The position numbers and the translations under genes are program-made. A DNA stretch of 64,000 bases. It comes from Nereocystis luetkeana (taxonomy: Eukaryota; Sar; Phaeophyceae; Laminariales; Laminariaceae). The notes beneath the pieces were generated by a model. It had not been told where the DNA came from, made no database searches, and was given only the letters and a program-made list of their open reading frames with translations. Positions 1 to 64,000 of this stretch are shown here, in pieces (within the stretch, counting starts at the first letter, position 1; each line of letters opens with the position of its first letter). The stretch is taken from positions 8,801,824 through 8,865,823 of the forward strand of contig JARUPZ010000026.1 of the NCBI GenBank assembly GCA_031213475.1, read 5' to 3'.

Positions 1-149
1 CTTTGTTTTCTTTCAATTGGTATTTTGCTATCAACGCTGAAGCCCATATTACTACAGTAGTATGTGTAACACATTGAGCGATGGCCAACAGCCGTCAAAA
101 CAGTATGATTCGTGTAGTAAAATACAATTGACTCCATAGGATCGGATCG

Positions 150-416
150 ATTCGGGTCGGGTCGAGTCGGGTCGGGTCAAGTCAGGTCGGGTCAAGTCAG
201 GTCGGGTCAGGTCGAGTGAGGGTGGCCCGACCAGACCCGCGGTAGTTTGAAAACCTCCTGACCCGACCCGACCCGACCCGACCCGACCCGACCCGACCCG
301 ACCCGACCCGACCCGACCCGACCCGACCCGACCCGACCCGACCCGACCCGACCCGACCCGACCCGACCCGACCCGACCCGACCCGACCCGACCCGACCCG
401 ACCCAACCCGACTCGA
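150..416. repeat. Inverted GGGTC / GACCC pentamer array
   Basis: GGGTC units at 150-225 face about 30 perfect GACCC units at 257-412, so the locus can fold back. Long frames here are only the repeat translated. The unit is not the algal telomere heptamer. Confidence 0.9.
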
Positions 417-540
417 CACGTGCTACTTCGAAACGAATCTTGGTCCAACCCGTGGGTGAGGTCATGATGTGGATTATTTCATGGATAAAGTCGATATCAC
501 GTAAAGCCAGTGTAGAAAAGAATAACTTCGGTAGGGGCGG

Positions 541-775
541 CGGGATGTACTCGATATGATGCATGGCCGTGATCGAATGACCATAGACACTCGCATCCCT
601 ACAATGCCGGGACGGAGCATGTCGGAGGCGAGGCCAGGCAGACATTACTTGCACCAAGCGCAAAGCGCCTTAAGATGTCTGGAGAGTCGCATGGAGGGTG
701 AGCTGCGTGCTACTAAGAACCACTTTCGAGGCAGACTTGCACATGGATGACAACTTCAATGGGTTGATTTAGTTT
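541..775 (+). repeat. 260-bp dispersed repeat, copy 1
   Basis: Family hallmark: ATGGCCGTAGTCGTATGACC, CAATGCCGGGACGGAGCATG, GTTTTCACCGACCAGGCAGA, GCACCAAGCGCGAAGCGCC, then GCAGCTCACC on the opposite strand. Nearly full-length. Confidence 0.85.
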
Positions 776-1404
776 CCAGTGTGAACACACCCAGAGACAG
801 CAATGGATTTACTATGTAACTGTCTCTTGTGTGCCACACCATAAACACTACCTGGTACGTGATACGATCATCAAAAAAAAAAGGTACCCTGGTTGTCTAG
901 CTCGAGTAGTGAGCGGAATGTTGTACAGTGTCTTTGCCAACCGACGCTAACCCAACCAATGCATAACATATATTTGCGGTAGGGTTGGGTGGGTATGATG
1001 CCATCAGTTTTAACATTAACTTCAGTACCACTCACGCGAGCAGTTCTTGGTTTGCCCCACTCATAAACGGACCCTAAACAGTCTAAAATATTAGTGCTGG
1101 CTCGCGAAGAGCGACCAAACCATTTCCATGGCGGTGCGTATCGGCTCAGCCACGAGGCCCAAAAGCGCGTACGTAGCACCGCAAGTATCCGACGCATCAT
1201 AGCCTCGGTAACATTCTAGCGAGTGGCTGACCAGTAGCCTCAACACCGAGGCGAGGCCTAAAAGGAAGCCACCCCCCTAGTGCAATCGTCTGCGTGGTAT
1301 ATAATATCCCCAAGAGGGGCTATGCGGAAGTTTCGCATCTCGTGAAAACCCCTGGACTGGGCACCATTCTGATAGTTCGACGTTTCTCGCTTGATGATCG
1401 AGAT
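776..1404. other. Intergenic, nothing recognised
   Basis: No supported gene or repeat. One TACCTGGTA at 849-857. A frame on the minus strand (871-1200) has no domain. Confidence 0.5.
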
Positions 1405-1745
1405 CTTTCAGGGCATTAAGGTTCCTCATCTGTATGATCTGCATGATGTGTGGTGTGTATGATTTAGCTCATGTTGCCGGGCGCGGACACCGCACACTCG
1501 TAGCCTGCCTGGTCTAAGGCCTGTTCCCGGAGATGGATCTGTACTACACAATTTTTGCACAGCGTCCCATAGCAGTAGGTTAGGGTCTTGATGATATAAA
1601 ATATCTACCTGATCTAGGTGATCTACTGTATTAAATAAATGGCATATCTACTTATGGTCTATCTGTACCAGGTATATGATATCCCTGTGGAATATCTATC
1701 TGTAGATGGTCCATCTGCAGATGATCTGTCTAACGTATGGAAAAG
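1405..1745 (+). repeat. GATC-rich dispersed repeat, copy 1
   Basis: GATCTGTATGATC-type steps, AGCTCATGTTGCCGGG, then runs of CTATCTGTAGAT. Contains TACCAGGTA at 1666-1674. Confidence 0.65.
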
Positions 1746-3721
1746 TTGTGACATTATTTCTAGTTTAGGCGTCATGCTACAGGCTCAAAAACTGTCTCAG
1801 TCTGCCCGGACACAGCCGATTCAACCCCTCTCACCGTCATAACTACTGCTCTACAGTATGTTCGTTTCAGCTTCGAGACACGCACACATTGTGACCTCGT
1901 ACGTACATATGATGTATACACCCCACCCCGACTGACCTGCGCTTCCCCCCGCTTGGTTGGTCTTTGTGGTCTTTCTGGTGCTCTTCCCGACCCGCTTCCA
2001 CCGGCGCGTCTGCCCCCACCATTTCGCACATCCTGTTCATGTCATTTCGTGGTAAAGCAAAAACAAAGCTTAATCGGCGAGAAGGCGTGGAGACGAATTG
2101 ATGTACTGAGCACGGTAAGAAAGGTAAGCATGGTTGGCGACCGAATCGGTGGGCGATAGCAGTTGGCCTCTAGGAGGGGAGAGGGGGCGTGGGGGGCCAG
2201 CAGAAAACAGTGAGAGTTTACGGAATTTGAATGAGATTGAATGACTGTGAATGCAAATTGATGGAGATTGAAAGTGAACGAAAAATACTGAAACGATTTG
2301 AAACGGAGTGAAATCATCGAAAAACAGTAAAATACGATGAAAATTGATGAAACCAAATGAACATGAATGCGAAATTTAAGGTATTCTTAGATTTTTTCCT
2401 GATAGCCTTTAGCAGTTACCAGTAGCATTTATGAGTGGGCAGTGGGCACGAGGGAACCTCGTTCAGGCTTCTCACGTACTTACCGGTACCACGTTTCGTA
2501 GGGAATGTTGTCTCCGTTTTGGTGTTCACGTCAGAGTCCAAGCCCTATTTATCATGATGCCGTTATTTTTGTCAATAGGCAAAGATGTCTACACATACTA
2601 CCGGGGTAGCAAAAGCGCACCATGTACGTTCTCAAATTAGCGTGTTCGTACGTCAACCGTCTACTGTGTGACCTTTTTCGGGATTACCACTTGGTTGTGA
2701 GAGCTGCACGTGACCAGCTTCCGCACTGTCGGTGCCTACAAAAGAGGACGAGGCTGGGCTAACGCGTGGGGCTTGTTTTATTGCACGCCGTCTCTAGGTT
2801 GCTAGGTTGTCACATTCGCCCTGCTGCTGTGGTCTAGGTGTTGAGCTTTGAGTGCAGCGGGATCCCGTTTTAATTTTTTCTTTCTTTCTTCAAACGTACT
2901 CGGCCTACTGCTAGAGTGAGACCGACTTGCCTCAGATACAGTAAACTCTCTACTAGTAGCATTAGTATTGCCGGCCAGGTTGATATCAGGTAGCAGCCAG
3001 GGAGAGAAAGGGGCGGCAAGGTGGATATTTTTACGTGGGATTTCAAGGATAAAACGGGCGAATCCAATGAGGTAGCAGGCACGGTGGGGGAGGGGGGGGA
3101 GGGGGGCAAGAGAAACTATTTCGGGGCTTCAAGGACGGGAAGGGACGAATAAAACGAGTTAGGGGGTAGGGGAGGGAGGGGAGCAGGAAGAACGTTGTTT
3201 CGGTTTCGAAGGGAAAAAGTATCTAGACGTATGAGTTGTCCGGCAGGGGGCGGGGGGCCGGGGGGCCGGAGGGGTGGACACATTTTTCCCCCTTGCGGAA
3301 GGTAGAGGGGGGAGAGGGGTGTGTGCTCGACGAAGATGGATGTTTCTGGGGCTTCCAAAGAGAAGAAAGGCGAAACAAATCAGTCGGAAAAAGGTACAAA
3401 ACAAACGACCCATTCAAAGCAGAAAAAAGGGTCAAGATGAACCGAATGCCGTTAGCAGGTCAGAGCTGTTCTATGATAGAGGTTCACCCTAATTTTTCCG
3501 GGGTTTCTCACATCAGAGGCTGCATACCTCACCCGAAAACTAACTTCAACAAAAATCGATTTGCATCCCGATGACTACTCCCATGGCCAAAGTATACAAA
3601 AACGTCATTTTCTAAACAAGATTGGCCTTCCGACGAGTTTGGGTTAAGTAGCCCCGTCATCCCGAAAACATTTTATTAATAGCGGAAATGTGCTGCCTCT
3701 ATCGTAGAACGCGTCGTCAAG
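1746..3721. other. Intergenic, no gene seen
   Basis: Contains a GAATG/GAAAT-rich stretch at 2215-2370 and G-rich strand-biased DNA at 3000-3320. Frames in the latter come from composition. Confidence 0.5.
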
Positions 3722-4067
3722 CCAAGGGTGGGGGCGGGGGCGTACTCATTTGCTGCTTACCATTATCGTTTGACCATTGACCACTCCTCCACTTCGAGAC
3801 GGAGCACCGTTCCTATTCCTAAGAAAGACACCTCCAACATTTGGGCTCTCATTACCCAGCGGCGGCGGCGGGGGGGGGGGGTGTACTCGATAGGAGATAT
3901 GTACTCGATCTCATGTATGGCCGTAGTCGTATGACCATAGACCCTCGCATCCCTACAATGCCGGGACGGAGCATGTCGGGTTTTCACCGACCAGGCAGAC
4001 ATTGCTTGCACCAAGGCGGGGGGGGGGGGGGGGGGTATACTTGATAGGAGAGATGTACTCGATCTCT

Positions 4068-4098
<31 letters not shown>

Positions 4099-4310
4099 GG
4101 CCGTAGTCGTATGACCATAGACCCTCGTACCCCTACAATGCCGGGACGGAGCACGTCGGGTTTTCACCGACCAGGCAGACATTGCTTGCACCGGCGGGGG
4201 GGGCGGGGGTACACAGTTGTTGATTACCGTTGACCACGCACTTCTTTCGAGGAGGAGCGAAGGGGGGGGGCGGAAGAGTCGGCGAGACTTTATCCCTGAA
4301 AATATTGTGT
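3722..4310 (+). repeat. 260-bp dispersed repeat, copies 2 and 3 (truncated, tandem) inside a second repeat
   Basis: Two head-to-tail partial copies (about 3885-4015 and 4035-4192), both ending at GCTTGCACC, with G runs at both joints and a 28-T run inside the second. Flanking pieces 3740-3860 and 4205-4300 resemble 47820-47940, a separate repeat that contains ACATTTGGGC. Confidence 0.75.
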
Positions 4311-4795
4311 CCGGCAATAAAAAATCATTTCTACTAGTGGAGAAGCTCCAACAAGTTGGATGGTGGGAGCCTTCCTATCAATCCCAATAATACAAGCTTA
4401 GGGTACCTTCCCTTTTGGTGGGTGAAGTGGTGCCGACTCGCACCTCTATGTTCAGGGTCTCAAGGCTTGAACCTGCACATACGAGAAGAGACTACACATA
4501 CCTAGTAAATGACAATTAAGGCAGCAATGGCCGCACCAAACAACCTGGGCTGACCATACTCTGTATTTTGGCCCAGTGTCCTATCACCACAAGACACGTC
4601 TTCAGCAACATAACATTGGACAAAATCCCTTGAAAATATCATTGAAGAAATCCCTGAACACGTCATCGAACATACCATCGGACCCAATCATTTGAACAAG
4701 CTGCACCATCGTTTCGCTGCCACCTGCCGCGTTTAGTATAGCCGGTTTATAGTACCGGACAGTGTTCGTTGTTCTGGTCGTTTATTTTCTTAGTT
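4311..4795. other. 3' flank of the EsV-1-7-like gene, nothing recognised
   Basis: Would hold its 3' UTR or a last exon if the donor at the stop is used. No clear domain continues here. Confidence 0.4.
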
Positions 4796-4808
4796 TCAAC
4801 TCACTCAC
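4796..4808 (-). other. Possible splice donor overlapping the stop of the EsV-1-7-like gene
   Basis: On the minus strand the last codons run CAC CAT GGG TGA GTG AG. The stop TGA lies inside a perfect donor GG|GTGAGT, so a spliced transcript could read past it into sequence below 4796. I found no convincing downstream exon there. Confidence 0.35.
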
Positions 4809-6634
4809 CCATGGTGCTTGTGGTGCGTGCAGTATCTCGCCAGGGTCTTTCGCGCGGCTGTGGCCGTGACCGTGGCCGTCGTCTGCCGGTGCCCCCAGAA
4901 GCACGTCAAACCGCACCCGGGGAAAGCGCACACTGTTTTTCTGGACAGCGTCAACCCAGCCGGTTTATGCAAACCACACCACCGTCGTTTCCCGGCCCCT
5001 GGTGTTCCCCCACGGCTGCTGCTACTGCTACTGCTACTGCAGCCACCGCTGCGACCGAGATCGCCTACACCCCCGCGGCGGCCTTCGCTATCACCCTCCT
5101 CTGCTAGCTCGTAGTCGGCGGAGACTAGGCATCCGCTTTCAGCGCACTCCCAGCGGTCTACACGGGTCGGTACGGACGTCGAGACTACTCCTGACGGCTG
5201 CAGACCGTCCGCCAAGGACCGTTCTTCGGAACGGTCTTTCGTTGCAGCTGCAGACCCATCATGGTCATGCCGATTCCGAGAAGCAGCAAGACTCCCCGCT
5301 AGAGCGCACTGCTCTGCTTCGCAGATGGTGGCGATTGCTGGGGAGCTGTGGTCGGAATCCGCGGTGGGTCGGTGGGGCAGCTGGACGGCGTCGAGCTCCG
5401 GCAAAGGTGGGGGGTGGTACGCCCAATTTGGCAGGGACGCAGAAGCAAGGGACAGGGGTGGTGGCGGTGGCGGCGGCGGCGGCGGTGGTGGTGGTGGTGG
5501 TGGCGGCGGGCTGAGCGTTGCGGGTGGGCGAGACTCGGTGGGGTAAAGGTTCCCACCCTCGGCCTTGCTTGATACTGTCGCCGTCGTCGTAGCCGCCGGG
5601 GGTGATAGCGGGGTCATCGGGCAGGGAGAAAGGGAAAGGGAAAGGGAAAGGGGGGGAGAAGGAGAGGGAGAAGCCGTCCCCAGGTACCTGGCGGCGGGTG
5701 TTATCGGGGCGCTTGCCTGGACGTGATCGCCTCCCTGGGCCTCGGGCCCTCGGAAGGTGGCGGGGGGAGGTGCTGCTGCCTTTTCGTCTTCCCTTTGCTG
5801 TGCTCTCGAAGCCGACGTGCCCCCTCTGGACTCGCTCTCGCGCCCCGCGCTTCCGGCGACCAGGGTGGTATTGGCTGAAGAACAGGAGGGGCTTGTATGG
5901 CCGTCTACTACCGGGTAGCTGCTGCTGCTGTTGCTGGTGTTGTTTGTGTTGCCCCTGCTAGCACTGTTGATGCTGATGTTGATGTTTTTGCTGTGGTGGC
6001 TGGTCCTAGCGATGCTGCTGCTGCTGCTTCTAGTTGTCCTGCTGCTCGAGCCGTAGGTGCGGACCCCAGCCCCGCCGCCGGCGAGAGTACCGCCTGATTC
6101 TTGTTGCAACCCCGCGGAAGGTAAATCTCGCTTGACACCCACACTCGCGCTGGCGGTGGACTTTACACCCAGGTCACCAGAACAGCACTCCAACCTTACC
6201 CCCCCCGTGCTCCCCTCGAATTTTCCGGAAGAATATCCTGGTGCCTGTCTATCCCCGCCACTGGAAGGAAGCATGACTTCTAATTCTAAACCCCCCTCTG
6301 CTTGTGTGCCCCCGTCGTTCTGAGTATGCGCTATTTCGTGCCCCGACGATTCATCCTGTTGTTGCTGTTGCTGCTGCTGCTCGTTGTGATGGGGATGCAA
6401 GAATGGGATAATATCCTCGCCCTCTCTGGTAGAGTTGTCGTCGCAGCGGAGGGCATCCAGGGAGGCAACGGGAAGGTCGACCAGCGATAGGTCCGTCGCT
6501 GTCCAGGCCATTCCCGTCAGCCAGGAGTCTGGGTCTTCTGAGCCGGGAGAAGAATTGACAGACTGCATCGAGGCGTGCGCCCCCCGGTGGGCTCCGCTTC
6601 CAATGCCCGCCTTTATTGCCGGCGGTGCTGTTGT

Positions 6635-6665
<31 letters not shown>

Positions 6666-6721
6666 ACCGCCGTGGCTGTTTCCACTGCTTCCGCCATTGT
6701 TTTTGCTGTTGTTGTTGTCGT

Positions 6722-6758
<37 letters not shown>

Positions 6759-8113
6759 ACCGCTGACGCCGACATGGGTTGTACAGTCCCCGTGTTCGAA
6801 CAGGGACCTTGCGGTGGACGGTGAGACGGCGGAGGGAGCGACGCTGCCCGATCTGGTCGGAGAGCCCATGTGTCCGGCCACTGGGTTGTTGTCGCTGCCG
6901 CTGCCGCCGTTGACGACGACTGAAAGCCTACTGCCCCCCACGAAGTTGCTGGGATAGCTGGTGAAGAATAATCAAGGGGGCGAGACGCTTCCCCAAAATA
7001 TTTTCTCTGGGCGCGGCGGGCAGCGACACCGGTGGGCTGCTTCTTCTTGTCGAGAGCGGGGCGTGGCGGGTGGTGCGCAGTCCCTCCCCGACCGCGTATT
7101 CCGGTTGCTTCGCACCTACCCCTAAGAACGGAGTCCCCCCGCGCCCCCGACTTCGACTCTGCAGGCGCTGGAGGCTTCCCTGCCCTCTGAGCTTCTGTCG
7201 CCGCCACAACGGACGCCGCAGCCGCCGCTCTTGCGGCCGCCTTCACGGCAGCTTTAGAGAGCCCCGCCACCGCGGACCGGTCCACCTTACGCGCTGGAAG
7301 CTTCAATTTATCCCGTCTAGCTTTAGATGCGGGAGCCGTCGTCTGCCTATTGGTATGCCCAATACTATTAATAGGGATTGTCGGTAACTGCAACGGCATG
7401 GGTCCGACGGTGGCAAGGGCAGGCGTTGCGTCGGACGGTGGCCGTCTTGAGTGTAGGAGGTGCGCTGGCAGTTGCTGCACGCCGGACAGGTGAGAGTGGG
7501 AAGACGTGACGGAGCTGGTGGTGGCGGTGGCCTGTTCGCTGCCGAGCTGGTTCTGCAGTGGCCGTGTCATAGGGTGCTCGTAACCTCCGAAAACGTTGAG
7601 GCAAGGGTTGGGCGGAGGAGGAGGTTGGTTGGGGAGAAACCCCAGCCCCTGCATGACGGGGTAGATGCCGGAAGGGTTGGCTTGGGCCCCCACATCCACA
7701 CTCTCGTCCACCGAACTTGCGCCTGACTCAGAAACTCGTATGCCGGAGGACGCCCACACCCCAACGGCGTTGCTTAGAACGCCGCTGCCCATTTTTGCCA
7801 CGGGTGGTCTCGGCCGAGTTTTCCCACTGGTAGCTGGAAGCTCGGATGGTATCGAGGAGGAAGGTGGCACCTCTCGTCTGCGGGCTAAGCTTTGGTCCAG
7901 CTCCCGCCGCCAGTCTTCATCTTCTTCCCAGGAAGCTGGCAGGGCTACCACTACGCCCGCTAGTACGGTTTCGGGTGCATCCTGAGCGAAAGTGGCGCCA
8001 GGGGTGACGTCGCTCCACCCTGCCGCTGCGGTCGATGGGAGGTGGAGGGTCTCCGCAGGTTCTGGAGAACTGGTGCTGGCGCTCCTGCTGCTAGCCCCCG
8101 CTGGTCTTAGCAT
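4805..8113 (-). CDS. Large low-complexity protein with C-terminal EsV-1-7-like Cys/His domain
   Basis: A single 1102-codon open frame. Most of it is disordered: Ala runs (about residues 300-325, 455-470, 490-500), a Gln run near 590, Ser-rich blocks and an 18-residue Pro run near 895. The last 115 residues carry paired C-x4-C and C-x2-H motifs: C990/C995, C1046/H1049, C1062/C1067 and C1095/H1098, with 12 residues between H1049 and C1062. That matches the EsV-1-7 repeat (C-x4-C-x16-C-x2-H-x12) known from brown-algal IMM-type proteins and a phaeovirus, but the C-to-C spacers are stretched to 50 and 27. EsV-1-7 proteins are implicated in brown-algal development; the biochemical role is not established. 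The stop codon overlaps a possible splice donor (GG|GTGAGT), so the protein may continue. A TATA-like AT run lies about 25 bp before the ATG. Inference: developmental or regulatory protein. Confidence 0.75.
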
Positions 8114-8782
8114 GACAGCAAAATGTTTCGCCTTATATTATATACCAACGGTAGGCGATGGAGGGCCACGCTGTTACAGTAGTACTGTTGTGTTGCTGCT
8201 TTTTCGTAGAGTATGAGTTGATTGTTTTACGACAATCGACGAACCATCACGGAAGTCGTGCTTGCCGCGCTGGGAGCTGAAACTGGGAGAGAGAGCGGAG
8301 GGAAGTCTCTCGGCTTGGGCTTTCCTCTGCTGTAGTGAGCGCTGCCCCGGACCGCTGCTGCGCCACGGTGCTTAGGGGAAGCGGGGTGGCAATAACATGC
8401 GGGCAAGGAGCACGACAATCGACGATTTAAACGAAATTAGGCCGCACGAAACTGTCTGGTGCTGGCCATAACGACCAACTACCCTACGAGACGGGTCTTT
8501 TTGGACGCGTCATGGCGTCTTTTGGCCTTATTATCCTTGGCATAGTATACATCGGACGGTCAGTCAAGGGGTCAAACCGCGGTCTCTGGCAAAAACGCAA
8601 TAACGACGTACCTCAGGGCGAAGAGGAACATGCGGCGAGATACACTTTCACAAACCTTAACGCCGTTTGGTATAGAGTGGAACTCCCGAACTAAGAACGG
8701 AGACACTGAGAGACCTGCAGAGCTGCAACAGCGTAGTCGCTACAGCAGAGAGGGTGTGGGGCAGAAAGAGCAGGGTGGAGCC
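8114..8782. promoter_or_regulatory. Divergent promoter region between the EsV-1-7-like gene and TAF2
   Basis: 669 bp between two outward-facing start codons. A TATATAATATAAGG-like run lies on the minus strand at 8133-8147. A 14-bp direct repeat ACGACAATCGACGA occurs at 8229-8242 and 8412-8425, 183 bp apart. No MITE or satellite is seen, unlike most non-coding DNA here. The promoter role is inferred from position; it depends on exon 1 of TAF2 being right. Confidence 0.45.
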
Positions 8783-8821
8783 ATGGAGGCGGCAACAGGA
8801 ATTCTCACGCCACTTTACCAG
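8783..8821 (+). CDS. TAF2: TAF2 exon 1 (probable start exon)
   Basis: Encodes MEAATGILTPLYQ, then donor CAG|GTGCGT. The ATG sits in a good context (GGAGCCATGG), and the phase-0 end fits exon 2. The ending LTPLYQ resembles the start of the TAF2 N-terminal domain (LTHQ in animals). It is chosen mainly on context and phase. The following 8.6-kb intron is long, so a closer start exon cannot be excluded. Confidence 0.5.
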
Positions 8822-11800
8822 GTGCGTGGAGTTTTTTGTGAGGTGACTACGTGATGCAAGCTGAACTCAAAACGCGCCATGTTCGTCTGTGTTTTTGCCT
8901 GCATGGTGCGGAATTGAGAGTCGCCTGATGTACTGGTGCACTACGCTGTATACGTGTACGTGCGAGCATAGCGTCCCGGTAAGCAGGTGTGCCGGTGTGG
9001 TCTTGATCGAAATTGGCTTGTTTGGTCTTTGGTACCATCCCCACCAAGCGATGTCCGTCGATCAAGCAGCGCGACGTACCTATCACACTATTCGGAGAGC
9101 CTGAAGGATGCATTTGAACTTTTCAAGGTGGTGCTGAAGTCGTTCGAGCTCTCCTGCACAGCAGTGGTGCACAGCGAAGGGGGGCATGATACCCGTGGTA
9201 GCCACCTACTACGATGATAAGCGTGTCATACCGTCATCTCTGGTATCGTGTATTGTACCAGGTAGAGGTACGAGTATGGTCTTGGACTCCATCCAGGCTC
9301 GATGGACAGAAGCGACTTATGACAAGAATCGCCATACACACAGCTGTTTCATTGCCTACGCCACCCTCGAGGAAAGATGCTTCTACACTCGTACTCGTAT
9401 GATACACAAAGCGCTTCGCTCCGCGGGCGGCCTACGCCGCCCGCCACGCTCGCTCAGGAAGGAAAAGTACATCAAATTACTATGCGAAGCGGACAGAGGT
9501 TCATGATTGAATACACTTTTTTTATGATCGTAGTTGCAAACTGGCGACTTGATAATGCCAAGAGTCCCGCCGCCATGCTTCAGGAGAAAACAGCTCGTCG
9601 GACGCCACATACGCTTCGCATCGCGGACGGTTGCCGCACGTACGTACGTACCCCAGGTAGGGTGCTTGATTTATTCTTTCGATATGCTGTGTGTACGAAA
9701 ATGGAGAGCACAGCACGGCACAGCGGCACAGCAGCAAGCACCGCAAAAATATATGAAATGAAACCGAAAAATTCGAGAAGAAAAAAAAAATCCCCGTCCC
9801 TCTCCTGAAATAAATTTTCTGCCTGATTGGAACACCTTGCACCGGTCAAAAAAGAAAAAAAATGAACAGCAGAGCTTCTCTCCGCGTCGTACGCCGCCCG
9901 CCCCTCTCGCGACCACCTCGCCACCGATGCGGTCCGGGTAAAGCTTTCCTCACTCTCTGCCACGGTCAGCCCCGTCGCCCGCCTCGCGTGAAGCCCGGTG
10001 CTCACCGTGACCGTCGTTCGCCAACTGGACAGTATTGGTACCCAGACTGGGAGCTCCCTCTTTCAACTTCAGCGTGGTTGCTAAATATTCACCGCTTGAA
10101 TGTTATCTTGCAATTTCGGACGACCCCTATATTTTGTACATACTATACCCAAAATCACAAATTGAGGCCAGACAGAGCCCGTTTATGCATCCCTCGTGCC
10201 TCTAGGCACACACGACGCCTAGGCACGAAAGCGGCGACCGCGCTCCTTGCAACCCCCCCTCTACTCGTCAGCACCCGCTGACACCCGCGACGGCGCCGGG
10301 CTCTCCCGCCGTGCCGTGCGCGGAGTACACGCACGCACATGAAACGAAAGAAGAAAAAAGGAAGAAAAGACTGAGAGTGCCAAGAGAAATGGAGAAAACA
10401 AAGAACCGCTGGAAAGGTCCGGCAAGTAATAAAAGGAGGCGGTTTCGAGGTGGGAGCTCTGAGGGGCCAGGGATGTACCAACCGAGCACGCTCAGGGATT
10501 TAGATCTAAGTAAGTGGTTCTATACCTGGCACACGACTGCACATGGTATTAGTACGTACCCGTACCACTCTAGACTGACGTGTGTACAAGCACCGCTGCT
10601 GTCTATTCATGTTCATGTGATTAAACAGTCCTTACATGGCCGCCCTGAGCGGTAGCTCTTACGAGTACGAGTAGTTAACTGCTGCTGCTGCTGCTGCTGC
10701 TGCTGCGCTGCTGTACACGTAGACCACGGCGCGCATAATGTTGAGAAAAATAGGCTCGATCGGCACGAACACAGCAAGAAAGTTGGTTTAAGAAACGCAG
10801 CTCAACATAGTGGGACGAGCTCTAAATCCTAGACAACATAGTGAGATCGAGGTCGAAAAAAGAAAATACGACATTGAGCCTGGACACCAAATTGACGTTT
10901 CTTAACACCGGCCGCGCACTGTACACAGAAGTAATATACTGGCATACAAGGGCTCCGCATGGGTGCCTGCCGGCACCCATGCTCCGGATAGGAAAATATA
11001 CCTCAGTTCCAAGTCGTGTGAATACTTGTAAGGAAGTTGACAGAAATGTACCTTTCGATCTTGTTACGAACAGGATCAGGGCACTGCCAAGTGGTGCAGG
11101 GAAAAGGTAAGAGTTTTCGTATCTGTCTCATTCGAATTATAGACCAACTTTTATAGCATTTGTTTGGGGCGTTATTAACTCTGTCCTTTTCAGCCATCTA
11201 CTCCCAGAAATCAGAACCGTCTACCTGGTATTATTTATGGGCCAGGAAATCATCGTTGGAGCTCAGTTGCTGCTGGCGGGGGCAGAAATCAGCTCAGTTC
11301 CGAGAGGTTTCTCATATATCTCAGGACTGAGATTGCTTTAGTTTTGTTCACGATAGTTGTATTGCTGCCCTTTTGCTGCCCAGTTGCCAAGTACCCAATA
11401 CCCACGCCGATATCACCCCTTTCTACGGCGAGCTGTACCTACTTCCAACGGCGCTTGTGCAGAGAAGATGACCTCTCCCGCACACGAAAGCGATAGCAGC
11501 AGCGCAACCTCGAAAATAGTAGCAACAGCAGCAGCAGCAGGAGTAGTAGCAGGCATCGCTGCTGCTGCGGTCGGTTGCTGCAGCTGCTGCTATGCAGACC
11601 CCAGCCGCAACCCCAGCAGCAGCACAACAGCAGCAGCAGCGGCACGTACGGCATCGTAGCAGACAACAACTTGCAGTATACGCCCAAATTACTGCGAAAA
11701 CAGGACGCGTACTGTACGCGCATTATCGCACTCAACCCTGATAACAGGCAGTAATCGAGATACTGCGAGTATGAGCGGTATCGAACACCTGATACCTGAT

Positions 11801-14800
11801 ATCGATCGGCAATGCAGAACAACCGCAAAGTACTACTACTGCTGACATGGGCGGTATTCTCAGTCTGAATCCCAAAATATTCACGGGCGAAAAGAGAAGA
11901 CGAGTTATAAAACACCAACACAGCAATCAACCGGAATAATACTCGTATACAACGATATCTGGTACCAAGAACGGTGCGATACCCCGAGAAGGCGCGTGCA
12001 GTCGTCCGGCGGAGAGAGAGGGGCAAGGGAAGTCAGCCAACGAGTAAGAAGGCAAGACCGAGGGGGTCGATCAGGCCGATGGTGGCCCGCAAAGCAAGGG
12101 AGTCGGGAGAAAGCGGTAGCATCAGCAAGCCCGAGAGATCGAACCTCGGAGAGAAAATGAGCTAAAATCAAGTCTGTCACGTATACAGTATAAATAGTAC
12201 CAACCTGGTAAGCTCTTATAGATCTCGCACCCAAGAATACATGAGACTGTCAATACGCAGGTCTGGCACAAGAAAACGGGACTGTCAGTTTGTACGAACA
12301 AAAAATCCTCCGAACAAAGAATCAACGAACCCTTCAATCGTTCAGATTCTGAGTACACGACTGACTGTAGTTCACGCGTGCGTAGATCTCGCACTCGAAA
12401 ACGGGACCGTCAGCGCGTAACAGTAAAAAACCCTCCGAATAAATTATGAGCCCTTCAATCGTTCAGATCCTGAGTACACGACTGACACGCGTGCCGCCCT
12501 TTTGGAGACCTTTTAGAACGATAGCGAAACAAATTTCCAGGACCACATAAAGTAGAAGCTCCGTGTCTCCTTTCCGCAGCAAATATCCCTCGAGTTCGGG
12601 GTCGTCGCGCTCGTCGGCGGCGCGAGACTCCGAGACGCGCGCACGGGAGAACACCCGCCGGAGGTCGGCTCGCGCGACCCTCGAGGAACACGGTCGAAAA
12701 AGCGAGCACGAAGGCAGGGAAGCGAAGGCGCCCGGAGTCCCAAACAAAGTTCAAGACGAAATCGGAATTTGAGGCTTCGCTCACAGCGGCCGAGAAGGAT
12801 AATATATATATTTATATATATATGAGAGGAGGTCGCGGTTCGACAAGGGAACCCTGATTGCACACCTCGTGTGTGTTTTTTTGTCTGCCCGTCGACATCC
12901 GGCACAACCAGTGTCCATGCCAATTCTTCAAACCTAAAAAATTACAAGCTCGGTGGCCACAAAACTGACGAGACAGAGATACTACAATATTTAGTACATC
13001 ATTGTGATGCAGTGAGCACTGTGCACAATGCGGCAGTGCGATGTCATCGTACTGGATACGACAGGCACGACAAACACATTCTACCTCGGACGTAAGAGTA
13101 GTTATTAGCAACAGGTGTTGCTGCACACGTAAACTAAGGAGGCCCTGATAGCACAGCCTTTCGTACCTATCCACATAAGCTTGTTTGATTTTCGTCCGAG
13201 GAGTACAATAGTGTGTTTTGCTTGTTGCTGGAGGCCGGTTGGTGGGAACCCTGATTTTGGGTTATTTCTGTTGGGGTCGCGTTAGATGGGCCACTATGGG
13301 GTGCCAGGTGGGCCCTGCGGGCGGCAATTTACATACCTGGTACCTGGTACCTGGCAGGTATACTGCACGTACCCAGCTTCAGTTTGGAAGGGCTACATAT
13401 TACCTAGTGGGGCTATCGGGTGGGACTACAGTAGGTCGGGGTGGGATGAGCGTGCCGAGTGGGAGGAAGCAGAGCGGAGTCGTGTGCAGCTTTTTTTCGC
13501 TTTCCCGCTCTGCAATTAGGGCTCCTCACGGTTCGACCCCTTCACCGACAGACCGGCCCCTCGCACCATACCAAAACCAGTATGAAGGCCAAAAGAGGTC
13601 TTCGCACACACACCCCAGAGACCGATCTCCAGAGCGGTCTCCTTCAAACCAGTGTGTAGTTGGTACCGGTATATGTGCAGGCATGTTTTGTGAAATTTTC
13701 GTTGTTTTTCGAACATATCTATTCGTACGCGCACTTTTGGGGAATCGCTAAGTACCTCGTACCTTAGGGTCGACACTGGAAGCGCATCCGGACACATTGG
13801 TTGAGGTCCGGGCGCGATCCGTGCCCTCTGGAGCGCGTGGCAAGCCCTCATAGTTTTTCGTTCGGCGGGAGTGGATAAGACGATATCCCTGGTTTCAGTA
13901 CGAGAGGCGTTATTTCGTACGTACGTACGTAACGGTTCCCTGGTTTCAGTACAAAAACATTATTTTGTATCAGGCACGTACGTACCGGTTCACTACCGTC
14001 AGGTGTTTGTCCCTTCACGAACACACAGCCCAGGCGTGTACCAGGTGGACAACAGACAATAGACAAAGAGCACAACACTACAGCGCTGCCGCCCCACACC
14101 GTCTGCGCTGTACTTATGTGGCTATATAGTTGTGCTTATCGGATCCTACAGTCCGTAATCCACCATCTACCTATCTTTGCTACTGCTGTGTGTGACGGGC
14201 CCACGCTAACTCTGAACGCAGTTGTGAGCACAGTTTTGATTACATATTTATACACCGATGGTCCTTCTATTTTCGATGTTTCGTGTTTGTGTGCGCAGAC
14301 ACAGTGTATAATGTACGATACACCCGCATACATTGATGTTGCTATTGCTTCAATGATGATGTCGGGTTCATGTCGCGAGACTAGAGCGGTATATGAGGAG
14401 GCTTTTTCCCGGCGGTATGGTTGTTTTCCGGCTCCGGCTAACGGCGGCCACCACCCCCGCACGGAATCCTAACCCTGTCACCCCCAACCCGAACCGGGTG
14501 GGCTCTAACCCTGACCATTACGCCTGGGTTTCAGAGGGGGTTCAAAGCCCTCACGGGGGACCATAGTAAACAGGACCAAATCTTGTGAGTAAAAACGGGG
14601 GAACATGTAGGTTTTTGTGTGCACCGTAGGCCCTATTTACTATGGTCCCCCGTAATAGTTGTTAGTTGGATGTATATGGCGGAGTAAGCCGTCTATCTGG
14701 CAATTGTTTCAAGTACGCTTTTATGAAGAACAATCAACCCACTCCTAATCGGGAAGGTGCCAGCAAACAAAGATGCAGAACTCCGTAAATTGTCACACGG

Positions 14801-17800
14801 ACCTATTCTACCTGAAATACCTCACTATCTGATACCTACGTTCCTGGTATTTTACCCTAAGTAATAAGTAGTCGGCGATTTCTACGCTATACGTACATAC
14901 AGCTACAGTACTTTGGAACGCACCCATTCTGAAGTAAGAAATCCAGTCTGCACCAACCAAATTTGCTGCTTCTTGTTTGGCGCCCGGTTTTTTGTGCAGT
15001 ACTGCTGTACACGAATCCCCCCGCCGGGCTGTCTGTCGTTTGGTGTCCTTGCCCCTTGCAGTAGTTCTTAGATCGACGTAAGGATATACTTGGGGAGATG
15101 TGCGATGCACTGGATACCCTCCGGATGGGGGTACGAGTATATACTGTTGTACTTGCGCTTCTTCATCCTATTTCTCTCTTGAAGGCATGCTTGAAGGCAT
15201 GATGTAAGGCACGGTGTACGGCATGTTATGTGGCGTGTTTTGTGGCATGATTTAAGGCATGGGTTGAAGTATGATCAAAGGTCGGCTTCAAGGCATGGCT
15301 TTGAGGCATTATTTATGGTATGCTTCAAGGCATGCTGCATTCAAGGCGTGATGTAAGGCATGCCTAGACGCTTGATAAGACCGCACTTGTGTGGCTGTGC
15401 TTGAAAATTCAGGTTATCCAAGCCCCCTATGGGTTTTTGATATTGCAGTACTATTAACCTATTAACAGTATACTTGTTAATAGGGTTGTGAGATAGCTGA
15501 CTGTAAATCGCCGAGGAGTTCTTACAGTAGTTGAGTATTATATTTTGTTTTGTTGTATATCCTTCGAATTGTCATGGTATTATTATTCTCTGCGACGTCG
15601 GGGGGGGGGGGAGGGTCCACTGGCGTGGTGCGAGGGCCGCGACACCGGGCGCTGACTCTCGTTGCCTATCGTACTACCAGTACCCGGGAGTTCCCCCACC
15701 CCCCCAGCCGACTGGCCGGGGCTCTAACAAACGCAGTCTCGGACGACCCAGACCCCCACTGGTAGTATACCATTGACATACCCCAATTCCGTCGATACTA
15801 CGGTGTTTGGCCCCAAGCAATACACCACCCTGGCCTGACTGCCTCTGCCCTTTATTTCCTGTCTCTGCTATTACGGGGGGTCATAGTTAACAGGACCTAT
15901 GGCACACATAAAAACCTATATGTTTGACCATTTTTACTAACAATATTTGGTCCTGTTAACTATGGCCCCCCGTAATATTAGTAGTTCACGAGGTACAATA
16001 CCGGCGTCCTCTGGGTTGCTGCGGGTGTACGTCTTGGAAGTCTCTGAAGACTTCCATCTACCTTCCTCTCTGGGTCGCCCTTTGCGGCCCTTCCCCCCCG
16101 GCCACCAGCGTAGGGGTTTCGCCGATACGCAATGAGCGGAGGCCGACTTCGCTGGAATCATCTCCTGCTTCCGCTACCACTCTGCCAAGTGCCCCGAGGG
16201 CCTCCGCGACCTCCGACACTTTGACCTGCTTACCGTACCGGTACGACGTTAGGGGGGCGCTTTCTGGCAACGTCGGATATCCCGGCAACAACTCCACTAT
16301 GAGAGTGGCGGCGCCGCCGACTGCTCCTACCCCGGAACGCGCCCCGAAGGCGTCCTCGCGTGTGCGCACTACAACCGACCCTTGCTGAGCCTGGTCGCCT
16401 TTATGGCCTCGAAACAGGACCTCGATGCTGGTGGCCTGATGCCACTGCAAACGAGGTCAACCGTCGCTCCCCCGCGAATAACGCTGTGTACGGCAGTAGG
16501 CCCTAGCCTCTACTCTAGGCCCATCAATCGGCAGCGAGCAGTGCCGTGCTCTAGTCGTGCGCCCATCACGAGAAGCTAAGAGGGGGCACGGGACGAGTAT
16601 GGCCAGTCAGTCTTCTCTTCTCTCTGCCTCGGAACAAATTATGCCATTTAGTTTCCGTCGGTAGAGCCCATGACTACAAATAAATAATTCCGTCGGTTGT
16701 GAACAAAACACGCATCTCACGTGAACTTAGAGGAGTTACTACGTACGCATATCTTGTTTATCTTGTATATCTTGTGTGTCTTGAATATTTTGTATATCTT
16801 GTATGTTTTGTGTATCTTGTATACTGGTAGACTATATGTCTTGCACATATAGTGTAGCTTGTATGTGCTGTATATATTACATATATTGTTTGTCGTGTAT
16901 ATCTTGAATATCTAGGATTCTTGTAAATCTTGTATCTCTCGTATATCGCATATCTTGTACATCTTGTATATATTGTACATCTTGTATATCTTGTATTTCT
17001 TGTGTATCTTGTGTATGTTCTGTCTTGTATATCTTGTATCTCTCGCGCATTTTGTACGCCTTGTATGTCTTGTATATATTGCGAAGTTTGTAGATCTTGT
17101 ATATCTTGTTTGTCTTGTATATCTCGTAGATCTTGTAGATCTTGTAGATCTTGTTCATCTTGTATGTCTTGTATATCTTGTATATCTTGTATATCTTGTA
17201 CATCTTGTATGAATAGATCTCGTACAAGTATATCTTGTAAATCTTGTATATCTCGTATGTCTCGAATATCTTATGTCTCGAATATCTTGTACATCTTGTG
17301 TATCTTGTTTATCTTGTGCATCTTGTATATCTTGTATATTGCTCAAATCGTCGATATCGTAGATACCGTTCGTATGCTGTACCAACTTACGGATCTTGTG
17401 TACCTTGCCTTTACCTTGGCAGTGCCTCGACTTGGAGGTGGACCTTCAAAAATCCGTCTTGAGGGGACGCACCTCCCTCTGGCTCCGGCACTTCCCCCCG
17501 TCTTACGGTCGGTACGACAGCTACCCCACCGAGATCGCGCTGCACTGCCGACAGTCCAATGTCAAGGCTACCAAGGTATGTCGAAGTGGGACGTTTTGGT
17601 CAAGACCTGGGGCGAGAGCTATCGGGGCTATGGAACGGTTACCACAGCAGTACGGAGCTACCAGACCAGTATGAAATGGTTGACATGTCGAGGAAATACG
17701 ACAGGATTTTCGTGTTTGTGTCGAAGGCCTGAAGGCTATCGATCTACCGTTTGCTTGGGGGCTATGCTACCGAGCTTTCTAGTGGTATCGGTAGCACCGT

Positions 17801-20800
17801 TTCCTCGCGCATTGATTGGTACTGCGGTGCACGCAACATCTTGTACTTGCTGGTTCATATGGAGGCGTTTTTCGTAGCACGTTCGGTTACCGCGCGCTAA
17901 TTTTGAGGTAAATGAGCCTCGTATGATTCGGAGCTATCGAAGGACTACCAGGGGTACCACGGTACAGCAGTGGCATGGTTTGTAGTTGCTATGGTTGAGG
18001 GATTTGCTACCGTTGGAGGGTGTGCTATCCGTTGAGGGCTATGTTACCGTTGAGGGCTATGTTACCGTTGGCGGCTATGCTGCCGTTGAGGGTTATGCTG
18101 CCGAAGTTTGAATAAAGCAGGTTTGTCGAGCAAGGCTATCGAGGTGGTACGGTTTGCCGAGCAAGGCTATCGAGGTGGTACGGTTTGTCGAGCAAGGCTA
18201 TCGAGGTGTTGCGGTTTGAGTCAGAGCTACTGAGGTACAGCAGTAATTACGGGTGGCTCCAGGGCTACCAAGCTGCAGGCGTCTACCGGCACTACAGTGA
18301 GTACGGTATGCTCAAGGTTACTGCTGTATCAAGGTACGGCTTGGGTCTGGGTTGCCAACGTAGTTGGTCAACGCTACCAAGTTTCGGTGTGGTAAGGGTA
18401 TCGAAAACAAAAACGTGTACCCTGGTACCTGGTATATATGTGTATACATACTTCGAAGGGCATATATAATATATACTGGTATATATAATATATATATATT
18501 CTAGACGAAAGATTTGTTGTATTCCATTTTTCAGCAGAAGCTATACTATTTCTAGTATATATATGGCCTTACGGAAAACGCCATACCTCCCGAACCTACC
18601 CTCGGATCGTTGTGCAGCCTATCGTGGAAGGAAGCTCGCGTTCAAGGCTATCGCCGGAATAGTAGTTACATCCGGGTATCGGCAGAGTACTGCTGGATAT
18701 ATAGTTGGAAGCACCCGACTGAAGAATGCTGCTGATACCATGATTTGATTGGACAGGTCAACGGGTGCCTGTGTGCGTCGACGCATCTGGACCCTCTGGA
18801 GGAGGTCGTGCAGGACAACTATCGGGATGCCGAAACCTTCGACATATGCTACCGGTAATAAATACCTAGGCACTCAACCGTTGTCGTTAGCATGGTTTCG
18901 CTACGCTGCCAGGGTGCACCCCAAACAAAACAAAAACGAAACAATCCGACACCCTACTGCCGTGTAAACTAACCACCCATTTTCGAGACCTAGGGAGGGG
19001 GGAGTATACAAAAATCAAGCAAAAAGAAACTCTAAACATAAGTCGTATTTCGTACCAGGGTACGTGGGTAGTTTCGTCCAGAACTCCCACCGCACCGCAC
19101 TGGTTTTTCGTTTTTTCATTTCGACTACCTGGTAATGATTTTTACTGTTGATAGTCATTTTGACCGGTCATTTTGACTAGTCATTTTGACTAGTCATTGA
19201 CTAGTCATTTTGACTAGTCTTTTTAACTACCAGTTACCTGGTAGTCTTTTCTTACTAGTCTTTTTGACTACCAGGTAGTCTTATTGACTACCAGGTAGTC
19301 ATTTGACTACCTGGTAGTCTTTTTTACTAGTCATTTCGACTATTAATAGTCTTTTTGACCTTTTTTAGGAGTGGTGTCGCTTTGTCTTTTGGTGGTGCAC
19401 CCCTGACGTTTAGAGCAGTCTGGGCGGAAGTGTAAGGACCGTTTATACATTAGTATCAAGACTAACCGTTCCTTATGTTGCAACCCCTAGAGTGTTGGGC
19501 AACACTTTATACACGGTATAGCGTCTGGAACATTTGCACAGGCAGCATCTATGTACGAAGTACGTTATTGACGACTCGTTTTGGTTGACCGGTGCACGGT
19601 GTACGATATAGTACACTGCTCGTTTCTTTCATTGGTCCGTGCACTATATACGTATGCGCTGCTCCGTTTGATTGGCCAGTACTTCCATGTCATTTCGTAC
19701 CAGGTACCAGGTGCGTGCACTCTCTATTTGTAACTGTTGTCAATTACGTGCGATGGTGGCAGGCATGCAAACATACCCCGGTACAGGCATGCGCAATATA
19801 TTATCCGCAGGTTCCGGGCCGGGCAGCGCTAATCCCTGGCTTCACCCGGCTCAAAAGGGTAGCAAGGCATGCCCGATAAACCCGTATGAAGGGTAATAGG
19901 ACACGCTCTAGAAAAGGTAACAAGGCATGCCCTGTAAAGGGTATTTCTATCCCCTGTAAAGGGTACTATTGGCAAGGCATCCCCAATAAAGGGTACTAGC
20001 GCAAGCCCTGTAGAAGGTATCAAGTAATACGGCATGCCATACAAAAGGCAGTAAGGCATGCCCTGTAAAACGTGCATGCTCTGTAAAACGTATCAGGTAA
20101 TAGGTATGAAGGCATGCCCTCCGAAGGGTACTAAGGCATGCCCTATAAAAAATATCAAGGCATGCCCTAGAAAAGATATCAAGGCATGCCCTAGAAAAGG
20201 TATTAAGGCATGCCTTATAAAATGTAACAGGTAAGAAGCACGCACTAGAAAGGGTACTGAGGCATCCCCTATAAAAGGTATTAAGTACCAAGACATGCCC
20301 TATAAAAGGTATCAAGTAGCAAGGCATGCCCTGGGAAGGGTACCATGACATGCCCTGTAGAAGATACCTGGCAATAAGTAAGAAGGCATGCCCTGTAAAG
20401 GGCACTTCAGGCAGGCGTGTAACTTAGCGGCTTCAGTCGCTCGACAGTAAGGGCAACCAAGGCCAACACATGAATTTATCGAGGCCAGTAGAGGCCTCGA
20501 AGGCCGGTCCCTTGCTTGGCATGTCTCATGCCTTAGGGTTGGGATGCCTTCGTTTTTTGTTCCTTGTTTTCGCCAGGGCGAAGCTGTGGGCAAGTGCACA
20601 GAACGATGCTGGGGAGCTGAGGATCGAGGTACCGCCTCATGCGAAGAAGATTCCGGTCCCACCGCCAGGTTTGGTTTCCGTCTTACTTTTTTTTTTCTTT
20701 TCGTTTCATGTGTCGTTTTTAGTCGTTTCGATTTTCGTTTTCCGTTTCTTTTCGTCGTTCCTTGTTCTTTAAAGCTTAGTTTTTATTTTTTTGTTCGTTT

Positions 20801-23800
20801 CGTTTACTTTGGTTCCGGGCCGGGTGGGTTTGCTTTGGTTTGGTTTGGTCCGGTTCAGCTTGGTCCGGTTTGATTTGCTTTGGTTTCGTCTGGTCGTGTT
20901 TGCTTTGCTTTGCTTTGCTCATAGGTTTGGTGTGGTTCGGTTAGGATTGGGCGCTACGTGTTGGTTTTGGGTTTGGTTTGGTTTGGTTTTGTTTTTCTCG
21001 TTAATAGTGAACTATATTGGGCTGTCTGGTGTGGCTATAATACTACAGCGCTCTTGTGGAGAGTTATTCTTTCCTGAAGGAAGCAAATGCACTTTTTGTA
21101 GAAGTGACATGGCATTCACACGACATCACATTGGCATAAAGCCGCCATCGCTAAGCGCATGCATGGTCGTGCAAGATACATCTTTGGGGCTCGCACAGTG
21201 TTCCTACGGCATTTCTATTTTTTGCATGTGCTGTGAGCTATGATACCTTGTGCCTCTCACACTAACGTGGTGTCCGGAAATATAACAAACGGTCGCACAT
21301 ACTTTTTCAATCCAAACGCTACTTTTATATCGGGACAGAGTGGTACGATGTATAAAATTATGACGGTGAAGGTGAGGGGTGGGAGCAAGCGGTCGAAGTT
21401 GTTACCGGCAGTCGACACCACCCTTTCCGGAAAATATAATGACTGTTTGAACTCTGGTAGTTAAGTGTAACGTACCATCTGGTCTTCCAGGCTAGAGTGA
21501 TACCTGGTAAACCCTAAGAAACTACATACATAACTTTTGGCCAGGCTGAAAGCGTTTCAACTGTTGCTGCCAATGTAAGCATCGGTCGGTATTTACTCCA
21601 GACGTGAACCGGGGGTTATGCTTTTGTCCAGAGTTGTTGCGACTGCTATGGATACGTGAGAGGCAGGGCGCGTCCTGCGCTCAATCGAGATTAACAAATC
21701 AAACGAGCTGTGTTCGGTAGGGTGTGTACGTATACCGGTATGGAGGCCGTGCCGAACTTGCCGAAGTGTAGCGTACCGGTGTCAGGGTCGCACCGAACCT
21801 CACCGGAGGGTTCGGTAGAGCTATTTTAGGCCGTACCAAACCTTGCGGGAGGCTTGGGTAGCGTGTTTATAAATTGGTATGCACGTACCCTCGCGAACGC
21901 GCCCCTTGCAAGAATCGAGTCCAAAATTACTGGCTCAAGATTTTCTTCAAGCGCGTTCGCGTGCTTGCTGAGCCAGACGCCAGGATCACGAAGCAGAGGT
22001 GAATATTTAGCGAGGGCCTTTCTCGAAAAGGCAAGGCCTTGATATACGTCGAGGCGAGAGTTTTCGATTTTCGCCCTGCTTGTCCTCCTCCTACTAATTA
22101 TCGCATTTGTCGCCCTCTACCGGCCGCTCTCCTGGCGCCGAACGTGGTGTGCGTGACGTTTGTCGTATTTACTTCCAGAGCTTCCGGACACGGCACCACC
22201 TGCCGCGCGTGCTCGGTGGAAGGAAACGTCGAGGCTGATCCACAAGTCGCGTGTGATGGCGGAGCGGAAGGAAGCCAAGCGGAAGCAGGGGATAGCCTCG
22301 GTGGGTCTTGCGCGCGCGATCGGTCGGTGGACACGCCCCCCATACGTCACCCCACCCTATCTGCCCTACCCTACCCTGCCTTACCCTACCCTACCCTACT
22401 CTACCCTACCCTACTCTACCCTACCCTACCCTACTTTACCGTACCCTACCCTACTCTACCCTACCCTACTTTACCGTACCCTACCCTACCCTACCCTACC
22501 TTACCTTCCCTTCCTCTTTCCCCCCAGGGCTCGAGGACTGCCTTCGCGCCGCGGTCTCCGGAGTTGTCCGCCCTCTCCCCCGCCTACCCGTCCCCCATGT
22601 CGCCGTTGGATTCGCCTCTCCCAGGGGCGTTCGGGGGGGGGGGAGGGGGGACGATGGGGATGGAGTACGCGGACTCGTCTGACGACGAAGGGGAAGCGGG
22701 TAACCAGGACCATGGAGAGGTCAAATCGGCCACCATGAAGACCCACCGCAACATCAAAAGGGAGGAGAACGCGAGGGTCGTGTGTGTCGAGGTATGCTTG
22801 GGGTGGGGTGGGGTGGGGTAGGATAGAGGAGGGGTGGAATGGGATAGATGTGGGGGGGGGCTGTAGATTGGTCGGGTGGGGGGGTGGCTGGTGTGGGAGG
22901 GGGAATGGTCATCGCTGATGCGAGAGTCATGGGTCGCGTAGTAGCGTGCGTTTTGGGAGCGCCAAGGCACAGCACCACACAGCACCAAAATGGGCATCCA
23001 TTGCTTCGTGTACCCAACCAGGGAAAACTTTAGTCGACTCTTGACTCCGCGTGATTTTTCTCTGTATCGCGATTGCAGTCGAGTGTTAGTCAACGGTTTG
23101 TATGGTGTACTGCACCCGCCTTTCCCGCCCTTGTCTTTCCTCCCCTTTGTGGCTTTTCCGTTGGTGCAGGTGGAGTGGGAGCTGGAGAGCCCTCGATCGG
23201 GCATCGTGTTCAAGACGTTTAGGGATGGGTTTGGCGCCGACCAGATGTACACCACGTACTCTCACGCGCCCGTCGACATGGACGGCCCGAGGTATAACCT
23301 TGGTTCACCACAACAGCCAGATTATACCATATCAGATCAGATCGGATCATATAACAATCAGACCATATCAGATCAGATCAGATCAGATCAGATCAGATCA
23401 TATCAGATCGGATCAGAGCAGGATGAGATCTTACGAGATCAGACCAGGCCAGATAAGATCATGCGAGGTCAGACCACACCAGGTACCAGTAGACAATAGG
23501 AGACAAATATCAGATCAATGTGATCAGATCGGATCAGATCATACGATATCAGATCAGACCATCAGATCAGAGCAGGATGAGATCATAGGAGATCAAACCA
23601 GGCCAGATAAGATCATGCGAGGTCAGCCCACACCAGTTAAACAATAGGAGACAAAATCAGATCGGATGCGATCAGGCCAGACCATATCAGATAAAATCAG
23701 ATAAAATCAGACCATATCAGATTAAGATCAAAATCAGATGACATCGGACAGATCAGATTATGTACCCATTGAATGATACGGCATGTATTTCGGAGCGGAT

Positions 23801-26800
23801 GTATCCTAACGTCGGGCTGAATGTACGATCTGCACGATCTCTACGTTGACGATGATGATTGAGGATGTTCATCTTCCAGTGGAATGTTTACGACAACGGC
23901 CTTGCGCGCATCTTCGAGTGGGATATTTGTGCCAACGGTCTTGTCCATATGTTCGCCGCGTGGAATCTGTATGATAGGGGTGTTGCACAACGCAACACAA
24001 CAGCAAATGTAGGATCCTAGTTGATCTAGTCGATCTATACCTGGTAGGACCTATCTGATACCTGGTATGCAGTAGCTGATATATCTGATCTATCTGCAGA
24101 TTTTCTGTCAGAGATGTGCAAATGTTGGGTCCACCTTTTGGACGCCGTAAGAGTGCGAGCTGAATACTTTGCAGCAAGGAGTAGAAGGGTCCGCATGAAT
24201 CCCCCCCCTCCCCCCCCCCCTCCCTCCCTCCCTCCCTCCCTCCCTCCCTCCCTCCCTCCTTCCCAAACGAAGGTGCTGGTTTCCCTGCCTAGATCACGCT
24301 TCCCTTCTCATATCCTATGACGTCACGGTGACAGTCCCGTCCCCCAAGATCCAAGCGGCTTTCAACGGCAAGATGCTAGAAACCAACCCGATGCCGGACG
24401 AGGACGGTGTCAGGTGGACCCGCTACCGTTTTGCCACGGAGAGTCTGACGGCGGCTAGGGCGGTGGGACTGGCTGTTGGACGCTTCGCGGCGTGGGATGT
24501 ACCGCAGTCACCTCGTGTGAAAGGGCTTGTCCCGAGGGCTCCCAGTAACGGCAACAAGGTGGGCGGGTAGGGTGGTCAGCGGATTCGGATGAACGCAGGG
24601 TACAAGTGTACCGGTATAGCCTTGAGCACCTCGGGGTCAGTTTGCGGTAGCCGGCCTGTGAGCGTAGCGTGCAGCGGGGCAGAGCCAGCCCCACAGGGTC
24701 AAGGTGAGGTAGGTGAAGAAACGTTTGAAAATTATTGGGGTTCTGAGTGAGGTAACGGTAGCAAGGTGGCCGGGGGTGGGGTGGTAGGCTTACTTTATAT
24801 CCGTTCTGCTATTTTTTTTTTCTCTTATTTGTTTTCTTCTTGCCTTTCATTGTGTTCGCTCTTCTTTTCTCTCTCCCTCCTATTAATAATACTCGCAGCT
24901 CAGACTCGGGGTCACATAGCATGGTAGGCTTCCCCCTCCCACTACGGTTGTTGCCTTTCTTGTCATGGCGGAAAAATTTCAGCCACTTCTTCCCTCCTTG
25001 ACGCCCGTCTAATTTGTTCCCTATTACGGGGGACCATAGTTAATAGGACCTGTGGTATACATAAAAACCTATACATCTAGCCCTTTTTACTAACAATATT
25101 TGGTCCTATTAACTATGGTCCCCCGTAATAGTACTCTATGGCTTTTTGCTGAACCATGTTCATGAAAAACTACCAGGCTTGCTACAACTGTAGCGCTGGC
25201 GTTTTTTTCGCATGTTTACCACATCCCCCCCGACCCATTGAAGCTGTCATCTACTGTATACGCATGTCCGCCTCACGAGTGGTTCTTACTGTAGTAGGAT
25301 GCAGCTCACCCTTCATGCGACTCGCCGGACACCTTTCGGCGCTTCGGGCTTGGTGCAAGCAATGTCTGCCTGGTCGGTGAAAACCCGGCATGCTCCGTCC
25401 CGGCATTGTAGGGATGCGAGTCTATGGTCTTACGGCTTCGGCCATGCATGAGATCGAGTACATCTCTCCTATCGAGTACACACCCCCCCCCTAACTCTGA
25501 TATTTTATGATCGGCAAAAAACCAAGCATTACAGTATTACAGTATACCTCGTATACTCGTACCAGGTATAACACTTGGTATTTAATACTAATTTTGCTAT
25601 TTACATGCCCTTCAAAACGCCCATGATGGGCAAAAAGCATCGTGGATAACTTGCGCGTGGTATGCGCCTACTAATAGTGGGTAGGTGGGTGGGTGGGTGG
25701 GTGGATAGGTAGTTGGGTAGATCGGTGACTGACAGCACGAAAACGTGCACGGCGGCTCTGACACTCCTCCGCCAGGCTGGCTAGAGCGGGTAGAGCTGAT
25801 AGAGCTGCTAGAGCTGATAGAGCCGATAGAGCTGCCGCAGTTTTCATTTGACTGGTTTAATTTCTGGTTGAAAGAGGGCTACTGTGTGCATACGTCTAAG
25901 AAGTTTGGAGGGCTGGCTGCATGCACGTTTGGACAGGAGAACTTGAAGACGAACGAACGCATGAGAACTAAAAGCACGAATTTATCACGCCATTACCAAA
26001 ACCTTACCGTACACACCTAGATCGTGATATAGATTGTCAGGCAAGATACACCCTGATCTGTATGATCTGTACGATCTGTATGATCTAGCTCATGTTGCCG
26101 GGGGGGAACAGTATAACCTGCATTATCGACAGTAGGGCATGTTTCCCGGGCTGAATGCGTACTACACACATACCTGGTATTGCACAGCTTTCCCGGGCTG
26201 AATGCGTACTACACACATACCTGGTATTGCACAGCATCTCATAGCGGCAGCTTAGGATCTAGATGATTCATCTGTAGATCGTCTATCTGTAGATTTTCTA
26301 TCTGTAGATTGTCTATTTGTCCGACGTGCGAAGCTTAAGGCTTATATACCAAGCTACACCAAGACACGAGAAAAGGGATGACCGTGTTAAAACTTGTCAA
26401 GCGTGCCATGGGGTATTCGAGACACGGTGATACGCCGGCCTGTATGTTCCAACTGTCTCTCTGTATTTGTCTCTTAATATATGTCTGTCTGTCTGTCTGT
26501 CAGCCTGTCTGCGTGCTTCGTTGGTTTCTGTCTGCCTGGCTGCCTTCTCTCTGCTTAGCCAGTTTTCCGTATCGCTTATCTGTCCGTGTACCTGCTTGCC
26601 TGCCTGCCTGACTGCTTGGCGCTATACAACACCCTCCCTCTCTGCCTTCCCCGCCCGCCAAACCCATCACAGGCAGAAAATAGGCGAGCGATCGACAGCA
26701 GCCTCTCCGCCGCAGCTGGCGGCCTGCTCGCCCACGTGCCGGCAGCCATGTCATTCCTCGAAGAGTGGCTCAAGGCCGACTATCCCTTCAAGCGATGCAC

Positions 26801-28528
26801 TCTCGTCTTCGTCGAGGGCCTGCCTGACGTTTACGCACCCTTCGGCTCATTGTGCCTCGTCAAGGCGGAGCTGCTGTGCACGGCGGAGGACAGGTGAGGG
26901 TTACGAACGCAACGAGGGTTGTATAGGGTGGTGGCGGTTACGGGTGGGGTTGCGGGGTTGCTCGCACGGCGGGCCGTAGGGGTTGAGTGGTGGCATCTCG
27001 ATGCGTGCCGCGGTAGGGTTATTGTCTATGCTGGTGGTCTCGTATACTGTACTGGGATTCATAGTGTATGCTACTGTAAGTAGTATGTATCTCCTACCGG
27101 TAGTTTTGATGAGGTTAGGATACTCAATTGGTGCTTTACACTTGAACAGCTCTCTACTGTATGTGACGAAGCTACTTGAGCTGCTTGAGCCACTTGAGCT
27201 GACAGAAATATATATGGTGATGAGAGCAATCCCATGCCCTAGCTCTACAAAGGCATTCCTGATTGCCTTGTTAATGCATGCCTTATTGTACAAAGTGAAT
27301 GGCATACCAACGATAAGGTATGCCTTATCGCAGTCTTGAGGCATGTTTTGTTAGTTGGGTATACAACCAATCACACGAGTTCACCAGAACAACCATTCAA
27401 ATCAACCAACCAAAAAAACAACCAAAATCAACCAGTCAAATCGATTCAACCATGCGTTAGTGGTTATTAAGACCTATGCCAATGGTACAGCGAAGTTGCA
27501 ATAAAAAGTTTGAATTTCAAAGATACCCGCCAAAAAAATTCACGACACGCTTCCTATGGGCCACCTAAAAAAAAAAAGTTCCTAACTTTTGGAAAAGCCC
27601 AAAAAAAGCAAATCTGGGGCCGATGTTGGGCCAACATCGGCTTGAGAAAAACTCAGGCCGATCTTTGGTTCGAAGCGGCGAGATTCCGAGTCCTCGACAG
27701 ACATCGATCAACAAAACCAACGATTGCGTCATGAATTCTGAACGGAGTGCGCTCGTTAGGGGCTCCGACCCACCCTAGGGTCACCGTCTTCACACCATGG
27801 CCGGTGTCATGTGGCGGGAGCTGACCAGGCGTGTGATAAAAAAACATTTGGCCGCTGGTTTGCACAAAACCGAAGACAAAACTTCTCCATCCGTCTCGAA
27901 TGGCAAAAAATAGACTTTTTTTCAGGTTTGGGATATTTCCGTAGGACGTCGCCGGCAAGCTCTCGCCCCCTAGACCATGGATCCGCCTGATATCTTCGAG
28001 GCCGTAATCTATACTCGTTGGGCTTGCCAGATACCGAGTGGGTTGGCCGTGGGCTGAGTCTATGTCGAGATCGAGCGTCGATCGTCGCCCGAGCTGGTTT
28101 CGATCACCGTGTTGACAATTTGCGACCAGAAAAACACAAATTGCGCCGCCTGCAGCCGTTGGGGAAATTAAAAAAAAAAAAAAAAAAAACGTTTTCCTCT
28201 TTTTTTCCCACAGCGCCGGTGGTACGAGAAAATTTTCGGCTGTTTTTTTAAAGCCATACCAGTATATTTGAAAAAAAACTTTTGAACTTCGCGTTTCCAT
28301 TGGCATAGGTTTAAGGCATGCCTTATTGTAAAGTACCTGGTAGGAGTGATTTTCAAACGATAAGGCGTGCCTTAATGCTTAGGGTGTGAGTGGTGTGAGT
28401 GGCGTGAGTGGTGTGAGTCACAAATTACATTATTCACTTGACTGCAGTATGTACAGTATAGGCTCAGTAGTCAGAGTGATAACACTAACAATATTGATAG
28501 TATACTGACAATACTGTTAACAATGCTG

Positions 28529-28569
<41 letters not shown>

Positions 28570-28616
28570 TAAAAAAATAATAATAATAATAATAATAATA
28601 ACAATAAAAAAAAATA

Positions 28617-28651
<35 letters not shown>

Positions 28652-28688
28652 TTTTAATAATAATAATAATAATAATAATAACAATAAC

Positions 28689-28722
<34 letters not shown>

Positions 28723-31700
28723 GTAATACTCGTAAGAGTAATTTAATAATAATACAAATAATAATTCAAATAATAACAATAATATTAATGATATTAATAG
28801 TAATGGTGATAATAATAATAATTGTTATTATCATTATATTAATACTAAAAGTAATAATACTGTTACGGGGGACCATAGTTAATAGGACCAAATACAGTTA
28901 GTAAAAATGGTCAAATATATAGGTTTTAATGTATGCCATAGGTCCTATTAACTATGGCCCCCCGTAATAGTAATAATAACCTATTAATAGGGCTCACGTT
29001 TCGGGGGGAACACATTTTTTTTTATCTTTTTATTAAAAAAACGTGCTCAATGGGGAGCACCAGGGGGCACACCTACATGATGCAGTCATGTGAATAGTCT
29101 ATGCTCAAGCTTCTTTTACCCTTTGAGGAGTGCACTCCCTTTTTCGGCACAGACCACTCAACTCATAAGTACTTGTCCCCATCAACGGGACTGCAGTCCT
29201 AAAAAGGTCAAGAGGCGATGCTTCACGGCGACATAACAATACGCCGCGAGCCTTGATGGCCAAAATAGGAGATCATTAACTGCTGTCGCGTACTGTGTGT
29301 ATCTCACCGCTTGAATCTTCATTGAAGGATCCCTGATGGGGACGTGCCGGGAGACGCGAGACTGTCCGTGGTGGAATGCCTCCTCTATGGCTGGGTTTCC
29401 ACTGCGCTGAGGCTGGAGGGGGGCAAGCATCGCTGGCTGGTCCACGGCATCGCGGGGTACCTGTTGACCCAGTTTGCGGCGGAGCTGAGGGGGGAGGAGG
29501 AGAGGCAACACCGCTTGTGGTGTGCGGTTCAGAAGGCGGTGAGGCTCTGCGCTGTGCTGTGCTGTGCTGTGCTGTATGCTGGGTGCTGTAGTGCTGTGCT
29601 GTGGTATTGGTGTAGCGTATTCCGCCGCGCGGTACGCGGTACTGTCGTAGTTTTTCTTTCCCGGAAAATGTTTTTTTTTTTCTTCCGCCACGATTTCTGT
29701 TTTCAGTACCCACTTCGAAGTGTTACTTTTCCTGGAAAATGAAAGTGGCTGTGCTTTTTGTCGCCCCGGCCCCTCCTACGGTACTCCTATTCAACAGGTG
29801 GCTCTGGACTGCGAGCTCGGCTGCCCCTCCGTGTCCCCGCCGACACCCGACCTCTACATCCTCGATGCCATCGATCCGGCGACGGCCTATTACTCGAGGC
29901 TCAAGGCCGGTCTCATCCTCCACATGATCGAGGTCAAGCTGCAGCCTGCGGACCTGCAGGACTCGCTGGGCCAGCTCATGCGCCCGATCGCGCTGCACGT
30001 GAGGGAGGAAGACGTCAACCTTAGGTGAGCGGGTGTGCTAGCAGACGTGGAGGATACATAGCGCGTCTTGTTGTTTTTTAGCCTCACAAATTTTGTGTTG
30101 TTGCTCTTCTGTTTTTTTTTGTAGTATATATGTGATGGTGTACACGATGTGGATACCATGCCCTATCCCCCAGATCGTACCGCCTCGTTGCCACTATAGT
30201 TCTTCAAGGACATCCTGGCTCCTCCGAGGCACCCTGAGATTCCCTCTTTTAATAGGTTTATAGTTGCTGACCGCCGAGAAGTGTCGTGACGCCACACAAG
30301 CTACCTCGCTGTTTTAGTCCACTCCCACATCATAGGAAGAGATAACTTGCTGGGGGACTACCGTCCCACATATAGATAGATCTTCTTATTTTGGTTCATT
30401 TTGACGGCAGCGTTGTTGCAGTTGTGACTACCACTTGATTTTGGTAGCAGTCTGATCGGGCTTGCGCGTGTGAGGGAGTGATGCATCACTGCCAGGTGCG
30501 TGGAGACTGGCGCAGACAGAGCGAACCTTTACCGTTTTTGTTGTGCATGTGGCCAACGGTGGCCGAGAAGAGATGAAGAAAAAAACGACCTACACTCCTT
30601 CCCAGTGTCAAAAATGAAAAACAGACCAGGGCGTTGGGGTTTGTGCACCAATCTGACGAAAAAAGAGTTTGCTTTCATGTTCGTAGTTTACTTGGTTTTA
30701 ACATACCTCCCGCTGTCTGGGTCTCGCAGATGGATGGTGGGGTTTCGGAAAAGTTTCGGTTTTTTCCGTGGGCCCCTGATATATCATACCTGGTATGAAT
30801 TGCAGGTATAAATTTTCACATAAGCCGGTCGCCCCGGTGGTTCAAGTGGTTAACCTCGAATTCTACTTGTTTGAGTCCTGGGTTCGAGCCCCAGGTGGGT
30901 CGGACTTTGACTTTATTTACAAAAATAAAAATAAAAAAGGATTCAATTGTTGAGAGCGCCTTGCAGCGTGGGTAGGCACAATTCGATGCGAGTCGAGGAG
31001 GGAAGAAAGGCTGAAATCTTCTCGCGATAAAAATGAAGGCACGTACCGTAGCGGGAAGGGGGGAGAAGAGCCTGCTAGGTGACCCCGGATCTGAGTTACG
31101 AGTTGGAAGGAGAGAGAGAAGAAGATGTGCGAAGATAATGAATGGGATGAGCAAAAAAACAAATAAAAAGTAGTATGATTTTTTTCGTTTTTTCAGTTAT
31201 TACTGTGATTCAGAATTCTGATTTTGTTTATCACCGGGAGGGACATACCAAGAGTATGTTGTATCACGTTTAGCTTCTGATCGCGCTTTCCGCGAGGGGG
31301 GAAGGTCTCAACCTCAGGTATTACGGGGGGCCATAGTAAATAGGACCAAATATTGTTAGTAAAAAAAGGTAAATATACAGGTTTTTGTGTTTATCGTAGT
31401 CCTATTTACTATGTTCCTCCGTAGCTGACCTTTTGGGGGGGGGAGAGCTGACCGGAACAACAACTCGCAAGCGGCGGACGTCTTCCTTCTCTGTAACGAG
31501 GCAACCAACCGCGTTTTGCTTGTCAGGATTTTCCCCTCCACTCAACCCCAACCAACCGCCGAGTCCAACCCTTACGGTATGCCCACCACAACACCAATCT
31601 GGCCCCTAGCCGAATCCTACGCTATCTCCATCCCCGACTCTACCCTACCGCCAACCCTACCGCCAGTTCTACCGCCAAACCTGGCACTCCATCTTTATTC

Positions 31701-32387
31701 TTGAATATGACCCCGGCCCCGACCCTGCCTCCTTATGACTCTAACCCTTGGATACTCTTAACCCTGACCCTGACCGTGACTGAAACGACAGGCGGCAAAC
31801 GTCTTCCTTCTCTCTGACGAGGCAATCGAGCGCCGCCTCGCAGGAGCCTCTAACAAGACAGTCCTCGGTCGCTTCCTCTGCGGCGAGTGGTGCTTCTGAT
31901 GCGGCTGCTCCTGGCGGGGGGGGGGTGCCCGCGGGGGGACGGGGGACGGCAGGGGCGGAGGAGATCGAGGGACACTTCATGCAGCCCTTGACGGCCATGG
32001 ACTTCATGCAGGCGAGGGTTATCGTTGAGGGAAGGAGGACAATTGGTGCAGAGGTTAACAATCGTAGGGCAGTGAGGAGATTAGCTGATGCAATGCCTAG
32101 CGTAGTGTGTTTGATGCTTTTAGGCCTACAGTCCCGTATCGGGGACGAAGTGCTTATACTTTGAGTGTTACTTGTGTCCCTAAAAGGGACTGTAGCTTGC
32201 CCTCAGAGGGCTAAGAAGAATACCAAGTACTGCTGGCTCTCTCCTAGAGTTGCAGGAGAGAGAAGTTGTACCTGCTGTAAGTAGAAGGCAAGAAAAACAG
32301 AAAACGTAGTGAAGAATGTGTACCCTAGTCGACCGGTGCAGCCCAGTTGCCTTCGACTTCATGAGCCGAATGTGTCTCTGTTGTTTA

Positions 32388-32418
<31 letters not shown>

Positions 32419-35400
32419 GCTGCTGTTGTTGTGTGTGTTTTTTTTTCTGCGTGGGTGTTCTGGGTGTTCTTGATGTTGTGTTTAGTGTGTTAGTCTCGTA
32501 TTGTGCTTTGTTTTTCTGTGGTGTTGATTTTGTGTGTTGTGTTCTGTGTTGGTTTACTTTGTCGCCCTTCTTGGCCGGGGGGGGGGGTGTTTCATTCCGT
32601 ATGCTGTTTGTTATGCTTACCAGCTGGTGCGAGCCGTGCACCCGCCTTTTATGACGTGTACACGGGTGCATACCGTTTTCAATGAGTGCTTTGTTTCGTG
32701 CTGATTACTTTTCGTTTCGCTATCGTTTTGGGTCGTTTGGGCTCCGTTTTGTTTTGTTTCGGTGTCGTGTTTGTGTCGTTTCGGCTCCGTTTTGTTTGGG
32801 TGCATTTCGTTTCATTTCGTTTCATTTCGGTGCATTTCGTTTCGATTCGTTTCGTGTCGCTTCGTCCGATTTCTGTCGTTTCTCTTCGCTTCGCTTCCTC
32901 CCGCTTCGTTTTTCTCTCTTCTCTTCTCTTCGTTTCGTTCTGTTTGTTTTTGTTTTACTTTGTTCCATTTTTTTCTTGTTTCATGTTCGTTTCCTTCTCG
33001 TTTCGCTTCGCTTCGCTTCGTTTCGCGTCATGGTTTGCACCTTTCGTTTTTCCGTATCGTTTTCTTTTTGCTCGTTTTTCGCAGCTGGTGCGAACGGTGG
33101 CGGCTAGGGGGGGGCACGACCTTGGTAAGGACCTCACGGAGGCGTTTTACCAGCAGTGGGTTACGGGGCAGTGTCTACCCTACCTCAGGTATGGACGCGA
33201 TTAGGCAGTAAGGTATAGTGTCTTTTACTGCTGCCCTGCACATACACTTGGGCGGGACTCTCTTTCCAACGAATATGATATGCCCCCCGCAACGGAACTG
33301 CTGTGGTAAGTACTGTCGGGTTACGGTGAATCGGGAATCAAATCAAGAGTTGCAGACTATCTGCGTGGTTTCTTCTGAGGCTCTTCGCGGTTAGTCGCCA
33401 GTGGGCCACGGGACAATGTCGATCGTACACTACGGTAGTACGGGGGGCCATAGTAAATACCTGGTAGGACTTACGGTACACACAAAAGCCTATACATACA
33501 TCTATTTTCACCCAAATATTTGGTCCTATTTACCATGTCCCCTCGTAAGGCCTAAGCCGTGGACAGGATGAACCGTTATGGTGCATGGTGGCTCGGGAAC
33601 CATACCCTGAGTGGTAGATTGTTCAGTGGTTTCTTGCGAGGCGCTTCGTGATTTGTCGGCAGTGGCCACGTGACTTTGTATACTACACTACTGGGCGTGG
33701 GGCATGAACAGAATTAGGGTCTAAGGCCGATAAGGTGAATCGGGATCCAGATGAAGAGGTACCTGGTACATGGGCGATTCAGTGTTTTTTCGTGGTGCAT
33801 TTCGAATCAAGATTTCTGTAAGCTCGTCTGATGAGGCACTTGAAACAAATGATTGGGAGCTAGGCTTATGAGGCATGCCAAATCAAGAATTGTCAGCTGA
33901 TCCGTTGTTTCGTGTGGGGCATCTAACGTGTTTGACCTGTGGGTCACGGGACTATAGTCTACCCCGCCTAAGGCATGGGCAGGGTTATGATGAGTCGGGG
34001 ACTTGGGGGTTATCGTTGACTGATCGGCCAGTCGATGGTGTGTTGGGTGTTCGGAGTCATTTCATGTTTTTGTCCGCAGTGCCTCGAGGTACCTCTATCG
34101 TACAAAGCACGCGCCAATAGCCAACAGCCTATAGGCAATAGCATATCGGGGGACCATTATTAATAGGACCAAATATTGTTAGTGAAAGTGCCGAAATATA
34201 TGGGCTTTTGTCTGTACCGTAGGTCCTATTTAATATGGTCCCCCGTAATAGTACGGTATCACACTAGGGTGATAAGATAGCACACCCCCTGGGACGAGTT
34301 TCAGAACCGATTTCCTCCGATACATGCCTTAAGGCCACTTCGTATGCAGTCGGATTTGCAGTCAGTTGGAAATGGTGCTATCGGCACGTTCGCACGAGCT
34401 TTTGCCCCGAAAATGTGCGAAACTGTTGTTTCTCGCCTCAGAACGACTTGGACTTTTCTCCAGGACCCATCGAGAGGTGTTTCCCGTTTCTCCATGTGCC
34501 CAGTTGCAGGAAATCACCTCCGGTACTTGTCCGATCCAACTGGGTCAAATACGATTACAACCCCCGATTGGATCGGAAAAAACGTTTTTTCCGATCCGAT
34601 CCCTGATCGTAATCGTATTTGACCCAGATGGATCGGAAAAGTACCGAAGGTGATTTCCTGCAACTGGGCGCATGGAGAAGCGGGAAACACCTCTAGATGG
34701 GTCTTGGATAAAAGTCCAAGTCGTTCTGAGGCGAGAAACAGCAGTTTCGCACATTTTCGGGGCAAAAGCTCGTGCGAACGTGCTGATCGCACCATTTCCA
34801 ACTGACTGCAAATCCGACTGCATAAGAAGTGGCCTAAGGGGGGGGGGCTATTAGTAATGGCACACACAACGAAATTACGGTGGCGTTTGAAATGTCTACA
34901 CCTCTGACACGCGATCGGTTCCCAGTTCATGAACTACAGCAGTACACGGATCAAAGCAGATCAGTTCCCGATCGTGTTCGGCCTCAAACCATCTTGCCGG
35001 GTGGGGCCGGTATATTCTGCTTGATCTGGAACATGTTTTCTTGTTCGGATTTGTGCTACGCAGATAAAGTGGACCCTTGCACAACCTCTCACGATGGGAG
35101 GTGAAAAACTAGATAAGATTATATATCTGTAGAGGATCTATCTGTAGATGGTGATCTATCTGATCTGTCCTGCGGCAGGTATTCAAATTTCTCGTCGAGA
35201 TCTTTCCGTTGACGCTTTCCTCGGCACGGTCGGCGTTTGCACTCTCCCCGTTTTCGAGAAAGCCTGCTATACTCTACAGTCTACACTCTACAGTCTCAGT
35301 GACATTAGGCCGGGGGGTTGTGTTATATTATCACCCGTGTTTTCTATACGGTGTGTTATCTTATCACCCGTGTTTTTATACGGTGTGTTATCTTATCACC

Positions 35401-38400
35401 CGTGTTTTTTTTACGGTGGGTTATCTCATGAACCGTGTTTTATATACGGTGTGCTATCTTATCACCCGTGTTTTATATACGGTATGCTTTCTTATCACCC
35501 ATGTGATACGGTGAGTATTGCTATCGCCCGTGCGATACGGTTAGAGTATGCTTACATAGTATAGAAACGTGAATAGTGATACAGGAGACCCGATTGTAAC
35601 ATACTATAAATACGAAGAGTGGCGATGTTAACACAGGAACGCCAATGGCAATAGTGGCATTATTTTTTAGTGACCCTGCTATATGACATCGATGATTAGT
35701 GGCAGTAGGCATAGCATTACGAACTATATAGCCAATGCTAGCACCGGTAGCCGATAGGCAGTACGGAATAATACCGATAATATATACCAGGTAGAAGTTT
35801 CACCAAAACTAATATTGTTACTCCAATAGTAGCACATTTCCTCTTACAAGAGTCACTGGCTGGATAGTAGCACGGTGACGCTAATAGTAACAACGGTACT
35901 ACTGTGCTGTACGATTTGTCAGATGGAAAAGGAAATACTATTAATAGTAGAGTAACATTGTAAGTCTAATGATAGCACGTAAACGTTAAATGATGTTTGA
36001 TTACGTATGTTCAAAAAGGGGGTACTGATTTGGAACATTGAAGCTGAGCTCTACTTCAACCGAGATGGGGGGAAAGACCAGAAGAATAGTGGTAGCATAC
36101 ATACGTGGTATCAGGAGAGGAAAAAGCTCAAATATATATGTTTGTAGACCGCAGTAAGACAATTGATGATGTGGGAGGAATCTGCACAAAATGGCGGGCA
36201 TTCCAACGTAGTGAAGTTGAGACTATCAATGAAAACATCGAACGCCAAATATATCACGCATTGTAACACCACTAGTGACGTAGAACGCCACTTGTCACGT
36301 AGAAACCCCAATGATAGTACTGGTAGTAACATTGTAACTGTAGCAACAAGAGTATCACACTAATGTCGTTGCCAGTACTACCAGTAGCATGGTAGCATCA
36401 ACTTTGTCGCCAAATAGTATATTAGCCGTTGTAACAGGAACGCCAACAGTGAAGTAGTAATGCCAACATCAACATAGAAACCCGAATGTAGCACCTGCAG
36501 CAATCCAGTGTCAGTAGGAAGTAGTGACAGAAACGCCAATCGTAGTATCCTACCAGTACGTGGTAACATAGTGATAGGAACACGAAGAGCAGGTGTTGCA
36601 TGTTGAATATCGTGTCGGAACTTTGGATCTATCGAGATATGGAACTGGCGGTGCATCGAATGTATCGGACGTGTTTTCCCCCTCCATCCCCTCGCACCCC
36701 CGTGTTTTGTATGCCGACACTAAACGAAAGCTTCCATGATGCATCCCAGATCGAAATCTTATCGGTTACGATCGTATTTTTTCTAGCTTACCGGCATCGT
36801 ATCGTATCGGACTCTATTTGAAAAACGGTATCCGATGCCCTACGCTACATTTGCGAAGGATTTGGCTGGGCTGGGTCTGGGTTTTTCGCAGCCTGTTTCC
36901 ATGGCAATGCTGCAATAGCAATCCCCACCCAGAATTAAGTGCTGTGGGGAAAACGTGATGAAAGGTGCTATTAGTGGGTTTTGGGGGCTCGGAGGGTTGG
37001 TTAGCAAACGGAGCTACTTCTGATCCGCATGCTTGAGGATGAATCAGCTCCGCAGGTTTGTCGGTTTCCAATGTTTTGAAAACCCAACCAGATCGGACGA
37101 TCGGGTTTCCAATGTTTTGAAAAGCCAACCAGATCGGACGATCGCAAACACCCTATTGATACTACCAGGATCACCTCGTTTATCAGCGAATCAGCTCCTC
37201 ACCGATTCGTTTTCTCCGGCTTGAAATATTTTTATAGCCCAACCAAGTTGGACTATCGCGAAGCACCCTATTGGTCTATTGGTAGTACCGGCACTGACGG
37301 TTGTAACGGCCAGTCGCTATGTTTGTCTGCCGCATCATACATACATGCTTGCGTGAAAACGTGCAGGGTCGGGTATCACTATAAGAAGAAGGCCAACGTC
37401 ATCAACCTCGTCGTCGAACAGGTGAGGGCTAGAGTTATTTTACAGGAAGACCGTGTAGTCGAACTTGACCGTTCGTTGGATCCTGACCCGTTGGCTGGGT
37501 CTTGATGGTTTCGTTGGATCTCGACCGTTCGTTGGATCTAAACCCGTTGGTTGGATGTTGACCCGTTGGTTGGGCCTTGACCTGTTGGTTCGATCTTGAC
37601 CTGTTGGTTCGATCTTGACCGTTAGTTAGATCTTGTCCGTTCTTTGGATCTTGACCGTTTGCTGTATCTTGGACACTCTACAGTTGGGCCGTTGCGTCTA
37701 AAAGTAGGGCACTTAAAATCCTTTCCCCACTTCAATATATTTCGGACTCTAACTCTAATTATAAGCAGTGTGAGCCGAAAATGTAACCACAGTTCCAACC
37801 AAGGAGTTCCGGCAGGGGGGGTCACGATTTAAGATATACGTATCGGTTTAAGATAGTAACTGGTTTCATTCTTTTAGGATTGCAGCCCCGTTTTGGGGAC
37901 AAATCAGTCAATTTCCAAGTACTTTGCCCCCAAAACGGGACTGCACTCCTGAAAGGGTTAAGATAGCTCCAAGGCCGAACACAGGCGTACTACAACCTAT
38001 GTATTGCATGTTGCCGCCTAAAGAAATTTCGGGTTCACCCTGCCTCAGAGACACAAAACGACCGTTACAAGGGAGCATCACAGCGGTGGCTACTGCGTGG
38101 CGGGGGGGTGATACAAATTGGCGTCCGAAGTACACTGCAGGGAACCGTAAGGCGTACGGCACGAACGACGACAAGGTCCTACCTACGCGTACTGCTCTAC
38201 GATGCCCGTGCCACGCACTGCTGGGCGGTGACGCTGCTCGTAGACCGTTGGTATCCCCGCAAAGTTCTCGTTGGTTTGGCCGCTATACTATAGCCAAGTC
38301 CTAAGTTTGGCCGCTATATATCCAGTACCCATATACCCAGTACCTATATATCCAGCACCTACATATACTGTAGTGCAAGTATGTGCCACGGCAGGGGTTA

Positions 38401-40032
38401 AGCCGTTTAGAACTGCAGTCTCATTTTGGGGGACAATCCACTCAAATTTAAAGTAGTTTGTCCCCAAATCGGGACTGCGGTCCTAAAAGGGTTGAGCCGT
38501 TTATGTTAGGAGCGCACTCCCTTTCCGGAGACAAATGGCTCACTGATAGTATTCATGTTTGGCTGACATGTTTGCTTCTATGCGTTTGCATCTCTTTTTT
38601 GCTTTGATTTTCGCAGTGTCACGACACGTACCCTGGTGGTTGTTAGTAGTATCCCTCTATTACGGGGGACCGTAGTTAATAGGACCTATGTTATACATAA
38701 AAACCTATATATTTAACCATTTTTACTAACAATATTTGGTCCTATTAACTATGGTCCCCCTTAATAGGATAAATTATCACGACGGATACTTGATAGTTGG
38801 ATGGAAATAACGGTTTTTTGTGAAGACAACACAAATATTTATATGTAAATGTAAATGTATATGTACCCAATGGTGTAGAAGGGTTGAGTGTCACCTCTTG
38901 CTTAAGGCAGGACAACTTGAGAGCGAAAAAATGACGACAAAAAAGATGTCGATTACATCATCGGCTACTGCTGGGCTTGGCTGATGGCACTTGTATACTT
39001 CGAATTACTGTAAGTATATGGAATACCAGGTATCTCTTACGGGGGACCATAGCAAACAAGATCAAATATTGTTAGTCAAAATTGCGAAATACATACCAGG
39101 TAGGTTTTTGTGTGTGCCTTAGGTCCTATTTAATATGCCCCCCCCGCAATACTGTGGATGCAATAAATTCAATGCAGGGGTCTGTAAGGCACGGGCTCAG
39201 TATGATGTACCTGGTACATACATAAATGGTATATGTGTGGTGTTGTATATCGTATTACATGCGTAAGAAACGGTTCCTCGATAAATGGTATATGTGTGGT
39301 GTTGTATATCGCATTACATGCGTAAGAAACGGTTACTCGTAGTACGTCGCGTCCGTAGCATACATCGAGTCTCCCGAGCCCACCGACACTACCTACCCGC
39401 ATACTCCCTCGGACCTCCGCATCCCATCGTCGTGAACAAACAGTCCCTATCGATAAATGCCGAAACTGAAAACATATATTTTTTTCCCCCTGTGCTGTAC
39501 GTACTTGGCTGTGCTTGGTATCGGTGCAAACGTACTGTGCCGCGCAGCCTATGTAGTGGCATTTGACTGAGCTTGTTGAGTTTGGTGGTGCGTGAGTTAG
39601 CGAGGGGGGGGGGTGTACTCCTTGCTCCGCATGGTCCTACTGTAGTAATAGGACGCGAATGGACGAGGGAAGAACGTGCTGTGAAGTTCTCCCAAAATAA
39701 GCCTGCTTCGTTACCTCGGGTATGGAGTTGCGACGACATAGGGAGGAAGCAGGAGAAATAATACCTGATATTGAAAGTAGGGAAGGGGGTGAGAAAAAAA
39801 AAAAAGAGAGAGAGGGAATATGCGGGGTATATCTGTGAGGTTTTCGTCCCCCTCAAAACCCGTACCTGGTAGTTAGCAAGATCGAAGCGTATCCCACGCA
39901 GCCTGCAAAGATGAGTTTCCACAAAAATCATCGATCTCACAGATTTCGCTTTTTTTTGTTTAGCATTATATGAAATGGCCGTAGGAGTGGCGGAGGGCGG
40001 TGGTTCGCTTCTTCAATAATCTGATTGTTGTG

Positions 40033-40113
<81 letters not shown>

Positions 40114-43100
40114 GGTTGTTGTTGTTGTTGTTGTTGTTGTTAAGTTGTTGTTGTTAAGTTGTTGTTGTTGTTTGTTGTTCTCACATGAACTCACAATACA
40201 ATGCAGTCCGTGGTCGCAGGACAGGCTCCAATGACTCTGGAGTGGAAGAAATACCTCGGTAGTAAAACAGAGGCAATAACAAAAAACATGCATACGCACC
40301 CCGCCACTTCGTGTGTGTGTGGGGGGGGGGGGGGGGGGGAGGGGGGGGAGGGGTACTGATGCTTTATTGCTGTTGCGGAGGCCGGCAAATCGATTTTGCG
40401 GTTTATCGTATCGAGCGCCTTTAGCCCTCCACCCTCTGGCATCCCGTCTGTGTTCTGTGCCGATACTGAACGAAAAGTTTCGACGTATAATACGTGTACG
40501 TCCCAGTACCGAATCTCGAAGTCGTAACGGTATAATTTTCCGTTTTTCGGCACAGCAATATTAATAGTACATCCCACTCGATTTTCGTTCGATTTCCAAG
40601 ACTACTAATATTAATAAATGCTTGTGTTCACCCTCTTGGGCCTTCCGAGGCAAAAATCGACTGTGAATATAAATATTGGCGATCTCAGAAACTGTCGCTG
40701 CGTAATCAGCGGTTGATTTTATTAATTTGAAATACGTACAGCACAGGAAATGGTTTCGGAGTCATTCATACAGCAGTACAGCAGTAGGAGTCCTACGGCC
40801 CAGGCGCAGACATAGTCCTACGCTTAACCCTTTTAGGCCTGCAGTCCTTTTAGACCAGTTTTGGAGACAAACTACTTACAATTTGAGTGTTTTGTCCCCA
40901 TAACGGGACTGCAGCAGTAACGCTGTTATTAATAGTAGACGGTTGATACTAAGTACAGCCTTAAATACAGGTAGGTGACGTTGATTTGGTCGCTGTATCT
41001 TGTAAGGGGTTAAGGCCAAAGGGGGTTAATACAGTACTGATAGTATATACGTGCTGTACATAATATTTACTCGTATTGTTGCCTTAATGGGCGGGCTTTT
41101 CATTCTCGTTATAAGGCCAACATACACCTTGGTCCTTTGATCGCCTGCCTCTGGGTCCCGAGCTGGCAGCCCCTTTACGCGTTATGCCACAGCAAAAACT
41201 CTTGCACACTATATCCAAGTAGTTTGTAAAAATATCGTTTCCCAAGAACCAGGTATGTGTAGTCAGGGGCACGGGGAAAAAAAAACGCCACCTCACATAT
41301 TTTTTTTCGAGTCCCGGGGAGGTGGGGGGTGTACTCCTGTAAAAAAGCCATGAATGAGTGTGGTGCTAAGGACAAAATGTCATTTGTTTTTTTTCGTCCA
41401 GGAATCTCTCCATTCTGGGTCGTTTCTCTTTCTGACCTTGAGATGGTGTGTATTAAAATGTATTATTAATAACATATTAATGTATTGGTACATGTACTTG
41501 TACCTAGGTGCTGTATTTTTCTCTTTTTTTCCGCGTACGACTGTTGGAAGGTTGGTCCCTTTGACCTTGCTCTTTTTGTTTGGCCGTTCTGTCTTGCTGG
41601 GCGTTCGTTTTGGGTCACGTGACCGCTTTTTATTCGACAGTTGTACGTTGACAGCTTTTGTTTGACCGCTGTGTCTTGCCCGCCCGGAATTGACCGCCCT
41701 TTTGATCTTCGGACCGTTTTTATGTGACCGTTCGTGTTGACCGTTCGTTTTGGGTGTTGTAGACGCGACCGCTTTAGTTGACCGTTGTAGTTTGCCTGGG
41801 TTTGTTTGACCGTTGTGACACGACCGCTTCAACTCGACCGCTGCAATTTGGCTGTTGAAGCTTGGCCCCTTGATCCTCGGACCGTTTTTATGTGACGATT
41901 ATGTCTTGTCGACCGTTTGTTTTGGGTAGTGCCCTACTCGTACGTGACCGCTTTCTCTGACCGTTGCACTTTGACGGGCTTGGTGTGTCCGTCTAGTCTT
42001 GCCCGCTTGAACTTGACTCGTCGTGACTTGATTGTTGATGCTTGGCCCCTTCGGTCTTCGGACCGTTTTTTATGTGGCCGTTCTGTCGTGTTGACCGTTC
42101 GTTTTGGGTGGGATATGACCGTTTTATTTGACCGTTATGCTTTGACGGGGTTTGTGTGGCCGTTATTTCACGGCCGCTTCAACCTGACCGCTGCACTTTG
42201 ATTGTTGAAGCTCGGCCCTTTGCTCTTCGGGTTTTGTTTTTGCGATGGTCCTGTCTTTTTGGCGGTTCGTTTTAGGTGGTACGCTAGTGGTATGTGACCG
42301 CTGTATTTGACCGTTTTACTTTGATCTGACCGTTGTGTCCTACCTGCTTCAACATGGCCGCTCGGCCCATTTGATATTCTGGCCGTTTTTATGTGACCGT
42401 TCTGCCGTGTTGACCGTTCTGCCGTGTTGACCGTTCGTTTCGGGTCGTACCGTAGTCGTACGCGACCGCTTTATTTGACCATTGTAGTTTGACGGGTGTG
42501 ATTTGACCGTTGGCTCTTGCCCGCTTCAACTTCACCGCTGCAACTAGATTGTTGAAGCTTGGCCCTGTGATCTATAGACAGTTTTTATGTACCGTTTCTG
42601 CCTCGTCGACCGTTCGTTTTGGGTCGTGCCCTAGTCGTACGTGACCGCTTTAGTTGACCGTTGTACTTAGACGGGTTGGGTTTGACGGTTGTATCTTGCC
42701 AACTTCAACCTGACCGCTGCAAGTTGACTGTTGACGCTTGATTCCTTTGATCTCCGGACCGTTGTGTGGCCGTTCTGTCGCGTTCACCGTTCGTTTTGGG
42801 TCGTACCCTAGTCGTACGTGGCCTCTTTGACCGTTGTACTCAGACGGGTTTGGTTTGACCGTTGTATCTTGCCAACTTCAACTTGGCCGCTGCAAGTTGA
42901 CTGTTGACGCTTGGACCCTTTGATCTCCGGACCGTTGTGTTGCCGTTCTGTCGTGTTGACCATTCGTTTTGGGACTCTCGTGACTGTTTTTTTTATTGTT
43001 GTACTCTGAAGAGGTTGGCTCGACCGTTGCGTCTTGCCCGCTTCAACTTACCCGCTCGAATTTGACCGTTGAAGCTTGTTCCCCTTAATCTTCTGACCGT

Positions 43101-46100
43101 TTTTATGTGGCCTTTCTGTGGTGTTGACCGTTCGTTATGAGTCGTACGTGACCACCTTAGGGTTATTCTTATCGGAGAGTTTTTTCCATAGTTTCGACAT
43201 TTTTTTCACGCAATTTTTCAATCTTCCATATTTTCCTGATTTTTTTTCCAAACATGTGAAATTTAACGAACGTGTTTTTTTTTGCTTCTGGAAACATTCA
43301 CGAATAGTGACAGAACGCCTCCGTATGTTGATACATGTCTCCAATTACATCCAAACCTTGGAAATTATGGAAAAAACGCTCTCCGATAAGAATGAGCCTT
43401 GTTTGACCGTTGTACTTCGTCGGATTTGGTCCGACCGTTGTGTCACGACCGCTTGGTTTTGGTAGCTGCAATGTGACTGTTGAAGCTTGGCCGTACTGTC
43501 TATACGTTCGTTTTGAGTCCTTCCTACGTAGCCGCTCTGGTTTACGGTTGGTTGTGCTTTGACCGTTTTTTGTTTCGCTGTTGTGTATTGACCGTTGTGA
43601 CGTGACTCTTGTTCGTACTAGATATGTGCCGTTGGAAATCGACCGTTGGATCCCAGCCGTTGCAAGTTACCAAGTAGTCGTTGGCATTCGAACCGTTATA
43701 CCGGTACCCGAGGATGATACTCTTGCCTACCCGGGTACATCCGCGAGTATGATACTCTGATGTACACCCGAACATGATACTCTGGGGGTTCCCGGGTACC
43801 TACCCGAGCATGATACTGTGAGGATTCCCGGGTAGCTACCCGAGTATTATGGTACTCGGGAGCATACCCGTGTACAGTACTCTCGGGGTATTCGGGTACA
43901 TATACCCAGTATTGCCAAACAGCCAGGTTCGGTACGCGGGTACGGCAGAGTATATACAAACAAATCCGAGTACCATCCTGAATGCCAGGTACCTATACCC
44001 GAGTAAGCTAACTCTGGCAGTACGCGGGAGTATTATCGAGTATGATATTCTGGAGGCACTCGCGTACATACCCAGTATTGCCAGAAAATCAGGTTCGGTA
44101 CCCGGGTGTGGCGGGAGGCATACACTCGATTTCGGAAGGTGCCCTCCGGCTTACTATCTCGGACATAGCTTTGGCGTAGCCCTGGCTTTTAGCTCTGACG
44201 TACCTCTGACTTATCTCTGACTTAACTCTGAATTGACTCCGACTTACCTTTGGACTCAGCTCTAGCTTATCTCTAACTTAGCTCTGGATTATCTCTGACT
44301 TATGTCTTTGCGTCGACTTATCTTTGAATTACAGTAGCCCCAACGTATTTCTGATTCATGTCTCGCTCGTTGTCTCTGCCACGACTTTTCTCTGAGTCAG
44401 CTCCGACAATGTCGCTGACTTACCTCTGGATCATCCCTGGCTTATCTTTGGCTGGGTGTATCTGCCATGACTTACCTGCGATGTAAACTGACTTATCCGT
44501 GGCTCGTTGTCTCGGCCATGACTTCTTTCTGAGTTCGCTCCGACTTCATCCCTGACTTAGTTCTGACCTATCCCTGGCTTTTCTCTGGCTCGGTGTCTCT
44601 GCCATGACTCGCCTGCGACTTATATCTGACTTGTGTCTGGCTCGTTGTCTTTGCCATGACTTTTCTCTGAGTTACCTCCTACATTAGCCCTGGCTTATCT
44701 CTGGCTTATCTCTGGCTTGGTGTCTCTGAAATCGCTTTGGCTTTATATCTGGCGTGTTAGGCTCTGCCATACCTTCTACCGATGAATCAGCTGCGACTTG
44801 ACTGTGTCTTGGTTGTGGGTTGTTTTCTCTGTCATGATGTATGTCTTCATTATAGCTCAGACTTGACTCTCGCTTAGCTGGAATCACGCGGGCCCACAGT
44901 CATCAGGACCAAATATGCTTGGTAAAAATACTGGAATACATGTTTTTTTGTGTATGATATACGAGGAGTCCTGATTACCATGGCCCTCCGTAGTACTATC
45001 TGTTGCGTGTCTCGTACTTACGTATCGGTTATGCCGTTGGCCTGCTGTCTCCGTTTGTTTCAGGTCGTACCACCGTGGATGGGAGGCATCGCCTGCCACG
45101 GCTCGTTCACGGTCGAAGTCTGGGAGGCGGACAGTCTTGGAGGAGGGAATGGTCCAAGAAGGCAAGTCCCAAGCCCCCCTCGCCACCGCCTCCTCACACA
45201 ACTGAGATTATTCAGATGAGCTCGATACTGCTGCGTTGAGAACGCCTCCACTCTGATTCGTTTGGTTGACCCCCCCCCCACCCCCCCCCGCCGGCCATGC
45301 ATGACAGGAGTGCACCCCCTCCCCACCCCCCCCGCTTTCTCCGCTTCGCTATCCGCTCTTTTTTCCGTTGGAGGAGTAGGGTGCAGCTCACCGTTCATGC
45401 GACACACTTCGTGCGACTCGCCCAACTCCCACAGCGACAGGGTATCCTCGAACGCGTCCCGATCTCTAACACTCTATTCTCCTTCCTGTTTCTTCGGTTT
45501 CTTTTTTCTTCTTGTTTTGTTTTGTGCTTTTGATGTTTATTTAGGTCGAGGGAGCAGCTTCCCCTCAGCCGGGACGAGAAGAAAAGCCTCATGCACGTGG
45601 AAACCATCACCCGCCCGGTCCAGAGCAAGAGCAGGAGAAGACGACGGGTAAGTAGTTTCACCAGGGTTTCGTGTTGAATCGAAGCAGACACTCCAACTAC
45701 AGCATTGTGTTGACAGTGCAGTGGGTGGCGCGGTTGAAGAGCTGCTTGGTATCGGTTGAAGATACATGGTACTGGTTAAAAAATATCCTTCACCGCAGTA
45801 ACTTGGCACGGGTATACTTGAATGCGTCAGTAGGCATTGCTCATTTCAGTTTCGGTTTAAGAGAGAACGGGCTTAAGAGAGGGCAGAAACCTTTCTTTTG
45901 ACCCTTTTAGGACTGTTAGGACGGTTAGGACCGCAGTCCCGTTTTGGGTACACACTACGTGGAATTAGAGGGAATTTCCCCCCCAAACGGGACTGCAGCC
46001 CTAAAATGGTTGAGCCGTGACGGCGGGTGGGGTTGATTGTGTCAGATGATAGGCACTCGAACTACAGGACTGTAGCAGTGTAGTTGGAGTCACGGTTTTA

Positions 46101-48942
46101 GGAGCTGCTTGGTCGGTTTGAGCCTTTTAGGACTGCAGTCCCGTTTTGAGGACAACTACTCATAATTCGACTGGTTTGTCCCCAAAACGGGCCTGCAGTA
46201 CGACAAGCCTTGAGACAAGTACCTGGTACCTGTCACTGTTTTAAATACTTAGGGCAACTACCTTGGCACGGGTGTACTGAAATGTAGCAGTAGATATTTC
46301 CCAGTCCGGTTTCGGTATAAGAGAAGACGGACCTAACCCTCTTGAGATTTCAGAGCGGGGAAATTGATAATATAAAGTGACCATGTCAGCGATATTATGG
46401 TGGAAGGGATGGCGATAGTGACGGAGACTGTGCAAATCGGGGATGGTACATAATGGTTGAATGCAAGGGGCTGTACGGCACCGGAAGCAAGCAAGCAACG
46501 TGATCCTACCCGTGCTCCCTTGTAGACAGTTGCTAACACCAAATGTGTCATTGCTCTGGTCGCTATCTCAGGATGCCCAATGGCTCGACCCTGTAGAACG
46601 GCCTGAGGTCCCGTATTGGGGACAAACCCATCAAATTCCACGTAGTTTTTGCCGAGTTCGGGCCTGCAGTCCTAAACGCGGTAAGAGCAGGCAGACACCC
46701 CTCTCTTGACCCGCGACGATGGGCAAGGTTGACAGGGCTCAGATAGTCGGCACCGGAAAATAAATCAACCCATTGAAGCTGCCATCCATATATGCAAGTC
46801 CGCCTCAAAAGCGGTTTTCAGGAGGATGCAGCTCACCCTTCATGCGACTCGCCAGACACCTCGCGGCGCTTCGCGCTTGGTGCAAGTAATGTCTGCCTGG
46901 TCGGTGAAAACCCGACATGCTCCGTCCCGGCATTGCAGGGATGCGAGGGTCTATGGTCATACGACTACGGCCATACATGAGATCGAGTGCATATCTCCTA
47001 CCAGGTATCGAGTACACCGCCCTCCTCACTTCCCGGCCCCAACCCCTTCCCCCCCCCCTCCCCGCTCTACCCCCTCCCCCTTTTTCACCCCCCCCCCCCC
47101 CCCCCCCCCTCCGCGCATCCCTCCCATCCCCCCTCCATTCCCGGAAACCCAGCCCGCTTCTGCAGCCACTAGGAACTCCAGCCCCGTCCCCTCGTTTGTG
47201 CCCAACGCTAACAACATGGGGGCTGGGGGAGGTCCCGCCTCTGGCCCTGCGTCATCTGGTGGTGGAGGCGTTGGCGAGGGGGGCGCGGGGGGAGGGGCGT
47301 CTATGGTGTCGGGGGGTGGAGGTGGGGGTGGTGGGAAGGGGGTGGGTGGAGGGGTGGGGGAAGAGGAGGAGGAGGAAGAGGTTGATCCGGAGCGGCAGGC
47401 AATGTTTCAGGCGCAGGATGCTAATATGTGTCCGGTGCTGTGGGTCAAGGTGAGGGAGAAGAGAGGCAAGGGGGACTAGGCGTCATTGGGCTTCGGGGAA
47501 GGCAGCAGAACCGAGGTGGGGGTGGGAGGGCGGGTATACTCATGTGGTGCATGGTCGTAGTAGTATGGCAATAGACCCTCGCACCCCTACAATGCCAGGA
47601 CGGAGCACGCCGGGTTTTCACCGGCCAGGCAGGCGTTTCTTGCACCCAGCGCGAAGCGCCGCGAGGTTGTTCGGGGAGTCACATGAAGGGGTAGCTGCAT
47701 TCTGCTAAGATCAGCTTTTGAGGCGGACTTTTCTTGCATGTGGATGAGCTGCATCCTCTGCCAAGAACCGCTTGTGGGGCGGGATTTACTGCATGTGGAT
47801 GACAGCGTCGCCTTCAGAGGGCTGGGGGTGTAGTCAATTGGTTGATTGCCTTACCGGTCATTCGGCCATCGACCCCGCACCTCCTTCGCGATGGAGCGCC
47901 GATCCTGATCCACCTCCCAACATTTGGGCGCTCTTTACGTACTTTTCCTCGTGTGTTACATAAACTTCTTCGGGGTAGTAAAATATGACTATTACGGGGG
48001 ACCGTAGTAAATAGGACCAAATATTGTTAGTAAAAATGGGTAAATATGTAGTTTTTTGCGTGTACCGTAGGTCCTATTAACTATGGCCCCCCGTAATAGG
48101 GTATCGGTATCGGCCACACTACTTCACTATCAGTAGACGGCATGGGGAGACTATATATGCTACTGTGATAGGCGATAGGATACAGGGGATGCTTGGGTAC
48201 GGTAGTGCCAGGAGCTGTTCGACAGATCACCTACAGATAGCTCATGAACTATATGATGTAGATTTTCTAGTTTCTCACCTGCCGTTGCGATAGAGAGGTT
48301 GTTCAGCATCTGCATAGCACACATCCAACCCGGGGAACATGCGCTAGATCGTGCAGACTGAGCGGCTGAGCCAGATCACACCACACAGGTCATGGTCCAC
48401 CCGAGCGTCTTATTCATACGGTGGACCACGAAGCTGGAATCGATGAAATGCCCGAGGTGTTCGAACTACTCCTATGTACGACGCAAGAAACAAAATAAAA
48501 GTTGAGCACCCGCAAAACAATGAAACAAGGACAGCATGTACCCCCCCTCCTTCTATGGTCATACCACTACGGCCGTGCATGATATCGAGTCCCCCCCCCC
48601 CCCATACCACGTAGTGTGTGTATTACAAGGCACCCACAAGACAGTAACATAGTTGACCCATTGCTGTCTCCGGAAGTGGCCACATCAGAAAATAATTCAA
48701 TTCATTGGCGCTGTCATTCGTATGCAAGAAAGTCCGTCTCTAAAGCGGCTCTTAGTACGATGCAGCTCACCTTTCATGCGACTCGCCCAACTCACGGCGC
48801 TTCGTGCTTGGTGTAAGCAATGTCTGCCTGGTCGATGAAAACCCGACGCGCTCCGTCCCGGCATGGTGGGGATGGCCATACGCCTACGGCCATTGCATGA
48901 TAATGAGTAACCCCCCCCCCCCCCCCCACCTTCCCCCCGCCG

Positions 48943-48980
<38 letters not shown>

Positions 48981-51900
48981 AAAAAATCAAAAAAAATCAT
49001 AGCATTCGCTCCCCCTCATCGCATGAACTATTTAACGAACAACCCGACCCCGCTGTAATTTTTGGCGGCAGGTCGACCCCCAACTAGAGTGGGTGATGAG
49101 CGTGAGGATGAGAAAGCCATGGCACCAGTGGGTGGAGCAACTCTTCAGCGACGAGAGCGTCGAGGCGCAGGTAGGCATCTTTCTCACCACGTCTTATCAA
49201 TCTGACAGGGAAAAAACAAATCGACGTGGCTGTAGTGAAGTGTACTGTACACGAGGTTATCGGTTGGCTGTGTGGTGGTTGGCTTGAAGTACGGAGGGTG
49301 TCGCGAGGTGAAAACGGAGGAACGCGGCAGGCGTTCTTTCTTCGCGCCAGCTATTAACAGTCGTGCGTAGCCAACCGGGAGAAGGAACGAGCAACTAAAA
49401 CAAGGAGCTGTTGAAAACGAAAGAACCAAAAAAAGCAGACGCAGGGCAGGTGACACCGATCTGCCCAATCGAGTTTATGAATGGTCCCATGTAAGGGATT
49501 TTACTTGATTGTGGTATGGGGGGGAGGTTGACTTGGTTTTAATAGAGAGGGCAAAAGCGACCAATGAAAAATTACGGTTACAGCATCGACCAAACGTCAT
49601 AAGGCCTATGTTAGGTACCTGGTATATAGTGCGGGAAAACTGTTTTTTTTTATTGCATACTCCGGTACTCGAAAAACACGGTTTCGTCAAGATGATGTAT
49701 AACCCCCCTTCTTGTTGCCATTGCCTCGTGCTATGTTGTTTGGTCAATTATCGGCTCGTGGGCCGTCGACTGGCTGGTTGTTTCGCTAGTGCTACGCTTT
49801 AGGGGGCTTGGCCGAGCGTCCGAAGTCAGCACCTCGGAGCTCATCGTGGTTTTCCTGTGGTTGTGGCTTTCGTGTATATAAATATATATATACTTTTTTA
49901 CAAGGCTGAGCTCCGCGGGTGACGGTATACGCTGCCCGCTGCGCTCGTTTAAAGAAGCAGGTAGATCAGTAGAACAAAGTGTGGAGCAGACCGGGTAGAG
50001 GACGCTCGTGACTTGGCGCGATGGGCGACGTGCGAAATGCCAAGCGATCGGCGATGCAGGGAGAAACAATCTGCCGGGCCCATACATCGTAAAAGAAAAA
50101 AGGAAACCATGAAGAACGAACGCCATTTGCGATCAAAAATCTTTCCTAATCGGCATAGCAGAACTCGAGGATCGATCCCGAGAAAAAGAGGTTTCCCGTC
50201 GGCCTAGGGGCGGGGGGAATATGCCGTGATAGGGTGCCCTCCGAAGTACGATTGTCGTATGAATACGTTTTGTACACGAACGACCTCGGGCTTGCTGGCA
50301 ATGCTCGAAAGGGGCGACTGCCACGGGCCGAAACCTACTCATAGCTTGGTGCTCCACTGGTTGTGGCAGTCAGCCTTTATGGTCACGGGGCAAGGCGGGG
50401 GGGCTGGCACGCTTTGGATCGCGAGACCGTGTTGACAGACAGGCAGGCAGGCAGGCAGACAGACAGACAGACAGACAGACAAGCAGACAGTCAGACCGGC
50501 AGCATTGAATAGTAAGGATATATGAGCGTGTTGTTTGTTTCGTTTTTCAGGCTCCAACCACGGCTGAAAACAATTATCATGCCCTCCTTGCTTCAATTTT
50601 CCTCGCCGACCGGTCGCTCGATCGGTGTGTTGGCCGGTGTGTTGGTCGGTATGTTGGTCGGTTGTTTCAGTGCGACGCTTTGAGGGGACTGGTCGAGCTC
50701 CCGCTGCCCTTCGAGGTGAGAGGCTCGGAGCTCCCTGTTCAGGCCATCGCGGAAGCTGTGAGAGGGAGGATCGCGCACACACAGATGGAGCACGCCTCCT
50801 GCGTCCGCAAAGAGGTTAGTCTTACCACACTATAAGGGGGGGGCATAGTTAATAGGACCTATGGTACACACAAAAACCTATATATTTCGCGATTTTTACT
50901 AATACTATTTGGTCCTATTTACTATGGTCCCCCGTAATATTAATAGTTTTGCCATACTATTATCAAGTTACTATTCATAAGTTAGTACAGGTATTGGGAC
51001 CCACGTAGAATGTCTGTACCAGGTAGCGACTTTTCGTTTTTTTTAACGTATGGGCTGCTGGTGTTGGAATGGTTTTTGTTTCCAGTACCCTCGGCACTGT
51101 TGTGGCAAAAAAGTTGGTTAGGATGAGGGTTGAGGATCTTCACGGGTTGGGCCAGGAAGTTTGAAATATCACGGGTCGGGTCGGGTCGGGTCGGGCACCC
51201 ACCCTTGCACGGCCCGACCCGACCGGACCCGACCCGCGAGGTTTGACCCGACCCTCGAACAGCCTTGCTACAAGTTATATTCGATGTTCGTCATGTTACG
51301 GGCGGATGTAGCGTTGCCATTAATGTTAATACTGTAGGTTCTGATTTTGGCAGCAACCAAACAATGTCGGGTCCCCAATCGAGTTGCCCGAAGCACCCGC
51401 CGTCATGGTCCCGGTGCGAAATTTGCTACCGCGCGAGTTCCTACTGCATTATGGGGGAATATGTGTATGCACCTGGTATAGCAATACGGGGGACCACAGT
51501 AAATAGCACCAAATATTGTTAGACCACAGTAAATAGCACCAAATATTGTTAGTAAAACTATCGAAATATATAGACTTTTGTATAGGCCGTAGGTTCTTTT
51601 GAATATGGTCCCCCGTAATGGTAATATGAAGATACTGGTGTCCCTGATGGCTTGGTCGGTTGTCCGCGTAACCGACTGATATCAAATTCTTGGGTTCGAG
51701 TCTCACCGAGTGCATATTCGCAGGGACTTTTCCTTGCGTAAACATTGAGTAGCGGAAAACGCGAGAGCGTGAGTTAGGAACATTCGATGAAAATCGACGG
51801 GCAGTGGAATTGCCGAACCCTTCGCTCGAAGAAAATGAATGCCCGCATCGTTGGGGGGAAGAAGCGACGAAGGACACCTGAGACCACGGCTTGCCCAGAC

Positions 51901-54900
51901 GATCGCTGACGGTAAAAAAAAACTCCTACGAGTTGAGCTGGAAAGTAAAAGCGTTGGCAAAGAATGAGGTCTTTTGGGGGGGGGGACTATTACGGGGGAC
52001 CATAGTTAATAGGACCTGTACCCTTCGCTCGAAGAAAATGAATGCGCGCATCGTTGGGGGGAAGAAGCGACGAAGGACACCTGAGACCACGGCTTGCCCA
52101 GACGATCGCTGACGGTAAAAAAAAACTCCTACGAGTTGAGCTGGAAAGTAAAAGCGTTGGCAAAGAATGAGGTCTTTTGGGGGGGGGGACTATTACGGGG
52201 GACCATAGTTAATAGGACCTGTACCCTTCGCTCGAAGAAAATGAATGCGCGCATCGTTGGGGGGAAGAAGCGACGAAGGACACCTGAGACCACGGCTTGC
52301 CCAGACGATCGCTGACGGTAAAAAAAAACTCCTACGAGTTGAGCTGGAAAGTAAAAGCGTTGGCAAAGAATGAGGTCTTTTGGGGGGGGGGACTATTACG
52401 GGGGACCATAGTTAATAGGACCTATGGTATACATAAAAACCTATATGTTTAACCATTTTTACTAACAATATTTGGTCCTGTTAACTATGGCCCCCCGTAA
52501 TAGCTGTGATACTCTTCGTCTCTGTTTTGGTTTGTTTGATGTAAGTGTTGGATTTGATGAGGCCTACCGCGCTGACAGGGGTAGAGATATCATCCGCACT
52601 GAGGGTGCCTCGGGCGAGGTGCCGTCAGCGCGGCAGCGTTTCCCGGAAAAGATATAACAACTACTTGAGAAAGAAAATCGTACTCATGTTGGGTGGGCGG
52701 AATGGTCTGAAGTGTTTCACTCATCCGTCGTGTTTTATCGAGGTCCGCTTTGAGCATGGGCGTAGGTGGCCTATCTTTGTACAGTTCTCCAGGTAATTTC
52801 ATCAGAGGTGTGGTGCCAGCCTTTGTTCCAAAGTGTCGAAACGCCTTCTTGGATGCTAATATTGCTACTTCTGTAGCTCTCTTCCTCTGTGCTATGTATC
52901 ACTTAATTGGATTGGATGGGGCCTCCTGACCCGGCCGATGGTCCCACCCAGACTAATCTCTCCCTTATTGAAAGCTGGCAAGGAGTCCAGTTTATTCCCT
53001 TCACCCACACTTCCGTTATTTTTTAGCAATACCTCCGTGCGCAGACATCAAAATGTTCTGCGGAAGCCGGTAGCAACGGTGGTCGGACGCGTTGGTCGGG
53101 TCTGCTTACGTTGCCGCTTCGCCTTCGCTATCCTGGTCGTAGACCCAATATCTTATCGTCTTATCGCGCTGCTTTCTCCGTCTTCCAGTCGCCAATGCAC
53201 ATGATGTTGTCCATTGGTGTTTACGCGAAGTAGTTGGGCAGCAGAGTAGGAAATCGAACCGGCTTTTACTTCGTGATAAGGAAATACAATAATCCGAACG
53301 GCAGACGCGCCGGTATAAACAACGAGGAAGAATACCGTGAGAAAGCTCGCAAGATTATTGTGGTGAGCGCCGTTATACAGATTTGGCACCTATGGTCTGA
53401 GCACTATGTGTGTGGCACCTACCTGGCATAACGTAGAGCGAGCTAACCTAGCTGGGGATTTTTCAGCCCATCGTCTGCAATACTACTGTACCACCACTGC
53501 TATGAATGTAGGCTACATCCGTCGTACACACCCTTCAGCAACTTCCTGGCGCACTGCTTTGAGCAGTTCTGCGTGGAACCGTGGAATACCTTTGCCGCTT
53601 TCAGTGCTTGCCATTGTTTTTTCTCAACTCGTTTTGTTGTCGTTTCTCGTTTCTGTACTCGTTCCGTGATGCTTTCTCGATGCCCAGGCAGCGGTATCGC
53701 TGGCTCTGTGGCAGAACCAGCACGCCCCTCCACATGCGGGGGGTTTCGGGGAGTCCAGGGAGGTCTCTATGATTTTCGTGATGTCTTGTGTCTTTGTTCG
53801 TTTGTTTGTTTGTGTGTTTGCTTGTTTGTTTGCTTGTTTGTTTGCTTGTTTGTTTGTTTGTTTGTCTGCTTTTGTTTGTGTGTGTTTGCTTGTTTGTTTG
53901 TTTGTTTTGTTTGTTTGTCTGTTTGTTTGTCTGTTTGTGTGTTTGTTTGCTTGTTTGTTTGTTTGTTTTTTTGTCTGTTTGTCTGTTTATTTGCTTGCTT
54001 GTTTGTTTCTACGTTGTGGCCCTTCTTTCTGCTGCTCCCTTCCTATACTATACACAATACACCACACTAGTCGTATCTCCCTTCCTATATGCAATAGTCG
54101 TAGCGGTATCTCAGATCCGGGGCCACAACTGTAGGCTCTTGTGCCCCTCGCCACATACTAGGCTCGTTTCCATTTTGGCGTCGATAGAAGGGTTCGGTGC
54201 TTTCGGTCGTTGACTCGCGTCGAATTCTGTTTGGGTAGGAAATCAACCAGTGTGAATCGTGAATTGCAGAGAAACGTGAACGAGGTCAAAGCTGAGTTTC
54301 GAGAAAAAAATTGATCTCACAGCTGAGTTGTACTCTTTTCATTTTTTCACGCCTCTGACAGAGGATGATCTATCTGATCTGTCTACAGATGGATGATCTT
54401 GTTCCTCACCGGCCGTTTTGAATTGCCGTGCAGGATCTGTACATCACAGATACAACCCAGGTAACATGCCCTAGTCGCCACCCGGTAGCATGAGCTAGAT
54501 CATACGGATCATACAGATCATACGGATCATGATGAATCTATATGCCGTGAAGTATCTAGATCATAATCTGTGGGAACGATCTGTAGATGATCTGCGCATG
54601 ATCTGCACATGATCTGTCTATCCGAGGTGTAGGAAAATTGGAGCATGATACGAGTAAGGATCTTCAAGCGGCCGTTATGAGATGTTGTGCGGAATCCGTA
54701 CGCAGTATGTTAGTCCAACCCAGCAGACATGTGCTAGATACGCAGATGGTACAGGTCCGATCCGGCAACACGAGCTAATGATAGACAGATAGATCACACA
54801 GATCACACAGATCAAACAGATCAGACAGATCAGCAAAATAGCTGCCTGAAAGGTATATACGATGCAGTGGAGATATAACCTACTACTGTATAGTGCCAGG

Positions 54901-55487
54901 TATCTGATATCATTGGTCCGATGTGTCAACCAATGCCAGGTTTAATCAAATCATCAGAATATATTACCATAACTTTCTTTATCCCTTATAGGGCCGCATT
55001 CTCTTCTGATCAGTTTGGGGGACAAACTACTCAGATTTTGAGTGGTTTGTCCCCAAAACGGGACTGCACTCCTGAAAGGGGTTGACTGAGACACCCGCCA
55101 TCCAGCAACGCATACAAGTTGATGACAGTCAGCACGATCCCGCTGCGCGAGTTCCCAGCGACAGCAGTACCGGTATTGCTGTCTTGGCAATTATAGGGAA
55201 ATAAGCGCACGGGAGTTCAACGTTGTCACGCTGGAACGGTAAAAAAGGTGCTGATAGTGTTGGCGGGGACTTGAGGGTTAGTGTTGGTGTTGGTGTTGCT
55301 GTAGCTGGTGTTGTTGTGAGCAGTGTTGATGCCTGTGTGTTGTTGCTGTTTTGTCGGCGTTCTCGCAGTGTTGATGTTGGTATGGTGTTTGAGTGGCGTT
55401 GGCAGTGATGGTGTTACTATCACTCTTGCACACACCTCCTCCAAGCCTCAAACCCTTCCACTCCACCCCGTCTCCACCCCCCGCTTC

Positions 55488-55523
<36 letters not shown>

Positions 55524-57579
55524 ACCTGCATCACGGCACGATGATCGTCCTCCCTATCTACCACCCCTACATGCCCAGGCTAGAGCCCACAGATGGAGAG
55601 GTTTATATCACCTTCTGCAGGCGTTTGGGGAACGTTTCGAGCAGCGTGACTCGAAAACGGCTCGCTCCGGCTTGGGTCTGGGACTGGGCGGCAGCGGTTC
55701 GGGAGGGGGAAGAAACTCGGCGCTTCTTCTGCCTAACTGGTTCGAGGACGCGGCGGAGTACCGCCTAAAAAAGGCCTTGGTGAGAAAAATAAGCGAAATA
55801 TTTAAAAAGAACAAATTCTGCGATATACGTAAGGAAAACTGGTAGGCACGTTCCCGGTCACCAATTTTTAGAGCAGCATCCCAGCCTGCCCGTGAATGTG
55901 TTCACCGTTTGGGCTCTTTTGTGAACACCCAACGTGTGGACCATCTTCGACCAGGTACTTTCGGCGAATGCAAGCAAGCAAAGCTGCCGGTCGTTCCTCA
56001 GGAAGGGCATGAATAAAACGTGTGCAAAACTTCGGGGGTCTATGCTCTCTCTACAACATGGTGTGGACGTTTGGGCTTTGTGCGGAAAAAGTGCTAAAAA
56101 AAGGCATTGCCTCGTAAATACTCCGTTTCAGCATGGTACCGATTTTTGACCATGTCGCTTGCTTTATGGGTTGATCATACACAGGTCAGACATCCGAGTG
56201 TTCCATGTCTGGGAGTGTGCCTGGAACCGGACTGTTCAGAAAAAAAAAAGAACCAACAACATCGTTTTCTCTTATGGAAACGCCTGCCTGTTTCTGACCT
56301 GGCCCATTCTTGCCACCATAATAGCGCCAGCCCGAGGACCTCAACTAGAAAACTGCGATGCCACCCCTTTTCCCTCTTCCGCCGTTCATGGCGGTGATTA
56401 TGATACCAACTGTGTCCAATTCGAGTAGAGGATGATGCTTGCCAAAGTTTCATAGAACACGTGTGCCAAAATTCAGGGTCTATCTCCGGGAAGGGGCGCG
56501 TGGGACTTTTTTACTTTGGTGAGGTGAAATGCAAACTACTGTATATGGCGTGGCCTGCGAATCTACGAATTCCTTACATTTACAACTCCAACAACCCGGG
56601 GGCGGAAACGGACATCCCCCAGGTAGATACCTTCCCGCAAGGTGTGAAAACCCCAACCCTGCTGTCTGATACCTCATGGGGCCAGCCTCGCCTCGAGAAC
56701 TGCAGCGGCGAGGTCCCGCGGCACCCGGGGACAATATGGCCCTGTCCCCGGATCATAAATCCTTCCTCACATGTACAACTCCAACAACTCGGGGACGAAA
56801 ACGGTTTCCCCCGGGTCGATAACCACCCCGCACGGTGGTTTCACACATTTCTGTTCAGAGCAGTGCAGCATGCGGCGCACTGCGAGTACTACAGCAACAT
56901 CACCATGCACTTTCGACCATAGCTATGGGCAACGCAGAGCTAGCGCCACCGGCAGAAGCCGTGGCTGTACCGCTAGTAGTGCTACTGTGAACAGTACTGC
57001 AGAAATAATATTACTATTACGGGGGGCCATAGTTAACAGGACCAAATATTGTTAGTAAAAATCATTAAACATATAGGTTTTTATGTATACCATAGGTCCT
57101 GTTAACTATGGTCCCCCGTAATAGTGTACTCCTTGACGCTTGTTAGGGGTGAAGTCTCTTTTAGATCAGGTTTGGGGACAGACTACTTAGAATTTGAGTG
57201 GTTTGTCCCCAGAACACGGGACTACCGCACTTTGCCCTGTCCCCGTACCTGTAGTAGGCCGTCTGGGTAATATAGTGTCGTACTCAATGGCTCTTAGTGT
57301 GCAAGGCCTTGCCTCCGTTATAGTTCGGACATCTTGAGGTTACTACCACCTTTCGACGTGCGGTTTGTGCTGCTGCAGTTGCTTTTGCTGCTGCTGGTGA
57401 TGTTAGTCTTGCGCTCTCGTCCTCTAGCATGGTGCTGTGATGATTCGTGTGGCGCCTCCTAGGTGCTCTGTAGTGTCGCGGTGTTCCAGTTTCCTATTCG
57501 TACTTGACCCCCCTGGCATGGCTCTCTTTCGTCTCTTCGTCTCCATTTGTCGTGCTGCTGTTGCTGCTGCTGTCGCTGC

Positions 57580-57619
<40 letters not shown>

Positions 57620-60600
57620 AATATCGTTGATGTCGCCTTTTCCTTTGCTGTTGTTGCCGTACCGTTGCCGTACCGTTGGTGTTGGTGTTGCTGTTGCTGT
57701 TCTTGTGGTCGCTGCTGTTATTTTTACCGCTGGCCAGATCTGGGCGGCGGCAAACATGCGCGCTCGAGACGGCTGCACGCCGTTGGAATCTCTGGAACTC
57801 CTTGTTACGCTCTTGAGAGAAAACGACAATTGCGAAAACTCTCTCAGCGACGACTACTACGTGGCGCAGGTGATGCCCCCCGCCCCCCTCCCCCCGCCCC
57901 CCTCCCCTTCGTTCATCGCCCACCTCTCGCGCTCCTCCGTTCACCCTCTCCCCCCCCACCCGTTCCTGCTGCCTCACTCCTTCACTTCACCGCTCCCACC
58001 ACTCCACCCGCCCCCTCCAATACCCCGCTGGTCTACAGCACTGGCTATTATTTATAGTTGAAGTATACTATACCTGGTACCCTGGTCTGTGTTAATAATA
58101 CGGGGGACCATAGTTAGTAGAACCAAATGCTGTTTGTAAAAAAGGTAAATAGATAGTTTTTTTTGTGTATACCTTATGTCCTACCAGGTATTTACTATGG
58201 TCCCCCGTAATAGTATAATATGCATTCATATTATGTGTTAATAGTATGCATTAATACGCTCGTACTACTCTATTATTGTAGTATAATACTGGTATGTATT
58301 AATAGCATGTACTGATGGTATGGTAGTCACTACTGGCTGGTGGATCTTAGTCACTGTCGTCGACTGTGTGCGCTGATCAAAGGTCACAGGTCAAAGACCC
58401 GGGGGGTCTATTTGGTTCGTGTTAGCCCCTTTAGTTACGATAGCCTGTGTAACTCTTTGGTAACTACAGTCCCGTCTAAGGGACACACCATACAAATACC
58501 AAGTGATTTATCCCCAATTGTCCCCAATTTGGGACTGCGGTCCTAAAAGGGTCAATACGGCATTCCTGTGGTGGGAACATTCGTCATTAAGAGACTGGTT
58601 GCTTGAAATTATACTCAGGTTTGCAGATACTCTAGTAATACCAATATTAATACAGAAAATTGCACAGTAGAGCAGCAGAAAAAGGCCTAAACGTCGCGGA
58701 TCTCCTGTTTCACACTTGGGATAGGGCTTACGGCCTTACTGTAGTTGCGATAGGATCTACGGCGTTACACCATATATCTGGTATGGGATCTCCGGCTTCA
58801 GATCTCCGGCTTCAGATTGTGTAAAGGATTTCCGCCTTCATCATCTCATTGTACGGGATCTCCGGCTCCGCATTTTCAATGTATACGTTGATCTCCGGCT
58901 TCAGATGTTCTAGAGGAATTCCGGCTTCATTTTTTATTCACTGTAGGGATCTCCGGCTTCAGGTTGTGTATAGGATCTCCGGCTCCATTCAGAGTTTGTA
59001 CAGTATCTCCGGGTTCATATTTTGCACAACATCCTCGGCTTGAGATTTTGTACAGGATACCCGGCTGCACATATTGGTGTTGGTATATAATTTCTTGCTT
59101 TCCTGCAGGATCTCCGGCTTCTCATTTTCTGTAGGATCTTCGGCTCCAGATGTTCTGCAGGAACTCCGGCTTCACATTTTCTACAGCGTGTACGGCTTCA
59201 GATTTTCCATGGGCTTTCCGGGCTTCAGAATATCTGTTACACAGGACCTTCGGCTTTACAGTTTTCGATGGGATTTTGGTCTCCATCCAGTTCGAAAGGT
59301 TCCACCATCATCTCAAATGGTACTATTACGGGGGGGCATAGTTAACAGGGCCAAATATTGTTAGTAAAAATGGTTAAACATATAGGTTTTTATGTGTACC
59401 ATAGGTCCTGTTAACTATGGTCCCCCGTAATACTGGTAGTCCGGTGTACCTGGTATTGCGGGGGACCATAGTTAATAGGACCTATGGTATACTTAAAAAA
59501 GCTATATATTTGACCATTTTTACGAACATTTTTCGGTCCTATTAACAATGGTAATAGGTGGTCTTGCAAGTTATAAATGTGGGGGGAGGGTATGGAGGGT
59601 ATGCATGATTGTTGAGCAAGCTGTGCGCCTCGAACAAACAGTGGGCAGTAACGCCATGCCAATACGGTGTTTGCGAGAACCCAACCCAATGTTGTTGGGT
59701 TACAAACGTGGCTGAAACCGACAAACACGAGAAGCTTGGTTGGGTTCTCGAAAACACTCGAAACCGACTACGAAATGAGGAGGTGATTGGTTAAACATGC
59801 CAATCAGAAGTTGTTCCGCTTGCTAACCAACCCACAAAGTTACCCCGCTCAAAAACAGTTGAGTTCAAAAACATTTTGCTCACTTCGTCCCACAGCAATT
59901 ATCGTTTTGTGGGTTGGGATTGCTATTAGCATGTACCTGGTAGGGAACAGACTACGATAAACCCAACACAAGAAAGTCTTCCCAAACGCCCTAATAATGA
60001 AACATTAGCCTAAATCAGCCGCAGACGTACTGTCAGTAGGGTTGTATTCAGTCGTTGCCTGCAATGCATTAGCTCTTTGCTGTGCATCAAGCGTGTTGGT
60101 GTGTGCTGTATTGGCTGTATGAGGTGCATGTACACGTCATGCACTGCTCAATTTCTCGAGCAAATGCTGTCCATTTTTTTGTGTTGCTTGCAGTACTGTA
60201 GGTGCCTGCGCCGGTTTCGCTTGGAAATCATCACAATCCTCATCACCACACAGCACCACACCACACCACAAAATACCACGCCGCAAAATACCATACCACA
60301 TACCGTATTATGCCATGTCATACTATACTATACGATACCATACTATGCCATACCTTACCATACTGTGCCATGCCGTATCATACCATGCCATACGCTACCC
60401 TACCCTACCCTACCCTACTATACCCCATACAATACAATTACCATAACATTACCATACCCCACCACACCACCTCACACCATACCATACCACACCACACCAC
60501 GCCACGTCAGTGCCATGCCTAATGCCGTTCCGCACCTACCATCTAACGGTCTGTGGCGGTTGCTGCCTTTTTCCTGCCCCCCACTGGCGTCACTTGATTT

Positions 60601-62845
60601 GTTTCTTTCGGTTTCTTGCGTCAGGTGCTAACAGCCCTTGGGCAGATTTGTTCGACGGTAGAGGCGGGCCTTCCCGATGCCGCTGTGGCTGAGGCTATCT
60701 CCCAGGTACATTTCTTGCCATAATCGCACCAGCACCCAATAGAGACGGGAGATGTTTTTTGCGCACATGCGCCATTCACCAGAAAACGGTACACCGCAAT
60801 GTTTGTTGCGCGTTACACTAGATCGGAGCCTGTGTTCCGCAAGGTTTGTTGCGCCTTGAGACTGCCGATACAAAATATATTTTCTGTGGCGGGTTCCTCT
60901 ATACCGTAAGTCGGCGGGAAGTAACTGGTGTGCCTTTTTATGGATGAGCAGTCTCGAGCCTGGCCGACGTATTCAGTGCGTACTTAGTGTTAGTTTGTTA
61001 AAATGGTTTTATTCCCTCTCAGGACTTGAGCGGCTCAATTATAATACCACTCGTATTCTGACCGAAGAAAACGATGCGTACGATGTAAAAAAACCCAGCA
61101 AGAGGAAGGGGGTAGGAGTACAGCACAGTACAATGCAAGATTTTTCATACTTACCGGCACCCATTCTGGAACGAAAACACATCTACTCGCATACGTTTAC
61201 ACACAATTATTGATTCTGATTAATGATACGTTCCCCCGTCACTATTAGTAGATGTTTCCCTCCACTCTGCGATCAATTTAAAGAAGCCCTGAAGATGTTA
61301 GCAGTTACCGTTCCTGCACTGCAAGTGCCGTTTACTGTTGCCACACCACATGTTCCCGGTACGGCTTCCGTTACCTCTGCTGGTGGCGCCCAATACCGCA
61401 ATGCGCGGTACGTACGTGCCAGTTTTTTTTTTGTTTCTCGAATCGTTGTGTCTTGTTCTTTTTTTTTTTCCCCCGTCTCCTTGTGTTCTCGCTTTGGTTG
61501 CTTGTTCACTTCCATGTACCTTTATTTATATCTCTCGTTCTTTCTCCTTCTTCCTATCTTTCTTGCTTTTTTTGGGTTGCGTATGCGTGCTTCTTTCTTC
61601 CATTCGTTATTTCCCCTTTCCGCCTGTCTTTCCTTCCTTCTTGAAATGTTTTTTTATTCCTTTCCTTTCCCGCGTATGGTCTTTTTGCTTTGTCCAGGCT
61701 CGCGTATGGGTAGACTTGGATATGCTGGGGCTAGTAACGGGGCGCAGCGAGAGGGCCGCAACGAGGAAGACCAAGAGCCATAACGGAGTTGTCGCGGCTT
61801 GCGCGCTGCAGTGCCTGTGCCAGCTCGAGCTCTTGAGGGGGGGGAGGTAAGAGGCTACTATTAAGGTAACTATCACTATCACTGTCAATAAGGTTATCAA
61901 TTCGCCGGCCCGACTTAAGTCGGCAAGTCAGCCGGCCATCAGCTGGCTTTCGCCAACCGATCTTGGGAACAAAAGTCAAACTAGTTGACCAACGGCGGTA
62001 TCATCAGTCGTGAACTCCTGCCGAATCACTGGTGTAGTGCTTTCACTTTTCACCCTTGGACTGTTTTTTGTTTTTTTTCTGTCGATCCTCAGGCCCGAGG
62101 TGGACTACGAAGCCTTCACCAAACGGGGTCACCCTGGTCCAGTGCGCCTTGCCGCGGTGCAGAGCATGATTCAGCTCTACCTCGCCTACGACATCGGTCA
62201 GTCTCTCCGCACCCTCATGACTCTTTTACTGTAGCCGTGTGATATTTGAGGATCAAGGGTATTCGTTTGCCGACGTAGTGGGATAATTTTAGAAAAGCCG
62301 GGGAATGTGTTTGGCCTACTCAATTGCTCAATTGGAGGGGTTACGCCCCTTCCTTGCGGAGTATCACGACTCTTTTCTTTTGTCGACTCACACAACCTTA
62401 GGGTAACCTCGCCCGCACACACCCACACCTCTGTCGCTGTCTGTTTACGTGTCTTCCTGCCTGCCTGCCTGCCTGCATGCCTGCCTGCCTGCATGCCTGC
62501 CTGCCTGCATGCCTGCCTGCCTGTGTCTGGGCCCATGTTTGTGTCTGTCTGCGTATCAAATTATCTGCGCGCTGTTGTGTCTTGCTCTTTTACCTCTGCC
62601 TGTGCGTCTGTCTGCATGGCTGTCATTTTTTTCTCCGTGTTTTGTTATTATCTGCCTGCCGATGTGTGCATGTGGTGGTACGTATGTGTGCATGGTATGC
62701 CTTAGGGGTAGTCGAGGGCGAAAAGGACAGGGCCGAAGGTCTCTCTGCCGCCCTCTTGTGGGTGCTCGATTTTGTGGAGGCGGAGCAGTTCGCTGGGGAC
62801 ACGAGGCCGCGGTACTGGGCCATTCGATGCCTCCTCGATTCGCTG
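8783..62845 (+). CDS. TAF2: TAF2, TFIID subunit (TBP-associated factor 2), 26 exons seen, 3' end outside window
   Basis: TAF2 is a scaffold subunit of nuclear TFIID and helps contact core promoter DNA. Its fold is an inactive M1 aminopeptidase followed by HEAT-like helical repeats. Twenty-six exons join in phase into 1281 codons. Recognisable blocks in order: N-terminal beta domain (about residues 14-130), the TAF2 signature RCWFPCLD (297-304), LAVGRFAAWDVP, an EEWLKADYPFKR helix, the former catalytic region (VVECLLYGWVS where an active M1 enzyme has HEXXH), RVGYHYKKKANVINL, then helical repeats from about 907. The zinc-binding HEXXH motif is absent, as in known TAF2, so no peptidase activity is expected. 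Lineage-specific low-complexity inserts lie near residues 170-245, 620-660, 808-885 and 1035-1050. Length is already above human TAF2 (about 1200) with the C-terminus still to come. Exon 1 is the weakest part of the model. Confidence 0.93.
8822..14550. other. First part of presumed TAF2 intron 1
   Basis: No MITE. A CTG run at 10678-10713, CAG-rich DNA at 11505-11640, and nested TACCTGGTA copies at 13334-13355. Frames on the minus strand at 9580-10005 and 11439-12026 show no domain. If exon 1 is wrong this is intergenic DNA. Confidence 0.45.
14551..14657 (+). mobile_element. MITE family 1, copy 1
   Basis: Family consensus: ends TTACGGGGGACCATAGTTAA and its inverse, TA flanks, about 108 bp, core AAATATTGTTAGTAAAAATG. 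This copy has both ends, with a diverged 5' end (CACGGGGG). Confidence 0.9.
15180..15370 (+). repeat. GGCATG minisatellite
   Basis: About ten irregular units of the AAGGCATGATGT type, each about 18-20 bp. Confidence 0.8.
15869..15977 (-). mobile_element. MITE family 1, copy 2
   Basis: Full copy, inverse core orientation, with TA at both flanks. Abuts the tyrosine-recombinase fossil. Confidence 0.93.
15990..16560 (-). pseudogene. Tyrosine-recombinase fossil (DIRS/Crypton-like or related mobile element)
   Basis: The minus strand shows the C-terminal part of a tyrosine recombinase: an EVLFRGHKGDQ strand, an EVGLRSLRIG block where the H-x-x-R motif belongs, and GRWKSSETSKTYTRSN with the expected tyrosine region. 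The type is familiar from stramenopile mobile elements. The copy looks broken, with at least one or two breaks, and no other element parts are visible around it. A MITE sits immediately at its 3' side. Old by appearance; the exact family cannot be set from this fragment. Confidence 0.7.
16741..17350 (+). repeat. TTGTATATC minisatellite
   Basis: Dozens of 9-bp units TTGTATATC with variants, ending about 70 bp before TAF2 exon 2. Because 9 is a multiple of 3, frames stay open on both strands, giving misleading long translations. Confidence 0.93.
17423..17575 (+). CDS. TAF2: TAF2 exon 2
   Basis: Encodes CLDLEVDLQKSVLRGRT followed by IALHCRQSNVKATK, matching the TAF2/M1 N-terminal strands that read NINFQRKSV and LNSKQCRIYRV in animals. 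Acceptor TTGGCAG|TGC, donor AAG|GTATGT. Phase 0 at both ends, 51 codons. It starts directly after a long TTGTATATC minisatellite. Confidence 0.88.
17990..18215 (+). repeat. Two short minisatellites in intron 2
   Basis: GGCTATGTTACCGTTGAG units (about 18000-18110), then three 30-bp units with GAGCAAGGCTATCGAGGTG (18125-18215). Confidence 0.8.
18757..18854 (+). CDS. TAF2: TAF2 exon 3
   Basis: Encodes VNGCLCASTHLDPLEEVV and then DNYRDAETFDICY, aligning with the animal segment around VRINDLEAAFIYNDP. Acceptor GGACAG|GTC, donor TACCG|GTAATA. Starts phase 0 and ends phase 2. Confidence 0.85.
19140..19345. repeat. TAGTC / GACTA palindromic minisatellite with CCAGG and CCTGG
   Basis: Units such as GACTACCAGGTAGTC separated by TTTT. 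Each unit is itself a palindrome around the TACCAGGTA or TACCTGGTA core. Confidence 0.85.
19855..20405 (+). repeat. AAGGCATGCCCT minisatellite
   Basis: About 20 units of 25-35 bp, each with AAGGCATGCCCTGTAAA and a GGTA step; the same word recurs near 27270-27345 and 28310-28375. Confidence 0.88.
20577..20668 (+). CDS. TAF2: TAF2 exon 4
   Basis: Encodes AKLWASAQNDAGELRIEVPP and HAKKIPVPP. The GELRIEVP core matches the animal GELCIKVP. Acceptor CGCCAG|GGC, donor CCAG|GTTTGG. The first base completes the codon split by intron 3; the last base is completed by exon 5. Confidence 0.86.
20680..21000 (+). repeat. G/T-rich GGTTT pentamer tract
   Basis: Degenerate TTTCGTTTC then GGTTTGGTTTGGTCC units immediately after TAF2 exon 4. 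Confidence 0.75.
21001..22178. other. Rest of TAF2 intron 4, nothing firm
   Basis: No repeat family recognised. A frame reading GSKCTFCRSDMAFTRHHIG near 21080 looks protein-like but has no neighbours or splice support. Confidence 0.4.
22179..22300 (+). CDS. TAF2: TAF2 exon 5
   Basis: Encodes LPDTAPPAARARWKETSRLI followed by a basic, helix-like stretch ending KRKQGIAS. Acceptor TTCCAG|AGC, donor TCG|GTGGGT. It has no clear animal counterpart and is read as a lineage-specific charged insert. Both phases fit. Confidence 0.78.
22338..22505 (+). repeat. CCCTA pentamer array in intron 5
   Basis: About 33 near-perfect CCCTA units fill most of the 227-bp intron between exons 5 and 6 and act as its pyrimidine-rich 3' part. 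Confidence 0.93.
22528..22791 (+). CDS. TAF2: TAF2 exon 6
   Basis: Low-complexity Pro/Ser and Gly-rich start, an acidic stretch (SSDDEGEAGNQDHGE), then NARVVCVE leading into the conserved VEWELESPRSG of exon 7. Acceptor CCCCCAG|GGC, donor GAG|GTATGC. 88 codons, phase 0 at both ends. Confidence 0.82.
23170..23291 (+). CDS. TAF2: TAF2 exon 7
   Basis: Encodes VEWELESPRSGIVFKTF through MYTTYSHAPVDMDGP, matching the TAF2/M1 strand INFSLDQPKGGLHF. Acceptor GTGCAG|GTG, donor CCGAG|GTATAA. The split codon makes the Arg before CWFPC. An AGATC array follows in the intron. Confidence 0.92.
23325..23760 (+). repeat. AGATC pentamer array with two higher-order copies
   Basis: (AGATC)n with a longer unit of about 130 bp repeated (GAGCAGGATGAGATC at 23416 and 23570). 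Confidence 0.9.
24273..24558 (+). CDS. TAF2: TAF2 exon 8 (WFPC signature)
   Basis: Opens with CWFPCLDHASLLISYDVTV, the TAF2 hallmark, then KIQAAFNGKMLE and AVGLAVGRFAAWDVP, which matches animal ISLAIGPFEI. Acceptor CGAAG|GTGC, donor AAG|GTGGGC. The acceptor's pyrimidine tract is a (CCCT)n run at 24206-24260. Confidence 0.95.
25022..25130 (-). mobile_element. MITE family 1, copy 3
   Basis: Full copy with clean inverted ends and TA flanks, in TAF2 intron 8. Confidence 0.94.
25227..25490 (-). repeat. 260-bp dispersed repeat, copy 4
   Basis: Full-length, minus orientation. Carries two TACTGTA micro-insertions, at 25252-25258 and 25287-25293, compared with other copies. Confidence 0.88.
26030..26335 (+). 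repeat. GATC-rich dispersed repeat, copy 2
   Basis: Same order of parts as the copy at 1405, with a tandem duplication of about 47 bp (starting near 26142 and 26189) that includes TACCTGGTA both times. Confidence 0.7.
26673..26893 (+). CDS. TAF2: TAF2 exon 9
   Basis: Encodes MSFLEEWLKADYPFKRCTLV and VFVEGLPDVYAPFGSLCLV, matching animal FYEEILTCRYPYS and VFIDEAYVEVAAYASMSIF. This is the position of the GXMEN exopeptidase motif in active M1 enzymes, and it is not preserved. Acceptor CACAG|GCA, donor GACAG|GTGAGG. Confidence 0.93.
27653..28306 (-). other. Unidentified 217-codon open frame in A-tailed insert
   Basis: An open frame with no recognised domain, inside a 750-bp block of mixed composition (about 27500-28195) that ends on the plus strand in about 20 A residues at 28170-28189. 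The A run suggests a reverse-transcribed insert in plus orientation, so the minus frame may be incidental. No target-site duplication was clear. Confidence 0.3.
28500..28860 (+). repeat. AAT microsatellite
   Basis: About 350 bp of interrupted AAT units, ending in MITE copy 4. Confidence 0.95.
28861..28969 (+). mobile_element. MITE family 1, copy 4
   Basis: Full copy inserted at the end of an AAT microsatellite in intron 9. Confidence 0.93.
29116..29213. mobile_element. Palindromic MITE family 2, copy a
   Basis: Family hallmark: CAGTCCCGTTTTGGGGACAA facing its inverse, with outer CTTTTAGGACTG ends, about 90 bp. Here the left half is diverged and the right half clear. Confidence 0.75.
29328..29538 (+). 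CDS. TAF2: TAF2 exon 10 (degenerate M1 active-site region)
   Basis: Encodes IPDGDVPGDARLSVVECLLY and WLVHGIAGYLLTQF, matching the TAF2 segment around LAQSLAQQFFG and WVLKGISGYIYG. The zinc ligands of active M1 peptidases are missing. Acceptor TGAAG|GAT, donor GCG|GTGAGG. Confidence 0.93.
29798..30024 (+). CDS. TAF2: TAF2 exon 11
   Basis: Encodes PDLYILDAIDPATAYYSRLK and AGLILHMIEVKLQPADLQDS, matching animal HPHTLSWEYYSMFQCKAHLV. Acceptor CAACAG|GTG, donor CTTAG|GTGAGC. Starts phase 0, ends phase 2. Confidence 0.92.
30828..30905 (+). repeat. tRNA-derived sequence, SINE-like head or tRNA pseudogene
   Basis: Has an A-box (TGGTTCAAGTGG, 30838-30849) and a B-box (GGTTCGAGCCC, 30881-30891). It folds a D-arm (GGTT/AACC), an anticodon-like arm with loop TCTACTT and a perfect T-stem (CTGGG/CCCAG), but the acceptor stem pairs poorly. 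It lies in TAF2 intron 11 and is followed by A-rich sequence. Probably not a working tRNA. Confidence 0.6.
31319..31423 (+). mobile_element. MITE family 1, copy 5
   Basis: Full-length, right end diverged (CCTCCGTAG), in intron 11. Confidence 0.9.
31466..31512 (+). pseudogene. Decayed duplicate of the 5' end of TAF2 exon 12
   Basis: ACGTCTTCCTTCTCTGTAAC and following GAGGCAA match 31804-31830 of the real exon at nearly every base. The copy holds a stop in the exon-12 frame, so it would not serve as an exon. Confidence 0.7.
31792..32017 (+). CDS. TAF2: TAF2 exon 12
   Basis: Starts with a Ser/Gln/Ala-rich insert (LTRQSSAASQEPLTRQSSVA), then a Gly/Ala stretch, then LTAMDFMQAR, the conserved part (compare STSGFLKSI in animals). 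Acceptor GACAG|GCG, donor GCGAGG|GTTATC, a weak site chosen because it keeps phase with exon 13. A decayed copy of its 5' end lies about 320 bp upstream. Confidence 0.83.
32116..32205. mobile_element. Palindromic MITE family 2, copy b
   Basis: TTTTAGGCCTACAGTCCCG and CCCTAAAAGGGACTGTAG ends. It begins about 100 bp after TAF2 exon 12. Confidence 0.75.
32376..32430 (+). repeat. GTT microsatellite in intron 12
   Basis: About 15 GTT units, with one GCT interruption. Confidence 0.92.
32690..33080 (+). repeat. TTTCG pyrimidine-rich tract before exon 13
   Basis: About 390 nt of TTTCG-like pentamers with almost no A, running straight into the acceptor TTTCGCAG. It can serve as a very long polypyrimidine tract. 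Confidence 0.85.
33085..33188 (+). CDS. TAF2: TAF2 exon 13
   Basis: Encodes LVRTVAARGGHDLGKDLTEA and FYQQWVTGQCLPYL, matching animal GKDIQPLIKQWVDQSG. Acceptor TTTCGCAG|CTG after about 390 nt of pyrimidine-rich TTTCG repeats; donor CTCAG|GTATGG. Confidence 0.93.
33439..33547 (-). mobile_element. MITE family 1, copy 6, with TA micro-insertion
   Basis: Both ends present. TACCTGGTA at 33458-33466 interrupts the conserved TTAATAGGACC block by CCTGG plus a duplicated TA. Confidence 0.9.
34144..34250 (+). mobile_element. MITE family 1, copy 7
   Basis: Both ends present, left end slightly degraded; lies 77 bp before the long palindrome in intron 13. Confidence 0.9.
34327..34839. repeat. 513-bp near-perfect palindrome (fold-back element)
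   Basis: Two arms of about 256 bp are inverted copies of each other with scattered mismatches, meeting at 34583/34584 in the centre GATCGGAAAAAACGTTTTTT. There is no spacer. It lies in TAF2 intron 13, so the transcript would form a long hairpin. Confidence 0.93.
35295..35540 (+). repeat. 31-bp minisatellite
   Basis: About seven units of TTATCACCCGTGTTTTATAC plus GGTGTGTTATC, degrading at both ends. Lies in intron 13. It is a direct tandem array with no spacers, not a CRISPR array. Confidence 0.9.
35541..36879. other. AT-rich part of intron 13, nothing recognised
   Basis: Scattered GTAGCA/AACGCCAATAG-type words that suggest an old degenerate tandem repeat; no gene seen. Confidence 0.45.
36880..37290 (+). 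repeat. 400-bp dispersed repeat, copy A
   Basis: AATAGCAATCCCCACCCA, GGGTTGGTTAGCAAACGGAG, GTCGGTTTCCAATGTTTTGA, then the CCAACCAGATCGGACGATCG module repeated in tandem. Ends about 80 bp before TAF2 exon 14. Confidence 0.75.
37367..37421 (+). CDS. TAF2: TAF2 exon 14 (55-nt microexon)
   Basis: Encodes VGYHYKKKANVINLVVEQ, matching animal GSFAFNRKRNVLELEIKQ, the end of the M1-like part. It sits between a 4.2-kb and a 7.6-kb intron, so conservation was needed to see it. Acceptor GTGCAG|GGTC, donor CAG|GTGAGG. Confidence 0.93.
37430..37680 (+). repeat. GTTGGATCTTGACC minisatellite
   Basis: About 13 units of 18-24 bp beginning just after the donor of TAF2 exon 14. Confidence 0.88.
37870..37966. 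mobile_element. Palindromic MITE family 2, copy c
   Basis: Both halves well preserved (CCCCGTTTTGGGGACAAA, CCCCAAAACGGGACTGCA). Confidence 0.88.
38404..38500. mobile_element. Palindromic MITE family 2, copy d
   Basis: Both halves readable; a half copy with GAGCGCACTCCCTTTCCGG follows directly at 38500-38550. Confidence 0.85.
38658..38767 (-). mobile_element. MITE family 1, copy 8
   Basis: Full copy with well preserved core, in intron 14. Confidence 0.93.
39037..39151 (+). mobile_element. MITE family 1, copy 9, with TA micro-insertion
   Basis: Both ends present. TACCAGGTA at 39094-39102 interrupts the ACATATAGG block. Confidence 0.88.
40027..40175 (+). repeat. GTT microsatellite in intron 14
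   Basis: About 45 GTT units, giving meaningless poly-Val and poly-Thr frames. Confidence 0.95.
40825..40917. mobile_element. Palindromic MITE family 2, copy e
   Basis: Both halves present, left half with a short internal change. Confidence 0.85.
41545..43510 (+). repeat. Satellite array with unit of about 175 bp
   Basis: The word CCGTTCGTTTTGGG (or close variants) recurs near 41588, 41740, 41914, 42088, 42260, 42422, 42608, 42786, 42962 and 43123, spacing 152-186 bp, with a last outlying copy near 43503 after an unrelated 250-bp insert. Internally each unit is made of TGACCGTT-type steps. Confidence 0.9.
43640..44120 (+). repeat. ACCCGAGTATGATACTC minisatellite
   Basis: Units of about 45-55 bp with the self-complementary word CCCGGGTACC or CCCGAG. 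Confidence 0.82.
44145..44880 (+). repeat. TCTCTGACTTA minisatellite with higher-order units
   Basis: Short 11-13-bp CTCTGACTTAT units, organised into longer units of about 125 bp marked by GGCTCGTTGTCTCTGCCATG. Confidence 0.88.
44882..44994 (+). mobile_element. MITE family 1, copy 10 (old)
   Basis: Strongly diverged copy; GGACCAAATATGCTTGGTAA core and both inverted ends are still readable. Ends 70 bp before TAF2 exon 15. Confidence 0.75.
45064..45161 (+). CDS. TAF2: TAF2 exon 15 (GC donor)
   Basis: Encodes VVPPWMGGIACHGSFTVEVW and EADSLGGGNGPR, matching the animal KYVGPLKVTVQELDGSF block. Acceptor GTTTCAG|GTC. The only site that keeps the next exon in its conserved frame is AAG|GCAAGT, an ideal GC-AG donor. 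Confidence 0.86.
45376..45430 (-). repeat. 260-bp dispersed repeat, fragment
   Basis: Only the GGTGCAGCTCACCGTTCATG end survives, in intron 15. Confidence 0.7.
45545..45647 (+). CDS. TAF2: TAF2 exon 16
   Basis: Encodes SREQLPLSRDEKKSLMHVET and RPVQSKSRRRRR, matching the animal IPCHSKSRRNKKKK basic patch. Acceptor TTTAG|GTCG, donor CGG|GTAAGT. The first base completes an Arg codon with exon 15. Confidence 0.9.
45900..46016. mobile_element. Palindromic MITE family 2, copy f
   Basis: Both halves present; the GACTGTTAGGACGGTTAGG start shows a small tandem duplication at the left end. Confidence 0.85.
46120..46206. mobile_element. Palindromic MITE family 2, copy g
   Basis: CAGTCCCGTTTTGAGGACAA facing GTCCCCAAAACGGGCCTGCA. 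About 100 bp after copy f. Confidence 0.88.
46590..46685. mobile_element. Palindromic MITE family 2, copy h
   Basis: Diverged copy; GGTCCCGTATTGGGGACAAA and TCGGGCCTGCAGTCCTAAA remain. Confidence 0.78.
46766..47034 (-). repeat. 260-bp dispersed repeat, copy 5, with TA micro-insertion
   Basis: Full-length. TACCAGGTA at 46999-47007 interrupts CTCCTATCGAGTACAC, which is uninterrupted in copy 4. Ends about 120 bp before TAF2 exon 17. Confidence 0.88.
47045..47112 (+). repeat. C-rich tract before TAF2 exon 17
   Basis: Almost pure C/T with a run of about 22 C; functions as the pyrimidine tract of the exon-17 acceptor. Confidence 0.8.
47153..47449 (+). CDS. TAF2: TAF2 exon 17
   Basis: Long Gly/Ser-rich linker, then seven Glu and VDPERQAMFQ, then CPVLWVKV, matching animal DADSPLLWIRIDPD. 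Acceptor AACCCAG|CCC after a long C tract; it is the only nearby AG in phase. Donor AAG|GTGAGG. 99 codons. Confidence 0.84.
47526..47815 (+). repeat. 260-bp dispersed repeat, copy 6
   Basis: Full-length with its last part duplicated (two GCATGTGGATGA segments). Followed at 47818-47965 by the second repeat also seen near 3740. Confidence 0.83.
47990..48098 (+). mobile_element. MITE family 1, copy 11
   Basis: Full copy with TA flanks, in intron 17. Confidence 0.94.
48225..48395 (-). repeat. GATC-rich dispersed repeat, copy 3
   Basis: Minus orientation: CATCCAACCCGGGGAACATG and CTAGATCGTGCAGACTGAGC. Confidence 0.55.
48540..48915 (-). repeat. 260-bp dispersed repeat, copy 7 plus a fragment
   Basis: Copy at 48695-48915 with a shortened centre; an isolated end at 48550-48605 flanked by C runs. 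Confidence 0.8.
49072..49170 (+). CDS. TAF2: TAF2 exon 18
   Basis: Encodes VDPQLEWVMSVRMRKPWHQW and VEQLFSDESVEAQ, matching animal FEQADFMWQYQLRYERDVVAQ. Acceptor GGCAG|GTC, donor CAG|GTAGGC. 33 codons, phase 0 at both ends. Confidence 0.92.
50671..50814 (+). CDS. TAF2: TAF2 exon 19
   Basis: Encodes CDALRGLVELPLPFEVRGSE and an AEAVRGRI / EHASCVRKE helix pair, matching animal ILALEKFPTP and LEQEQCFYRVR. Acceptor TTTCAG|TGC, donor GAG|GTTAGT. 48 codons. Confidence 0.9.
50831..50939 (-). mobile_element. MITE family 1, copy 12
   Basis: Full-length, left end changed to TATAAGGGG; begins only 17 bp after the donor of TAF2 exon 19. Confidence 0.9.
51166..51258. repeat. Second inverted GGGTC / GACCC array
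   Basis: Short version of the array at 150-416: GGGTC units at 51174-51195 facing GACCC units at 51220-51254. Confidence 0.85.
51484..51620 (+). mobile_element. MITE family 1, copy 13, internally duplicated
   Basis: Both ends present; a segment of about 31 bp containing AAATATTGTTAG is repeated in tandem, making the copy longer than consensus. Confidence 0.9.
51640..51817 (+). repeat. Second tRNA-derived SINE-like head
   Basis: A-box TGGCTTGGTCGG at 51648-51659 and B-box GGTTCGAGTCT at 51693-51703. GTCCCTG at 51640-51646 pairs with CAGGGAC at 51721-51727, followed by TTTT, but 14 extra bases separate the T-arm from that stem. Its body runs into the 203-bp triplication. Confidence 0.55.
51818..52426 (+). 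repeat. 203-bp unit in three tandem copies, carrying half a MITE
   Basis: Units start at 51818, 52021 and 52224, exactly 203 bp apart and almost identical (one early base differs in the first). Each contains part of the SINE-like body, a poly-G run and the left end of a family-1 MITE; only the last unit runs on into a complete MITE. Repeated 73-codon frames here are by-products. Confidence 0.93.
52394..52503 (-). mobile_element. MITE family 1, copy 14 (with two left-end fragments at 51989 and 52192)
   Basis: The complete copy ends the 203-bp triplication; the two earlier units keep only about 30 bp of its left end. Confidence 0.93.
52665..52855 (-). pseudogene. Exon-like gene fragment inside TAF2 intron 19
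   Basis: The minus strand reads KKAFRHFGTKAGTTPLMKLP then GELYKDRPPTPMLKADLDKT and ending EYDFLSQ, protein-like in composition, bounded by a plausible acceptor (TTAG) and donor (CAA|GTAGTT). No start, stop or neighbouring exon was found. Likely a captured or duplicated gene piece, or one exon of a nested gene. Family not recognised. Confidence 0.3.
53688..53762 (+). CDS. TAF2: TAF2 exon 20 (75-nt exon)
   Basis: Encodes AAVSLALWQNQHAPPHAGG and FGESRE. Joined to exon 19 it gives VRKEAAVSLALWQ, the usual HEAT helix that reads VRMSACFCLAKI in animals. Acceptor GCCCAG|GCA, donor GAG|GTCTCT. Found only by looking for the missing helix, but both phases fit. Confidence 0.83.
53790..54010 (+). repeat. 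TTTG/CTTG tetramer array
   Basis: About 55 TTTG-type tetramers starting 30 bp after the donor of exon 20; open in all plus frames for trivial reasons. Confidence 0.93.
54355..54930 (-). repeat. GATC-rich dispersed repeat, copies 4 and 5 in tandem
   Basis: Two adjoining minus-oriented copies (about 54355-54640 and 54655-54930), each with an ACAACCCAGGTAACATG-like centre and GATCATACGGATC or ACACAGATC steps. Confidence 0.6.
54987..55086. mobile_element. Palindromic MITE family 2, copy i
   Basis: Right half intact (GTCCCCAAAACGGGACTGCA), left half diverged. Confidence 0.82.
55579..55779 (+). CDS. TAF2: TAF2 exon 21
   Basis: Encodes WRGLYHLLQAFGERFEQR, a Gly/Ser-rich insert, then LLLPNWFEDAAEYRLKKAL, matching animal MKSLFTRMFCCK and FMSFQSYFLQKTMPVAM. 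Acceptor TGCCCAG|GCT, donor TTG|GTGAGA. 67 codons. Confidence 0.91.
56560..56850 (+). repeat. Tandem pair of a 193-bp module in intron 21
   Basis: ACAACTCCAACAACCCGGGG at about 56580 and ACAACTCCAACAACTCGGGG at about 56772 head two related modules, both followed by GGTAGATACC- or GGTCGATAACC-type sequence and a CCCGCA step. Confidence 0.7.
57015..57123 (+). mobile_element. MITE family 1, copy 15
   Basis: Full copy with TA flanks, in intron 21. Confidence 0.94.
57149..57232. mobile_element. Palindromic MITE family 2, copy j
   Basis: TTTTAGATCAGGTTTGGGGA and GTTTGTCCCCAGAACACGGG; left outer end shortened. Confidence 0.78.
57738..57869 (+). CDS. TAF2: TAF2 exon 22
   Basis: Encodes LESLELLVTLLRENDNCENS and LSDDYYVAQ, matching animal VLTFILDLIKYNDNRKNKFS and DNYYRAEM; this is one of the best matches in the gene. 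Acceptor GGCCAG|ATC after a long CTG/GTT-rich tract; donor CAG|GTGATG. 44 codons. Confidence 0.95.
58098..58212 (+). mobile_element. MITE family 1, copy 16, with TA micro-insertion
   Basis: Both ends present. TACCAGGTA at 58182-58190 splits the GTCCTATTTACTATGG block by CCAGG plus TA. Confidence 0.92.
58462..58555. mobile_element. Palindromic MITE family 2, copy k
   Basis: ACAGTCCCGTCTAAGGGACA and TTTGGGACTGCGGTCCTAAA; the TCCCCAATTG segment is duplicated inside. Confidence 0.8.
58685..59300 (+). repeat. GGATCTCCGGCTTCAG minisatellite
   Basis: About 22 units of 24-30 bp, consensus GGATCTCCGGCTTCAGATTT with TGTACA-type ends, in intron 22 next to MITE copy 17. Confidence 0.93.
59324..59432 (+). 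mobile_element. MITE family 1, copy 17
   Basis: Full copy, 25 bp from the next one. Confidence 0.93.
59455..59552 (-). mobile_element. MITE family 1, copy 18 (right end lost)
   Basis: Left end and core present; the right inverted end stops at AACAATGG, where a different repeat begins. Confidence 0.85.
59590..59965 (-). repeat. 400-bp dispersed repeat, copy B
   Basis: Inverse orientation of copy A with the same block order; it also carries a GTACCTGGTAGG step at its edge (59935-59943). Confidence 0.75.
60235..60505 (+). repeat. CCATA / CCACA pentamer array before exon 23
   Basis: About 50 degenerate pentamers (CCATA, CCACA, CCCTA). Confidence 0.9.
60625..60705 (+). CDS. TAF2: TAF2 exon 23
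   Basis: Encodes VLTALGQICSTVEAGLPDAA then VAEAISQ, continuing YYVAQ as animal YYRAEMIDALANSV does. Acceptor GCGTCAG|GTG, donor CAG|GTACAT. 27 codons. Confidence 0.88.
61698..61846 (+). CDS. TAF2: TAF2 exon 24
   Basis: Encodes WVDLDMLGLVTGRSERAATR and SHNGVVAACALQCLCQLELL, matching animal RFLNMEKLLPSYRHTITVSC and LRAIRVLQ. Acceptor TGTCCAG|GCT, donor GGGAG|GTAAGA. Starts phase 0, ends phase 2. Confidence 0.9.
62093..62196 (+). CDS. TAF2: TAF2 exon 25
   Basis: Encodes PEVDYEAFTKRGHPGPVRLA and AVQSMIQLYLAYDI, matching animal DPALFKSYAEYGHFVDIRIA and ALEAVVDYT. Acceptor CCTCAG|GCCC, donor ATCG|GTCAGT (phase 1). Confidence 0.94.
62455..62525 (+). repeat. CCTG/CATG tetramer array
   Basis: CCTGCCTGCATG units in intron 25. 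Confidence 0.93.
62706..62845 (+). CDS. TAF2: TAF2 exon 26 (last exon in window)
   Basis: Encodes EGLSAALLWVLDFVEAEQFA and GDTRPRYWAIRCLLDSL, matching animal YEELQWLLNMIQNDPVPYVR and HKILNML. Acceptor CCTTAG|GGG, donor CTG|GTGAGA. Animal TAF2 has one more helix pair plus a tail after this point, so further exons should lie beyond 64000. Confidence 0.92.
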
Positions 62846-62854
62846 GTGAGACGA

Positions 62855-63090
62855 GACTATTCATACACTAGTCATACACTATTCATAGACTATTCATAGA
62901 CTATTCATAGACTATTCATAGACTATTCATAGACTATTCATAGACTATTCATAGACTATTCATAGACTATTCATAGACTATTCATAGACTATTCATAGAC
63001 TATTCACAGACTATTCATACACTATTCATAGACTATTCATAGACTATTCATACACTATTCATAGACTATTCATAGACTATTCATACTCAT
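62855..63090 (+). repeat. 11-bp minisatellite CATAGACTATT
   Basis: About 21 almost identical 11-bp units starting 10 bp after the donor of exon 26; very homogeneous, so probably young or variable. Confidence 0.95.
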
Positions 63091-63774
63091 ACACTTGAGA
63101 CATATCAGATGAGTCATGCAAACCAGACAAATGAGACATTGGCATTCTGGTGTTTTATCAGTTTCGATTTTTGTTTCCGCGCTATACTTTGACGCATACC
63201 GTTTAGTCCACCCGATGCTGGTCTTGGTGCAAGTTCTACCAGTAGTGGTGATGGTGTCGGCAAACCGTGACAGTAGACACGTAGTTAGTGTGCGTCCGCT
63301 GAGACGAAGCGGCTGCGTGAGAAAGTAGATATTTAAACATACCTGAACGTTGAAACTAGTCGGGACTTGGGAGGGAACACATCACGATATACATCAGACA
63401 AATCAGACAAATCGACAACACACATTGGAGGCGGGTGATATGCTGTCGTTTGTTTATTTTTCTTTCAATCACAGAATAGCTACCAGCACCATGTAGGGCA
63501 TTCGTTTTATCGTGGCCTCTTTTTTAGTGGGATCAAAGCCGGAGATCCGTGACGTCCGACTATTAATAAAAGTATGGAAATAGCAACAGCTCCGAAACGA
63601 CGATACAACAGCAGTAATCTCGACTTTTGCTTTTCTATTGTGCCTTTGAAAATAACTATCCACCTACAGCAGTACTGTTAATATTGAGAAAACGACCTAC
63701 ACTCGTTCCCAAGGTCAGAAATGACATTTGTTTTTAATATATATTTATATTGACTTGGTTTCAGTATACCCCTC

Positions 63775-64000
63775 GGGTCTATGCTCATACGACTACCGCC
63801 ATGCATGGAAGGGGTGCGGGGCTTGAGGGAGCGGGGGGGTTACTCAATAGGCGAGATGCACTCGATATCATGCGTGGCCGTCGTCGTATGCCCATAGACC
63901 CTCGGGTCCCTACAACGCCGGGACGGTACACGTCGAGTTTTCACCGACCGGGCAGACATTGGTTGCACCAAGCGCGAAGCGCCGTGAGATGTTGGGCTAA
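63775..64000 (+). repeat. 260-bp dispersed repeat, copy 8 (cut by window edge)
   Basis: CATAGACCCTCGGGTCCCTA through CGCGAAGCGCCGTGAGATG, running out at the right edge. Confidence 0.85.

Follow-up and report, generated by a model that had tools for sequence, protein, structure and literature searches.

Among the described systems closest to the one considered here, Tc1/mariner transposons have overhangs of 2 or 3 bases and Sleeping Beauty leaves the footprint C(A/T)GTA (PMC3878927). Among related elements, the footprint of ZB is 0-3 nt (2-4 for its group) and its target is the AT-rich palindromic ATATATAT (PMC7913693); Passer, a pogo element, has 0-4 nt footprints and a TA within the palindromic consensus AAGTACTT (PMC9976928); and assays of Ppmar2 and Osmar5 give varied footprints of 1-4 nt (PMC9632168). 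Scars inferred for Triticeae Stowaway elements keep 1-4 bp per end, as in TACTCC...AGTA, and can total more than 4 bases (PMC1925063).

The window analysed here is a stretch of 64 kb (C26:8801824-8865823) in an assembly of 465,085,209 bases. It contains 36 copies of the word TACC(A/T)GGTA (TACCWGGTA), which, judging from sequence comparison, is very probably the excision scar of a putative cut-and-paste DNA transposon with TA as both its insertion site and its target duplication. In 100 dinucleotide shuffles of the window the word occurs on average 0.53 times and at most 4 times, and throughout the 465-Mb genome it is found 182,395 times, or once per ~2.5 kb, as against 1,744 occurrences of the reversed pattern, which served as control. 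It ranks first among the 361 TA-N5-TA words of the window; the second, TACAAGATA, has 13 copies, 12 of which lie inside a single tandem array. An initial annotation of this DNA had described an A-form and a T-form word as common across the window, and all ten of its example positions appear in our list of 36 sites. The excess over other TA-N5-TA words, a comparison fixed in advance, is large both in the window and genome-wide; what does not stand is the counting of two words, since TACCAGGTA and TACCTGGTA are reverse complements and the A and T forms are thus a single word. Among the papers listed by a full-text literature search for the bare word TACCTGGTA, the titles look unrelated.

Twenty stretches of 10 kb taken at round coordinates contain 46 copies of TACCWGGTA, somewhat below the genome average. 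These stretches, the window and the loci L002-L030 of a 260-bp repeat, R260, make up a 358-kb set with 113 exact copies, in which R260 is over-represented because its loci were included. Open reading frames of at least 250 aa, which hold 5.7% of TAs, contain none of 82 scars; frames of at least 200 aa (15.8% of TAs) contain 7 of the 82, and frames of at least 150 aa (32.2% of TAs) contain 19.

The site from which the analysis departs lies in one copy of R260, and comparison with other copies of this repeat reveals the corresponding unoccupied site:

46999..47007, unstranded: focal scar TACCAGGTA in R260, within CTCCTACCAGGTATCGAGTAC; empty copies with joined flanks found
46765..47030, + strand: R260 copy with the focal scar, used as a query that scored at least 48 matches in the genome
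25227..25490, + strand: R260 copy with empty site, reading CTCCTATCGAGTAC, with TA where the focal copy has TACCAGGTA
3873..3932, - strand: empty copy of the R260 end, 95% identical over 60 nt to the joined focal flanks

Between the focal copy and that at 25227..25490 the difference is CCAGG plus an extra TA, exactly as had been annotated, and the joined-flank search of the window recovered further empty copies at 25431-25496, 4066-4027 (-) and 63889-63826 (-). The TA at position 235 of R260 carries a scar in 4 of 57 alignments, as against 0 of 824 at 11 other TAs (Fisher 1.6e-5), a scarred fraction and a p value that are too good, since loci L002-L030 were retrieved with a scar-carrying query that favours scarred copies and so biases the result toward position 235. 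One further R260 scar, L015:2516, was omitted from this test, as its aligned place is not a TA in the reference copy. In a comparison of the 49 copies whose alignments span 200 nt or more, each scarred copy (A in three, T in one) is nearest to unscarred copies and not to another scarred one. The same TA also bears the shorter gains CG, G and CC (in L018, L021 and L006), which may represent further trimmed products.

A second repeat, which resembles a MITE and has TTACGGGGGACCATAG ends, provides the other three 7-bp gains detected in the window:

33458..33466, unstranded: MITE-like copy scarred with TACCTGGTA; empty counterparts include 34250-34196 (-) and 14657-14608 (-)
58182..58190, unstranded: MITE-like copy scarred with TACCAGGTA, the MITE position being that of 33458; empty counterparts include 52439-52392 (-) and 34206-34253
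39094..39102, unstranded: MITE-like copy scarred with TACCAGGTA at another position of the MITE; empty counterpart at 50920-50839 (-)

At MITE position 94 there are four scarred copies, three with A in the reference orientation (one of them double) and one with T (L034:5755, the T being assigned by alignment strand), and position 68 is scarred in one A copy and one T copy (L025:3070, where additional bases adjoin the scar). The A and T scars at a given TA of these repeat copies look like separate events, and scars at a common site could in part have been inherited with the repeat copy. Empty TAs are thus found among paralogous copies of both R260 and the MITE-like repeat, and against them the gain is exactly that from TA to TA-N5-TA, which is the insertion at TA with TA duplication that characterizes the IS630-Tc1-mariner/pogo superfamily.

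Two scans did not presuppose the word. In the window, every TA-Nk-TA with k from 1 to 12 was collapsed to TA and matched to other copies, and a matching empty copy was found for 56 of the 3,959 places. Four of these are TACCWGGTA (33458, 39094, 46999 and 58182), one is TACTGTA (25287), one is TACCAGTA (23484), and the remaining 50, on inspection by eye, fall within tandem or simple repeats. In the other scan, which covered all repeats in the 358-kb set plus locus L051 (~359 kb) and considered insertions of 3-14 bp with clean flanks, 60 of 1,180 insertions duplicate a TA; among these CCWGG leads, with nine cases and one double, followed by a single C or G (8), CG (5), CAG (4) and TTAA (3).

The other exact matches to TACCWGGTA in the 64-kb window, all unstranded, are as follows:

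849..857: scar with TA at -7 and +7
1666..1674: scar
9256..9264: scar
11222..11230: scar
13334..13349: two scars with a common TA (TACCTGGTACCTGGTA), then TACCTGGCA, read as a decayed third
18426..18434: scar adjoining the variant TACCCTGGTA
19126..19134: scar at the start of a GACTAGTC-type tandem repeat
19235..19243: scar inside the GACTAGTC tandem repeat
19269..19277: scar inside the GACTAGTC tandem repeat, with GACTAGTC changed to GACTACCAGGTAGTC
19289..19297: scar inside the GACTAGTC tandem repeat
19308..19316: scar of the T form inside the GACTAGTC tandem repeat
19698..19706: scar with TACCAGGTG directly after it in tandem, interpreted as a second copy that has decayed
21501..21509: scar
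24038..24046: scar
24059..24067: scar with TA at -7 and +7
25560..25568: scar
26171..26179: scar, copied together with its flanks 47 bp on
26218..26226: scar, the duplicate of 26171
28334..28342: scar
30787..30795: scar
33760..33768: scar
35785..35793: scar
39024..39032: scar at the margin of a MITE-like copy
39208..39216: scar
39863..39871: scar
46220..46228: scar
49616..49624: scar
51017..51025: scar
58071..58079: scar
59447..59455: scar at the margin of a MITE-like copy
59934..59942: scar

The sequences surrounding these sites define a target preference that extends well beyond the TA itself. Among 86 de-duplicated sites out of the 113 in the 358-kb set, TA is found at ±2 in 43 cases versus 12.6 expected (binomial p 8e-13), at ±4 in 31 versus 12.5 (p 3e-6) and at ±7 in 42 versus 13.1 (p 1e-11); in the window, a distance of exactly 7 bp to a scar TA is seen for 25 TAs versus 6.8 expected. 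The half-site preceding the central TA reads T-A-A-T-A-T-A, with T nearly excluded at -1 (0.03), and the whole target is symmetric, palindromic and AT-rich, approximately TAATATA-TA-TATATTA. Five of six comparison words (TACAGTA, TACGAGTA, TACAGCAGTA, TACCGTA and TACGATA) have no excess of TA at ±7, and the sixth, TACCATA, has some (11 versus 5.9). As a scar unit is likewise 7 bp long, it appears that a scar makes a favourable new target. Among the first 100 places listed, which span the first 276 kb of contig C1, there are eight tandem pairs, so that 16 of 100 scars have a neighbour versus the 1.5% predicted by an even spread over TAs; three of the eight pairs mix A and T forms and are therefore not slippage copies.

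Besides CCWGG, minor forms of the insert occur, namely CCGG, CCAG and CCATGG. Relative to a first-order model, TACCGGTA is in excess (18 versus 4.9), as is TACCAGTA (34 versus 8.5), and both lean toward the scar target, with TA at ±7 in 6 cases versus 2.4 for the former and in 10 versus 4.6 for the latter. TACCAGTA also has a stronger and unexplained TA peak at ±8 (13 versus 4.1). On reading of their contexts, gains of CCGG and CCATGG are seen at TAs that were also hit by CCWGG, in L013 and L039 (MITE position 68) and in L020 (the L044 site). Together with the A and T forms, these products are as expected if a CCAGG overhang with a central mismatch were to pair with itself. The annotators had suggested that the middle mismatch is repaired to A or T, and the occurrence of both forms at one TA in separate copies of a repeat fits that suggestion. 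Words one mismatch away from TACCWGGTA number 129 versus 64.9 expected, beside the 113 exact copies, an excess which implies that scars decay. TACAGTA is also in excess (112 versus 47.9) and may represent another scar family. The excesses of TACAGCAGTA and TACAGTAGTA were set aside, as by eye they look like TAC/CAG trinucleotide runs.

An intact element beginning with CCAGG or CCTGG, and a transposase linked to it, had been proposed as objects of search; no convincing element was found in ~358 kb, and no linked transposase in the genome searches with transposase profiles. Neither the window nor the 358-kb set (0.08% of the genome) contains a convincing inverted pair with CCAGG or CCTGG ends, and the scars alone carry no information on which of the two begins the element. 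Half-ends, that is TACCWGG without a following TA, form no end family by eye besides satellite and R260 copies. Two small palindromes were considered, both unproven as elements: one of 28 bp with CCAGGTTA ends at L008:2935, and a perfect, TA-flanked palindrome of 49 bp (CCAGGTACTACAGCAG...) at L032:388-440, whose 20-base end word (TACCAGGTACTACAGCAGTA) has 538 genome matches with at most 2 mismatches. The latter was rejected as a proven source, as a stretch of 600 bases (L051) has the word in two adjacent copies of one carrier repeat, in one case with a double scar.

Among Pfam profiles, DDE_3 gave no match in the genome (30 candidates scored, with the control positive in only 3 of 14), and Transposase_1 gave none in the genome, with a control that was itself silent. 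DDE_1, the pogo-type profile, gave 28 matches among 48 candidates with silent controls, several of them in open frames of 300-540 aa and the best at C1:8320630-8321181 and C35:5112140-5112694, from which we conclude that pogo-type transposases are present in this genome; no link between these matches and the CCWGG scars was established. Pfam searches with 14 of the 51 window reading frames of at least 150 aa yielded no significant family, Rfam and tRNA scans of the window yielded none, and short-pattern scans of viral contigs and genome contigs gave no match.

These observations can be accommodated by a reaction scheme in five steps. Insertion at a TA within the AT-rich symmetric target would duplicate the TA, the duplication and the target bias both being observed. 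On departure of the element, a staggered transposase cut would leave the five terminal bases (CCAGG or its complement) on both flanks, as the constant five-base insert suggests, and the resulting 5-nt overhangs would pair as CC.GG, leaving one A-A or T-T mismatch in the middle, before being ligated. The mismatch would then be resolved to A or T or, more rarely, be lost (CCGG), have one base trimmed (CCAG) or keep both middle bases (CCATGG); the products are seen, and this would be their origin. Finally, the new TA-N5-TA scar, with its TA at ±7, would be a favoured target, such that scars may pile up in tandem. Since each non-replicative jump would leave a permanent mark of 7 bp, some 180,000 scars could accumulate with few elements. 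The reading of the word as the scar of a TA-targeting transposon, already put forward in the initial annotation, thus draws support from its excess, the TA-duplicating gains, their separate occurrence at preferred TAs, the alternation of A and T and the variant products. That a TA transposase with a fixed 5-nt stagger has acted more than 100,000 times in one eukaryotic genome, with self-complementary CC.GG ends yielding a dominant scar that is itself the preferred target while the elements stay rare, strikes us as an evenly balanced proposition.

Several other explanations bear on the same data. The word might be a functional protein-binding or chromatin motif that is maintained by selection and owes nothing to insertion, and its nearly palindromic form, its high frequency and its absence from the longest open frames would suit such a role. 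A motif of this kind does not account for the exact 7-bp gain with TA duplication in repeat copies, however, or for the decay evident in the single-mismatch neighbours and the A/T differences within tandem scars, and it leaves the TA at ±7, outside the word, unexplained; we consider it highly improbable. Just as improbable is that most copies were spread passively within a few dispersed repeats carrying the word in their consensus. The repeat with 538 matches does appear to hold an embedded scar, but this number is small against 182,395, 90 of the 113 copies in the 358-kb set have distinct flanks, and the few copies of R260 and of the MITE-like repeat that are scarred have unscarred nearest relatives.

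Ciliate internal eliminated sequences (IES) have TA boundaries, and a programmed or highly efficient removal of short elements bounded by TA in that way, with the source now gone from the sequence, would explain why more than 1e5 scars coexist with no convincing source in ~358 kb. There is, however, no sign here of a second, uncut genome, the scars in different repeat copies look as if they had arisen separately in evolution, and the ratio of scars to elements is explained by ordinary non-replicative jumps accumulated over long periods, which renders this possibility very unlikely, if marginally less so than the two preceding ones. The CCWGG and TA units could also have arisen at TA by replication slippage or as filler DNA, in keeping with the existence of 7-bp tandem units and of other short TA-duplicating gains. 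Slippage copies neighbouring sequence, yet CCWGG is absent beside the empty TA in both R260 and the MITE-like repeat; the mixed A/T members of three of the eight tandem pairs are not copies of each other, and an identical set of five bases recurs at unrelated sites. Of the four, this origin appears to us the least probable.

Excision by a TA-specific transposon, the preferred reading, would have consequences for how such elements are counted. Cut-and-paste transposons are usually enumerated by their remaining copies, whereas here it is the departures that can be counted, as ~182,000 marks. If the reading is correct, the genome is a legible log of non-replicative jumps, one per ~2.5 kb, from which the jump rate, target choice, mismatch-repair bias and end-joining fidelity could be measured by sequence alone. 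Each scar adds 7 bp, a length that shifts the reading frame, at an average of one every 2.5 kb. The attraction of new insertions by existing scars would constitute a simple feedback, for which the portions of the literature searched offered no precedent.

Since neither the element nor its transposase has been seen, we class these scars, with respect to described systems, as the work of something that behaves like a member of the superfamily, without claiming proven membership. PIF/Harbinger elements, including Tourist MITEs, duplicate a 3-bp TWA, and the unit duplicated in our pairs of occupied and empty sites is TA. The resemblance to Sleeping Beauty and Tc1 comprises the TA duplication, an AT-rich palindromic target and, probably, a scar made of terminal bases between the two TAs with a single central A/T mismatch; the differences are a scar of five bases instead of two to four, beyond the 3-nt (or 2-nt) overhang of Sleeping Beauty/Tc1 proper, and a target that reaches to TA at ±7, and here the element is unseen and the genome has no DDE_3 match. 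Passer and other pogo (DDE_1) elements likewise have TA in a palindromic target, and DDE_1 matches exist in this genome, but the scar here is longer, one product dominates, and none of the DDE_1 matches was tied to it. A 5-nt scar exceeds the 0-4 nt footprints recorded in assays of superfamily members (PMC7913693, PMC9976928, PMC9632168), a range that is a usual property of the group and not a strict definition of it, and a 5-nt stagger, if confirmed, would extend the range so far described for transposases specific to TA. Osmar5, Ppmar2 and Stowaway share with the present system a TA duplication and, probably, scars made of terminal bases (PMC9632168, PMC1925063), whereas assay footprints are varied and here a single symmetric 5-nt product dominates, probably because CC.GG ends can pair. 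It is this dominant 5-nt scar that is unusual beside the 0-4 nt of IS630-Tc1-mariner and pogo assays.

The word TATTAATA, with a palindromic 4-nt insert, looks like a second family of scars. In the 358-kb set (the window together with fetched genome loci L002-L050), it exceeds expectation 31-fold: 58 copies, of which 52 lie in distinct flanks, against 1.65 expected. It has a target of its own, reading TAC|TA|GTA, and a further TA at a distance of 3 nt on either side was observed 33 times (10 expected) in this set. For three TA-duplicating TTAA gains, at window position 3674, L026:1286 and L037:811, empty copies with a single TA exist. Examples in the window, where more exist, are:

3674-3681, TATTAATA
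7366-7373, TATTAATA
63561-63568, TATTAATA

The pair TACGAGTA/TACTCGTA possibly represents a third family. Its 48 copies in the same set (12 expected) have distinct flanks in 47 cases, with a TA at a distance of 6 nt on either side in 21 (9.8 expected).

A MITE-like element about 105 bp long, bounded by TAs and bearing the inverted ends TTACGGGGGACCATAG, is abundant: it gave 91 BLAST hits in the 358-kb set, where 55 copies aligned over at least 90 nt. Copies in the window include:

14541-14660, MITE-like copy
25014-25133, MITE-like copy
28853-28972, MITE-like copy
57007-57126, MITE-like copy
59316-59435, MITE-like copy

The beginning of one such copy is included in each unit of a 203-bp repeat present in three tandem copies (window 51817-52425), which are 99-100% identical. 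Another tandem array, of the 11-bp unit TAGACTATTCA, occupies window 62810-63151.

The window also contains a long open frame:

4805-8137, minus strand, open frame of 1,110 aa

It carries many Gln/Ala/Pro runs and a C-terminal Cys/His motif whose likeness to EsV-1-7 repeats was judged by eye; in a Pfam search of the frame, PF19114 scored no better than a non-significant E of 4.5.

TACAGTA/TACTGTA, the 3-nt scar of the Sleeping Beauty type, is found 112 times against 47.9 expected, an excess of about 2-fold, with distinct flanks in 104 of the 112 copies and C favoured as the base preceding the TA. Four TA-duplicating gains are of this Sleeping Beauty type, for which the places given are:

window 25287-25293, TACAGTA/TACTGTA
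window 25252, TACAGTA/TACTGTA
L016:1976, TACAGTA/TACTGTA
L030:1394, TACAGTA/TACTGTA
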